IMG/VR virus record: IMGVR_UViG_3300047548_000106
Coordinates: 1-47,401 of that record
DNA length: 47,401 nt
From: a virus
Strand: one strand, 5' to 3'
Shown here: piece by piece, positions 1 through 47,401 of the stretch
Layout: every line of letters starts with the position of its first letter
How positions within the stretch are numbered: the stretch's first letter is position 1
Program-made: the position numbers and the translations under genes
Notes under the pieces: model-generated
Database searches by the model: none
What the model saw: the letters and a program-made list of their open reading frames with translations, nothing else
What the model was told of the DNA's origin: nothing

Positions 1-1
1 C

Positions 2-46
2 GGTGGTGCTGGTGGCTCTGGATATGTTGTTGTGGTGATTAGTTAG
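2..46 (+). CDS. C-terminal end of a glycine-rich tail fibre protein (partial)
   Basis: Only the last 14 codons are present, reading a Gly-rich stretch followed by GYVVVVIS and a TAG stop. A glycine-rich run closing with a short hydrophobic strand is typical of the C-terminus of phage tail proteins with a glycine-rich domain. The next gene starts 8 bases later behind an AGGAG that overlaps this stop codon, so the two are likely co-transcribed. The rest of the gene lies outside the window, so the assignment rests on a very short sequence. Confidence 0.5.
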   Translation, partial: GGAGGSGYVVVVIS

Positions 47-54
47 GAGATAAT

Positions 55-312
55 ATGGCACATTTCGCAGAAGTAGAAAATGGATTTGTTAAGCAAGTTG
101 TTGTTGTAAATAACGATGTTATTACCGACGATAATGGTATCGAACAAGAATCCTTAGGGCAACAGTTTCTTTCAGAACTCATAGGCGGAATCTGGGTTCA
201 GTGCTCATATAGCGGTAATCCAATCGCTGGACAATATCGTGGACCATACCCAGGAATAGGATGGACTTGGGACGGAAATATGTTTGTCGATCCATCTCAA
301 TCATCCGAGTGA
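55..312 (+). CDS. small tail-fibre-associated protein, hypothetical
   Basis: This 85-residue protein begins MAHFAEVENGFVKQVVVVNN and has an aromatic C-terminal half (GIWVQCSYSG, GIGWTWDGNMF). Small proteins with this pattern sit next to fibre genes in many marine and freshwater tailed phages, where their role is unknown; fibre assembly or capping is only a guess. The start is supported by TAGGAG 5 bases upstream. No membrane segment or catalytic motif is seen. The TGA stop is reused as the TGN part of the extended -10 element of the next gene. Confidence 0.7.
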   Translation: MAHFAEVENGFVKQVVVVNNDVITDDNGIEQESLGQQFLSELIGGIWVQCSYSGNPIAGQYRGPYPGIGWTWDGNMFVDPSQSSE

Positions 313-318
313 TATAAT
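313..318 (+). promoter_or_regulatory. extended -10 element (TGATATAAT) for the tail fibre gene
   Basis: TATAAT is preceded by TGA (the stop codon of the upstream gene) and followed by 6 bases and then the ATG at 325. Transcription would start at the A of the ATG, giving a leaderless mRNA. No Shine-Dalgarno sequence and no good -35 element are visible. Confidence 0.6.
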
Positions 319-324
319 TAAATT

Positions 325-1488
325 ATGGCCAGCACAACATCAAATTACGCTTTGCCTTACCCGCAAAATACTGATCCAGTAAATGTTGCTGTAGATATTC
401 AAAACTTAGCCACAAAAATCGATACAGATCTTCAGGAAATCATTGAAGACAAGTCTGCTGCAATGTGGACGGGGGGTACATTTAATAATGGCCTAGGAAC
501 TCCAACTTATAATGACACTACTGGCAAAATGAGCATGTCTCTTAGTCAGGATCTTCAATCTACTGCCTCGCCAAGTTTTGCGGGTATCACAGTAAACGGA
601 ACTGGAATCATTTTAGCAAATTCTGCTACTAATGCATTAAGAATTACTCAAGTCGGTGCAGGAAATGCCCTAGTAGTAGAAGATGACACAAATCCCGATA
701 GTACGCCATTTGTTGTCTCTGCAAGCGGTAATGTGGGAATTGGAACAACATCACCAACTGCACCATTAGAAATTGCCTTTAGCGCAAATGATGGATTTAT
801 TACAAGAAGATCTAATGCTGCAACTACTGGATCAGACTTGGTACTTTATAAAAGCAGAGGAACAGCAAGTTCTCCAACAGCAACACAGGCAAATGATTAT
901 TTGGGTGGAGTAAACTTTAGGGGTTATGGTGCTACTCAATGGATAGATTCTGGTCGTGCATTGATTGCCGCACGGGCATCAGAAACATGGACAGATACTG
1001 CCAATGGAACATATCTATCATTTTTTACAACTACAACTGGAACGGCAACCAGATTAGAAAGAGTAAGAATAGATAATACTGGATATGTTGGCATTGGCGT
1101 AACATCTCCAACTGCATTTCTTTCTCTTACTGCTTCTACTACTAGTGCTGCAAGTTTAAATGTTGCCCACGGCACTGCGCCAACTGCACCCAACAATGGA
1201 GATGTTTGGACAACTACCGCAGGAATGTATGTTCAGGTAAATGGTTCAACTGTTGGCCCACTTGCAGCAGGCGGTGGAACAACAACCAATCCTCTTTCCC
1301 TTAAGTTTGATAGTGGAACAACAGAGGGAACAGATCTTTATACCTTTAATGGATCTGCTTCAAAGACAGTAGATATCAAGGCTGGAACAAATATAACCTT
1401 GACAAAGACTTCTGGAAGTATTACTATTGCTTCGTCTGCTACTGCCACAACAGACTTTGTTCCATCATTTTTGCTTGGCGCAATGTAA
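325..1488 (+). CDS. tail fibre protein
   Basis: The protein has 387 residues. Its N-terminus (NYALPYPQNTDPVNVAVDIQ, residues 7-26, then LATKID) matches the short attachment segment seen at the start of many tail fibres. The body is rich in Thr, Ser, Gly and Ala and contains two copies of a G-x-VGIG-x-TSPTA motif (about residues 135-146 and 253-264), typical of beta-helical fibre shafts and of the region before S74-type tips. No S74 chaperone domain follows; the protein ends in FLLGAM. It probably forms a trimeric receptor-binding or side fibre. The ATG follows a -10 element by 6 bases and lacks a ribosome binding site. Specificity cannot be read from the sequence. Confidence 0.75.
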   Translation: MASTTSNYALPYPQNTDPVNVAVDIQNLATKIDTDLQEIIEDKSAAMWTGGTFNNGLGTPTYNDTTGKMSMSLSQDLQSTASPSFAGITVNGTGIILANSATNALRITQVGAGNALVVEDDTNPDSTPFVVSASGNVGIGTTSPTAPLEIAFSANDGFITRRSNAATTGSDLVLYKSRGTASSPTATQANDYLGGVNFRGYGATQWIDSGRALIAARASETWTDTANGTYLSFFTTTTGTATRLERVRIDNTGYVGIGVTSPTAFLSLTASTTSAASLNVAHGTAPTAPNNGDVWTTTAGMYVQVNGSTVGPLAAGGGTTTNPLSLKFDSGTTEGTDLYTFNGSASKTVDIKAGTNITLTKTSGSITIASSATATTDFVPSFLLGAM

Positions 1489-1531
1489 TCTAATTGTTAT
1501 AAAAATCACTTGAAAATGTTTAACTTTTCCT

Positions 1532-1569
1532 CTATCCGTATTGCGGATAGGCATAAAAGTTGATACAAT
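1532..1569 (+). promoter_or_regulatory. reductase promoter overlapped by an inverted repeat
   Basis: TTGCGG (1541-1546), a 17-base spacer and TACAAT (1564-1569, preceded by TGA) form a sigma70-like promoter. A 7-bp inverted repeat, CTATCCG-TATTG-CGGATAG (1532-1550), covers the -35 element. It could be an operator or a weak terminator for the fibre gene; no T-run follows it. The predicted start near 1576 gives a leader of about 28 bases with GGATGG before the ATG at 1604. Confidence 0.6.
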
Positions 1570-1603
1570 GAAGTCTATAATTTTTTCTAGGGATGGTGTT
1601 CAT

Positions 1604-3571
1604 ATGTCATTTATTGACGACAACGGATCAATTACAGATCCGTACAGAAATTTTATCCATATCTCCAAGTACAGTAGATGGATGGAAGAAAAAGGTAGAA
1701 GGGAGACTTGGGTAGAGACTGTAGATCGTTACATGACATTCATGAAGAATCATCTTGTGAAGAACTATAACTATGATGAGAATGACATTAAGTTTGCCCG
1801 TGTCCGTGAAGCAATTCTCAATCACAATGTTATGCCTTCAATGCGTGCTATGATGACCGCTGGGCCAGCATTGGAAAGAGACAATATTGCTGCTTACAAC
1901 TGCTCTTTTATTGCTGTAGATAGTCTTCGTGCCTTTGATGAGGCTATGTATATTTTGATGAACGGTACAGGGGTTGGTTTCTCAGTTGAGCAAAAGTATA
2001 TCGATCAACTTCCTATCATTGCTGAAGAACTGTATCCAAGCAATACCGTCATTATTGTTGAGGATAGCAAGTTGGGTTGGGCAAAGGCATTCAAGGAACT
2101 TCTTGCTCTTCTTGCAATGGGACAGGTTCCAAACTGGGATATGAGCAAGGTTCGTCCTGCTGGTGCCCGCCTCAAGACATTTGGTGGTCGTGCTTCAGGT
2201 CCAGAGCCACTCAATCAACTGTTCAAGTTTGCAGTAGAAACATTTAAGAATGCTAAGGGCCGCAGACTAAAGCCAGTTGAGGCTCATGACCTTATGTGCA
2301 AGGTAGCAGAAGTCATTGTTGTTGGCGGTGTTCGTCGCTCAGCCCTCATTAGTCTTTCTAATCTAGATGACTTTGAGATGGCTAAGGCAAAGAGTGGACA
2401 ATGGTGGATGGATCAACCACATCGTGCCCTTGCCAATAATTCAGCGGTATACAACATGAAGCCAAATACTGCCCAGTTCCTTCGTGAATGGCGCAATCTT
2501 TATGAGTCAAAGTCTGGCGAGCGTGGTATCTACAATATGGATTCTGTTCGTAAGCACATTGACAAGTTTGGTCGTCGTGACTCAAGCAAGGTAATGGGAA
2601 CAAATCCATGCGGAGAAATCCTACTTCGTCCAAACCAGTTCTGTAATCTAACAGAGGTTGTGATCTCTGGTGACGATACATACGAAACTCTTGCCGATAA
2701 GGTTCAGGTTGCCGCAATTCTTGGAACATGGCAATCAACACTCAGCAATTTTAAGTATATTCGTAAGACCTGGAAGGATAATACGGAAGAGGAACGACTA
2801 CTTGGTGTATCTCTTACTGGTATTTTTGGCAATCCGCTAACTGGAACACTTCATAAGAATCTTCCAAATATGCTTGACTCACTCAGAGAACTCGCTGTTG
2901 GAGAGAATGCCATTGAGGCAGACATTCTTGGTATTGAGCACTCTGTTGCTGTTACTACAGTTAAGCCATCTGGAACTGTTTCTCAGTTGACTGGCGTATC
3001 AAGCGGTATTCACCCTTGGTACTCACAGTATTACATTCGCACTGTTCGTGCAGACAATAAAGATCCTCTAACACAATTTCTCAAGGACTTTGGCGTTCCA
3101 AATGAGCCAGACGTAATGAATAATAGTTCTACAGTATTTTCATTTCCAATTGCCGCCCCAGAGGGCGCAGTTGTAACAAGCGATTTGTCTGCTATAGAAC
3201 ACCTTGAAATTTGGAAGGTATATCGTCAGAACTGGACAGAGCATAATCCATCAGTTACTATTAATATTAAGGAAGATGAATGGATGGACGTTGCTGCATG
3301 GGTATTTGACAACTTTGATCATGTCGGAGGAATTTCATTCCTTCCAGCCTCTGATCACGTTTATAAGCAAGCACCATATCAGCCAATTAGCAAAGAGGAG
3401 TATGAGGCAGCGAAGGCCGCTATGCCTAAGGATATTCCATGGCAATCTCTGCCCCTGTATGAGTTGGAGGATGGGACTACTGGCTCACAGGAGTTAGCAT
3501 GTGTTGCATCTGGTGATGGATTTGGATGCGATGTAGATGTTACTGTTGATCAGTTATCAAGAGTGTCATAA
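1604..3571 (+). CDS. adenosylcobalamin-dependent ribonucleoside-triphosphate reductase (class II, monomeric)
   Basis: This enzyme reduces ribonucleoside triphosphates to deoxyribonucleotides for phage DNA synthesis using vitamin B12 coenzyme. Family motifs are clear: MPSMRAMMTAGPAL, YNCSF with Cys100, GTGVGFSVE, NPCGEI with Cys336 and Glu338, QFCNL with Cys347, and PSGTVSQLTG. The 11-residue spacing from Cys336 to Cys347 matches Cys408-Cys419 of the Lactobacillus enzyme. The C-terminal redox cysteines appear to be Cys633 and Cys642, spaced wider than usual. At 655 residues it is shorter than the roughly 740-residue Lactobacillus enzyme. The frame is open upstream to a TTG at 1541, but the promoter lies in that stretch and GGATGG precedes ATG 1604, so I chose 1604. 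It stands alone between structural genes, with its own promoter and a hairpin after it. Confidence 0.93.
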   Translation: MSFIDDNGSITDPYRNFIHISKYSRWMEEKGRRETWVETVDRYMTFMKNHLVKNYNYDENDIKFARVREAILNHNVMPSMRAMMTAGPALERDNIAAYNCSFIAVDSLRAFDEAMYILMNGTGVGFSVEQKYIDQLPIIAEELYPSNTVIIVEDSKLGWAKAFKELLALLAMGQVPNWDMSKVRPAGARLKTFGGRASGPEPLNQLFKFAVETFKNAKGRRLKPVEAHDLMCKVAEVIVVGGVRRSALISLSNLDDFEMAKAKSGQWWMDQPHRALANNSAVYNMKPNTAQFLREWRNLYESKSGERGIYNMDSVRKHIDKFGRRDSSKVMGTNPCGEILLRPNQFCNLTEVVISGDDTYETLADKVQVAAILGTWQSTLSNFKYIRKTWKDNTEEERLLGVSLTGIFGNPLTGTLHKNLPNMLDSLRELAVGENAIEADILGIEHSVAVTTVKPSGTVSQLTGVSSGIHPWYSQYYIRTVRADNKDPLTQFLKDFGVPNEPDVMNNSSTVFSFPIAAPEGAVVTSDLSAIEHLEIWKVYRQNWTEHNPSVTINIKEDEWMDVAAWVFDNFDHVGGISFLPASDHVYKQAPYQPISKEEYEAAKAAMPKDIPWQSLPLYELEDGTTGSQELACVASGDGFGCDVDVTVDQLSRVS

Positions 3572-3604
3572 TACAATAATTTACAAAATTAAATAGCAAA
3601 ATTC

Positions 3605-3634
3605 GGAGGGGAGGCTTAATGGCTTCCCCTCCTT
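3605..3634 (+). terminator. hairpin terminator after the reductase gene
   Basis: The arms GGAGGGGAGGC (3605-3615) and GGCTTCCCCTCC (3621-3632) pair over 11 bp, with one G-T pair and a 6-base loop. Only a short TT follows, so termination may be partial. The -10 element of the next gene begins 4 bases after the stem. Confidence 0.7.
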
Positions 3635-3636
3635 GC

Positions 3637-3642
3637 TATAAT
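3637..3642 (+). promoter_or_regulatory. extended -10 element (TGCTATAAT) for the LamG-like protein gene
   Basis: TATAAT preceded by TGC lies 7 bases before the ATG at 3650, directly after a terminator hairpin. A start near 3649-3650 would give a leaderless mRNA. There is no room for a Shine-Dalgarno sequence or a -35 element. Confidence 0.6.
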
Positions 3643-3649
3643 ATGATAT

Positions 3650-6600
3650 ATGGGTATCAATACGGATGCTGGAAATCAATATGCCACAAAGGTTTATGAA
3701 GAGCATCCGATTGCTCTATGGTCATTAGACGAGGATGCGTTTTATCTCAGTCTCATTGACGACAATGATAGAAAATTCACCAACTGGACTCTTACAGCAT
3801 GTACAGCAAGCAATAGTCCAACGATTCCAGATGAACCAGCAGACTTTCCAGACAGTATCTATTCTTCGTTAGAAAAAAGTAGCGGTACAGCAGGAACCAT
3901 TACTGCAATAAGTTCAAACACATTTCAGTTATCAGATATAGATACCGAAATTACAACATTTTGTGTAAATTTCTGGCTGTATCATCAGCCAACTTATGTT
4001 AATTGGTTTAAGTTTGGCTATCAATACACTCATGCCACCCTTGGAACTCAAACAATATTGTCTGATCCAATCAGTCCAGCAACAATATCATCATGGTTAA
4101 ACTTTAATCAAGTGTATGAGATACCAGACAACTGGACTGGATACATAAAACTAATAATAATGGTTGATTTTGATGCAACATCAACAGCATCAGAAAGAAC
4201 AGTTATTATGAATGGACTCTCTGTTGGTCAAAATTCACAGAATACTTGTTTTGTAAGTTTGGGAAGTACAAGAGAGGTTTTGCCAGACGAAATAGATTTT
4301 GTTGATATGGAGGGAATATCAGCAGATGAATATGGCGTTAATTTTAATAACGGATATTATTTGATTAAGGGAAATAAGTTATTGGCAAAAAATGACGTTA
4401 TGCCAATTATTTATGGAACAAATAACTCTACCAACATATACCCATCTGGAACCGATGAGCCATCTTTTATTTTTCCTGGAAAGGGAATGCTGTACGAAAA
4501 TGGAAGAAACAAACAATATACATTAGAGATGTGGGTAAAACTTGATCCATTAACAAGTGTAGCCAAAAAGATTATCGGTCCAATTAATAGCAATGATGGA
4601 ATATGGGTAAAGGATGGCTTTATTACTCTGGTTGTTGGAAATGAAATTGGCTCACACTGCGTTGGTGAATGGTATCGTCCAATGCTTGTTCATTTTATTA
4701 TTAATTCAAACAACGTTGCTCTACTTATAAATGGCGAAGAAGTCATAAATATGACCTATGATAGAGAAAATATTGATTTGCCAAGTACCCAGGATTGGTG
4801 GGGTGTTTATTCTTACACTTCTTTCAATATGTTTCATATTGACACCATTTCTATTTTTCCATACCAAATTGCTGAGATAGTTGCAAAGAAAAGGTTCGTT
4901 TATGGTCAAGGTGCCCCATCAGTTCAAACGCTTGATAGCAGTTTTGGCGGTACACCAATAACAATAGATTTCTCTACATCAGAATATAGCGCAAATACTA
5001 TTTATCCAGATATTGCAAGATGGGATGCTGGATATTTTAACAATCTTAGTGCAACAAGAAACTACATTGCAGTTCCAAACTACAGTTTGCCAACAATATA
5101 TCTTGGATCAAGAGATATATACGAATGGTATTCAGACAACTATATTGTCAATACTTTAGATTATCCAGACGTTCCTCATCCAAACTTTGTAACATTCAGA
5201 CCAAATATTACTTATGATATTAATAGTGACCCAGTTTCGTGGAGCACAACTGGAACAAATTATACAGAATCTTGTTATTTTAATTTTCCATCACTAAATA
5301 TCCTAACAGATCCAGTTGTTGCAGTTTATGGAATATTTGAAATAGAAAGCAACATTTCTTCAGAACGAACATTGATGAGTTTTGTCAACAATATTACTGG
5401 AACGAGTTTTAATATTGTCATCTTTGAGGATGAGGTTAGGTATATCATTAATGGAGAAGAGATACATTCTGACATTATCAATATTGGCGAAGAAGCCCTG
5501 GTTGGATTAAATTTCAGTCAGGCTGGATCACATTTTGGATATGCAGTTTCACAGTTTTTTGCATCACCATCATCAATTCAACTTTATATCGGAGGTAACG
5601 GGCAAAATACATTTGAAGGAAAGATCTACGACGTTGGATTCTGCAATCAAATAAATTACCAGGAGATTGAGGCAGAATATCCAAACAATGAAGTATTCAT
5701 GACAAACGGACTTACAGATTATACAAATTTCCAACTTTTGTTTAATCATATTGCAAGTTACACACTTATTCCAGAATATGAATATAACAAGTTTTACATG
5801 GATATATCAGTCTCATCAAGATGGGAAGAATATTTTCCACTTACACAATTTGCTGGGTATGTAAGAGATGAAAATGGAGATCTTTACTACGACCTTGACT
5901 TAATGCAGGTAAATGTTGGCTATACCTATGCCCCAATTGCACAATGGACATATGAAGAATTAGGAAATGCTTTTATATATCAAACATATGCAGATTTAAA
6001 CGCATCATACAATACATATTTTGATTTAAAGATGAATAATGGAACAACAGAAACTGTGGGCATTCCAAAGTCATCTCTTCGATCTTATATTACATTTCAG
6101 TCAATTGCTGATGGAGCAAACAAGCCACTTTCTGATTTTACCTATACAAAATCAATTCCAGATAATTATGTAATAGATGCAGACCTTGAAACATATCCAT
6201 ATGACACAAAGTTTGAATTTGTAGACAATACTATTGTATATGCACCAAAAGATCAAAACTTTGAAGATTATGCAATGGTTGTTCATTTTTATATCAAGCA
6301 GAGATCTATTATTAAAAATCCTTTGAAAATTAGAAATCTGGAGATTACCTCTAAAAACTTTAATTATGTTGATGATCAAAATACTGGATCATATGTTGGA
6401 ACAAAATTTGGAACTAAAGTTTATCCAGAAATTGTAAAAACATCTGGATTAGACTATAAAGATAAAAATCCATATTTGATATATAAGACAAATACTCCAT
6501 ATACATATACAACGAAAAAATCTGGTATAGAGGTGGTAAACAAATATTTATTGACAAATCCGTCAACATCCAATCAATATAGGATATCTATACCAATAAA

Positions 6601-7585
6601 CAAGGTTGGGTCAGATAACTTCTCTATTGGTGCAATAAAATTCTTTATGCTGGGAAAAATATCAGATTCTGATACAGATGTTTCAATAATGGAAATAAAG
6701 CATAGCGATGGAACATTGTCATTAATTCTTAATAATACTGATGCTGGAATGACATTTTCTTTATATAACAAGGGTGATGCACTATTCTTAGATGGTGGAA
6801 GTGCATCAACTCAAATATTCACTGAGACAGTAGATGCTGGAGATTCAACAGATAATTTTGATAGTGAAATAAACATAACAATGGCGTCATCATCAATTGT
6901 TGAAGCAGAATATGAAGAACTGTCTGGATTTAGTTTCTATCAGAATGGAAAATATGTAAAGAATCCTATCATCAATAATTATGAATGGAATCATATTGGC
7001 ATTGTTTTTCCAAGCAGTCTTGATTTTAGTCAATATACAGAGGGAGCAATAAGTCTTCTAGGAGGCTTTGTGTTTAACAATGTTTCATATTATTTGACTG
7101 AAGGGCTTGGAATACAAACAGACATTAGTCTTCGCGTCTGGGAAAATGTGTATCAGGATGATATTGCTGCTGCTGTAGGAGATGGAACATATGTGACGTA
7201 TACCACAACCATTCCACACCCACTCGCCGCAGGGCAGAGTGTAAAAATAACTGGAAGCAATCCTTCACAGTATAACTTTACGGGAACCGTATATTCTGTA
7301 ATAGATGAATATAATTTTAAGGTTTCAAGTTCAGCAACTGGTGCGTATGTTGGAAGCGGTGTCCTTACCTATATTTGGAGTGATTGGTCACAAAAGAAAT
7401 GGTCAGATGTATACGCAATTGGAAGAACATCGTCTTACATCAGTACACCTGAAGATATTTTTAATGTATATGCTGGTACAAACAGGAACGTTATTGACGA
7501 CGATTCTGGAATTTCGTTAACACAAATAGAAACAGTGGCAATAAATAGTGTATCGTGGTCAGTTTATAGTGGCAAACCTGCATAA
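3650..7585 (+). CDS. large structural protein with LamG-like domains, probably tail-associated
   Basis: The protein has 1311 residues. The N-terminus (HPIALWSLDE, about residues 19-28) resembles the first strand of concanavalin or LamG-like jelly rolls. Further LamG-like stretches occur near residues 288-365 (YTLEMWVKL through ALLINGEEVI) and 558-640 (VYGIFEIES through IINGEEI). Near the C-terminus (about residues 1174-1241) lies a small beta domain (HPLAAGQSVKITGS) that recurs in other tail proteins here. No catalytic motif or membrane segment is seen. Binding of host surface glycans is plausible for such domains but is inference. Codons are strongly AT-rich (AGA, ATA, AAA) compared with the reductase and portal. 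The start follows the -10 element by 7 bases with no ribosome binding site. Confidence 0.7.
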   Translation: MGINTDAGNQYATKVYEEHPIALWSLDEDAFYLSLIDDNDRKFTNWTLTACTASNSPTIPDEPADFPDSIYSSLEKSSGTAGTITAISSNTFQLSDIDTEITTFCVNFWLYHQPTYVNWFKFGYQYTHATLGTQTILSDPISPATISSWLNFNQVYEIPDNWTGYIKLIIMVDFDATSTASERTVIMNGLSVGQNSQNTCFVSLGSTREVLPDEIDFVDMEGISADEYGVNFNNGYYLIKGNKLLAKNDVMPIIYGTNNSTNIYPSGTDEPSFIFPGKGMLYENGRNKQYTLEMWVKLDPLTSVAKKIIGPINSNDGIWVKDGFITLVVGNEIGSHCVGEWYRPMLVHFIINSNNVALLINGEEVINMTYDRENIDLPSTQDWWGVYSYTSFNMFHIDTISIFPYQIAEIVAKKRFVYGQGAPSVQTLDSSFGGTPITIDFSTSEYSANTIYPDIARWDAGYFNNLSATRNYIAVPNYSLPTIYLGSRDIYEWYSDNYIVNTLDYPDVPHPNFVTFRPNITYDINSDPVSWSTTGTNYTESCYFNFPSLNILTDPVVAVYGIFEIESNISSERTLMSFVNNITGTSFNIVIFEDEVRYIINGEEIHSDIINIGEEALVGLNFSQAGSHFGYAVSQFFASPSSIQLYIGGNGQNTFEGKIYDVGFCNQINYQEIEAEYPNNEVFMTNGLTDYTNFQLLFNHIASYTLIPEYEYNKFYMDISVSSRWEEYFPLTQFAGYVRDENGDLYYDLDLMQVNVGYTYAPIAQWTYEELGNAFIYQTYADLNASYNTYFDLKMNNGTTETVGIPKSSLRSYITFQSIADGANKPLSDFTYTKSIPDNYVIDADLETYPYDTKFEFVDNTIVYAPKDQNFEDYAMVVHFYIKQRSIIKNPLKIRNLEITSKNFNYVDDQNTGSYVGTKFGTKVYPEIVKTSGLDYKDKNPYLIYKTNTPYTYTTKKSGIEVVNKYLLTNPSTSNQYRISIPINKVGSDNFSIGAIKFFMLGKISDSDTDVSIMEIKHSDGTLSLILNNTDAGMTFSLYNKGDALFLDGGSASTQIFTETVDAGDSTDNFDSEINITMASSSIVEAEYEELSGFSFYQNGKYVKNPIINNYEWNHIGIVFPSSLDFSQYTEGAISLLGGFVFNNVSYYLTEGLGIQTDISLRVWENVYQDDIAAAVGDGTYVTYTTTIPHPLAAGQSVKITGSNPSQYNFTGTVYSVIDEYNFKVSSSATGAYVGSGVLTYIWSDWSQKKWSDVYAIGRTSSYISTPEDIFNVYAGTNRNVIDDDSGISLTQIETVAINSVSWSVYSGKPA

Positions 7586-7590
7586 TCTGG

Positions 7591-7596
7591 TACAAT
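7591..7596 (+). promoter_or_regulatory. extended -10 element (TGGTACAAT) before the pre-portal gene
   Basis: TACAAT preceded by TGG lies 7 bases before the ATG at 7604, so the transcript would start at or next to the start codon. No Shine-Dalgarno sequence is present. Confidence 0.55.
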
Positions 7597-7603
7597 TAGG
7601 TAC

Positions 7604-7996
7604 ATGAGCAATCGCAAACGTCCAACTCTTGGTAAAAGCAAACTCACAGTAATGAATACTGGTGATGCACAGCGTAAGCATTTTGGGTATGAATGGGGAT
7701 TATACTTCTGGCAGTTACCAGATGGACACCTTTTTAAGGATGAAGAGGGAAGACTATTGAATATCCCATCAATCAAGGACGATCTTGGCCAAATAATGAA
7801 ACTTCGTCAGGCTGCGGCACACTATGGTCAACCAGAGGGCAAGCCGTGGTTCTATGCTGGTGTTAATCGTGCAACAGATGACGAATATCAGGAACAACTT
7901 GACCGCCTTGACCAAGGGCTTATTCCTTCACTCAATGATATTGGCGCTGTCGCTGCGGCTAAGAAGTCGCTAGAACTTTATGGAGATGCTGAATAA
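7604..7996 (+). CDS. hypothetical protein preceding the portal
   Basis: This 130-residue soluble protein is rich in charged and aromatic residues (HFGYEWGLYFWQLPDGHLFK, about residues 26-45; KPWFYAGVNRATDDEYQEQL later). I do not recognise a family. The C-terminal third looks helical. It overlaps the portal start by one base (TAATG at 7995-7998), so the two are translationally coupled and it probably belongs to head assembly or packaging. There is no signal peptide or membrane segment. The start directly follows a -10 element. Confidence 0.75.
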   Translation: MSNRKRPTLGKSKLTVMNTGDAQRKHFGYEWGLYFWQLPDGHLFKDEEGRLLNIPSIKDDLGQIMKLRQAAAHYGQPEGKPWFYAGVNRATDDEYQEQLDRLDQGLIPSLNDIGAVAAAKKSLELYGDAE

Positions 7997-9669
7997 TGGA
8001 TCAGGAAATTCTTATTGATGCAAAAATGGCAGAGCAAATCATTGAAAATGAATTTGCTAACCTAGACCCATTCAATAAGAGTTGGGATGATCTTGTGGGT
8101 TTGCGTGGCCTAGACAAAAATTTTAAGCGTAGAGTAACTAGAAATGTTTCTAAGGCTGTTCCCCCAGGAATGTCAGGTGCATCAACTGGAGCACAGAGTT
8201 TGGTAGTCAACCAAGTACCACGCGATCCAGATGGTCAGATTTCTCGTCAATACCTTTCAGATGCTCGCGCTATTGGCCAGAACGCAGAACATAATGTTGG
8301 ATCAAAGCGAATCAATCCAGGTCAGGTGTATCGTAACGGATACGGTATCTTTGACCTCATTACTCCCCCATATAATCTTTATGAACTATCTGCATTTTAT
8401 GACACATCATTTGCAAATCACGCGGCAGTTGATACAAAGGTTTCCAATACTGTTGGCCTTGGCTATCGTTTTGAAATGAATCAGACCACAGTGATGAAAC
8501 TAGCATCCATTGAGGATGATAAGCGTAGAAATGCTGCCAAGAGGCGTATCGAAAGACTCAAGATGGAACTGGCGGCATGGATTGATGGCTGTAATGATGA
8601 TGAAAGCCTTACTAAGACATTAGAGAAGGTTGTCACAGATATGCAGGCAACTGGAAATGGTTACATTGAAATTGGTCGCACAGTTGCTGGAGATATTGGT
8701 TACATTGGACATATTCCAGCAACAACAATGCGTGTTCGTCGTCTACATGACGGATACATTCAAATCATTGCTGGAACAATTACTTATTTCCGTAATTTTG
8801 GAGCAAAGAATCCAAATCCAGTAACTGTTGATCCCCGTCCAAACGAGGTAATTCACCTTAAGGAATATTCACCACTTAATACCTTCTATGGCGTACCAGA
8901 CATTGTTGCTGCTATGCCAGCACTGCGTGGCGATCAGATGGCACAGCAATACAATATCGACTACTTTGAGAATAAGGCTGTTCCAAGATACATTATTACA
9001 GTCAAAGGCGCTAAGTTGACGCCAGAGGCTGAAGACAAGTTGTTCAGATTCTTCCAAACAGGACTCAAGGGGCAGTCACACAGAACACTCTACATCCCAC
9101 TTCCTGGCGATGCTGAAGGTAGTAAGATTGAGTTTGAAATGCATCCAATTGAAAATGGCGTGCAAGAGGCTTCCTTCGATAAGTATCGTGAGCGTAATCG
9201 TGATGATATTCTTATGGCACATCAGGTTCCACTATCAAAACTTGGCGGCATAGATGCAAGTCTTTCTGCTGCTATGACACAAGACAGAACTTTCCGTGAT
9301 CAAGTTGCTAAACCATTACAAGAATATGTCGCTAAGGCAATTAATAAGATTATAAGGGAAAAGACTGATGTTGTAGAACTTATCTTCAATCAGGTTTCTC
9401 TTACTGATGAGATTGCTGAATCTCAGATTCTTGAACGTTATGTTAAGAATAAGATTCTTGTTCCAAATGAGGCTCGTGAAAAGATCGGGTATCCACAAAG
9501 AGATGGTGGCGATGACCCTATGGAGATGACTGCAAGACAAGCAGCGGATGCTCGTGCCAATACAGCACAAAATAGAGCAAGAGATACAGAAAGATCAAAC
9601 AATCAGTCCGATGGCCCAGGAGCAGTTTCTGGTAGAAATCCAAAGGGCGAAGGCAGTAAAACATCGTAA
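7996..9669 (+). CDS. portal protein
   Basis: The 557-residue protein fits the PBSX-like portal family, which forms the dodecameric ring at the unique capsid vertex through which DNA passes. Visible hallmarks are TPPYNLYELSAFYDTSFANH (about residues 120-139), the VDTKVSNTVGLGYRF segment, a central block with LKEYSPLNTFYGVPDI (about residues 289-304), and FRDQVAKPLQEYVAKAIN before a polar, disordered C-terminus with many Arg, Asn and Gln. Its position just before a protease-scaffold gene and the capsid gene matches the PBSX-type order of portal, XkdF-like protein and capsid protein. Translation is coupled to the upstream gene through TAATG. Confidence 0.9.
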   Translation: MDQEILIDAKMAEQIIENEFANLDPFNKSWDDLVGLRGLDKNFKRRVTRNVSKAVPPGMSGASTGAQSLVVNQVPRDPDGQISRQYLSDARAIGQNAEHNVGSKRINPGQVYRNGYGIFDLITPPYNLYELSAFYDTSFANHAAVDTKVSNTVGLGYRFEMNQTTVMKLASIEDDKRRNAAKRRIERLKMELAAWIDGCNDDESLTKTLEKVVTDMQATGNGYIEIGRTVAGDIGYIGHIPATTMRVRRLHDGYIQIIAGTITYFRNFGAKNPNPVTVDPRPNEVIHLKEYSPLNTFYGVPDIVAAMPALRGDQMAQQYNIDYFENKAVPRYIITVKGAKLTPEAEDKLFRFFQTGLKGQSHRTLYIPLPGDAEGSKIEFEMHPIENGVQEASFDKYRERNRDDILMAHQVPLSKLGGIDASLSAAMTQDRTFRDQVAKPLQEYVAKAINKIIREKTDVVELIFNQVSLTDEIAESQILERYVKNKILVPNEAREKIGYPQRDGGDDPMEMTARQAADARANTAQNRARDTERSNNQSDGPGAVSGRNPKGEGSKTS

Positions 9670-9693
9670 CGAAATTGTTACAAAAAATTATAG

Positions 9694-9699
9694 TATAAT
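9694..9699 (+). promoter_or_regulatory. -10 element (TATAAT) for the protease and capsid unit
   Basis: TATAAT lies 25 bases after the portal stop. Predicted start near 9706 gives a leader of about 29 bases containing AAAGGA (9718-9723) before the ATG at 9735. No -35 element at a normal distance is visible. Confidence 0.5.
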
Positions 9700-9709
9700 G
9701 GGGAATGGT

Positions 9710-9742
9710 ATGAGTATAAAGGATGTTTTACATTATGCATAA
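9710..9742 (+). CDS. possible 10-codon leader peptide overlapping the protease start
   Basis: An ATG 10 bases after the -10 element opens the reading frame MSIKDVLHYA and stops with TAA at 9740-9742, eight bases past the ATG at 9735 of the protease gene. It could be a leaderless uORF coupling translation to the protease, or chance. No sequence feature beyond position and overlap supports it. Confidence 0.2.
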   Translation: MSIKDVLHYA

Positions 9743-11351
9743 GTACGCAGAAACAAAAGCGGCTATTAGTGGAAACGCTATTCATTTTTCTACTCCTATT
9801 ACAAAAATCGATGTAGAAAAAAGAATGGTTCATGGTTTCGCTACTTTGGATAATCTTGATCGTCAAAATGATAAAGTAGATGCGGAAGCATCAATTCGTG
9901 CGTTTTCTAATTTTAGAAATAATCTCAGAGAAATGCACCAGCCAATTGCTGTTGGCAAAGTAGTTTCATTTAAGCCAGAAAAGTATTACGATGAAGAGAG
10001 CGGCAAGTTCTATAATGGTGTTTATGTTTCTGCATATGTAAGTAAGGGTGCTCAGGATACTTGGGAAAAGGTTCTTGATAAGACGCTTACTGGTTTTTCA
10101 ATTGGTGGGGAAATTGATGATGCAGAAGACGTATTTGACGAGGATATGAATAAGGCTTATCGTGTTATCAAGGAATATAGACTAAGCGAACTTTCCCTTG
10201 TCGATAATCCAGCAAATCAATTTGCTAATGTTATTTCTATTGAAAAGGTAGATGGTTCAGATAAGATGAACGGCTATCTTTCCAAGGCAACTATTGAAAA
10301 TATTTTCTGGTGCCGCAAGGATGACATTATTCAAATGTCATATTCTGAAAATCGCGCATGTCCACAATGCGATAAGGCAATGTCAAATATCGGATTTGTT
10401 GAGAGCAACGATGTTGACAAGGCATCAACAGTCAAGGGCATTATCAAGAGCATCAAGAGAATTGAAATCATGAAGGATATCGATGAGGGTGACTATGTTC
10501 TTGTTGATGGATATTATGGTCGTGTTCAGCAGATTGTGTATAAGGGTGGCGCAAGACTTTCATCTGAAGAAGTAGCGGTGATGGCGAAGTCAGATGATCC
10601 AGTTGTGATTATTAAGAAATACTCACAAAATTCAGGTATAATAGTACCAACAAATTGTCGCGTTATTAAAAATATTTCTTCATTAGAAAAGGTTAATGCG
10701 ATTAGTAAATCAGAGGTAAAGGAGGTAAGCAAGATGGACTCAGATATCATTGTTGTAGATGAAATTGAGAAGAGCATGGACTTCCCTGGCACTGATTCAG
10801 AAGATCAGAAGAATCCTTCCGATACCGCAAACGAAGCAGCCAATGTCGCTATGGACAAGGCAGTAGAGATTGAAATCGAATCAGAAGACAAGGAAGAAGA
10901 TGAGATGGAAGAGGATATGAAGGAGGAAGTTGACAAGTTCGCTGAAGATGCATCCGATGCAGAAGCAGGCGGCGCGGCTTCATCAGTCAATTCTCGCAAG
11001 GCCGTCGATTCACCAGCGGTAGTTAGCGAAGAGGACGTTAACGCAACTGTGAAGATGATTAAGGAGATTAATGATTCTCTATCATCAACACTTTCCACTC
11101 TTGCAGAAACAGTAAAGGCTCTTGATGCCAAGATTGAAGGCATTAACAAGGCGGTTGCTGGGATTTCTAGCGAAGTAGAAGGTGTAAAGGATAGTTTTGG
11201 AAAGCGTGTGGATGCTGTGGAAAAGGACACCGCTTTCCGTAAGTCTGCTGATCTTGGCGAGATCTTGCAGGAAGAACCAGTAATAATGGAGAAGTCAATG
11301 GCTTCTTCATGGGGCGGTCGTTTCCTCAATTCAGCCGACCTATTTAGATAA
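9735..11351 (+). CDS. prohead protease fused to a scaffold-like C-terminal region
   Basis: Residues 15-170 match S78/XkdF-like prohead proteases: VHGFATLDNLDRQNDKVD, then His68 in REMHQP and Ser122 in LTGFSIGGE as likely catalytic residues, and ELSLVDNPAN. A middle insert of about 130 residues has a Cys cluster (CRKDD, CPQC) and a small beta-rich segment (GDYVLVDGYYGRVQQIVYKG). The last third is acidic (EDKEEDEMEEDMKEEVDK) followed by a coiled coil near residues 440-510, as expected of a scaffold. I infer that the protein guides capsid assembly and then cleaves itself and the shell. I chose ATG 9735 because AAAGGA lies 11 bases upstream; ATG 9723 in the same frame has no suitable ribosome binding site. 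The total is 538 residues. Confidence 0.82.
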   Translation: MHKYAETKAAISGNAIHFSTPITKIDVEKRMVHGFATLDNLDRQNDKVDAEASIRAFSNFRNNLREMHQPIAVGKVVSFKPEKYYDEESGKFYNGVYVSAYVSKGAQDTWEKVLDKTLTGFSIGGEIDDAEDVFDEDMNKAYRVIKEYRLSELSLVDNPANQFANVISIEKVDGSDKMNGYLSKATIENIFWCRKDDIIQMSYSENRACPQCDKAMSNIGFVESNDVDKASTVKGIIKSIKRIEIMKDIDEGDYVLVDGYYGRVQQIVYKGGARLSSEEVAVMAKSDDPVVIIKKYSQNSGIIVPTNCRVIKNISSLEKVNAISKSEVKEVSKMDSDIIVVDEIEKSMDFPGTDSEDQKNPSDTANEAANVAMDKAVEIEIESEDKEEDEMEEDMKEEVDKFAEDASDAEAGGAASSVNSRKAVDSPAVVSEEDVNATVKMIKEINDSLSSTLSTLAETVKALDAKIEGINKAVAGISSEVEGVKDSFGKRVDAVEKDTAFRKSADLGEILQEEPVIMEKSMASSWGGRFLNSADLFR

Positions 11352-11378
11352 ACAAAAACACAGGAGGTGAAAGTCAAA

Positions 11379-12503
11379 ATGGCAGAAGAAATTCTAAAGA
11401 ACCAACCAAGTTCAGAAGGTGCTTACGGTGATCCAAACCCAGGTCTATACCAGGGTCAGGGCGCTGTTGCTAACCTCGGCATTGGTGATGTTCCAGGAGT
11501 TGAAGGTGGAGATCCCTGGGGAACCCCAGGTGTTATTCCAACTGCAAATATGGGATCATTTGATGGACCAAACGCTGTTAACCCAGTCGGTGTCCCTGGT
11601 GGTATCCTAAATCCCGAACAGGCTCGTCGTTTTATCGACTATGTTTGGGACGCAACAGTTCTCGCCCAAGATGGCCGTAGAGTTACAATGCGTGCAAACA
11701 CGATTGAACTTGAGAAGGTTAACGTTGGAGAGCGTGTTATTCGCGCTGCTTCACAGGCTCTAGGTGAGTATACAAATGCTGGTGCAACATTCACAAAGGT
11801 TGAACTTACCACAAAGAAGATCCGTTTGGATTGGGAAGTTTCAACTGAAGCCCTTGAAGACAACGTTGAGGGTGCAGCACTAGAAGATCATCTTGTTCGT
11901 TTGATGACCAATGCATTTGGTAACGACATCGAAGATCTTGCTATCAATGGCGATGGAGGTGTAGATCCATTCCTCGGCATTATGGAGGGCTTTGCTTATC
12001 AGGTAAAGACTTCTGGCGATGCTCATGAAGCAGTTGTTGACCTTACAAACGGTTACACACCAGCCGTCATGCAGGAAGTTATCTATGCTCTCCCACGCAA
12101 GTACCGCGCAATCAAGAGCGGCCTTAAGTTCTATGCTGGAACAGATGTTTTCGCAAACATCGTTTCACAGAACGGCACACTTGGTGACGCTATTGCAGAG
12201 GCATTCCGTACACAGGATTACCGCAATGCGTACCTAGGTGGCGCTGGCCAGACATTTGGTGGCGCTCGTACCACTCGCGTGCTTGGCATTGATGTTCAGG
12301 AAGTTCCTTACTACCCTGCTGATTATGTCGATCTCACATTCCCACAGAACCGCGTTTGGGGCTTCCAGCGCGATATCACTGTGAACCGTGAGTACAAGCC
12401 AAAGAAGGATACAATTGAGTACACCATCTTTGTCCGTTTCGGCCTAACATGGGAAGAACTAGATGCTGTTGCATTCGTTGATGCTTCAATCCCAGTATCA
12501 TGA
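11379..12503 (+). CDS. major capsid protein (HK97-fold)
   Basis: The 374-residue protein directly follows the protease-scaffold gene and has a very strong ribosome binding site (AGGAGGTGA 8 bases before the ATG), as expected for the most abundant virion protein. Residues 1-75 are Gly, Pro and Asn-rich and may be flexible or removed on maturation. From about residue 76 (LNPEQARRFIDYVWDATVLA) the sequence has the features of an HK97-like shell protein, with the pattern VELTTKKIRLDWEVSTEALE and a C-terminal strand pair (TIEYTIFVRFGLTWEELDAV). Codons favour CGT, CGC and AAG, unlike the AGA-rich tail genes. A GTG at 11367 in the same frame lies inside the Shine-Dalgarno and is rejected. A terminator follows. 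Confidence 0.88.
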   Translation: MAEEILKNQPSSEGAYGDPNPGLYQGQGAVANLGIGDVPGVEGGDPWGTPGVIPTANMGSFDGPNAVNPVGVPGGILNPEQARRFIDYVWDATVLAQDGRRVTMRANTIELEKVNVGERVIRAASQALGEYTNAGATFTKVELTTKKIRLDWEVSTEALEDNVEGAALEDHLVRLMTNAFGNDIEDLAINGDGGVDPFLGIMEGFAYQVKTSGDAHEAVVDLTNGYTPAVMQEVIYALPRKYRAIKSGLKFYAGTDVFANIVSQNGTLGDAIAEAFRTQDYRNAYLGGAGQTFGGARTTRVLGIDVQEVPYYPADYVDLTFPQNRVWGFQRDITVNREYKPKKDTIEYTIFVRFGLTWEELDAVAFVDASIPVS

Positions 12504-12526
12504 TAAGTTCTAAACAATAAGATTGT

Positions 12527-12557
12527 GGGGCCACGAAAGTGGCCCCCTTTCTTATTT
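12527..12557 (+). terminator. intrinsic terminator after the capsid gene
   Basis: A perfect 8-bp stem (GGGGCCAC / GTGGCCCC) closed by a GAAA tetraloop spans 12527-12546 and is followed by CTTTCTTATTT. The next promoter's -10 element starts 16 bases after the stem. Confidence 0.9.
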
Positions 12558-12562
12558 GATGA

Positions 12563-12568
12563 TATAAT
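12563..12568 (+). promoter_or_regulatory. extended -10 element (TGATATAAT) for the post-capsid unit
   Basis: TATAAT preceded by TGA lies between the capsid terminator and the ATG at 12593. A start near 12575 leaves a leader of about 18 bases with AGAGAAGGG (12576-12584) as ribosome binding site. Confidence 0.6.
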
Positions 12569-12592
12569 TGCAATAAGAGAAGGGTATTTATT

Positions 12593-13084
12593 ATGGAAAA
12601 TTCAGTCGTAGAAGAAACTGTGGATGCACCAGAGGCAGTTGCTGATGTTGTTGTTGAAACAGTAAAGAAGTCGCGCAAGCCAAGGACTGAAAAGGTTGCA
12701 GAAGAACTTCCAGTAGAAAATGTATCTATTGGCGAGCAAATTGTTGAAAATGACGAGGGACAGAAGGTTATTGCTGCTCCCAAGAAGTCTAGGGCACCAA
12801 GAATGTCAAACATGCATACAAAGAATGAAAGTGGAATTGTTGGATCACATGCCGCAGATAGTGCGCTAAAGAATGCTCCAACTGCCTCTGCTAAGACAGT
12901 AAAGAAGGAAGTAGACTCAGAGAAGGTCGCTGTATGGTCATCCAAGAACATTCGTTGGACTGGCGTTGGCGAACTTTCTAAGGGTTATAATATTGTGACA
13001 AAGGAGGCTGCTGAAAAGTGGTTGACAAGACAGGGTATTCGTGAGGCTACCCCAGAAGAAGTTGCCACCTATTACAGCAAATAA
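12593..13084 (+). CDS. hypothetical protein after the capsid gene
   Basis: The 163-residue protein has an acidic N-terminus (VVEETVDAPEAVADVV) and two basic repeats, KKSRKPR (25-31) and KKSRAPR (64-70), in a disordered Lys, Pro and Ala-rich region. A compact C-terminal part follows (about residues 110-163, WSSKNIRWTGVGEL through TPEEVATYYSK). It has its own promoter and Shine-Dalgarno and starts the connector gene cluster. Its place suggests a head decoration or head-tail joining role, but I do not recognise a family. The next gene follows after 3 bases. Confidence 0.75.
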   Translation: MENSVVEETVDAPEAVADVVVETVKKSRKPRTEKVAEELPVENVSIGEQIVENDEGQKVIAAPKKSRAPRMSNMHTKNESGIVGSHAADSALKNAPTASAKTVKKEVDSEKVAVWSSKNIRWTGVGELSKGYNIVTKEAAEKWLTRQGIREATPEEVATYYSK

Positions 13085-13087
13085 TAA

Positions 13088-14104
13088 ATGGAAATCACTA
13101 GATTACAACCATTTCCACTAACATTCAGTCATCCAGGATTTAATCCTGAGACTGCCTATGTTCTTGTTATTATGGACAGCCATAATGAAGAGTTAAATGA
13201 ATTTCTTGTTACTAGTGATTCTGAGGGTGTCATCACTACAACTTTGCCAGACTACTATTCTCGTTATGACGAAGAATACCGTGGAGAAGTTTATTTTAAT
13301 CTATCTCTTACGCCAGAGGAAACAGCACTTAGAGGCGACCTTGTATGGATTGACACAATCACCATTATGCGTCCATATGTAGATCCAGACCTTCTTGCCG
13401 ATACTCCCGATGATCAAATGGATGCAGAAATGTATGAGGCAATTGCTCGTGCCATTATTAATTCTATTACTGGCGGATTCAAATACGAACGTCAAACAGT
13501 AGAAACTGTAGGGCTTGGCAACGACTATCTTGCTTTGCCATTTAGGCTTTGTAAAGTTGTCCAGGTATGGGAAAATGATATTCTTGTATATGATACAGAA
13601 TCAACAGATCCAAATTGGACAAACACAAGAGAATACTACATCACTCCAGACAAAGGTTCTATTAGCGTAAAGGTACCAGGAACAACGGGGTACAATCGTA
13701 GACAATCAAAGCCACCATATAAGATCAAGGGTGCATCAGATTCATTTACACTATATAATACAAATGATTCACCAAACTTCTCCGAATATGTGGCATATGA
13801 CACAAAGATATTCGCTGACGGTGCTGGAGGATCTCCAATGTTCCCATCTGGCTGGGATTATGTTGTCATTGTAGAGGCTGGCTGGCCAGTTATTCCTCAG
13901 GACATTAAGCAGGCAACAGAACTCATTGTGAATGATTTAAGGTGTAATAATATTCCTTACATTAATTCATATATTAAGGATTACAAGAGCGATCAGTTTA
14001 CGCTTAAGTTTGATGACAGGGTATTTAAAGATACTGGAAATCGTATTGCAGATAAGATTCTTTCTGCTTATGTTCGTCCAATCTACCGCCTGGGAGTGCT
14101 GTAA
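13088..14104 (+). CDS. head-tail connector (adaptor) protein
   Basis: The 338-residue protein lies where head completion proteins sit, after the capsid gene and before the neck genes. Residues 1-95 look beta-rich (YVLVIMDSHNEELNEFLVTS, GEVYFNLSLTPEE). The middle contains GNDYLALPFRLCKVVQVWEN, a strand-rich segment common in phage adaptor proteins. The C-terminal part (PQDIKQATELIVNDLRCNNI, later FDDRVFKDTGNRIADKILSA) is helical, as in proteins that dock under the portal. No Shine-Dalgarno is seen; translation probably couples to the gene ending 3 bases upstream. The exact family is uncertain. Confidence 0.65.
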   Translation: MEITRLQPFPLTFSHPGFNPETAYVLVIMDSHNEELNEFLVTSDSEGVITTTLPDYYSRYDEEYRGEVYFNLSLTPEETALRGDLVWIDTITIMRPYVDPDLLADTPDDQMDAEMYEAIARAIINSITGGFKYERQTVETVGLGNDYLALPFRLCKVVQVWENDILVYDTESTDPNWTNTREYYITPDKGSISVKVPGTTGYNRRQSKPPYKIKGASDSFTLYNTNDSPNFSEYVAYDTKIFADGAGGSPMFPSGWDYVVIVEAGWPVIPQDIKQATELIVNDLRCNNIPYINSYIKDYKSDQFTLKFDDRVFKDTGNRIADKILSAYVRPIYRLGVL

Positions 14105-14589
14105 TGGCTTTATTTGGAACAAATGTCTGCTCCAGTCTATTTTTTCAAATGCAGTGTGATTTGTATTACGCAACTGAATCACAAGATCAATATGGAAAAA
14201 TAGATAAGCGTTGGGAATTTGACATGATCGAAAAGTGTTCGTTTTATACATTAAGTGATAAAAGTAATGACAACAACTTTTCATTTGAAGATGGAAGATT
14301 CTTTAAACTAGAAACAATGCTTTATGGCAGATTTGCCACAGATCCAAGACAAGATTCAACTGGTTTATATCATCCACTATCTCATATACTTGTCACAAAT
14401 ATTCGCGGGGCAACGTGTAACACAGAAACATTCTTCATTGAAACAGATGGAGAGTATGCGGGAAAGCCAACAGTATATGAAATAAAAACCTGTCAGCCAT
14501 TCGTTGGCCCATTTAATAGTGTTGAGTATTATAAGATTCAACTAGAGAGATCTGATCGACAGGAGATAAGCAATAATGTTTCGTGTTAG
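14104..14589 (+). CDS. head closure / neck protein
   Basis: This 161-residue protein overlaps the previous stop by one base (TAATG). It starts MALFGTNVCSSLFFQMQCDL and is strand-rich (VYEIKTCQPFVGPFNSVEYY at about residues 127-146). Size and position between the adaptor and the next neck gene fit a head-closure or stopper protein of siphophages. There is no diagnostic motif, so the role comes from gene order. Its end overlaps the next gene by 14 bases. Confidence 0.6.
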   Translation: MALFGTNVCSSLFFQMQCDLYYATESQDQYGKIDKRWEFDMIEKCSFYTLSDKSNDNNFSFEDGRFFKLETMLYGRFATDPRQDSTGLYHPLSHILVTNIRGATCNTETFFIETDGEYAGKPTVYEIKTCQPFVGPFNSVEYYKIQLERSDRQEISNNVSC

Positions 14590-15250
14590 AATGGACTCAA
14601 AAGAAGTAAATCAAATTTTAGGAAATACCGTTAAATATTCCTATGGATTTTTAGATGGACTAAATATAGAACAAATATATTTTAATGAAGTGCTCGGAGA
14701 AACAATTGTCGATATATTGAATAAATATATTGATTCAAAAGCAAAGGCAAATCCACAATCTCTGCATCATATATATGAGTGGAATATGATTGGCAATCCA
14801 AGTGGAAGGCTTTTTGAAATTAAGTCAAGGGCAAGCAAAAGAGTTATCCATTTTCAGGGAAAATTTTTACAATCAAAATCAACTGCTGAAACATCTTCTG
14901 AGCCATTTGTAGATAAAGCAAAAATAATGGAAGATGGAATATCTATTTCAATAGAACCAAAAAATGGTCCATTAGTATTTAAAGACAATGGGGAAACAGT
15001 CTTTACTATGAATTCTATATTTATTGAACACCCTGGAGGAGATGAAGTTGCTGGAAGTTTTGGTAGATTGATTGAAGAATTCTTCTCACAATATCTAACT
15101 GGAGCAGTACTTTCCCAACTAATGAATAAATTAAATACTCCAAAAGAATTCGTTCAAAATTTTCCAAATGGAGTAAGGCATGGTGGAAGAAGTACAGGGA
15201 TAAAGGCAGGTAGGAATTATCTAAAAGCAGATGGAGTTGTTATAGAATGA
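14576..15250 (+). CDS. neck / head-tail joining protein (HK97 gp10-like position)
   Basis: The 224-residue protein starts with MFRVRMDSKEVNQILGNTVK and overlaps its neighbours on both sides (14 bases upstream, ATGA downstream). A helical N-terminus and a strand-rich middle (KRVIHFQGKFL, GPLVFKDNGETVFTMNSIFI) are seen, and the C-terminus is basic. Genes in this position between stopper and tail terminator usually encode the HK97 gp10-like neck component. No catalytic motif is seen. The assignment is by synteny and size. Confidence 0.58.
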   Translation: MFRVRMDSKEVNQILGNTVKYSYGFLDGLNIEQIYFNEVLGETIVDILNKYIDSKAKANPQSLHHIYEWNMIGNPSGRLFEIKSRASKRVIHFQGKFLQSKSTAETSSEPFVDKAKIMEDGISISIEPKNGPLVFKDNGETVFTMNSIFIEHPGGDEVAGSFGRLIEEFFSQYLTGAVLSQLMNKLNTPKEFVQNFPNGVRHGGRSTGIKAGRNYLKADGVVIE

Positions 15251-15762
15251 CATTTTCAAATTTTACTCTTCCAGTACTAACCATTAACGGATATTTGTGG
15301 GATACGATGAAGCAGATTGAGCCAACATTTCAAAAAAAATACGGAAACACTATTCCGTTTTTTCCAATGAGTGACTCAGCAAGCGGAACAAAATCATGGG
15401 AAAATAAAACATATGTTATATATGACAGAATGCTAAAGATGACGCCATCCCCATTTCCATATATAAAAAAGGACCATATTCTTTATGCAGTCAAGGGAAA
15501 AGAAGAGCAAACGTTTGAGTGGGGGATGGCCCTTCAGTATATTCTTGACAGACAGGATGATTCTGCCCAAGATATTAATGATTGGAACAGATCACAAAAT
15601 AATCCAACAAATGTCTATTTTCATCATTTAAGAGTTTTTCAAGCAGGAGATTCTTCATTTTCAAGATCTAGAGATTTTAGCAATCGGCCATATTATATAA
15701 CTGAATTTATTGTTGATGCAACATACCACTTAACAGACTCTATAGAAGATCATTTGTCATAA
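15247..15762 (+). CDS. tail terminator (tail completion) protein
   Basis: The 171-residue protein lies immediately before the tail tube gene, the usual place of the tail terminator that caps the tube and joins it to the neck. It starts with ATGA overlapping the previous stop. The sequence alternates short strands and helices (VLTINGYLWDTMKQIEPTFQ; FEWGMALQYILDRQ; ITEFIVDATYHLTDS). No motif proves the family, so the call rests on gene order and size. Confidence 0.6.
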   Translation: MTFSNFTLPVLTINGYLWDTMKQIEPTFQKKYGNTIPFFPMSDSASGTKSWENKTYVIYDRMLKMTPSPFPYIKKDHILYAVKGKEEQTFEWGMALQYILDRQDDSAQDINDWNRSQNNPTNVYFHHLRVFQAGDSSFSRSRDFSNRPYYITEFIVDATYHLTDSIEDHLS

Positions 15763-15770
15763 AAAGCCTG

Positions 15771-15776
15771 TATAAT
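15771..15776 (+). promoter_or_regulatory. -10 element (TATAAT) for the tail tube gene
   Basis: TATAAT preceded by CTG lies just after the terminator-protein gene. A start near 15783 gives a leader of about 48 bases with AGAGGTGA (15817-15823) 7 bases before the ATG at 15831. Confidence 0.55.
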
Positions 15777-15830
15777 TAGTCTTGAGGAAACACGCCACTA
15801 TTAATTTAAGGAAAACAGAGGTGAAAAAAT

Positions 15831-16508
15831 ATGGCTTATACCCGTGGTAATTCTAAGAATATCATCGTAGGTGCAGCAGCGTTCTTTGTTAGCAAGTCAG
15901 CAGAATTTGACCCAACAAACGTTAGCCCAAAACTACCTGATTTCGTAGCAGGAACATCATACCGCGAGACACTAACTGCTGCAACAACAGTTGTTCGCAA
16001 TGTTGGTTACACAATGAATGGTCTAGAACTTCAGTTCCAGCCAGACTTCGGCGAAGTTGCTGTTGATCAGTTGCTTGACGTTGCAAAGTTGTACAAGCAG
16101 GGTATGCAGGTTAACCTTAATACTACATTTGCAGAAGCAACACTAGAAAACCTTGTTGTTGCTATTGCTGCTCGTAGCGAGGACTACTATGACAATGTTC
16201 AGATGAAGAATCCACTAGAAACAGGAACAGTAAACTACACTGACCTTCTAGAACTTCAGTCTGGCGAACTTGGCGAATGCCCAGTAGAAAGAGGCATTGT
16301 TACAGTTGGACCAGGAAACGGTGACTGTGCAACTGGATCAGCAATTGAACGTATCTACGTTGCTTACCGTGCTCTCTCAATTGAAAACGTTACAGTATCA
16401 GCAAAGCGTGACGAGGCTTCAATGTTTGAAGTTTCCTTCCGCTTGCTTCCACATGATTCAAATGGATCATACGGACGCATTGTTGATCGTCTAGTACCCG
16501 CTTCATGA
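15831..16508 (+). CDS. major tail tube protein
   Basis: The 225-residue protein begins MAYTRGNSKNIIVGAAAFFV, typical of siphophage tail tube proteins that start with an N-terminal strand and a small-residue segment. It has its own promoter and a strong Shine-Dalgarno. Its codon use is skewed to CGT, CGC and AAG like the capsid gene, in line with high expression. It is followed by a UUCG-loop terminator and then the chaperone pair, the standard order of tube, chaperones and tape measure. The 225-residue size fits tube proteins (about 150-300). No sheath gene is present, favouring a non-contractile tail. Confidence 0.82.
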   Translation: MAYTRGNSKNIIVGAAAFFVSKSAEFDPTNVSPKLPDFVAGTSYRETLTAATTVVRNVGYTMNGLELQFQPDFGEVAVDQLLDVAKLYKQGMQVNLNTTFAEATLENLVVAIAARSEDYYDNVQMKNPLETGTVNYTDLLELQSGELGECPVERGIVTVGPGNGDCATGSAIERIYVAYRALSIENVTVSAKRDEASMFEVSFRLLPHDSNGSYGRIVDRLVPAS

Positions 16509-16536
16509 TAATCAAATAACAACTTAATAGGCAATT

Positions 16537-16560
16537 GCCCCGCTTCGGCGGGGCTTTTGT
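16537..16560 (+). terminator. intrinsic terminator after the tail tube gene
   Basis: A perfect 7-bp stem (GCCCCGC / GCGGGGC) with a TTCG tetraloop spans 16537-16554 and is followed by TTTTGT. It separates the tube gene from the chaperone unit; the next -10 element begins 11 bases after the stem. Confidence 0.93.
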
Positions 16561-16565
16561 CATGA

Positions 16566-16571
16566 TATACT
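16566..16571 (+). promoter_or_regulatory. extended -10 element (TGATATACT) for the tail chaperone genes
   Basis: TATACT preceded by TGA lies 11 bases after the terminator stem. Transcription should begin around 16578-16580. An in-frame ATG at 16580 could be used without a leader, but GAAAGGGA followed by ATG 16604 is a better start. Confidence 0.5.
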
Positions 16572-16603
16572 ATACGCATATGGCTATCAAGAAAGGGAAT
16601 GAA

Positions 16604-16939
16604 ATGGCTACAACAGTTTATGAAACAATAGATATAGAACTTATGGACGGAACGAAATTGAAGATGCGTCCACTTAAAATTTCTCTTCTTCGTGATTTTA
16701 TGAAGAAGTTTGATACAGTGGTTGATGTTGCTACAAACAATGTTGAATCAATGGATGTTCTAGTAGAGTGTGCAATGATTGCTATGCAGCAATATGCCCC
16801 AGACCTTGCATCAGATCGTGATAAATTTGAAGATGTTGCTGACATTAAAATGGTTTATAAGGTTATAGAGGCAGCATCTGGCATCAAGTTGGACGCCGAG
16901 GGAAACGATCAGATGGCGGATCTTCCTGGTCAGAACTAG
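16604..16939 (+). CDS. tail assembly chaperone, short form (gpG-like)
   Basis: The 111-residue protein (MATTVYETIDIELMDGTKLK) has the size and position of lambda gpG-type tail assembly chaperones, which hold the tape measure protein and recruit tube subunits. The N-terminal strand pair and the helical remainder fit the family. GAAAGGGA six bases before ATG 16604 supports the start; the upstream in-frame ATG 16580 would add eight residues. Near its end, codons GAG GGA AAC contain a slippery G_GGA_AAC, and the long form is made by slipping there. Confidence 0.8.
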   Translation: MATTVYETIDIELMDGTKLKMRPLKISLLRDFMKKFDTVVDVATNNVESMDVLVECAMIAMQQYAPDLASDRDKFEDVADIKMVYKVIEAASGIKLDAEGNDQMADLPGQN

Positions 16940-17295
16940 ATCTCGCCAAATTAGAATCTGAGATATTCCTTCTTGGAATCTGGAAAGATTTTGAAGAATT
17001 AGAGGCTAACCTTTCTATGCCAGAAATTACAGCAATACTTGGCGCTTCAAGAGAAAAGGAATTTAATCATAATAAGTTTCTTGCTGCTATGCAGGGGATA
17101 AATCTTGAAGAGCCGGGAGAAAAGCCAGGAACTACCTTTGACGATATAAAGGCAAGGGTATTTAGTGGTGGTCAGGCAAAGGATGCATCGGACATCGTAT
17201 CTTTGCAAGGAGTAAACGCTCAACAAGCGGGATTTGGTATTGGCCTGGGTCTTGAATATACAGACGCAAAAAGTCTTGAGAATCCCTCATGGTAA
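16604..17295 (+). CDS. tail assembly chaperone, frameshifted long form (gpGT-like)
   Basis: Reading shifts back one base at G_GGA_AAC (16900-16906), after 101 codons, and continues from 16906 in an open frame with no stop until TAA at 17293-17295, giving about 230 residues. The extension contains LAKLESEIFLLGIWKDFEEL and NLSMPEITAIL, then EKEFNHNKFLAAMQGINLEE, a pattern typical of the gpT-like extension of actinophage chaperones. The stretch from ATG 17017 is therefore not a separate gene; it lacks a Shine-Dalgarno sequence. The slippage efficiency cannot be read here. Confidence 0.82.
16900..16906 (+). other. -1 programmed ribosomal frameshift site (GGGAAAC)
   Basis: The heptamer fits X_XXY_YYZ in the zero frame (GAG GGA AAC GAT), with tRNAs able to re-pair on GGG and AAA. 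The -1 frame stays open from 16906 to 17295 and carries chaperone-like sequence. A clear downstream stimulatory structure was not identified by eye. Confidence 0.85.
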
Positions 17296-17304
17296 TGATA
17301 TAAT
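17276..17304 (+). promoter_or_regulatory. tape measure promoter (TTGAGA-N17-TATAAT)
   Basis: TTGAGA (17276-17281), a 17-base spacer and TGATATAAT (TATAAT at 17299-17304) form one of the best promoter matches in the window. A start near 17311 leaves a leader of about 12 bases, largely made of the AGGTGA (17310-17315) 7 bases before the ATG at 17323. Confidence 0.65.
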
Positions 17305-17322
17305 TAATTAGGTGAATAATTA

Positions 17323-20300
17323 ATGGCTGATGTTAATGCGAATATTAATATAGGTATTAATACTAGTCAGGCACAGGCTCAATTACTTAAATTACAAAAT
17401 CAAATATCTGCATTCAATAAATCATTAGCCATATCTGATGCTGGATATGGGCAAATGCTGTCTCGTGGCATTAATGCCACAAGAATGTTTGATGCACAAA
17501 TAGTTCCAGCAACAACAAGTGTTGAAAGATTTTCTAGAGCAATTGAGAACAATAAACTCTCGCTTGGACAATACGCTCGTTTAACAGCATCTCAACTTCC
17601 TGGTCTGGGTAAAGTATTCAGATCAGAGTTTGACATGATGGAGAAAGTTGCCGTCAGCAGAGTTAAGAAAATACAGTCTCAATACGTTGCCCTTGGAAAA
17701 TCTGCAAAGAATACTCAGCAGGCACTCCAAATAATGCCAAGAGGATTAGCACAGGGATATGCGACAGACATTGCAGTAGCAACACAAAAGCAAGTTCTAT
17801 TCAATAAGTTGCTTTCTGATGGATCAACCAAATTGCTTAACTGGGGTAAGAATACACAGTGGGCAGGAAGACAACTTATGGTTGGTCTTACTCTGCCAAT
17901 GGCAGCATTTGGTGCCGCAGCGGCTAAGGCATTTATGGAACTTGATAAGGCTACAGTTGCATTGTCAAGAGTCTATGGTGATCTTAGCACCACAACACAA
18001 GAATTAGACAGAAACGTTGATGCAGTTAAAAGACTTGGTGCAGAATACACTAAATATGGAATATCTGTCAAAGATACTATAGATATATCTGCTCGTGCCG
18101 CTGCAACTGGTGCAAAAAATGAAAGCCTCCTTGCTGCAACAGAACAAACACTAAGGTTTGCCACTCTTGGCCAAATGGATTACAATAATGCACTTGATAC
18201 AACAATTTCTTTACAAACAGCATTTGGCATAAGTAATGACAAGTTAGGTGAAAAGATTGATTATCTAAACGCTGTTGAAAACCAAACAATTCTTACTATG
18301 GAGGATATGTCTCTTGCAATTCCTCGCGTAGCGACTGTAATCAAAGGACTTGGTGGAGATGTTGAAGATCTTGCCGTAATGATGACGGCAATGCGCGAAG
18401 GCGGGGTAAGTGCAGAAAATGCTGCTAACGCTCTTAAGTCAGGTCTAGCATCAATGATTAATCCAACTAGGGCTGCTCAGCAAGCATTGGCAAAACTTGG
18501 CATAGATATGAATGGAATTGTCCAGGCTAATAAGGGAGACCTTCTTGGAACCATTCGTGCCTTTGGAGCAGAACTAAACAAATTAGGATCTTTTGAAAGA
18601 CAGCAGGCATTAGAAAAAGTATTTGGAAAGTATCAGTATGCAAGAATGTCTGCACTTTTTACAAACATTACTAAGCAGTCTAGTCAGGCGGCAAGAGCAA
18701 TGGATCTTGCCACTATGTCTGCTCAAGATCTTGCAAATATTGCCAACAAAGAACTTAGCAAGGTATCAGAGTCAACAACTGTTAAATTCCAGGCAGCATT
18801 AGAAAAGTTAAAGATTTCCATCGCCCCTCTTGGAGAGGCATTCCTTAAGGCTATTACACCAATAATCAACCTTGTATCAAAGGTAGCAGATGCATTCAAT
18901 AATCTTCCAGATGGCGTAAAGAATGCTATGGCAGTTGCAACTGCTGCAATTGCAGGAATTGGCCCAGTATTGCTTATGGGAATCGGTTTGATGGGAAACC
19001 TTATTGCTAACGTTATTAAGGGTGTTGAGTGGTGGAGAAAGTTAGGCGCAAGACTTAAGGGAACAAGTTCACAATTTGAGTTTCTTACAGAAACAGAACT
19101 ACTAGCCAATTCTGCAACAATGGCGTTAGAAGGAAGTTCTGGAAAACTTACAAGATCATTATTGCTACAAAAGGGTGCTGTTAGTGCGCTTACTACAGAA
19201 TATGAAAGATTTGTAACAGCAGCAGGAGTTGCTGGAACGGCAATGGGTGGTGTAGCGACTGGTGGCAGGACAGGAAAAAGAAATCTTCCAAATGCAAGAA
19301 TGCGTTTTGCAGAGGGTGGAACTGTTCCCGGCACTGGAAATAAAGATACGATTCCAGCCCTTCTTACCCCTGGAGAAAGTGTTATTACTAAAGAGGCTAC
19401 TAAGAAATACGCTCCAATTCTTCATCAAATGAATAACGGAACTTTGCCAGGATTTAATAGTGGGTGGGTAAACCTATTTAAATCAATAACTACAAAGGTC
19501 GGTGGGGCAAGAGCAATAATGCCAAACATTAGACCATCTTCTAGAGTAGTAAAAGAACCAGGAGCACTTGGATACAATATACTTGAAAGACAAAGCGGAT
19601 CAAGGGGTGCAGCATGGCAGGAGGGATATGGGTATCTTCCAGAAGTATCTAAGTTAGCAGGAAGAACTAGAGTAAAGGCAGGTAAAGTTGTTGGTCATAT
19701 TTATTCTAAAGAGTTTTATCAAAGATTTGGTGGAGTAGGAACAACTGGATCTTCCCCAAGACTACTGGGAAGAGATATTCCAGGACAGTCTGGTAGAAAA
19801 CTAAATCCACAAAGATACCATGACGTTCTTCCATCACAATACATCCTCATTGATGAAAATTGGAATAAACTTATTGCGCCAAATTCGCTAAAAAAGGCAA
19901 CGGCAAATGACTGGAAGCCAGTATCTGGAAGAGACATGATTTCAGTTTTGCAAATGCTTATGTCAAGAGGTGTTCCAGAAAATATAGCAATGCAAGTAGC
20001 AAGCAAAGCAGCACAAATACTGAATACAAGAATTCGTCAAACATACGGGTCAATTGACGAAATCTTATTTGGAGAAATTGCTACTGGTTCTAGCGTTCAA
20101 GCACTTAAGTCTTCTTCAAGATTATTAGAACAATATGGGCCAAGAGAATTTGCTGGCGGTGTTGTTGGTTTGCAGCAATCTCTTCGTACATGGCAAACAA
20201 GTTCACGACAGGTTAGAGAAACGCCAGAAATGCTTTTTGCAATTATGTCTGGAATGAAGCCAACACGAAAGAATATGAAACTTCACAGATCTACAACACT

Positions 20301-23300
20301 TGGACTATCAAGGGGAAGCGAATTTATTCCACAAGACGAAGCAATGATCTTTGAGGCATTAAAAAATGGAAACCTTGAAGGTCTTATAGGAAAGACACTT
20401 ACGGCAAAGGGACCAATATCTTATACTTCAGCAGGAATTTCTGGAACGTATGGGGCACTTTCATCAAATTCAGACGTAAACAGAATTGAATTTCTTAAGC
20501 AACAAACTAGGATAGATAGAAAATCATATAGAAACAATATATCTAGACTTAAGAGATATGAAGAAGAGTTGGCAAGATACGAGACATCTGGGGCAAGTCA
20601 GATAACAATAGATGCAATAAAAAGAAGGATAGCAGAAACCAAGCAATATATTGAAACAGCCAAAAATGGTAGAGGAATGCTTGGAAAAGAGATAAAGAGT
20701 CTTGCTCCAAAGGGATATAGAAATCTTCTAATTGAACAGTCATTTGGTGCTGGCCATCCAATGATTAATGTAAACAAGGCTAATCCTGGTGGAACATATA
20801 TGGGAAGAGATGTTTCTCATGAACAAGAATTTATCGCCAGTGGCTCAAAAATGATGGTAACTGGAGTTTCTATAGATCCAAAAACTGGCTTGCCAATTCT
20901 TCAAACAAAAACATTACAACCCTTTGCAACTGGAGGAACTGTTCCAGGTGTGGGAAATTCAGATACAGTGCCAGCACTCCTGACACCTGGGGAATCTGTC
21001 ATCACTAAAAAAGCAACGCAAAAATATGGCTCAATCATTAGTGCAATGAATAACGGGACTCTTCCAGGATTTGCTTTTGGAACTGGAGAGGGAGGGGTTC
21101 CAGAACCAAGCGGAAGAGTTGGCGCTAGTGGAAGAAAGGTACCGTGGCTTCAAACCCTAGCATCACTTGAAAAGAAAGATCCAAGAAGGGCTGCAATGCT
21201 TCGTGCTCAACTAGCAGAAGAAATGTATGTCCAGCAAGCAATGGTTCGTGCAGGATATTCTGCAAGAGACATACCAGTCGCTGGAGGTCATTTAGAACAA
21301 AGACCTGGAATGAAGACATCATTTCAAGATGTTAAAAGTGTTCCACCACAGGCACAAGCATTTAATAATATTGCACAAAGTCTTTCAGATCCAAGGGTAA
21401 CTGGAGTTGGTCATGAAAATCAAATTAAGGCTGCACAAATAAAAAGAGATGCAATTCAAAAAGCACTTTTTAATATAACTAAAAAAGACGCAAAAGCACA
21501 AGCATCTGTTCCAAAACTTATGGAAAGTCTTTCAAAAGGAAGTAAACTTACTTATAAGCAAAATCAATTATTGGCAAAAGCATTTAATGAATTATCAACA
21601 AATACAGCAGCATATCAAAAAGAATTAGGTCAACTTAGTAAAACACAGCAAAGAAAGTTTATTAAAACTGGTGGACAGTTTATTGCTGGAGCAGAAGCAC
21701 AAAAATATTATAGAGAAAATGTTGGTAAAAATCCATCATTGAGAACAACATCTTTTTCAGCCTTTGAGGCTCAAGCAACAAGGACAACCGCAACAACAAG
21801 TGTTCGACAGTCTGTTAGATCATCAGATCTTCTTGCTAGACAATTAATGGAAAAATATCCAGGAATGACCGAAAGACAAGCAATAACTGCTGCAAAAAGA
21901 ATGTCAAATTCTGCATATAAAAGAGCAATGACAGATTGGCGAAATGGTGTATTGACTGGAGAAAAGCCAAATGCAAAAACCGTTGGTGCCGAATTATCAA
22001 AAAGAATCGCAGTCCCAATGAGGGGAACTACAGCAGAACGTAGAGCAAATCTTGAAACAAGAAAACAAGAAAGACTTTCTAGACAGTTGGAACAGAGGGC
22101 TAATAGAATTATGGCTCGTAGACCAAGTTTGACTAGTGAGCAGGCTCAAATAATTGCTGGAAGACAAATGGGAATTGTTGAAAGGCAAAGTAATGCAAAA
22201 ATACTAGCAGAAAGAGAAGCGGCAGCAAAAAGAGAAGCATATGCTCGTAAAACAAAAGCAATGATGGGTGGTGCTGGACTATTGGCGTTGGCTCCAATGG
22301 TTGGTCCAAAAGATGAACAAGGAAAATTCCTTGGAATGGACCCATTCATGGCAATGATTGGAGCACAAATGATTGCACAGCCGCTTGTTGGTGGAATTCG
22401 TGGCGCGGTGGGTAAATCAGCAAAATACGGTGGACCAGGGTTTGGGTATAGGGCTTTGCCAAATGGTGAAAAGGCAGTGACAAGAACGGGAGCAATGTCA
22501 AAGGCATTTACCGCAGGACTTAGCAAACTACCTGGCCTTGGTGCATTAGGATCAATTGGTGCTGGCGGCGCAATAGCAGTAACTGGAGGGGTGGCGGCGG
22601 CATTTGCTGCGCTCGCTATAACGGCGTGGACACTGAAAAAGGGTATGGACAACACTATAGATGCTGGAAAAAAATATGCAGATGCACTTACTATATCAAC
22701 AAAAGAACAAAATGATATTGCAGCACTTTTTGGAAGAACTACTCTTGCAAGCCGTAGAAGAGCAAAAGACATACAAAAGAATATTGGTCTTACAACCAAA
22801 GAACAACAGATGGGCGCAGAATTTGTAAAAACTGAACCAGGAAAAGCGATGCTTGAAGAAATGAAAGTTTCTTTAGAAAAAGGAGGAACAACATTTGGAA
22901 ACAATCTTGCATCACAAATTGGTAGACTGATAGTTAGCGGAGCGGTAAATCCAAAACAAGCAAAAGCAATCGTTGTTGGACTTACCGAAGCACTTGGAAA
23001 ACCAGAAATGGCAATTCCAATTATTACAAAGGTAGAACAAATTGTTGGTCCAAATGGTCAAAATTTATCAAAAGATCCATTAAAGGTAATAGACAATTTA
23101 ATAAATTCCATTGATCAAACGAACAATGAACTAACAGTCAGTTCAGAAAGAGCCGCTAAGCAAGCGACAAATTCTTGGACAGACAACTTTCTTGGACTTG
23201 GGATTCTATATTCTGGCGAAATGGATGCAATGATTGAGGCAGATATAGCCAGAGCAAATGCTTATTTAGAAAATACAAAGCAAATATTAACTGCAATCGA

Positions 23301-26300
23301 TGACGAAATATCTAGACAAGATATTCTTATTGCACGACTTAAGGAAAAAAGAGGCTTAGAAGATGACAAAAAGAAAAAGGCTGGGTATACGTCAGATATC
23401 AAAGAAGCACAAGCAAACAAAAAAGCATTAGAAGAAAGAAGGGCTAGGGAAGAGGCAGATCGAAGGCAACGTGCAATTAATATGTATACAGGTGGAGGAA
23501 ATGTTGATCAAAAATTCACCGCTGGATTTGGTGCAGTTGAAGAGGCAACTGGAATAATGGATTTAGAAGGAGCAGTAAATAGAGCAATTTCTGACACTAA
23601 ACTTGCCAGAGAAGTACAGGCTGCCGCAGTGAAACCGGAGGAATTGTCACAGGAAACAAGAAACAGATTAATGGCAAATGGTGTATTGGCATATAGGTCA
23701 ATTACTCCAGGAGGAAAGCCTCAATATGTAGTACAACAGCAAGCAGCCTATCAGAATGAAGTAAAGTTTGATCCAAATTTTAAGGCAATGTTTCCAGAAA
23801 TGAACGAAGATCAAATTAAAGCAAGTCTGCTTGTGGATATAGAATTAGGAAAGGTTGATCCTAAGACACTGGCAACATTAGATATGTTGGATCAAGGAAC
23901 AAAGGGTCTAGCGTTAAAGTTTTATCTTAAAGGTAATTATAAAGAGTTTGCAGATATTGCTGCCATCGGAAGCATGGGAGATGATGTTAAAACTGCATTT
24001 GCAGAAATACAAAAGGATACAAAATATACAGAAGATCAGATTGCTGGACTCGCTGGAGTTCTGGTGTCACTAGGAAATGATGTAGATCGTAGCAAGTTGC
24101 TTGAAGCATTTAGAGGTGGTGCAGATGGAATTGACGACTTTATAAAATCTGCAAAAACATTACAAGATATGAAACTTGATCTTGCATCAATATTTGCAGT
24201 TGGAGGAATAGCAGGAGTAAATAAGGCAGCAGAGGCAATTGATGGCATTACTGGTGCGTTAAAGAAAAACTCAAAAGCAATAGGTGATATTAAAAAACAA
24301 AAAACCTTTGGTGGAAAATTAGAAAAAACAATAGACGTTGTGACAAAGGTTGCAACTGATACTGGTGAGGAATATCTGAAAGATTTAGATCCCGAAAAAG
24401 TAAGGGCAAGTTTGAAAGATATTGCCGATAAAACTGGTATGAGTCAAAAACAGGTTCTTAATCTCCCTCCAGATGTAATCGTCAGTTCTATTGTTATGGA
24501 TATTAGTGGAGATGAATTAATTAAACAGGGGCAGGGGATGATAAGTAGCGCCACAGTTGGAATATTGCAAAATGTTCCTGAAGCGCAAGTTTTATATAAG
24601 CAGGGACAAGCATTAGTTGACATGGGAAATCAATTAAATGGAGCGGCTTTATCAAGTGTGATCAATGCAAAAAAACCATGGTTGCCTATAAATCAACCAC
24701 AAGGTGGAACAAAGACAGATTATGTTAAAGACATGATGAAGGGTTTTCTTGATCAAGTTAATATATATGCCGATGCTGGTGCAACAATGAAAAAACTAAC
24801 AAGTTCAACATATGATTTTGCTAAAAAAATTGCGGCACAAGGAAAAGCAAATGGTGGACTTATTCAGCAACTTAGAAATCTTGGATTGTCAGAAAATATT
24901 ATTGCTCAACTTGCATCACAAGGAAAAGATGCTCTTGCTCAAGCAGTAAAAAAGTATGCGGGTAAAAGAGATAATGCCAAGGTGATTGGCGCAAATCTTG
25001 CAGAACAAAGAGCAACAATATCTAGGCTTATGGGACAAGCAACAGAAAGAGTTGGTGCTGCACAAAGAACATTATCAGTAACACGAACACTTGCAGGAAG
25101 AGGTCTTTCTCCAGAACTCATTCAATCAATAACTAATGATCAAGAGTTTGTCAATCTTATTAATAAAAAAGGTGGAGGAAAAGAAAAAAGACAACAGATT
25201 GAAGGCATAATAGCAAAGTATAAAGAAGAACTTGCTCTGATAAAACAAATTGCTAGAGAACAAGATCCAATTCAAACAAAAATTGATGACGAAACAATTG
25301 CACATGAAAGAGCAAATAGATTATTAGAAAAAGATATTCAAATAGAACAAGATAAGATAGATGCAATACAACAACAAATTGACTTGCTTAATGAAATGAA
25401 TGATGCAGATCAGCAAAGAATTCGCACGCTTGAACGTGAAAAGGAAATGATTCAGCGTAAAATTGACAGTTATGAACGTGAAAATGAAATGGATCAAAGA
25501 TCTATTGAATCATTAAGAAGACAAGATGAGATGAGGAATAGAATATCGGATAACCTATCTCACGAACTAGAACTCATGTCTCAGCAAGAAGATAAAATTC
25601 GTAAATCATATGATGAAAGAATCAAGGCTCTTGACACTATTGCATCAATTAATGATCATATTCTGAATCAACAAAAGAATCAATTAAGCGTTGCACAAGC
25701 GTTAAGTCAGGGAGACATCTATGCCGCCGCACAAGCAACACAAGGTATGCAAGCAGAACAGGTTCAGTTTGTTACTCAGCAACAAAGAGATGCCCTTGAG
25801 AAAGGCATGGAAAATCAAATTGCTGGACTCCGTACTTCTGGCGGTCTAACAAGAGATCAGGCAGAACAACAGATAAATGATATTAAGGAACAGTCATATC
25901 AGGTATCACTTAGAATTAGAGATATTGAGGATCAAATATATAACAGAAATCTCACAATAACATCGCTTAAAGATCAAATCTACAATAAGGATTTGTCAAT
26001 ACGCGGAATTTCAGACATTATTTATGGAAGAGAGACAGAGATTCTTAATATACAAAATAATCAATTGAAGCCAGTACAGACTAGACTCTCATTCCTTGAA
26101 AAGCAAAAAGAAATTCAAGACAGAATATTCAATGACAGAGTAGACGAACTTAATCTTCAGGCTGAGCAGGCTGGCATGACAGACGATCAAATTAAAAAGG
26201 TCGGAGTATTAGCACAACAATGGCAAGAAGTTTCAAAACAAATAAAGTCTGCAAGAGATAACGCAGACCTTGCTAATAAAAATTTGGGAATTCAGCCAAT

Positions 26301-26796
26301 ACAACAAGCAGGAGAACCAGATGAAAGTTATAAGAATAGACTAAAGAAATGGCAAGATGCAAAAAAGACAATTTCTGAAACAGAGCGAAATGCTATTAAT
26401 GCTGCATATGGAACAGGAATGGAATATTTCAAAACACTAAAGTTTGCTACTGGTGGAAGAATATCTGGTAACGGATCAAGAGATTCAATTGCTGCACAAC
26501 TTACCCCTGGAGAATATGTCATTAGAAAGTCAGCAGTAAATAAGTATGGGGCAGCCATGTTTGACAAAATTAATATGGGGTCATTTGAAATGCCAAGGTA
26601 TAACATTCCTAGAACAACTTCAGTAAATGCAAGACCAAGCAATGTTTCTACAACTGTTGCTCCAGTGTATAATAGTTACAGCATCAATGTTCCTGTAAAT
26701 AACCCAGGAGCATCTGCTGAAGAGATTGCTCACGTTGTTATGACCAAGATACGAGGCGTAGAAGGTGCGTCAATTAGGAGAATAAATGGATATTAA
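17323..26796 (+). CDS. tape measure protein with embedded ADP-ribosyltransferase-like domain
   Basis: The 3157-residue protein sets tail length and is injected or threaded with DNA. Residues about 205-400 match the TP901/PhageMin_Tail core (LDKATVALSRVYGDL, GGDVEDLAVMMTAMREGGVS). Hydrophobic segments near 186-205, 535-565, 1645-1660 and 1750-1780 could cross the host membrane. Three GG-x(4)-G-x(3)-D-x(5)-LTPGE modules lie at 662-711, 1201-1250 and 3041-3088. Between the first two is a 490-residue insert whose end resembles an R-S-ExE ADP-ribosyltransferase (R989, S1033/T1035/S1036, E1167-x-E1169). Residues about 2645-2950 are a long coiled coil. Codons are AT-rich (AGA, ATA, AAA). The gene follows the chaperones, as expected, and overlaps the next gene by 11 bases. 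Confidence 0.9.
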   Translation: MADVNANINIGINTSQAQAQLLKLQNQISAFNKSLAISDAGYGQMLSRGINATRMFDAQIVPATTSVERFSRAIENNKLSLGQYARLTASQLPGLGKVFRSEFDMMEKVAVSRVKKIQSQYVALGKSAKNTQQALQIMPRGLAQGYATDIAVATQKQVLFNKLLSDGSTKLLNWGKNTQWAGRQLMVGLTLPMAAFGAAAAKAFMELDKATVALSRVYGDLSTTTQELDRNVDAVKRLGAEYTKYGISVKDTIDISARAAATGAKNESLLAATEQTLRFATLGQMDYNNALDTTISLQTAFGISNDKLGEKIDYLNAVENQTILTMEDMSLAIPRVATVIKGLGGDVEDLAVMMTAMREGGVSAENAANALKSGLASMINPTRAAQQALAKLGIDMNGIVQANKGDLLGTIRAFGAELNKLGSFERQQALEKVFGKYQYARMSALFTNITKQSSQAARAMDLATMSAQDLANIANKELSKVSESTTVKFQAALEKLKISIAPLGEAFLKAITPIINLVSKVADAFNNLPDGVKNAMAVATAAIAGIGPVLLMGIGLMGNLIANVIKGVEWWRKLGARLKGTSSQFEFLTETELLANSATMALEGSSGKLTRSLLLQKGAVSALTTEYERFVTAAGVAGTAMGGVATGGRTGKRNLPNARMRFAEGGTVPGTGNKDTIPALLTPGESVITKEATKKYAPILHQMNNGTLPGFNSGWVNLFKSITTKVGGARAIMPNIRPSSRVVKEPGALGYNILERQSGSRGAAWQEGYGYLPEVSKLAGRTRVKAGKVVGHIYSKEFYQRFGGVGTTGSSPRLLGRDIPGQSGRKLNPQRYHDVLPSQYILIDENWNKLIAPNSLKKATANDWKPVSGRDMISVLQMLMSRGVPENIAMQVASKAAQILNTRIRQTYGSIDEILFGEIATGSSVQALKSSSRLLEQYGPREFAGGVVGLQQSLRTWQTSSRQVRETPEMLFAIMSGMKPTRKNMKLHRSTTLGLSRGSEFIPQDEAMIFEALKNGNLEGLIGKTLTAKGPISYTSAGISGTYGALSSNSDVNRIEFLKQQTRIDRKSYRNNISRLKRYEEELARYETSGASQITIDAIKRRIAETKQYIETAKNGRGMLGKEIKSLAPKGYRNLLIEQSFGAGHPMINVNKANPGGTYMGRDVSHEQEFIASGSKMMVTGVSIDPKTGLPILQTKTLQPFATGGTVPGVGNSDTVPALLTPGESVITKKATQKYGSIISAMNNGTLPGFAFGTGEGGVPEPSGRVGASGRKVPWLQTLASLEKKDPRRAAMLRAQLAEEMYVQQAMVRAGYSARDIPVAGGHLEQRPGMKTSFQDVKSVPPQAQAFNNIAQSLSDPRVTGVGHENQIKAAQIKRDAIQKALFNITKKDAKAQASVPKLMESLSKGSKLTYKQNQLLAKAFNELSTNTAAYQKELGQLSKTQQRKFIKTGGQFIAGAEAQKYYRENVGKNPSLRTTSFSAFEAQATRTTATTSVRQSVRSSDLLARQLMEKYPGMTERQAITAAKRMSNSAYKRAMTDWRNGVLTGEKPNAKTVGAELSKRIAVPMRGTTAERRANLETRKQERLSRQLEQRANRIMARRPSLTSEQAQIIAGRQMGIVERQSNAKILAEREAAAKREAYARKTKAMMGGAGLLALAPMVGPKDEQGKFLGMDPFMAMIGAQMIAQPLVGGIRGAVGKSAKYGGPGFGYRALPNGEKAVTRTGAMSKAFTAGLSKLPGLGALGSIGAGGAIAVTGGVAAAFAALAITAWTLKKGMDNTIDAGKKYADALTISTKEQNDIAALFGRTTLASRRRAKDIQKNIGLTTKEQQMGAEFVKTEPGKAMLEEMKVSLEKGGTTFGNNLASQIGRLIVSGAVNPKQAKAIVVGLTEALGKPEMAIPIITKVEQIVGPNGQNLSKDPLKVIDNLINSIDQTNNELTVSSERAAKQATNSWTDNFLGLGILYSGEMDAMIEADIARANAYLENTKQILTAIDDEISRQDILIARLKEKRGLEDDKKKKAGYTSDIKEAQANKKALEERRAREEADRRQRAINMYTGGGNVDQKFTAGFGAVEEATGIMDLEGAVNRAISDTKLAREVQAAAVKPEELSQETRNRLMANGVLAYRSITPGGKPQYVVQQQAAYQNEVKFDPNFKAMFPEMNEDQIKASLLVDIELGKVDPKTLATLDMLDQGTKGLALKFYLKGNYKEFADIAAIGSMGDDVKTAFAEIQKDTKYTEDQIAGLAGVLVSLGNDVDRSKLLEAFRGGADGIDDFIKSAKTLQDMKLDLASIFAVGGIAGVNKAAEAIDGITGALKKNSKAIGDIKKQKTFGGKLEKTIDVVTKVATDTGEEYLKDLDPEKVRASLKDIADKTGMSQKQVLNLPPDVIVSSIVMDISGDELIKQGQGMISSATVGILQNVPEAQVLYKQGQALVDMGNQLNGAALSSVINAKKPWLPINQPQGGTKTDYVKDMMKGFLDQVNIYADAGATMKKLTSSTYDFAKKIAAQGKANGGLIQQLRNLGLSENIIAQLASQGKDALAQAVKKYAGKRDNAKVIGANLAEQRATISRLMGQATERVGAAQRTLSVTRTLAGRGLSPELIQSITNDQEFVNLINKKGGGKEKRQQIEGIIAKYKEELALIKQIAREQDPIQTKIDDETIAHERANRLLEKDIQIEQDKIDAIQQQIDLLNEMNDADQQRIRTLEREKEMIQRKIDSYERENEMDQRSIESLRRQDEMRNRISDNLSHELELMSQQEDKIRKSYDERIKALDTIASINDHILNQQKNQLSVAQALSQGDIYAAAQATQGMQAEQVQFVTQQQRDALEKGMENQIAGLRTSGGLTRDQAEQQINDIKEQSYQVSLRIRDIEDQIYNRNLTITSLKDQIYNKDLSIRGISDIIYGRETEILNIQNNQLKPVQTRLSFLEKQKEIQDRIFNDRVDELNLQAEQAGMTDDQIKKVGVLAQQWQEVSKQIKSARDNADLANKNLGIQPIQQAGEPDESYKNRLKKWQDAKKTISETERNAINAAYGTGMEYFKTLKFATGGRISGNGSRDSIAAQLTPGEYVIRKSAVNKYGAAMFDKINMGSFEMPRYNIPRTTSVNARPSNVSTTVAPVYNSYSINVPVNNPGASAEEIAHVVMTKIRGVEGASIRRINGY
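19306..19455 (+). repeat. LTPGE module, copy 1 (tape measure residues 662-711)
   Basis: The encoded segment starts FAEGGTVPGTGNKDTIPALL, continues TPGESVITKEA and ends MNNGTLPGF. It matches copy 2 closely in protein while the DNA differs at many third positions, so the duplication is old. It marks the left border of the 490-residue insert. Confidence 0.85.
20230..20907 (+). other. ADP-ribosyltransferase-like domain within the tape measure (about residues 970-1195)
   Basis: Three spaced motifs match R-S-ExE ADP-ribosyltransferases: Arg989 in KLHRSTTL, the SYTS segment in AKGPISYTSAGIS (residues 1028-1040), and Glu1167-Gln-Glu1169 in HEQEFIASGSKMMVTGV. The last resembles the family pattern E-x-E followed by a Gly-Ser/Thr turn and a strand. 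Order and spacing are right for the fold, with a longer insertion between motif 2 and motif 3. The call is from motif reading alone; an inactive relative is possible. It ends directly before LTPGE copy 2. Confidence 0.5.
20923..21072 (+). repeat. LTPGE module, copy 2 (tape measure residues 1201-1250)
   Basis: The segment starts FATGGTVPGVGNSDTVPALL and ends MNNGTLPGF, the same length (50 residues) as copy 1 with no gaps. It closes the insert that carries the transferase-like domain. Confidence 0.85.
25924..26046 (+). repeat. short coiled-coil repeats in the tape measure C-terminal region
   Basis: Within residues about 2868-2908, three adjacent segments share the pattern [IL]-x-D-x-IY-[NG]-[RK] followed by a closing Ile: IEDQIYNRNLTI, LKDQIYNKDLSI and ISDIIYGRETEI, spaced 13 residues apart. 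They extend the long coiled coil that precedes LTPGE copy 3. The repeat is recognisable only in protein. Confidence 0.6.
26443..26586 (+). repeat. LTPGE module, copy 3 (tape measure residues 3041-3088)
   Basis: The segment FATGGRISGNGSRDSIAAQL, then TPGEYVIRKSAVNKYG, is a more divergent copy near the C-terminus. It has the same GG, D and LTPGE core as copies 1 and 2 and follows the coiled-coil region. Confidence 0.75.
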
Positions 26797-27424
26797 TCCC
26801 GCAAATCCCTCCGCTACATCTACTTATATTGCTGGTAGAAAGAGATATCCTCGTCCACAGGCAATGCTGTGGTCAGACAATTCTGGAACTATTGTGAATG
26901 GGGTCAGGGTTCCAGGAGGCACAGAAAAAGAAGACTTCATTATTTGCTCAGATCATAATAGAGGCGAAATGTCTATCATGCCACAGCGTATTGAATCAAG
27001 ACAAAGAATGATTAACGGAACAATGAGATCATACCATATTGCCGATAAGATTAGGTTATCTGTGTCGTGGGAAAGACTTCCATCTCGTTCATATTCAAGA
27101 AACGTAAACTTTGATAGTTCTGGAAAGCCAGTCATGATAACTGGTGATACAGAATACACCGCAGACGGTGGTGCTGGAGGTGTGGAACTGCTAGACTGGT
27201 ATGAAAACCACCCTGGACCATTTTATGTATATCTTGCTTATGATAAGTACAATAATAATTCTTTCAAGGTGTCACAGCAAATAACCGATGCCTCATTTGA
27301 GCATCTAAATGTATATAATGATGTTAGGCTTATGTATTTTTCAGAATTTCAGTATTCTGTTCAAAAAAGAGGCGGAACAAATTTTGATATGTGGTCAGTT
27401 TCTGTATCTATGGAAGAGGCATAA
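26786..27424 (+). CDS. distal tail protein (minor tail)
   Basis: The 212-residue protein follows the tape measure gene, overlapping it by 11 bases, where siphophages encode the distal tail (Dit-like) protein that joins tube and tip. It is beta-rich, with ADKIRLSVSWERLPSRSYS, GGVELLDWYENHPGPFYVYL and FSEFQYSVQKRGGTNFDMWS. The closing strand pattern (MWSVSVSMEEA) is common in distal tail proteins. No enzymatic motif is visible. GGAGAATAA before the ATG provides a ribosome binding site. The next gene starts in the stop codon (TAATG). Confidence 0.7.
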   Translation: MDINPANPSATSTYIAGRKRYPRPQAMLWSDNSGTIVNGVRVPGGTEKEDFIICSDHNRGEMSIMPQRIESRQRMINGTMRSYHIADKIRLSVSWERLPSRSYSRNVNFDSSGKPVMITGDTEYTADGGAGGVELLDWYENHPGPFYVYLAYDKYNNNSFKVSQQITDASFEHLNVYNDVRLMYFSEFQYSVQKRGGTNFDMWSVSVSMEEA

Positions 27425-30400
27425 TGTTTAAAGATACAGATCTTGAAAATGCTCTTAAATATAACCATACAATAGAAAGCAATCAAGCAGTATGGCTTGA
27501 GTGGAATCTTAATCAATCTTATAATATTGACAAGGTAGGAAATTATCGTTACCGCCCAGGTACGGTAGATCCCTTTTACGGAGTCATTCGTAATATCTAT
27601 GAAGCCAATGAAACCGTAACGGATACTTTTCGTGGGTATTATACGGGGGCAACAGATTCAGACATCATCATTGATGCTGGAATAGATGATGATATTAATG
27701 ATCCAAAGCCATCATATTTATTGACAGACGACAAGAAGATCAATCTAATATATTCACTTGAAGATTGTTTTAAGCAAAATAGACCACGGTCTGGCATCAA
27801 CAAACTTATTTATTTAGGTAATGTGTCAAATGTTGTGAATCACGGAAGTTATTCCGTCGCAGAAGGTCAATATATTGATAGCCTCAATTCGTTTAAGCAA
27901 TTAAAAACAGCAGTCATTACTAACGCATCATCATCTGGTGGCTTGCTTACCTATACAGCAGAACACAATTTTGTTGCTGGGGATTATGTAAAGATTACTG
28001 GAATTGCAAACTATCAGGTATCTCCACCCATTACATCGGATTACAATTTTGTAGATCCGCAAAGAGTTCTTTCTGTTACATCAAATACATTTTCTATTGC
28101 GGGGTCCACCGCTCAAACATATACTTCTGGCGGTGCAGCAGAAGTTGGATATTTATCTAGCGTTAATGTCGCTCGTCGTCCTAGATATTACATGGGATCA
28201 CGATATGATGACTTTAGATATTGGACTTCTTATAGAGAAGAGGTTTCTAAAAATGCAGATGGCTCAGGAACAAATGAGGAATATGGTATTGCAAGAAATG
28301 AAACCGTTGGAAATCCAGCATCATATTACATTTATGATGCTGCTCCATTTGTTGTATACAAAGAAAAGGTTCCAGCAAATCGCGTAACTGTCAAGATGCA
28401 AACAAATGTGGGCGAAGTCAATAATGGTCCATACAGAATAGGAAATATTGCCAATGTTCTAGATCCACTATATGGAGATGCAAACAGAACCGTTCCTATC
28501 AGATGGGCGATACAAAAACTTAATGCTGATAATGAGTGGGTAGAGATTATTTCATTTAACGAATCATCTGTTAGATCGGACGGAAGCCAGATAATTGGCT
28601 CAGATGGTCATGTTGAAATTGAATATGGACTCTCTATTCCAGATCAGTATGCACAAACATTTTTGTTTGCTGGAGAAATATCCTCTCTTTCTCTTAGACC
28701 AGACCTAGCACCAGAGGGATATGCTTACTTATATAAAGAATCAGAAACAGACAAGGGTACGCTGTTTATTAGCGATGGTGGAAACTGGGTAGTATTTCCC
28801 ACACAGTATGAATGGAAACTTTCTGAAAGTGACATAACACGAAACACAAAGGTTATCAAGCAACTGACTAACCCACACTACTATGTTGAGAACAACGAAA
28901 AGGTTTATAGAGATTTTGAATTTCTTTATGGTTTGAGAGTTGTTGCAGAAACAATGAATAGGAAAAACTCTACGTTCGACCTCATAGAACTTTCTCCAAG
29001 ACTTGTTGCAGATATTTCTGATAAAACAATATCCTATTCTATTTCTAAAACACTGTCAGACCTTGGCAGTTTCCCAATGCCTATGGGAAATCTTATTGCA
29101 TCAACTGGTCAGATGTCATTATTTGACGATGACCTTGCATTTAATGAAAACAATACATTTGATGAAGAGTCAAATCTTGGAAGCATTATTAGTCAATATT
29201 CGAACGGTAGACTAAAGTTTACATTCTATGACATTGTAAAAAATATCAATTCTTATGATTATTACATACCAGTCAAAACAATGTATTCAGAAAAAATGCC
29301 ACAGGTTAGCGATACCGCTGCCACGCTAAACGTAAACCTCAGAGATTTATTCTTCTTACTGGAATCAAAGAAATCACCAGAACTCTTACTTACAAACGTT
29401 TCTCTTAGTTATGCAGTCATGGTTCTTCTTGATAACATTGGATTTAGCAACTATAAGTTCAACAGATTGTATGGAGAAGACGAACTTATTATTCCATATT
29501 TCTTTGTTGGTCCAGATCAAAACGTTGCAGAAACATTGCAGCAGTTGGCGGTATCATCACAAAGTGCCATGTTCTTTGATGAATATAATGATCTTGTCGT
29601 AATGTCAAAGAACTACCTTCTTCCTTCATCAACAACAGATAGAAGAACAGATCTTGTTCTATATGGTCAAGAGGAGGCTGACGACAATGGCATTGCTTTG
29701 CCAAATATTATCAATCTTGCATCACAAGAAAAACTTGTATATAACGGTGGAGAAATAAATTATACAACTAGATATATTCAGAAAAGCATTGGGTCAATTG
29801 CCCAGGCACCATATTCAGAAGAATACAAGACATATGTCTATAAGCCATCACTGCTATGGGAAATTGCTGGTCAGGAAAATGTAAGAACAGTAAATGAATC
29901 TGCAACACAGTCTAGCGGATACTCTCTATCAGCCATGCCACTTAAGACTGCACTAACATCAAGCGTTCCAGTATATTCTGACGGACAACTTCTCAACAAC
30001 ATCATGGACTTTGGCGAAAACATTTATTGGCTTGCAAATTATTCAGGATACTTTTATGCAAATGGAGAGATTATAAGATACGATGCAGTAGAATATTCTG
30101 TTGCTGGGGTGGGAAATGTTTGGATTACCAATAATCATGAATACCAGTCTTATTTTGCCAGACTAAAGTTTAATGGAAAAATGTATCCTACAGGAAGAGT
30201 GAGGATTTATGCCAAAGTCAGCGATGGAGCAGTAAAAGAACATGGCCGCGCTCAATTTGGCACAACTGCTGTAGAGCATACAGCGGGCATAGAAGGAACA
30301 CCCTGGACTGATGTTAATTATGTACGGGGTTCTATTCAAAACGCCAAACAATATTTATTTAATACTAACGATACGATTGTTTTGCCAGACAATTCTGGAA

Positions 30401-32862
30401 TAGATGAGGCAGGAAACAAGCAGTCTATTAATGGTCAAGAATATGTTGCAAAGTCATATGCAGACAATTCATCAAGAAACGGAATCATTAAAAACTTTAT
30501 GGCAAACACAACCATAACCGAGAATGATGTTAATGCCTATAAAACAGCATATTCTGGATCTGTACAAACTTCGGCCCTGGTATTTAGTGGACCAGCAACA
30601 ATTCCATCAGTTATTGACCCAGCAAACTTCCTCACATATGTATATAAGCCACTTGACAAACCATTCAGACACTTTGGAACAAGAATGAGAATAATTGGTA
30701 GGATTGAGACTGGATCAAATAAAGCACAAACAGCCATTGGTTCATTTGACTTATATTCATTTAATGCAGCAGCCTCAGAAGATCCAGATAAGCAGGTGTC
30801 AATATCTGGTGGATCTGGTGGTGTAGCATTTGGATTAAATAAAGATACTAATGTTGGGTACTATTTTGAAATTGCTGCACTTAATCAAGATAAGGTGTCT
30901 TCTTATAAAAATAATTCAAATGGACTAAGTTATTCAATTCTGGAAAGCGCCAGCGGCATATCTGTAACAAATGATTTAGTAACAATTAGGCTTAAAGAAC
31001 AACATGCTCTAGATGTCGGATCTATTGTGGTTGTATCTGGCGTTATTGATGACAATAATAAGGATAAGCCAACAAGAATTAGCGGAGAATTTACTGTAAC
31101 GCAGATTTCTCAAGACAGAAAATCTTTTCAGTACGAACTATTAAAATCAGATCCACTTGTTGCAAGTGTAACTGCTGCTGTTGCAGATGGATCAAAGATT
31201 GTGTATACGTCTAATAATCATAACTTTAGTGCTGGCCAGCATGTGACGATTGCTGGATTTGCCAATACTACATTTAATCTTGTCAATGCAGTAATTACAG
31301 CAGTAGATTTCCCAGTTGATGCAGACAATACTTTTACTGTAGAATCAGCAATACCAGCACAAAGTCAGTCTGGGCAAACAGCAACTGCGACATATCTTTC
31401 TCTGACAACAACATCGTCTACTGGTGGAACTGTATTTGTTCAAAATAACGGAGACACAACAATATCAGACGTATTCTTCTATAAAGTGGTTTCTGGTTCA
31501 AACCAGGCAGACATACTTAAAAAACAAAGGGTAGCAGATACGGTAACTCTTACTACCCTTAGGGATCATAGCCTATCTGTAGGAGAATCAGTAACAGTAT
31601 CTGGTGTAGGATCTGGTCTTGACGGAACGTTTATTATTACGGCAATTGGAGACAAGTCCTTTGAGTATAAAACTACAACATCTGGAACTGTCTCTCTTAC
31701 TACACTAAGTCCACTTGGCCTTGCAGTAAGCAATAATAAGGTTGCCATACCTCAACTTTTATGGAGAGGCTTATCTGGAATCATCGTTGATGATGGAAAG
31801 TTTACTACACAGTCAAGACTGAATACTTCAGAAAAAACAACGGTATATGATTTATCAGCAGAATATGTAGACAGCGGAAGCATAAGGACGTTCTATCTTT
31901 ATCTCAATGACAAGCAGGTTGCTGTTGTTGATGATACAGATCCACTTCCAATATATGGAAACATGGCGCTATTTGTTCGCGGTACATCAAGGATCATGTT
32001 TGAAAATGTATTTGCTCTATCAGATGACTTTGCTAACAATACTGCCAAAACGCTACAACTTCCAATATCTAAAGCATTTGGCGAACCAGAGGTTACTGGA
32101 CAAAATGCTTTGAGAAAGTATGCAATTAGCGGAATGGTGCAAAACACATATCTATCTGGTGTTAGTTCTGAGTCTACTCCAAAATATATTCTTTACTATG
32201 ATGAGTTTGGAACCATCATGAGAGAAGCGGCATATTTTAATATACGATATGATCGTGCATTCCCAGCACTCTATTCTCAACTTGCTCCAACTCTCAACAG
32301 TGTTCGTGGATACACTAAATCTGGATTCTATGGATGGTCATATGGAGCAGAATTCCTTATCTTTAACGCAATAGATAAGAACCTAAATCTTGATGATACA
32401 ACTGGAAACTATCTAAGAATACTTGGAATTGCATTTACTCAAAACACAACTCATTCGCTGAAGTTGGATGACTTCTTTAAAAAGAATAGTAATTTTGTTA
32501 ACAGTATTTATAACGGTACAAACTCAGATGAATACCGACAACTTTATACTGATATTCTCAATAGCAGAAATAAGTATGGAAGAAATGATTTTGCTCTAGA
32601 TACACAGTATGTACAGACAGATGCGGCGGCAGAGTCAATGATGGAATGGATTGTTAAGAAAATCGTATATCCAAGAAAGGCTGTAGGCGTCAACACGTTT
32701 GGAACCCCACATTTGCAACTTGGAGATATTGTAGAAATAAATTACAAGAATTCTGATAACATAGATATTGTTGCTCCATCGTCAACTAGATTTGTTGTAT
32801 ACAACATTCAGTATCAAAAGTCAAACGATGTAACAACAACAGTTTATTTGGCGGAGGTATAA
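27424..32862 (+). CDS. large minor tail protein (tail hub / tip protein)
   Basis: This 1812-residue protein comes after the distal tail gene, the position of Tal-like hub or tip proteins. It is strand-rich throughout. Four copies of a small beta domain occur at about residues 163-242 (HNFVAGDYVKITGI), 1185-1245 (HALDVGSIVVVSGV), 1249-1326 (HNFSAGQHVTIAGF) and 1372-1430 (HSLSVGESVTVSGV); related copies occur in neighbouring proteins. Residues near 1440-1560 look like a LamG-like lectin fold (DLSAEYVDSGSIRTFYLYLN). The C-terminal block (QLGDIVEINYKNSDN, YQKSNDVTTTVYLAEV) resembles the end of phage hub proteins. I chose ATG 27424 (TAATG overlap); a GTG at 27391 would overlap the previous gene and has no ribosome binding site. 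Confidence 0.75.
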   Translation: MFKDTDLENALKYNHTIESNQAVWLEWNLNQSYNIDKVGNYRYRPGTVDPFYGVIRNIYEANETVTDTFRGYYTGATDSDIIIDAGIDDDINDPKPSYLLTDDKKINLIYSLEDCFKQNRPRSGINKLIYLGNVSNVVNHGSYSVAEGQYIDSLNSFKQLKTAVITNASSSGGLLTYTAEHNFVAGDYVKITGIANYQVSPPITSDYNFVDPQRVLSVTSNTFSIAGSTAQTYTSGGAAEVGYLSSVNVARRPRYYMGSRYDDFRYWTSYREEVSKNADGSGTNEEYGIARNETVGNPASYYIYDAAPFVVYKEKVPANRVTVKMQTNVGEVNNGPYRIGNIANVLDPLYGDANRTVPIRWAIQKLNADNEWVEIISFNESSVRSDGSQIIGSDGHVEIEYGLSIPDQYAQTFLFAGEISSLSLRPDLAPEGYAYLYKESETDKGTLFISDGGNWVVFPTQYEWKLSESDITRNTKVIKQLTNPHYYVENNEKVYRDFEFLYGLRVVAETMNRKNSTFDLIELSPRLVADISDKTISYSISKTLSDLGSFPMPMGNLIASTGQMSLFDDDLAFNENNTFDEESNLGSIISQYSNGRLKFTFYDIVKNINSYDYYIPVKTMYSEKMPQVSDTAATLNVNLRDLFFLLESKKSPELLLTNVSLSYAVMVLLDNIGFSNYKFNRLYGEDELIIPYFFVGPDQNVAETLQQLAVSSQSAMFFDEYNDLVVMSKNYLLPSSTTDRRTDLVLYGQEEADDNGIALPNIINLASQEKLVYNGGEINYTTRYIQKSIGSIAQAPYSEEYKTYVYKPSLLWEIAGQENVRTVNESATQSSGYSLSAMPLKTALTSSVPVYSDGQLLNNIMDFGENIYWLANYSGYFYANGEIIRYDAVEYSVAGVGNVWITNNHEYQSYFARLKFNGKMYPTGRVRIYAKVSDGAVKEHGRAQFGTTAVEHTAGIEGTPWTDVNYVRGSIQNAKQYLFNTNDTIVLPDNSGIDEAGNKQSINGQEYVAKSYADNSSRNGIIKNFMANTTITENDVNAYKTAYSGSVQTSALVFSGPATIPSVIDPANFLTYVYKPLDKPFRHFGTRMRIIGRIETGSNKAQTAIGSFDLYSFNAAASEDPDKQVSISGGSGGVAFGLNKDTNVGYYFEIAALNQDKVSSYKNNSNGLSYSILESASGISVTNDLVTIRLKEQHALDVGSIVVVSGVIDDNNKDKPTRISGEFTVTQISQDRKSFQYELLKSDPLVASVTAAVADGSKIVYTSNNHNFSAGQHVTIAGFANTTFNLVNAVITAVDFPVDADNTFTVESAIPAQSQSGQTATATYLSLTTTSSTGGTVFVQNNGDTTISDVFFYKVVSGSNQADILKKQRVADTVTLTTLRDHSLSVGESVTVSGVGSGLDGTFIITAIGDKSFEYKTTTSGTVSLTTLSPLGLAVSNNKVAIPQLLWRGLSGIIVDDGKFTTQSRLNTSEKTTVYDLSAEYVDSGSIRTFYLYLNDKQVAVVDDTDPLPIYGNMALFVRGTSRIMFENVFALSDDFANNTAKTLQLPISKAFGEPEVTGQNALRKYAISGMVQNTYLSGVSSESTPKYILYYDEFGTIMREAAYFNIRYDRAFPALYSQLAPTLNSVRGYTKSGFYGWSYGAEFLIFNAIDKNLNLDDTTGNYLRILGIAFTQNTTHSLKLDDFFKKNSNFVNSIYNGTNSDEYRQLYTDILNSRNKYGRNDFALDTQYVQTDAAAESMMEWIVKKIVYPRKAVGVNTFGTPHLQLGDIVEINYKNSDNIDIVAPSSTRFVVYNIQYQKSNDVTTTVYLAEV

Positions 32863-32863
32863 C

Positions 32864-33529
32864 GTGACTGACTATTCAGCCTGGTCAGACGGATATGGTC
32901 CAACACCAGAAGAAATAGCGGCATCAAGACCAGTTATCGTAGTTCCCCCAGACGACTGGAATCTTGGTGCTGGATGGTGGAACGAGGGGCTAAGTTTTAC
33001 TACTCCCAATAATGGAGGAGGCACTGTAAAACAAAATCCAGACCCAGTAAATGGAGGGTCGGAAAGCACTACCCCAGCAGTTGCTAGTGCAGTTCCAGCA
33101 CTTCCAGCATTTACCCCAATGCCAATAAACCATAAGAGTTTTAAAGTTGCTCCAGTAGACATTATTCAGTTTGACGATACATCTGTTGAAATACAAATTC
33201 TTCAGGATCTGATTATCGAAGATATTGGGTCTGTGGAATTGGCAAACATTTCCCGACCAGATCTCATTGATGGGCAGCCAACAATATATTCTCCAATCAT
33301 AAACTTATCAACAATTAGAAGGGATTTCAATCCAAATAACCTTATTGCAGTTTCTTCTTCAGATTACTTTGCTAGATTTGGTATCAATCTTGTTCTTAGG
33401 GGAATGTATGAGCCATACTTTAATGAAGATGGAGATCTGGTAATTGAAATAGATACGGTGCAAGATGAAGAAAACATTGAGGTAGAAATTTTGTCCAATG
33501 GTACAATTAGTACAATTGAGGAATTATGA
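32864..33529 (+). CDS. minor tail protein, hypothetical
   Basis: The 221-residue protein starts with GTG one base after the previous stop, with GGAGGT 5 bases upstream. Its N-terminal half is rich in Pro, Gly, Ser and Trp (WSDGYGPTPEEIAASRPVIV, then PPDDWNLGAGWWNEGL) and looks like a flexible linker. The C-terminal half (about 110-221) is an acidic beta-rich domain (QFDDTSVEIQILQDLIIEDI; LVIEIDTVQDEENIEVEIL). Position in a coupled run of tail genes implies a tip or baseplate component. No family is recognised. Confidence 0.65.
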   Translation: MTDYSAWSDGYGPTPEEIAASRPVIVVPPDDWNLGAGWWNEGLSFTTPNNGGGTVKQNPDPVNGGSESTTPAVASAVPALPAFTPMPINHKSFKVAPVDIIQFDDTSVEIQILQDLIIEDIGSVELANISRPDLIDGQPTIYSPIINLSTIRRDFNPNNLIAVSSSDYFARFGINLVLRGMYEPYFNEDGDLVIEIDTVQDEENIEVEILSNGTISTIEEL

Positions 33530-34947
33530 TTACAAACGACGGTAAAGAAATTATTGCAAAGTATATGCTTGGTCAGGTTCCTGCCTTTGCCACTCACTTG
33601 GCTATTGGTTGTGGGGCTACCCCGCTGGATGCTAACGATTCAATTCCAACAACTGTGTATGCCAAGGAGCGTCTTGATTTTGAAATGACAAGAATCCCAA
33701 TTTCATCTAAGGGGTTCGTGGATAACTCAAAAGTCTTCACTATCACATACAAAGAACTTGTTTCTAATGTTGCTACCTTGACAACTGCAACCGATCATGA
33801 TATTATTCCTGGCGAAACTGTAATTGTTTCTGGAGTAGACTCAACATTTAATGGACAATTCAGGGTTGTTGCTACACCAACCGCAACAACGTTTACCTAT
33901 AATCTTGTAGCGGCAAACGTTACACCAGCCCAGGCAGCAGCAACGGGGGCAACAACAATAGTATCAAGAACAAAGATGTCTCTTACAGCAGAATTGCCAA
34001 CAGAAAATAGATATTCTATTACAGAAATAGGAATATGGTCTGCTGGCAACAATAGTCTTGCATCTCAATTTGATAGCAAAATAATATTTAATTTCTCTGA
34101 ATCATGGCAAGAGCACGGTACATCGATATCAGATCCAATTATTAATACTAGTATTGGATACAACAAATCGACAAGTACTACAACAACCGATATTCAGGAA
34201 ACAGCAAGCGTTTTCTACGCTAATACGAGCGATCAACTCTTTCAAACAAATCTAAGAAAAGATAGAAAAGAGGGACCAAGATATTTAAATAGATCGCTTT
34301 TGGTCAAAGGAAATCTCTCAACTATTAGTCCAGCAACTGGTGGATCGTGGGATTCGGCAGCAAAACTTAAGGGAGAGTGGGTAGCCTCTGGAACACACGT
34401 TCACCTAAACAATATAAACTTTAACATTGGTGGCAATAATGCATCAGACTTCCTAAAACTCGCATTCTCGCTGGTAGACAAAGAAGCCATTGCTATGGGT
34501 GATACAAATGATGTAAAAATCATTATGGAATTCTTTAAGAACGAAATCACTACAACTAGCAAGTATGCTAAGGCACAGATATATATTCCAGGAAATTATT
34601 TTACAAGCAACAGGTATCATGTAGCATCATGGCAGATATCTCAGGGTATAGATTACAGTAATGAGGCTGGATCTTATAGTCTTCCGTATATTAGTTTTAC
34701 CACATCTCCAGACTTTTCGGCATCCGAAATTAGAATCTGTAGAATCTTTGTTGACATTACAGAAGATGGAGAGCCAGACGGTAGTCATTACATAGCCTTT
34801 GATGGATTTAGAGTTGATAATACTACAGAAAATCCAATCTACAAAATGTCTGGATACTCTATAGTAAAATATGATGGCTACCCAATATTAAAGTTAGCCA
34901 ATACAAATAACTACATTGACTTTAGATTTAATATCGGAGTTTCATAA
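33526..34947 (+). CDS. minor tail / receptor-binding region protein
   Basis: The 473-residue protein begins MITNDGKEIIAKYMLGQVPA, similar to N-terminal anchors of phage tip proteins, followed by THLAIGCGATPL. Residues 81-140 hold the small beta domain seen in the hub protein (HDIIPGETVIVSGV, TFNGQFRVV). A segment ENRYSITEIGIWSAGN follows, then a C-terminal part with a jelly-roll look (NINFNIGGNNASDFLKLAFS; DGSHYIAFDGFRVDN), which could bind sugars. ATGA overlaps the previous stop, and TAATG joins the next gene. The exact role is uncertain. Confidence 0.65.
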   Translation: MITNDGKEIIAKYMLGQVPAFATHLAIGCGATPLDANDSIPTTVYAKERLDFEMTRIPISSKGFVDNSKVFTITYKELVSNVATLTTATDHDIIPGETVIVSGVDSTFNGQFRVVATPTATTFTYNLVAANVTPAQAAATGATTIVSRTKMSLTAELPTENRYSITEIGIWSAGNNSLASQFDSKIIFNFSESWQEHGTSISDPIINTSIGYNKSTSTTTTDIQETASVFYANTSDQLFQTNLRKDRKEGPRYLNRSLLVKGNLSTISPATGGSWDSAAKLKGEWVASGTHVHLNNINFNIGGNNASDFLKLAFSLVDKEAIAMGDTNDVKIIMEFFKNEITTTSKYAKAQIYIPGNYFTSNRYHVASWQISQGIDYSNEAGSYSLPYISFTTSPDFSASEIRICRIFVDITEDGEPDGSHYIAFDGFRVDNTTENPIYKMSGYSIVKYDGYPILKLANTNNYIDFRFNIGVS

Positions 34948-35744
34948 TGGCAAAAAAACTTACTGTGCCAAAACAAACTTTTGTGGATATGGATATTTAT
35001 GATCCACATTATCAGATTCGATACCGCATTGTTTCAGAAGATAGAAACAGATTGTCTGAATGGAGTCCAATCTATTCTATAGATCCAGAAGTAGTTTTTA
35101 TACCAGGAAACATCAACACCGCTGGACAAATGGTAATACAAAAAAATACTGGATATGTGAGCATTTCCTGGGATTCAGTAAATATATATAAAGATAATGA
35201 CAAGGTTCTTTCAGATGTTGCGGTGCTGCCATATTACGATGTATGGATTCGCTGGGCACAAAATTCTGGACTAAATCCAAGTAACTGGATTTATCAACAA
35301 AGGATTAGTTCTACTTCATTTAACATCAACGTACCAGCATCATACATTGATGAGAATGGCATAACCAGAACAACGCCAAAGTATTTGTATGTAGAAATCT
35401 ATAGGCCAGGAAGACCAATCATTCGATATGAGAAAACAGAAACATTTACACAAAACGCTTCTACCATAGACACCACAAACGATTATATCTATTTTGCCAG
35501 CGGAAATCAATATAGCACAGGGGCAGCAGTTGTTTATACCTCTGCTACACCAATTACTGGACTTACCAGCACAACAACATACTATATTCGTGTCATTAAC
35601 TATTATCAGGTTTCCCTGCATCCCACAAAAAGTGATGCTCAAAATAATCTAAACAAGATGAATCTCTCTGGTTCGCCTTCTGGCACGGGAACATTTACAG
35701 GATACCCATTCCGTATGTACTCTGGACTCATTACCACTCTCTAG
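34947..35744 (+). CDS. minor tail protein with fibronectin III-like region
   Basis: The 265-residue protein has an N-terminal half that reads like a fibronectin type III domain (YQIRYRIVSEDRNRLSEWSP, GYVSISWDSVNIY, YYDVWIRWAQNSG). The C-terminal part (about 175-255) has a repeat-type module (ITGLTSTTTYYIRVINYYQV, then SLHPTKSDAQNN) common in phage tail and capsid surface proteins. No catalytic residues are seen. It is coupled to the previous gene by TAATG. Weak surface binding is a reasonable inference for such domains. Confidence 0.68.
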   Translation: MAKKLTVPKQTFVDMDIYDPHYQIRYRIVSEDRNRLSEWSPIYSIDPEVVFIPGNINTAGQMVIQKNTGYVSISWDSVNIYKDNDKVLSDVAVLPYYDVWIRWAQNSGLNPSNWIYQQRISSTSFNINVPASYIDENGITRTTPKYLYVEIYRPGRPIIRYEKTETFTQNASTIDTTNDYIYFASGNQYSTGAAVVYTSATPITGLTSTTTYYIRVINYYQVSLHPTKSDAQNNLNKMNLSGSPSGTGTFTGYPFRMYSGLITTL

Positions 35745-35746
35745 TG

Positions 35747-35752
35747 TATAAT
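35747..35752 (+). promoter_or_regulatory. -10 element (GTGTATAAT) for the last tail gene
   Basis: TATAAT is followed by 6 bases and the ATG at 35759, so the mRNA would begin at the start codon. No Shine-Dalgarno is present. Confidence 0.55.
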
Positions 35753-35758
35753 TGACAT

Positions 35759-36202
35759 ATGGCAAAAATTCCTTATCCAGATCGTGGTCAGCCTCTGGAC
35801 GTTACATATATTTACCAAATGGCTAGTGCAATTAACGATATTTCCAATGAAATATCTTCTGCTACCTATAACTATACTTCTGTGCAAAACCCACAGACAA
35901 CAGAGTTTAACACGATTCAGACAAGAGCGGCCAAGATTGTTGCTGGATACTACACTGTAACAACTGGGGAAGACGTTACTGGTGGTCAAACTAAGTCATT
36001 CTCTATGGAGTATTCTGGATTCAAGTATCCTCCAATTGTTACTGCTACTGCGGTAAACAAGGGTACATCTGAGATCGGAGATGACGTTATTGTTATTATT
36101 CGATCTGTTACAACATCAAGAGTCGATGGTATTGTGAAGTTCAACAAAACTGGTCAGGCAACGACAACTGTCAACATCATGGCAGTTGGCATCCCAACCT
36201 GA
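35759..36202 (+). CDS. short tail structural protein
   Basis: The 147-residue protein has a helical N-terminal region (DVTYIYQMASAINDISNEIS) typical of trimerising fibre anchors and a C-terminal beta domain (FSMEYSGFKYPPIVTATAVN, then DGIVKFNKTGQ). Small proteins of this kind cap or decorate the tip of tailed phages of aquatic bacteria; the role here is inferred. It is the last structural gene before the regulatory and replication part, has its own leaderless-type promoter, and its TGA stop forms part of the next promoter. Confidence 0.62.
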   Translation: MAKIPYPDRGQPLDVTYIYQMASAINDISNEISSATYNYTSVQNPQTTEFNTIQTRAAKIVAGYYTVTTGEDVTGGQTKSFSMEYSGFKYPPIVTATAVNKGTSEIGDDVIVIIRSVTTSRVDGIVKFNKTGQATTTVNIMAVGIPT

Positions 36203-36208
36203 TATAAT
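36203..36208 (+). promoter_or_regulatory. extended -10 element (TGATATAAT) before the zinc-ribbon gene
   Basis: TATAAT is preceded by TGA, the stop codon of the upstream gene, and followed by 9 bases and the ATG at 36218. The transcript would start about 3 bases before the ATG. No Shine-Dalgarno is seen. Confidence 0.55.
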
Positions 36209-36217
36209 TACCGCATC

Positions 36218-36409
36218 ATGTTAAGATGCAAAAAATGTAACGGACGAATGTTTATTGATAGAGCATTCTCAGAATACAATCATATAGAGATATTCTGTAT
36301 TCGTTGTGGGAATAGAAAGTTCTATCATAACTTTGACAAGTCAAATGGAGAAGCGGCATGGTTGTGGCAAATGGAAAAAATGAGAATGAAAGCCTCAATC
36401 TCCCAGTGA
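36218..36409 (+). CDS. small zinc-ribbon protein
   Basis: The 63-residue protein has CKKC (residues 4-7) and CIRC (about 27-30), a four-cysteine zinc ribbon, then a basic and aromatic helix (EAAWLWQMEKMRMKAS). Such small zinc ribbons in phages may act on transcription or bind nucleic acid, but the target is unknown. The next ORF overlaps its end by 52 bases in another frame. The start lies 9 bases after a -10 element and lacks a ribosome binding site. Confidence 0.7.
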   Translation: MLRCKKCNGRMFIDRAFSEYNHIEIFCIRCGNRKFYHNFDKSNGEAAWLWQMEKMRMKASISQ

Positions 36410-36900
36410 TTTCCCGCCCCCGCCGCAAGACATGGTTCCTTGACGGAGATCTTGTAAGAATTACTCATGTAAGCAGAGCACAGGGTCTTGTAACTTTATT
36501 TAATTGTACAAAGGATTGCAATATGTCAATCTCTATGGTAGAATTTAAGCGGAAGCGTAGGCGTGCCTACATGGTTTCGGAGGCTGCTAAACTTCTAAAT
36601 TACCATAGGAAGAGTATACCGAGATTAGTAAAAAGAGGTTTTCTCCCTCCACCCGTAGGCGAACTCCCTGGTGGAGAAGTCGCGTTTCATCACCTAAGTT
36701 ATTACAGCGAGGACCATATATGGGAGGCCAGAAATTTAATGGCCCAGATACATATGGGCAGGGAACGCAAAGACGGCCTGGTGACAAACAACAAGACCCC
36801 AACTGAACAAGAACTTAGACACGCAATGGGTGACGGTCTAATTTATTATGTAAAAAATGATGAGGGTAAGTTTATCCCCGTTTTCAGCGAGACACTCTAG
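36358..36900 (+). CDS. helix-turn-helix (MerR/excisionase-like) DNA-binding protein
   Basis: The 180-residue protein has an N-terminal beta segment (KTWFLDGDLVRITHVSRAQG, residues 24-43), a basic stretch KRKRRRA and then a winged-helix recognition pattern YMVSEAAKLLNYHRKSIPRL followed by VKRGFLPPP (about residues 71-99). This is the MerR/excisionase-type arrangement in which an early helix-turn-helix reads DNA. Placed between structural and replication genes, it is a candidate transcription regulator. The first ATG (36358) overlaps the zinc-ribbon gene by 52 bases; starting later would lose the N-terminal domain. Confidence 0.7.
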   Translation: MVVANGKNENESLNLPVISRPRRKTWFLDGDLVRITHVSRAQGLVTLFNCTKDCNMSISMVEFKRKRRRAYMVSEAAKLLNYHRKSIPRLVKRGFLPPPVGELPGGEVAFHHLSYYSEDHIWEARNLMAQIHMGRERKDGLVTNNKTPTEQELRHAMGDGLIYYVKNDEGKFIPVFSETL

Positions 36901-36918
36901 TTAAGGTTTCTTGTGTGA

Positions 36919-36924
36919 TATAAT
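36919..36924 (+). promoter_or_regulatory. extended -10 element (TGATATAAT) before the HNH endonuclease gene
   Basis: TATAAT preceded by TGA lies 5 bases before the ATG at 36930, giving a leaderless transcript. Confidence 0.55.
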
Positions 36925-36929
36925 AAGAC

Positions 36930-37448
36930 ATGAAAGAAATATGGAAGCCCATTCCAGGGGCTAGTAAATATGAAGTTTCTAATACTGGAGAAATTAGAAG
37001 TTGGAACACTCAACGAGGAACTTTAGCAAAAGAGCCAAGGCTCATGAAAAAAAAGTTAAATAAAAAAGTTGGGTATTATAATGTTGGGATTACCTATGAT
37101 GATGGAACACAAAAAACACGATACCTGCATCGCCTTATTGCTCAAGCATTTTTAGGTGATGAAGACGATAGGCTTGTTAGACATTTAGATGACAACAGAC
37201 TTAATAATAATTTAGAAAATCTTGCATGGGGAACACAAAAAGCAAATATGGCAGATGCTATTGTAAATGGTAAATTGCCAACGGGCATCAATTGCTCAAA
37301 ATCTGTGTTGTCAGAAAGAGACATTCTGTTGATTGGAAGAATGAGACAAGAGGGCTTGACACATGAGACAATTGCGCGTATCATTGGCGTCAATAGGAGC
37401 GTTATCACTGCGCTGCTTAGTGGAAAAACATATAGATACAACTATTAG
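36930..37448 (+). CDS. HNH homing endonuclease with NUMOD4 domain
   Basis: The 172-residue protein starts with a NUMOD4 motif (WKPIPGASKYEVSNTGEIRS, residues 5-24), followed by an HNH nuclease core: YLHRLIAQAFL with His67, then VRHLDDNRLNNNLENLAWGT with His85. A C-terminal helix-turn-helix (GLTHETIARIIGVNRSVITA, about 142-161) probably adds sequence recognition. Free-standing homing endonucleases of this type cut related phage genomes lacking the gene. It lies between the regulator and a small replication gene, is more AT-rich than its neighbours, and has its own -10 element, consistent with a mobile insertion. Confidence 0.9.
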   Translation: MKEIWKPIPGASKYEVSNTGEIRSWNTQRGTLAKEPRLMKKKLNKKVGYYNVGITYDDGTQKTRYLHRLIAQAFLGDEDDRLVRHLDDNRLNNNLENLAWGTQKANMADAIVNGKLPTGINCSKSVLSERDILLIGRMRQEGLTHETIARIIGVNRSVITALLSGKTYRYNY

Positions 37449-37456
37449 GAGTTTTA

Positions 37457-37654
37457 ATGGAACCTACCAAAGTTCAGTGGGCACTCGGATACACAGTTAA
37501 TGTTGGCAATTTCCAGTCGCTGCGACTTGACTGTCAGGTCACAGATTATGTACGAGAAGACGAGTCCACCAGAGAGGCGTCTGATCGTATCTATGCATTT
37601 GTTGAGCAGCAACTTGTGGATAAGTTGAAGGAAGCGCGAGAGGAACTGGGCTAA
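37457..37654 (+). CDS. small conserved phage protein, hypothetical
   Basis: The 65-residue protein begins with EPTKVQWALGYTVNVGNFQS, continues LRLDCQVTDYVR and ends in a charged helix (YAFVEQQLVDKLKEAREEL). Proteins of this shape (strand pair then helix) occur near replication genes in many phages, with no known function that I can name. TAGGAG 7 bases upstream supports ATG 37457. It overlaps the next gene by one base (TAATG). Confidence 0.7.
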   Translation: MEPTKVQWALGYTVNVGNFQSLRLDCQVTDYVREDESTREASDRIYAFVEQQLVDKLKEAREELG

Positions 37655-37905
37655 TGGATGAGGTCTGGAAGGCATTTGAAGATACTGACCGTAAAATCTC
37701 AATCGCATATATTGCAAGCAATCAGAAAACCCTTATGCTATGCTCCTATGGCCGTGATGAGGCTCAGGCACTGATCCGCATGAGCGAACTTATTGCTGAG
37801 ATTGAGCATGATGGTGTTGCTGCTATGAGTGGAGATTATATGGAAGATGGAACCTTTACCATGACTGTTGTTCTCAACAACGGAGTAATTGATGGCAGAC
37901 CGTAA
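37654..37905 (+). CDS. hypothetical small protein in replication operon
   Basis: The 83-residue protein (EVWKAFEDTDRKISIAYIAS) has alternating strands and a helix (RDEAQALIRMSELIAEIEHD). No known motif. It is coupled to the gene before by TAATG and overlaps the next start at 37892, so it belongs to the helicase unit. Confidence 0.65.
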   Translation: MDEVWKAFEDTDRKISIAYIASNQKTLMLCSYGRDEAQALIRMSELIAEIEHDGVAAMSGDYMEDGTFTMTVVLNNGVIDGRP

Positions 37906-38197
37906 GAACCGCTTTGCTCTTATTTCAAAGTTTGAGCAAATGTGCAAACTCAATGGATATCAGCGTCCCACACTTAATCGATACAAGGAGCAATGGGCGG
38001 CAGATGATCTACTTGAGTCTTGGGATGATCCACAGGTTTACTCTGCAATGGAATACTATTTCAAGGTGAACAATTCTCCTTCATGGAAGGGGTTTTGCAA
38101 TAATGTGGATCGCCTGCTACAATCCATGCAGGCTCAGGAAGAAGATGTAAGATTTAGGGCAGAGATGAGAGAGAAGGCGAAAGAATGGCTAACCTAG
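37892..38197 (+). CDS. hypothetical protein, possible helicase loader
   Basis: The 101-residue protein (MADRKNRFALISKFEQMCKL) is helical and charged, with KDxxSW-like text NNSPSWKGFCNNVDRLLQSM near the middle. It ends inside the helicase gene (13-base overlap). Small helical proteins just before a phage DnaB-type helicase are often loaders, so that role is plausible by position only. ATG 37892 is preferred over the TTG at 37889. No catalytic motif is seen. Confidence 0.65.
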   Translation: MADRKNRFALISKFEQMCKLNGYQRPTLNRYKEQWAADDLLESWDDPQVYSAMEYYFKVNNSPSWKGFCNNVDRLLQSMQAQEEDVRFRAEMREKAKEWLT

Positions 38198-39399
38198 AAG
38201 CAAAGACAATATCGGCGGTACTCAATGATAAGCAGGTACACGTTTTGCTACAGGCAAACGTAGACACCCTATTGCGTACCCATAATGATATCTGGCTGTT
38301 CATTCGCAACTACTATGAACAGAATCAGATCGCCCCATCTGCCAAGATTGTCAAGGAGAAGTTTCCAGACTTTGATTACGCTCAGGATACTGGTGCCACC
38401 AAGCACCATCTTGATGAGTTGCGTCAGGAGTACCTGAACGATAATGTGAAGATCATGCTTCGTACTGCTGCCAACGAGGTGCAGGACGGCAATTCTCTTT
38501 CTGCGGTAGACTTTCTTTTATCAGAGACTGCAAGACTCAAGCAGGTAACATCTCCAGTACGAGATCTTGATGTGTCAGACGTAGATTCTGCTATTGCATA
38601 CTTTGAGAATGTAAAGAAGCAACAGGAGGCTGGAACATACGGCATCTATACGGGAATCAAGGGGTTTGATTCTTTTATGCCATCTGGAATTATGCCAGGT
38701 AACTTTGGCATTCTTCTGGCTTATCCTGCCATTGGTAAGTCTTGGATGGCATTATACTTTGCCGTAGCAGCATGGAAGAAGGGTAAGACGCCCCTTATAG
38801 TTTCTTTAGAAATGACTGAAACTGAGGTTCGTAATAGAATTTTTACAATTCTAGGAGAGGGCTTGTGGTCACACAGAAAACTAAGTCTTGGTCAAGTGGA
38901 AACAGACATGATGCGTAGTTGGATGAGCAAGACCTTTGAAGGAAAACCACCAATTCATATTATATCTAGTGAAGGTCTTGGGGAAGTCAGCCCATCGGTG
39001 ATTCGTGGAAAAATCGACCAATATAGGCCATCAATTGTCTTTCTTGACTATTTGAATTTGATGACAAGTAATCAGCGCACAGATAATGAAGTTGTAAAGA
39101 TGAAGAATCTCAGTCGTGAACTCAAGTTGCTTGCTATCTCAGAGGAAATTCCGATTGTTGCTATTTCGTCTGCAACACCAGACGATGTAACCGATATGCA
39201 TAGTGTTCCAACACTTGGTCAGACTTCATGGTCGCGCCAGATCGCCTATGATGCTGACTTTTTGCTAGCACTTGGACGAGCAGCAAACAGTGATGTTGTA
39301 GAGTGTGTGTTTCGCAAATCACGAAATGGGCCGCTTGGAGATTTCTTAGTTCAAGTTGATTTTGATCGCGGTTTATTTATCGATAAGGCATTTGATTAA
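38185..39399 (+). CDS. DnaB-like replicative helicase
   Basis: The 404-residue protein has a helical N-terminal domain (about 1-130) and a RecA-fold ATPase core. The P-loop reads AYPAIGKS (residues 179-186), with Ala in place of the usual first Gly but Gly184-Lys185-Ser186 intact. Walker B is IVFLDY with Asp288. IVSLEMTETEVRNRI and VAISSATPDD, plus TSWSRQIAYDADFLLALGR, fit the DnaB/SF4 motifs. It would unwind DNA at the phage replication fork, with the primase encoded downstream. The start overlaps the preceding gene by 13 bases. Confidence 0.9.
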   Translation: MANLEAKTISAVLNDKQVHVLLQANVDTLLRTHNDIWLFIRNYYEQNQIAPSAKIVKEKFPDFDYAQDTGATKHHLDELRQEYLNDNVKIMLRTAANEVQDGNSLSAVDFLLSETARLKQVTSPVRDLDVSDVDSAIAYFENVKKQQEAGTYGIYTGIKGFDSFMPSGIMPGNFGILLAYPAIGKSWMALYFAVAAWKKGKTPLIVSLEMTETEVRNRIFTILGEGLWSHRKLSLGQVETDMMRSWMSKTFEGKPPIHIISSEGLGEVSPSVIRGKIDQYRPSIVFLDYLNLMTSNQRTDNEVVKMKNLSRELKLLAISEEIPIVAISSATPDDVTDMHSVPTLGQTSWSRQIAYDADFLLALGRAANSDVVECVFRKSRNGPLGDFLVQVDFDRGLFIDKAFD

Positions 39400-39420
39400 C
39401 AATATTCTATTGAATTGTGA

Positions 39421-39426
39421 TACAAT
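39421..39426 (+). promoter_or_regulatory. extended -10 element (TGATACAAT) before the endonuclease VII-like gene
   Basis: TACAAT preceded by TGA lies 6 bases before the ATG at 39433, so the mRNA would be leaderless. Confidence 0.55.
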
Positions 39427-39432
39427 TGATCT

Positions 39433-39924
39433 ATGAAAGTTTGTGGAAGATGCAAAGAAGAAAAGCCATTCACAGAATTTGGTAAAAAGGGAAATGGATA
39501 TCAGTCATATTGCATTCCATGTAGGAGAATAAAGCAAAAAGAATGGGTTGAAGCAAATCCAGAGCGAATGCAACGTAGAAGAGATCGTGCAAAGCAATGG
39601 GCAAAAGATAATCCAGAAAAAAAAAGAAAGCACGGTCTTGATTGGAAAAAAAGAAATATAGAATCTATTAGAGAAAAGGGCTTTGCTTATCATATTGAAA
39701 AAACATATGGACTATCTGTTCAGCAATATGAAGATATTTTAGAAAATCAGCATGGCGTATGTGCAATATGTAAACAAAACAAAAAATTATGGATAGATCA
39801 TGATCATTCTACTGGGAATGTTCGTGGCCTACTCTGTCCTAGTTGCAACACCATGATTGGTTATTTGGAAACATATGCTTCATTGCTTGAACGTGCAACA
39901 CAATACATTAAGGACTATGAATGA
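39433..39924 (+). CDS. endonuclease VII-family HNH nuclease
   Basis: The 163-residue protein has an N-terminal four-Cys zinc site (C4, C7, C27, C30), a long basic helical linker (EANPERMQRRRDRAKQW), and a C-terminal endonuclease VII-like core: YGLSVQQYEDIL, CAIC (110-113), IDHDHSTGNVRGLLC with Asp122-His123-Asp124-His125, and CPSCN (135-139). T4 gp49-type enzymes resolve branched DNA; related proteins also act as homing nucleases. It lies between the helicase and the oxygenase and has its own -10 element. Codons are AT-rich. The next gene starts in its stop (ATGA). Confidence 0.88.
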   Translation: MKVCGRCKEEKPFTEFGKKGNGYQSYCIPCRRIKQKEWVEANPERMQRRRDRAKQWAKDNPEKKRKHGLDWKKRNIESIREKGFAYHIEKTYGLSVQQYEDILENQHGVCAICKQNKKLWIDHDHSTGNVRGLLCPSCNTMIGYLETYASLLERATQYIKDYE

Positions 39925-40550
39925 TCATTGACAGATTCCCAGAGCCATTTGAGGCTATATACATTGAAGATACATTCTCTTCAGATCAGTTGACATTAAT
40001 CTGGAAAGAGTTGGATTTTATCACCAATAGAAATGCTATGAAGCATTGGGAGAATAGCAAGGAGAAACTTGGTGAGGAATTGCAGACAGAAAAAATGAAC
40101 AACGTCTTTTATCCATTTGAAAAGTACAGAGATCCAATGTCTATTTCTCCAATTACAGTCTTTTCTCAGGCACAACTTTTCAACGATAATATGTTTGAGT
40201 TCTATGAGTCAATCAACCCGTGTCATGGGCTGTATCGTCATCAGAACTTCTATACCACATTTATTAGTTACTATCAGGATTCAGATAAGTATGATTATCA
40301 TCGGGACAACTCCTGCTATACCTGCCTGACTTATCTATACAAAGAGCCAAAAAGTTTTGAGGGTGGCGAGATTACGCTAAAGGTTAGCGGGGTAGAAGAA
40401 ACAAAAGAGATTAAAAATAATATGTCGATAATCTTCCCTGGGGTATATCAGCACCGTGTGTCGCCTATCACAATGTCAGAGGAATTTGGCAAATACTCCA
40501 CCTATGGAAGATATTGCATATCACAGTTTACATATTTAAATCGTGTATAA
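39921..40550 (+). CDS. 2-oxoglutarate/Fe(II)-dependent oxygenase
   Basis: The 209-residue protein carries the facial triad of the family: His127-x-Asp129 in YDYHRDNS, and His178 in IIFPGVYQHRVSPI. Arg197 in GRYCISQF is likely to bind 2-oxoglutarate. FEGGEITLKV is the typical strand between them. Such enzymes hydroxylate proteins, nucleic acids or small molecules; the substrate here is unknown. Phages often carry them, for example for DNA or protein modification. It is translationally coupled (ATGA) to the endonuclease. The stop codon TAA lies inside the -10 element of the next gene. Confidence 0.88.
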   Translation: MIIDRFPEPFEAIYIEDTFSSDQLTLIWKELDFITNRNAMKHWENSKEKLGEELQTEKMNNVFYPFEKYRDPMSISPITVFSQAQLFNDNMFEFYESINPCHGLYRHQNFYTTFISYYQDSDKYDYHRDNSCYTCLTYLYKEPKSFEGGEITLKVSGVEETKEIKNNMSIIFPGVYQHRVSPITMSEEFGKYSTYGRYCISQFTYLNRV

Positions 40551-40551
40551 T
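40546..40551 (+). promoter_or_regulatory. -10 element (GTGTATAAT) before the pre-primase gene
   Basis: TATAAT overlaps the oxygenase stop codon and is followed by 6 bases and the ATG at 40558. The transcript would be leaderless. Confidence 0.55.
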
Positions 40552-40557
40552 TTCTTT

Positions 40558-40878
40558 ATGCAAGCGTTTCTTCATAAAAGAATAAAAAGATTTGAGTTAA
40601 CTGGTCAGATAACCGATGATTTTTATATTCCAAGAATGAAGAACGAATACATCAGACTGCTTGCTGAATCAATGAGGGATACTGGATACGTTCAGAGACT
40701 TGACATTGATCCAGACTGGTCGCTATCATATAATGGAAACTATTACGAATTTATACTAAGTGTGTACGGATCATATATAGGAAAGAAGAATGCTTTATGT
40801 ATCGAAGGACTAGACAAGAACAGGCCCATCTATACTCAGCCGAACAAATCAGGCGAGTTGTCACAGGCTCAGGGATAA
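40558..40878 (+). CDS. hypothetical protein upstream of and overlapping the primase gene
   Basis: The 106-residue protein (MQAFLHKRIKRFELTGQITD) has no recognised motif. A middle part is strand-like (DWSLSYNGNYYEFILSVYGS). The last 27 codons overlap the primase frame by 82 bases, a long overlap that may couple their translation. The longer reading from GTG 40543 is rejected because the -10 element lies inside it. Confidence 0.6.
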   Translation: MQAFLHKRIKRFELTGQITDDFYIPRMKNEYIRLLAESMRDTGYVQRLDIDPDWSLSYNGNYYEFILSVYGSYIGKKNALCIEGLDKNRPIYTQPNKSGELSQAQG

Positions 40879-41741
40879 CAATTGAGAATGAGGTCGATTC
40901 AGACTTCATTGTGTTCTGTCCCTATCATGCCAATTACCGCACGCCAGCAGGCGAGGTATCGAAAGAGCGTGGAACATTCTTTTGCTTCTCATGTCACGAA
41001 TCACGATCACTAGTAGACTTTGTAATTCATGTTACGGGCAAGTCATTTTTTGAGGCTACACGATTCATTGAGTCGATGGAAGTAGAAACAAATATCCTAG
41101 ACAGCCTAGAAAAGACTCTACAGGTCAAGCCAGAGTTTGAGCCATATGATGAATTTACAATCAAGCGTCTTAATAAGCAGGCACTTGATTCACCACGGGC
41201 CATGACATACTTTGAGGGCCGCAGGTTATCGGAAAATTCTGTTAAGCGATTCCTATTGGGATATTCGGATAAGCAGGACATGATTACTATTCCTATGCAA
41301 ACACCAGACGGCACCATGTTTGTTGGTTTCGTAGCCCGAAGTGTAGAGGGTAAAGATTTCAAGAACACCCCTGGGCTACCAAAGTCTAAAATTTTATTTA
41401 ATCTTCATCGTGCAAAGGCACATAGCACGGTGTATGTAGTAGAGTCATCGTTTGATGCCATTCGTTTGGATCAATGCGGCATTCCTGCGGTGGCAACACT
41501 AGGAGCAAATGTTCCAAAAAATCAGATAGAACTATTGACAAAGCACTTCAACAATGTTATAGTGATACCTGATAACGACGATGCTGGCAGAGAGATGGCA
41601 GGCAGAATCGTTGATAAGATGGGGCCAAGGGCTTCGGCTATTGGTCTTCCAGAAAGATTCAAAGATATTGGCGACATGACAGACAACGATATTAATGAAC
41701 TTACAAACAAACTAAACGATCCACTATTTGCGATATATTAA
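40797..41741 (+). CDS. DNA primase (DnaG-like: zinc finger and TOPRIM)
   Basis: The 314-residue protein has an N-terminal zinc site of CPYH (Cys41, His44) and CFSC (Cys63, Cys66), followed by DFVIHVTGKSFFEA as in DnaG-type primases. The TOPRIM core has Glu216 in VVESSFDAIRL and Asp259-Asn-Asp261-Asp262 in IPDNDDAGRE for metal binding. It would make RNA primers at the fork with the DnaB-like helicase. At 314 residues it lacks a helicase-binding C-terminal domain of bacterial DnaG (about 580 residues). The start overlaps the preceding gene by 82 bases. Confidence 0.92.
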   Translation: MYRRTRQEQAHLYSAEQIRRVVTGSGITIENEVDSDFIVFCPYHANYRTPAGEVSKERGTFFCFSCHESRSLVDFVIHVTGKSFFEATRFIESMEVETNILDSLEKTLQVKPEFEPYDEFTIKRLNKQALDSPRAMTYFEGRRLSENSVKRFLLGYSDKQDMITIPMQTPDGTMFVGFVARSVEGKDFKNTPGLPKSKILFNLHRAKAHSTVYVVESSFDAIRLDQCGIPAVATLGANVPKNQIELLTKHFNNVIVIPDNDDAGREMAGRIVDKMGPRASAIGLPERFKDIGDMTDNDINELTNKLNDPLFAIY

Positions 41742-41755
41742 GGAGATGTATTTAT

Positions 41756-42412
41756 ATGGGTATTATGAAGGGTCTAAAGGCAATGGATAAGGCACTTGAC
41801 CGTCCCGCTGCTTCAGAGGGCGGTAGCAAGGTTCGCTGGCTGAAGTTGGAAGACGGGCAAAGCGCAAAGGTTCGCTTTGTCAATGAACTAGATGAGGATT
41901 CCCCACATTATGACGAGGCACGCGATCTTGCAATCGTAGTCTCTGAGCATACGAATCCTAAGGATTACAAGCGTAAGGCAGTCTGCACGACCGATAATGA
42001 GGGTCGTTGCTTTGGCTGCGAGATGGCTCGTAGAGAGCCTAAGAGCGGCTGGCGTGCTCGCTACCGCTTCTACACCAATCTGCTCGTTGATGACGGTCTG
42101 GAAGACCCATACGTTGCAGTTTGGTCACAGGGCGTAGGAAAGCAGTCTGCGTTCAATACGCTTAAGGAGTATGCCATTGAGACTGGTAGCATCAGCAACC
42201 GTGTCTGGCGTATGAAGCGTCAGGGTACTGGTACGGATACCACTTACATCCTGCTCCCAGGAGATCCAGATACTGAGAAGTTCAACTGGAAGGGCATTGA
42301 GCCTTACAACTTGGAGAAGGTTGTGCGTGAGGTTCCCTACGCTGAGCAAGAGGCTTTCTATCTTGGATTTGATGCCCCAGCATCAAACAATACGTCTAAC
42401 ATTGACTGGTAA
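41756..42412 (+). CDS. single-stranded DNA-binding protein (gp32-like)
   Basis: The 218-residue protein begins with a basic segment (MKGLKAMDKALD) and has a likely zinc site of His65, Cys77, Cys85 and Cys88 (EHTNPKD..., CFGC), nearly the same as the His-Cys3 site of T4 gp32. The middle is beta-rich with aromatic residues (WRARYRFYTNLLVDDGLEDP), and it ends in an acidic or polar tail closing with SNIDW. These are features of replication-type ssDNA-binding proteins. Between primase and polymerase, it protects single strands at the fork. AAGGAG 8-9 bases upstream supports the start. Confidence 0.78.
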   Translation: MGIMKGLKAMDKALDRPAASEGGSKVRWLKLEDGQSAKVRFVNELDEDSPHYDEARDLAIVVSEHTNPKDYKRKAVCTTDNEGRCFGCEMARREPKSGWRARYRFYTNLLVDDGLEDPYVAVWSQGVGKQSAFNTLKEYAIETGSISNRVWRMKRQGTGTDTTYILLPGDPDTEKFNWKGIEPYNLEKVVREVPYAEQEAFYLGFDAPASNNTSNIDW

Positions 42413-42462
42413 TTGACAGAAGGTGTGGCGGGGTGCTAGAATCTCACGACTAGTACCCCGCT
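42413..42462 (+). promoter_or_regulatory. DNA polymerase promoter overlapped by an inverted repeat
   Basis: TTGACA (42413-42418), an 18-base spacer and TGCTAGAAT (TAGAAT at 42437-42442) form a near-consensus sigma70 promoter. A long inverted repeat, GCGGGGT-G-CTAG (42428-42439) with CTAG-T-ACCCCGC (42449-42460), about 12 bp with one G-T pair and a 9-base loop, covers the spacer, the -10 element and the start site. It may be an operator for a repressor, or a terminator-like hairpin for the ssDNA-binding gene. GAAGGAGA precedes the GTG at 42482. Confidence 0.7.
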
Positions 42463-42481
42463 ACTTTCATGAAGGAGAAAA

Positions 42482-45400
42482 GTGATTAACTATTTGCCAT
42501 TGCACATGCACGATCATTACAGTATCTTCGATGGTACCGCTACCCCAGAAGATTATGCGATTCGTGCCAAGGAACTTGGAATGACTGCCGCAGCGCAGAC
42601 AAATCATGGCACAAGTTCTGGGCACCGCGACTGGATTCGTACTATGCGTGCTAATGGCATTAAGCCTATTGTTGGCCAAGAGATGTATTTTACTGGTGAT
42701 CGTTTTGACACACGCGATAAAGCGGAGCGAACGACACCACTTGATCTTGTTTACAATCACATCATTGTGCTGGCAAAGAATGACGAGGGCATTGAGAATC
42801 TTAATAGATTGAGTGAGATTGCGTGGAACGAGGGGTACTACAAGAAGCCACGCATTGACTGGGAAGTCCTAGAGAAGCATCAGAGTGGTCTTATCGTGGG
42901 TTCTGCCTGCATGTCTGGCCTTATCAATAAGGCTATTGAAGCGGGAGAGTTTGCTGTTGCAAAGCAGCATCTTGAATGGTTTAGAGATCGCTTTGGGGAC
43001 GATTTCTTTGTCGAGGTCATGCCGCACAATCCGCCAGAAATGAATGAGGCTTTGGTACAACTTGCCGATGCTGGCGGGTACAACTTGGTGGTTACGCCAG
43101 ACTGCCATCACTCAACCAAGGATCAGAAGGTAATTCAGGAAATGGTATTGCTCCTGAATACTCATGCTAAGTTGAATGGTGAGTCAACCTACACAGGCTC
43201 CACAAAGGTCGCAGACATGATGGATCGTCTTGACTATCTGTATGGTAAGGATCGTGCGCTTTCATTTAACAAGTTTGATATCCATCTTCTGAGTGGCGAG
43301 GAAATGTGGGAGGGCATGGGGGAAAGTGCTCGCCAAGATATGTTTGATAACTCCTTTATGATTGCCGATAAGGTGGAGGAATATACTCTCTATCGTAATC
43401 TTAATCTGCTTCCTGTTGAGCACAAGAATCCAGATGATACTATTCGTAAGTATGCATTCTCTTGGCTCAAGGCCAACAAACTGGATACTAATGGAGAGTA
43501 CGTTGCTCGCATGGAAGAAGAGTTGTCTGTAATCAAGGATAAGAAGTTTGCGTCATACTTCATTGTTGTCCAGAACATGCTGAACTGGGCAAAGAAGCAG
43601 GGTATTATGGTGGGGCCAGGTCGTGGATCAAGTGCTGGATCACTCGTTTGCTATGCGCTGGGTATCACAGATATTGATCCTATTAAGCATGGCCTGCTGT
43701 TCTTCCGTTTTATTGATCCAGAACGTGATGACTTCCCTGACGTAGACTCTGATATTCAGGACTCGCGTCGTGAAGAAGTGAAGCAGTATTTGGAGAAGCA
43801 GTACAAGCACGTTGCCAGCATTGCGACATTCCTTCAGTTTAAGGATAAGGGTGTCGTGCGAGATGTGAGTCGTGTGCTCAACGTTCCGCTTTCTGATGTG
43901 AATCGTGCGCTTAAGACTGTAGACACATGGGAAGAGTTTGTAAATGGAAAGAACTGCGAATGGTTCCGTGACAAGTATCCAGAGGTTGTTACTTATGGAG
44001 AGCAACTGCGTGGGCGTATTCGTGGCACAGGGGTCCATGCAGCAGGCGTTGTAACGTCTAAGACGCCCATTGCTCGCGTTGCACCCATTGAGACTAGAAA
44101 CGTCACAGGAAGCGATTCTAGGCTCCCTGTGGTCGCTGTAGACATGGAAGAGGCAGCAGACATTGGCCTCATCAAGATTGACGCTCTTGGATTGAAGACT
44201 CTTACCGTTATTAACGACACTCTCAACATCATTGAGGATCGTACTGGCAAGCGTCCAGATCTTCACAAGATTGACATGGAGGATAGAAATATCTACAACA
44301 TGCTGTCTGATGGTCACACTAAGGGCGTGTTCCAATGTGAAGCAGCGCCATATACCAATCTGCTTGTCAAGATGGGGGTAAATAAGTTTGATGAATTGGT
44401 TGCTTCTAATGCGCTGGTGCGTCCTGGTGCAATGAATACGATTGGAAAGGACTACATTCTCCGTAAGCATGGAAAGCAGGGAATTGTGTATCAGTCTCCA
44501 ATCATGAAGGAGTTTACTGAAGATACTTACGGTACAATTCTGTATCAGGAGCAAGTCATGCTCGCCTGTGTGAAATTGGGCGGAATGACAATGGGCGAAG
44601 CCAACAAGGTTCGTAAGATTATTGGAAAGAAGAAGGATGCCAGTGAATTCGATCAATTCAAGGAGTTATTTGTTCGGAATGCGACTGGGCCGCTGGGCGG
44701 GGCTGCTGCTGAAAAGATGTGGCAAGACTTCGAAGCACACGCAGGCTACTCGTTCAATAAGTCCCATGCTGTGGCTTACTCAACCGTATCGTACTGGACG
44801 GCGTGGCTAAAGTATTATTATCCACTAGAGTTTGTTTTTGCTCTTCTCAAGAATGAGAAAGACAAGGATACTCGCACAGAGTATTTGATTGAGGCAAAGC
44901 GTATGGGTATTCCGATGCGACTGCCACATATCAATGACTCTGATTCAGATTTTAAGATTGAAGGGAAGGGGATTCGCTTTGGACTGTCATCAATTAAGTA
45001 CATTAGCGATACGATTGCTGAACGCTATATCGCAGCACGACCTTTTAAGACGTTTGCCGATGTTCAAGAGTTCACTTTTACAAAAGGAAATGGAGTTAAC
45101 TCAAGAGCATTGGAGTCATTAAGAAAAGTTGGTGCGCTGACATTTCCAGATAACCCTAGGAATGACGAAGAGATTCGTGAGAATATGTACGAATACTTAA
45201 ATCTTCCAGAGTTCAATCTCCAAGTGCCGCAGCATTATCATGCGTACATCACAACCGCAGATGACTATGACGAAAAGGGTGCATTCATTATGATGGGTGT
45301 CATTCGTGGAGTAAAGCGTGGCAAGGGATGGAGTCGTGTTGAACTTCTAGATAGCACAGGATCGGTAGGAATTTTTGATGATGAAGAAACTAAGATTGAG

Positions 45401-45751
45401 GCGGGTAGGACATATATTATTCTTGTCGGTTCCAATCGCATCCTGGAAGCAATTCCAGTTGACGAACTCAAAGAAAGTAACTCAGCATTGGTTCGCTTCC
45501 TGAACTACAAGCAATTGCCATATGGACAGGATGAGTATTATGTGTTATCCTTTAAGCCAAGAATGACAAAGGCTGGTAAGCGTATGGCATCACTTCTGGT
45601 AGCAGATAGTGGCAGAGAACTGATGAGTATGATCGTATTCCCATCAGCATTCCCCAACGCTTATATGAATGTAGAAGAAGGCAAGCCTTGCAAGATTAAT
45701 TACAGTATTTCTAAAGATGATGATCTAGTATTTCAGGATATCATAGTCTGA
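42482..45751 (+). CDS. dnaE: DNA polymerase III alpha subunit (DnaE-like)
   Basis: The 1089-residue C-family polymerase would be the phage replicase. The N-terminal PHP domain (about 1-260) begins with LPLHMHDHYSIFDG, with His8 and His10 as metal-site candidates. The catalytic core has GRGSSAGSLVCYALGITDID, the PDVDSD motif (Asp420 and Asp422), and Asp567 in LIKIDALGLKTL as the third acidic residue. A helix-hairpin-helix-like segment (ISDTIAERYIAARPFKTFAD, about 841-860) and an OB-fold (about 930-985, FIMMGVIRGVKRGKGWSRVE) complete it. It is slightly shorter than E. coli alpha (1160). No exonuclease subunit is seen in the window; the PHP domain might proofread, which I cannot tell here. Confidence 0.95.
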   Translation: MINYLPLHMHDHYSIFDGTATPEDYAIRAKELGMTAAAQTNHGTSSGHRDWIRTMRANGIKPIVGQEMYFTGDRFDTRDKAERTTPLDLVYNHIIVLAKNDEGIENLNRLSEIAWNEGYYKKPRIDWEVLEKHQSGLIVGSACMSGLINKAIEAGEFAVAKQHLEWFRDRFGDDFFVEVMPHNPPEMNEALVQLADAGGYNLVVTPDCHHSTKDQKVIQEMVLLLNTHAKLNGESTYTGSTKVADMMDRLDYLYGKDRALSFNKFDIHLLSGEEMWEGMGESARQDMFDNSFMIADKVEEYTLYRNLNLLPVEHKNPDDTIRKYAFSWLKANKLDTNGEYVARMEEELSVIKDKKFASYFIVVQNMLNWAKKQGIMVGPGRGSSAGSLVCYALGITDIDPIKHGLLFFRFIDPERDDFPDVDSDIQDSRREEVKQYLEKQYKHVASIATFLQFKDKGVVRDVSRVLNVPLSDVNRALKTVDTWEEFVNGKNCEWFRDKYPEVVTYGEQLRGRIRGTGVHAAGVVTSKTPIARVAPIETRNVTGSDSRLPVVAVDMEEAADIGLIKIDALGLKTLTVINDTLNIIEDRTGKRPDLHKIDMEDRNIYNMLSDGHTKGVFQCEAAPYTNLLVKMGVNKFDELVASNALVRPGAMNTIGKDYILRKHGKQGIVYQSPIMKEFTEDTYGTILYQEQVMLACVKLGGMTMGEANKVRKIIGKKKDASEFDQFKELFVRNATGPLGGAAAEKMWQDFEAHAGYSFNKSHAVAYSTVSYWTAWLKYYYPLEFVFALLKNEKDKDTRTEYLIEAKRMGIPMRLPHINDSDSDFKIEGKGIRFGLSSIKYISDTIAERYIAARPFKTFADVQEFTFTKGNGVNSRALESLRKVGALTFPDNPRNDEEIRENMYEYLNLPEFNLQVPQHYHAYITTADDYDEKGAFIMMGVIRGVKRGKGWSRVELLDSTGSVGIFDDEETKIEAGRTYIILVGSNRILEAIPVDELKESNSALVRFLNYKQLPYGQDEYYVLSFKPRMTKAGKRMASLLVADSGRELMSMIVFPSAFPNAYMNVEEGKPCKINYSISKDDDLVFQDIIV

Positions 45752-45792
45752 GGAAGTGTCTAAAATTATCTATATATGTTTGATTTGTGTGG

Positions 45793-45798
45793 TATACT
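45793..45798 (+). promoter_or_regulatory. extended -10 element (TGGTATACT) before an HNH gene
   Basis: TATACT preceded by TGG lies 6 bases before the ATG at 45805; the mRNA would be leaderless. Confidence 0.55.
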
Positions 45799-45804
45799 AA
45801 ATAA

Positions 45805-46335
45805 ATGGATAAATATTATATTGGCCATATTTTTGAAAATGGCAACGTGATTATCGATGGTCCTCAAAAGGTTTCTAATCATAATGTTCAATGGAAGGCT
45901 AGGTGTATTTGTGGAAATGAAAGATGGACATATGCAAGTTCACTTAGAAAATCAATTCATCCATGCAAAAATTGTTATGATAACAGCATGAAGTCTTTTG
46001 ATAAAAAACCTGCAATACAAAAAGCATTCATTAGTTTAAAAAGCAATGCTAAATCTAGAAATATATCTGTAGATATTGACTGGAAAGATTTTTATGAAGT
46101 AGCAATTGAAGATTGTTTTTATTGTGGAGCAGAACCAATAGAAAAAACTGCTCCAAAAAAATGGCAGCCTTCTGTAAAATTAAACGGATTGGATCGGGTA
46201 GATAATACTAAAGGATATTCTGTTGACAACATTGTTTCATGCTGCTATGATTGTAATCGAATGAAGTCTGATTTATCAGAAGAAAACTTTCTTAGACACA
46301 TTAGAAAAATTTACAATTGGAGTATAAATGCTTAA
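45805..46335 (+). CDS. HNH endonuclease with zinc fingers
   Basis: The 176-residue protein has an N-terminal four-Cys zinc site (C34, C36, C54, C57) and a C-terminal HNH fold with CFYCG (104-108), LNGLDRVDNTKGYSVDNIVS (about 126-145) and CCYDCNRMKSD (147, 150), typical of zinc-stapled HNH nucleases. It is probably a homing-type endonuclease. It is AT-rich relative to DnaE and RecA around it, has its own -10 element, and its end overlaps the MazG-like gene start by 8 bases. Confidence 0.88.
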   Translation: MDKYYIGHIFENGNVIIDGPQKVSNHNVQWKARCICGNERWTYASSLRKSIHPCKNCYDNSMKSFDKKPAIQKAFISLKSNAKSRNISVDIDWKDFYEVAIEDCFYCGAEPIEKTAPKKWQPSVKLNGLDRVDNTKGYSVDNIVSCCYDCNRMKSDLSEENFLRHIRKIYNWSINA

Positions 46336-46672
46336 TGATTTAGATGATACAGCCTTTACCTTAAACGCACATGCAAGGGCAAAGGGATTTTGGGAACCAC
46401 TCAATCGTATGGATAAGCAGGATCATATTATTTTTTACCTAAAGCAACTTCAAATGATCAATACCGAAATAAGCGAGGTAACAGAGGCAATGCGTAAGGA
46501 GAAGGGGGATGACCAAGTTGTAGAAGAACTTGCAGATATTTTGGTTAGGCTTCTTGACCTATATGGTGGCCTAGCCACAGAGGGGTATACAAAGGAGTCT
46601 TTACAAAAGCATTTTCAAGCCAAGGTGCACAAGAACCTTGACCGTCCAAGAATGCACGGGGTGTTGGCGTGA
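46328..46672 (+). CDS. MazG-like nucleoside triphosphate pyrophosphohydrolase
   Basis: The 114-residue all-helical protein carries the metal-binding pattern of the MazG/dUTPase-like superfamily: ISEVTEAMR followed by VVEELADILVRLLDLYG (E-x2-D type). It would hydrolyse NTPs or dNTPs, perhaps balancing the nucleotide pool or ppGpp. TTGGAG lies about 6 bases before its ATG. It follows an HNH gene by overlap, and its TGA stop overlaps the RecA-like start (GTGA). Confidence 0.82.
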   Translation: MLNDLDDTAFTLNAHARAKGFWEPLNRMDKQDHIIFYLKQLQMINTEISEVTEAMRKEKGDDQVVEELADILVRLLDLYGGLATEGYTKESLQKHFQAKVHKNLDRPRMHGVLA

Positions 46673-47401
46673 CCGATATCAACGAGGTTCTTGCAAATCT
46701 TAATCCAAAACTAAGGAAAAAGATTGCGCTAGGAAACGAAGTACCAAAAACTGAGTTTGCAAAAACTCCATCGTTTGGAATGAATAGAAGTCTTAATGGA
46801 GGGTTCCCATATGGCCGTCAGGTACTTGTATGGGGCAATAAGTCAAGCGGTAAGTCATCATTTTGTCTACAGATTATCGCTCAGGCTCAGGAAGAGGGAA
46901 AGATATGTGCATGGATCGACGCAGAAATGACGTTCTCCCCAGAATGGGCTGCACAGTTAGGCGTCAATGTAGACAATCTCATTGTGTCCACGGCTCGTAC
47001 AATGAACGATATGGTAGATGTTGGTACAGATCTTATGAGGGCTGGCGTTGACATTATTGTTGTAGATAGTATTTCTGCTCTGCTTCCAGCGATTTATTTT
47101 GAGAAGGACTCAAATGATCTCAAGCAACTGGAGAATACTAAGCAGATTGGCGCAGAGGCTCGTGATATGACCAATGCTGTTAAGATGCTGAACTATGCAA
47201 ACAATCAAGAGAAGCCAACGCTGCTGATTCTTATCAGTCAGGCCCGTAACAATATTGGAGCGATGTATGCGACACAACAGCCTACGGGCGGTATGGCAGT
47301 CAAGTTCTATTCGTCTACTATCATTAAGTTATTCTCTTCTGAGTCTGACAATCAGGCTATCAAGGGGAAGATTTATGTCGGTGACAAGATCATTGAGGAA
47401 A
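46669..47401 (+). CDS. RecA-like recombinase (3' end outside the window)
   Basis: The first 244 residues are present. GTG 46669 overlaps the previous stop (GTGA). The RecA core motifs are a P-loop GNKSSGKS (56-63), IDAEMTFSPEW with Glu86 at the expected catalytic place, Walker B DIIVVDS (about 128-134), and LILISQARNN with Gln191 as the switch. The N-terminal segment before the core is short (about 45 residues). It would promote strand exchange or repair of phage replication intermediates. Bacterial RecA is about 350 residues, so roughly 100 more residues may lie beyond the edge. Confidence 0.92.
   Translation, partial: MTDINEVLANLNPKLRKKIALGNEVPKTEFAKTPSFGMNRSLNGGFPYGRQVLVWGNKSSGKSSFCLQIIAQAQEEGKICAWIDAEMTFSPEWAAQLGVNVDNLIVSTARTMNDMVDVGTDLMRAGVDIIVVDSISALLPAIYFEKDSNDLKQLENTKQIGAEARDMTNAVKMLNYANNQEKPTLLILISQARNNIGAMYATQQPTGGMAVKFYSSTIIKLFSSESDNQAIKGKIYVGDKIIEE

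What the first reader, a model, noticed from the sequence alone, without database searches (positions are those of the whole stretch)
20230..20907. ADP-ribosyltransferase-like domain inside the tape measure protein
Residues 970-1195 show the three motifs of R-S-ExE ADP-ribosyltransferases in order (Arg989; S-Y-T-S at 1033-1036; Glu1167-x-Glu1169 followed by a Gly-Ser turn and strand). Tape measure proteins enter or touch the host on injection, so this could be an enzyme delivered with the DNA to modify host proteins such as RNA polymerase, like the T4 Alt strategy but carried in the tail. That delivery role is inference.
Basis: partly seen in the sequence, partly recalled or inferred. Interest (0 to 1): 0.78.

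Follow-up and report, generated by a model that had tools for sequence, protein, structure and literature searches.

The report
ADP-ribosyltransferase carried inside phage tape-measure protein
A long phage tail protein that normally just sets tail length contains a bacterial-toxin-like enzyme domain (an ADP-ribosyltransferase) sitting in a modular slot where related phages carry other enzymes such as a kinase or a phosphatase, which suggests that the tail itself delivers host-modifying enzymes during infection.

Summary
Window 17323-26796 encodes one 3157-aa tape measure protein (TMP). Residues 932-1200 contain an R-S-ExE ADP-ribosyltransferase (ART) domain: Arg989, Ser1033-Tyr-Thr1035, and Glu1167-x-Glu1169. 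The three motifs are invariant in two independent homologous TMPs that are about 47% identical over the domain. An AlphaFold2 model retrieves only R-S-ExE ARTs among the 50 PDB hits listed. Profile-profile comparison links the domain to the VIP2-type ARTs of actinobacteriophages. No Pfam, PHROG or PDB sequence search finds it. The fold carries an inserted 80-aa coiled-coil hairpin.

The context is the larger finding. The ART lies between two copies of a ~52-aa module (GG.VPG.G..DT.PALLTPGE.VI...) that recurs across this TMP family. Of 55 homologous TMPs with both end modules, 25 have extra internal copies bounding exchangeable passengers. These include an atypical kinase (fold confirmed), HAD acid-phosphatase-like domains, a cytidylyltransferase, and a second probable ART that occupies different slots in different TMPs.

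Best reading: an enzyme cargo carried in the tail and delivered on infection, analogous to T4 Alt and MuF-VIP2 but in a TMP. Fold and motifs are shown; catalysis, delivery and target are inferred.

The parts
17323..26796 (+). tape measure protein, 3157 aa, single uninterrupted ORF
   Evidence: Pfam PhageMin_Tail E 1.3e-29 at residues 233-435; PHROG tape measure E 1.3e-102; N-terminal ~650 aa conserved in 79 related TMPs
19306..19464 (+). module copy 1 (residues 662-714), GG-VPG-G-DT-PALLTPGE module that opens the passenger slot
   Evidence: module HMM E 5e-27; 40 of 53 aa and 112 of 159 nt identical to copy 2
19465..20115 (+). first part of the passenger (residues 715-931), function unknown
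   Evidence: no Pfam or PHROG match; residues 715-788 and the ART part match L006, most of 801-930 matches only L084
20116..20922 (+). ADP-ribosyltransferase-like domain (residues 932-1200)
   Evidence: AF2 pLDDT 73.8, Foldseek listed hits all ARTs; 47% identical homologues L006 and L084; hhalign to phage VIP2-type ARTs E 4.5e-5
20287..20289 (+). Arg989, the R of R-S-E
   Evidence: invariant in 3 homologues; aligns with the phage VIP2 Arg in hhalign
20419..20427 (+). Ser1033-Tyr1034-Thr1035, the S-x-S/T motif
   Evidence: invariant in 3 homologues
20467..20703 (+). coiled-coil hairpin inserted in the ART fold (residues 1049-1127)
   Evidence: two long helices in the model; 33/27% identity to the homologues against 53-58% for the flanking core
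20821..20829 (+). Glu1167-Gln-Glu1169, the ExE motif
   Evidence: both Glu invariant in 3 homologues; aligns on the ExE of phage VIP2-type ARTs
20923..21081 (+). module copy 2 (residues 1201-1253) that closes the slot
   Evidence: module HMM E 2e-26
26443..26586 (+). C-terminal module copy 3 (residues 3041-3088)
   Evidence: module HMM E 3e-19

Best explanation
The phage carries an R-S-ExE mono-ADP-ribosyltransferase as a passenger domain inside its tape measure protein. The passenger sits in a slot bounded by two copies of a repeated ~52-aa module. The TMP fills the tail tube in the virion and is ejected ahead of or with the DNA, and the ART part is thereby placed in or at the host cytoplasm, where it uses host NAD+ to ADP-ribosylate a host molecule early in infection. 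From the ExE form of the motif an arginine in a protein is the likeliest acceptor (inference from known ART biochemistry). Shown here: ART fold, invariant catalytic motifs, module-bounded slot, exchange of unrelated enzyme passengers in the same slot of related TMPs. Inferred: catalytic activity, delivery, host target.
For: (1) The AF2 model, built from three sequences without templates, retrieves C3, Plx2A, VIP2, CDTa and iota-type ARTs as all 50 PDB hits listed, and phage VIP2-like ARTs as the top named BFVD hits. (2) hhalign against 8 phage VIP2-type ARTs gives E 4.5e-5, score 39 against a maximum of 21 in 30 column shuffles, with ExE on ExE and, with the hairpin removed, R on R. (3) R, S-x-T and ExE are invariant at ~47% identity in L006 and L084, in the same slot; the ART core is more conserved than the hairpin, 53-58% against 27-33%. 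(4) Module-bounded slots in 25 of 55 related TMPs hold an atypical kinase (all 50 VIA rows are atypical kinase-fold entries, best Z 11.5), HAD phosphatases, a cytidylyltransferase, and an ART-like passenger found in slot 2 of L044 but at the place of slot 1 in L095. (5) A published study shows the lambda TMP at the inner-membrane entry complex during DNA injection (PMC13190303).
Against: No enzymatic assay and no direct evidence that this domain leaves the tail or stays folded. The model has modest confidence (pLDDT 73.8, pTM 0.61) and global TM-scores are low (0.3-0.37), probably because of the hairpin. Sequence profiles of ART families (PF03496) do not match. Only two independent homologues of this ART were found. 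A siphophage tail lumen is narrow, so a folded passenger may be hard to accommodate.
Confidence: 0.55

Rival explanations
1. The ART acts in the producing cell or in the virion. The TMP is made late, so the domain might modify host proteins late in infection, modify the TMP itself, or block superinfection, rather than being injected.
For: TMP genes are late structural genes (established knowledge). Nothing in the sequence proves ejection.
Against: An enzyme acting only in the producer would not need fusion to the TMP. The neighbouring slot occupants (kinase, HAD, cytidylyltransferase) repeat the pattern of virion-embedded effectors.
Confidence: 0.17
2. The ART fold is a decayed or repurposed domain that serves only as a structural spacer or as a binding domain for a host envelope component.
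For: The sequence is far from all known ART profiles and carries a large coiled-coil insertion.
Against: R, S-x-T and both Glu are invariant in three homologues at ~47% identity, and the core is conserved while the hairpin drifts.
Confidence: 0.15
3. It is an NAD+-consuming enzyme or nucleic-acid ADP-ribosyltransferase used to counter host defence or to deplete NAD+, rather than a protein arginine modifier.
For: Phage NAD+-ADPr systems take part in several conflicts (PMC9503650). A cytidylyltransferase of the fold that includes NMN adenylyltransferases occupies an equivalent slot in L050.
Against: The ExE form is typical of protein-arginine ARTs (general knowledge). Acceptor specificity cannot be read from sequence with certainty.
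Confidence: 0.1
4. The motifs are a chance arrangement in a helical tape measure protein.
For: Loose motifs are short; 0.4% of shuffled TMPs match a loose ordered pattern.
Against: Fold search, profile comparison with shuffle control and motif conservation agree.
Confidence: 0.03

Closest known systems
MuF-VIP2 fusions of actinobacteriophages (e.g. Microbacterium phage Percival gp4, PMC7302621; MH271308)
   Same: R-S-ExE ART fused to a virion structural protein; related by profile comparison (E 4.5e-5); predicted virion component.
   Different: The carrier is a head protein (MuF), with the ART at the C-terminus. Here the carrier is the tail tape measure protein, with the ART in an internal slot and a coiled-coil insertion.
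T4 Alt
   Same: Virion ART injected with the DNA is the proposed mode of action; probable arginine specificity.
   Different: Alt is a separate protein packaged in the head and its target is known. Here it is a TMP domain with unknown target and unproven delivery.
Polyvalent proteins (PMC5512222; PMC9503650)
   Same: Multiple effector domains strung in one virion-borne polypeptide; ARTs are the commonest modifying enzyme there.
   Different: Described for MuF, portal and head-packaged proteins and conjugative elements. The full texts searched do not mention tape measure proteins.
TMP-related effectors of actinobacterial contractile injection systems (Sle1, PMC13277306; S. davawensis effector, PMC11126660)
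   Same: A TMP-like helical part joined to variable functional domains, loaded in a tail tube.
   Different: Those are bacterial CIS effectors with C-terminal functional domains. This is a genuine phage TMP with an internal, module-bounded slot.
Tape measure proteins with peptidoglycan hydrolase domains (TM4; GH23 transglycosylases, PMC10194240)
   Same: Enzyme domain inside a TMP.
   Different: Those act on the cell wall from outside. An ART needs NAD+ and so implies a cytosolic or at least NAD+-containing site of action.

Membership tests
R-S-ExE (Arg-type) ADP-ribosyltransferase | ART fold | tested here: met
   Foldseek: the 50 PDB hits listed are all R-S-ExE ARTs, 34 hits with E <= 0.001
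R-S-ExE (Arg-type) ADP-ribosyltransferase | conserved Arg on the first strand of the core | tested here: met
   R989 invariant in 3 sequences, in strand E54-62 of the model
R-S-ExE (Arg-type) ADP-ribosyltransferase | S-T-S motif | tested here: met
   present as the variant S-Y-T in all three; S1036 not conserved
R-S-ExE (Arg-type) ADP-ribosyltransferase | ExE (Q/E-x-E) motif | tested here: met
   EQE, ENE, EQE; aligns on phage VIP2 ExE
R-S-ExE (Arg-type) ADP-ribosyltransferase | NAD+-dependent ADP-ribosyl transfer | not testable with these tools
   needs a biochemical assay
Pfam PF03496 ADPrib_exo_Tox | match to the curated family profile | tested here: not met
   no match at E <= 1 in the window record or 49 related records; so not filed in this Pfam family
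phage tape measure protein | TMP core | tested here: met
   PF10145 E 1.3e-29, PHROG TMP E 1.3e-102
MuF-VIP2 fusion protein | MuF head domain in the same polypeptide | tested here: not met
   Pfam and PHROG scans of the whole protein find TMP matches and no MuF
Alt-type injected virion ART | packaged in the virion and entering the host | not testable with these tools
   needs virion proteomics and infection assays
contractile injection system effector (Sle1 type) | encoded in a CIS cluster without phage head genes | tested here: not met
   the window encodes portal, head protease, major head protein and replication genes
atypical protein kinase (passenger of related TMPs) | kinase fold with Lys, Glu, catalytic D..N and metal Asp | tested here: met
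   the 50 VIA rows are atypical kinase-fold entries (CotH Z 11.5, CtkA 10.2, PI4KII 9.9); K70, E81, D153/D155, N160, D168 invariant in 15 sequences

The most novel reading that the evidence does not exclude
In this phage group the tape measure protein is a polymorphic effector carrier. A repeated ~52-aa module marks exchangeable internal slots, and each phage loads one to five enzyme passengers (ART, atypical kinase, HAD phosphatase, cytidylyltransferase and others) that are injected through the tail to reprogramme the host at the first moment of infection. It would be the tail counterpart of MuF and polyvalent head-borne effectors.
Probability: 0.5. Interest if true: 0.88.

Novelty: new variant of a known kind. 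Interest (0 to 1): 0.76.

Why it matters
Virion-borne ARTs are known from phage heads (T4 Alt, MuF-VIP2), and TMP enzymes are known as wall hydrolases. An ART in a TMP, with kinases and phosphatases in equivalent slots of related TMPs, would make the tail an effector-delivery device and bear directly on whether, and how far, TMPs of long-tailed phages enter the cytoplasm. A survey of phage domain mosaicism reported mosaic signals in TMPs that it could not confirm (PMC10684548); the module-bounded passengers described here are explicit cases. The slot offers a natural reporter: an NAD+-dependent mark on a host molecule would show that this part of a TMP reaches the cytosol.

Tried and rejected
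Sequence searches for the ART in Pfam, PHROGs, PDB sequences and isolated phages gave nothing significant. Pfam PF03496 over 50 related virus records: no match. VIA-align of the ART model aligned only the coiled-coil hairpin to unrelated long helices, so it neither supports nor argues against the ART core. Two scans of genome contigs (ART; TMP core) and the isolated-phage collection for three passengers gave no relatives, so no host or cultured representative is known. I tested whether the sequence after module 2 reveals an 'empty site' in L022: the apparent match is mostly the module itself, so I do not claim it. Profile tests of by-eye ART candidates L044 (second slot) and L003 (fourth and fifth slots) against phage VIP2 ARTs were not significant; they stay leads. 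Composition shows no sign of recent foreign origin of the ART segment. Chimeric assembly is unlikely: the same arrangement occurs in three contigs with different IMG/VR dataset identifiers.
Full report
WHAT IS THERE. The window is a 47.4-kb virus record with a tailed-phage gene order: ribonucleotide reductase, portal, head protease, major head protein, tail genes, a very long ORF, minor tail proteins, then DnaB-like helicase, primase and DNA polymerase III alpha. The long ORF at 17323-26796 (3157 aa) is a tape measure protein (TMP) by Pfam (PhageMin_Tail, E 1.3e-29) and PHROGs (E 1.3e-102). Its nearest named relatives are TMPs of Streptomyces phages at about 32-35% identity.

THE OBSERVATION. 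A loose ordered pattern of these motifs occurs in 8 of 2000 shuffles of this TMP. In a set of 80 TMPs it occurs only in the window protein and in the two TMPs that carry a homologous domain.

HOMOLOGUES. Of 79 related TMP loci from viral contigs one independent locus, L006, holds the same domain (47% identity, E 1e-70). A profile scan added L084 (47%). In both the domain sits at the same place in the TMP. R989, S1033, T1035, E1167 and E1169 are invariant. S1036 is not, so the S-T-S equivalent is S1033-Y-T1035. The ART core is 53-58% identical to the homologues while the hairpin is 27-33% identical, as expected if the core is under selection.

FOLD. AlphaFold2 on the three-sequence alignment gave pLDDT 73.8. 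All 50 PDB structures listed by Foldseek are R-S-ExE ARTs: C3 exoenzymes, Plx2A, VIP2, CDTa, iota Ia (best E 2.2e-4). Against viral models the top named hits are VIP2-like proteins of mycobacteriophages and Gordonia phages. Global TM-scores are low (0.3-0.37), probably because residues 1049-1127 form a long antiparallel coiled-coil hairpin inserted into the ART fold. That hairpin also explains why VIA-align returned only long-helix matches. A separate sequence-level test agrees: hhalign of the three sequences with eight VIP2-type phage ARTs gives E 4.5e-5 with ExE on ExE. With the hairpin removed the alignment spans the domain with R on R; the score is 37.8 against a maximum of 21.0 in 30 column shuffles. 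Pfam's ART exotoxin family does not match, so the domain is a divergent ART.

THE SLOT. The domain lies between two copies of a ~52-aa module (FA.GGTVPG.GN.DT.PALLTPGESVITK.AT.KY..I...MNNGTLPGF), 40 of 53 residues identical to each other. Nearly all related TMPs have this module directly after the conserved ~650-aa core, and most complete ones again ~100 aa before the C-terminus. Of 55 TMPs with both, 25 have one or more additional internal copies; one TMP, cut off by its contig end, has six copies in all. The segments between modules are passengers mostly of 170-970 aa. TMPs whose cores are 64-67% identical to the window's (L003, L004, L022) share no passenger with it; L006 does.

WHAT THE OTHER PASSENGERS ARE. 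(a) An atypical kinase domain in 15 aligned TMPs: invariant Lys, Glu, D-x-D-L...N and Asp; AF2 model pLDDT 83.4; the 50 structures listed by VIA-align are atypical kinase-fold entries, CotH Z 11.5, CtkA 10.2, PI4KII 9.9, HipA 9.0. (b) HAD acid-phosphatase-like domains in the TMPs of L004, L005, L039 and L046. (c) A cytidylyltransferase in L050 (PHROG E 5e-9). (d) A probable second ART type in L044, by eye only (FFRGTG..SAWS..ESE). Its 78% relative in L095 keeps all motifs but begins at residue ~740 of that TMP, at the place of the first slot, whereas in L044 it is in the second. (e) Further by-eye candidates of ART type in L003 and L039, without support from profiles. The combinations differ from phage to phage: kinase alone in L036, kinase plus HAD in L039 and L046, an unknown domain plus kinase in L075.

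MECHANISM. Shown: ART fold, invariant catalytic residues, open frame, exchangeable module-bounded slot shared with other enzymes. Inferred: the enzyme is active; the TMP carries it through the envelope; it modifies a host molecule. Delivery is plausible because TMPs act at the membrane during DNA entry; the lambda TMP is found at the inner-membrane ManYZ complex during injection (PMC13190303). TMP-related effectors are also loaded in tail-like particles of actinobacteria (PMC13277306). An ART needs NAD+, which is cytosolic, so an ART makes little sense as a wall-acting TMP enzyme.

COMPARISON. Virion ARTs are known in phage heads: T4 Alt, MuF-VIP2 fusions (PMC7302621), polyvalent proteins (PMC5512222). 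A survey of NAD+-ADPr systems in 21,191 viral proteomes describes ARTs fused to MuF and other head-associated proteins and does not mention tape measure proteins in its text (PMC9503650). A search with a phage VIP2-type ART matched 214 phage records; the 60 rows listed are head-protein, protease or stand-alone genes, none a tape measure protein. Enzyme domains known in TMPs are peptidoglycan hydrolases (PMC10194240). A mosaicism survey saw mosaic signal in TMPs but could not confirm genuine cases (PMC10684548). The literature library is limited to open-licence papers, so an unlisted precedent is possible.

LIMITS. Few ART homologues, a modest-confidence model, no host, no cultured phage, no biochemistry. 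The L002/L015 contig is identical to the window over this region and is not independent.

VERDICT. Observation confirmed; ART identity very likely (about 0.93, my estimate); active and delivered enzyme plausible (about 0.55); best filed as a new variant of the known kind 'virion-carried phage ADP-ribosyltransferase', in a new carrier with a modular cargo slot.

Noticed in passing
L036:10557-11456, L039:9917-10765, L075:13142-13999, L044:12176-13054, L003:13190-14290 and ten others: An atypical protein-kinase-like passenger occurs in 15 related TMPs in varying combinations; its fold resembles CotH, CtkA, PI4K and HipA.
   Followed up: yes
L039:9887-11335, L046 (TMP frame), L004 (TMP frame), L005:10789-13653: HAD acid-phosphatase-like domains (PF03767) inside tape measure proteins, in L039 and L046 right after the kinase-like passenger.
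   Followed up: partly
L050:12161-12682: Cytidylyltransferase-like passenger (PHROG E 5e-9) in the TMP slot; a relative is in L045.
   Followed up: partly
L044:14318-15067 and L095:7699-8448: Probable second ART type (RG..S.WS..ESE) found in the second slot of one TMP and at the place of the first slot of another, a sign of passenger shuffling.
   Followed up: partly
L003:17492-18613, L003:18770-19981, L039:11501-12559: Further passengers with ART-like motifs by eye (LYRGF..SWT..GEKE; YHTGP..GVGTYFT; HRSEN..GPGMYFA). Profile or sequence tests, where run, found no support.
   Followed up: partly
window 19465-20115: Unknown domain (residues 715-931) ahead of the ART in the same slot; L006 and L084 have a different-looking upstream part, so the passenger itself may be mosaic.
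   Followed up: partly
window 21082-22300: Region after module 2 (residues 1254-1660) has no clear counterpart in the other TMPs and may be another passenger.
   Followed up: no
window 27391-32862: 1823-aa minor tail protein with an E1_FCCH-domain match just above its cut-off.
   Followed up: no
window 3650-7585: 1311-aa protein just upstream of the portal region with no Pfam or PHROG match.
   Followed up: no
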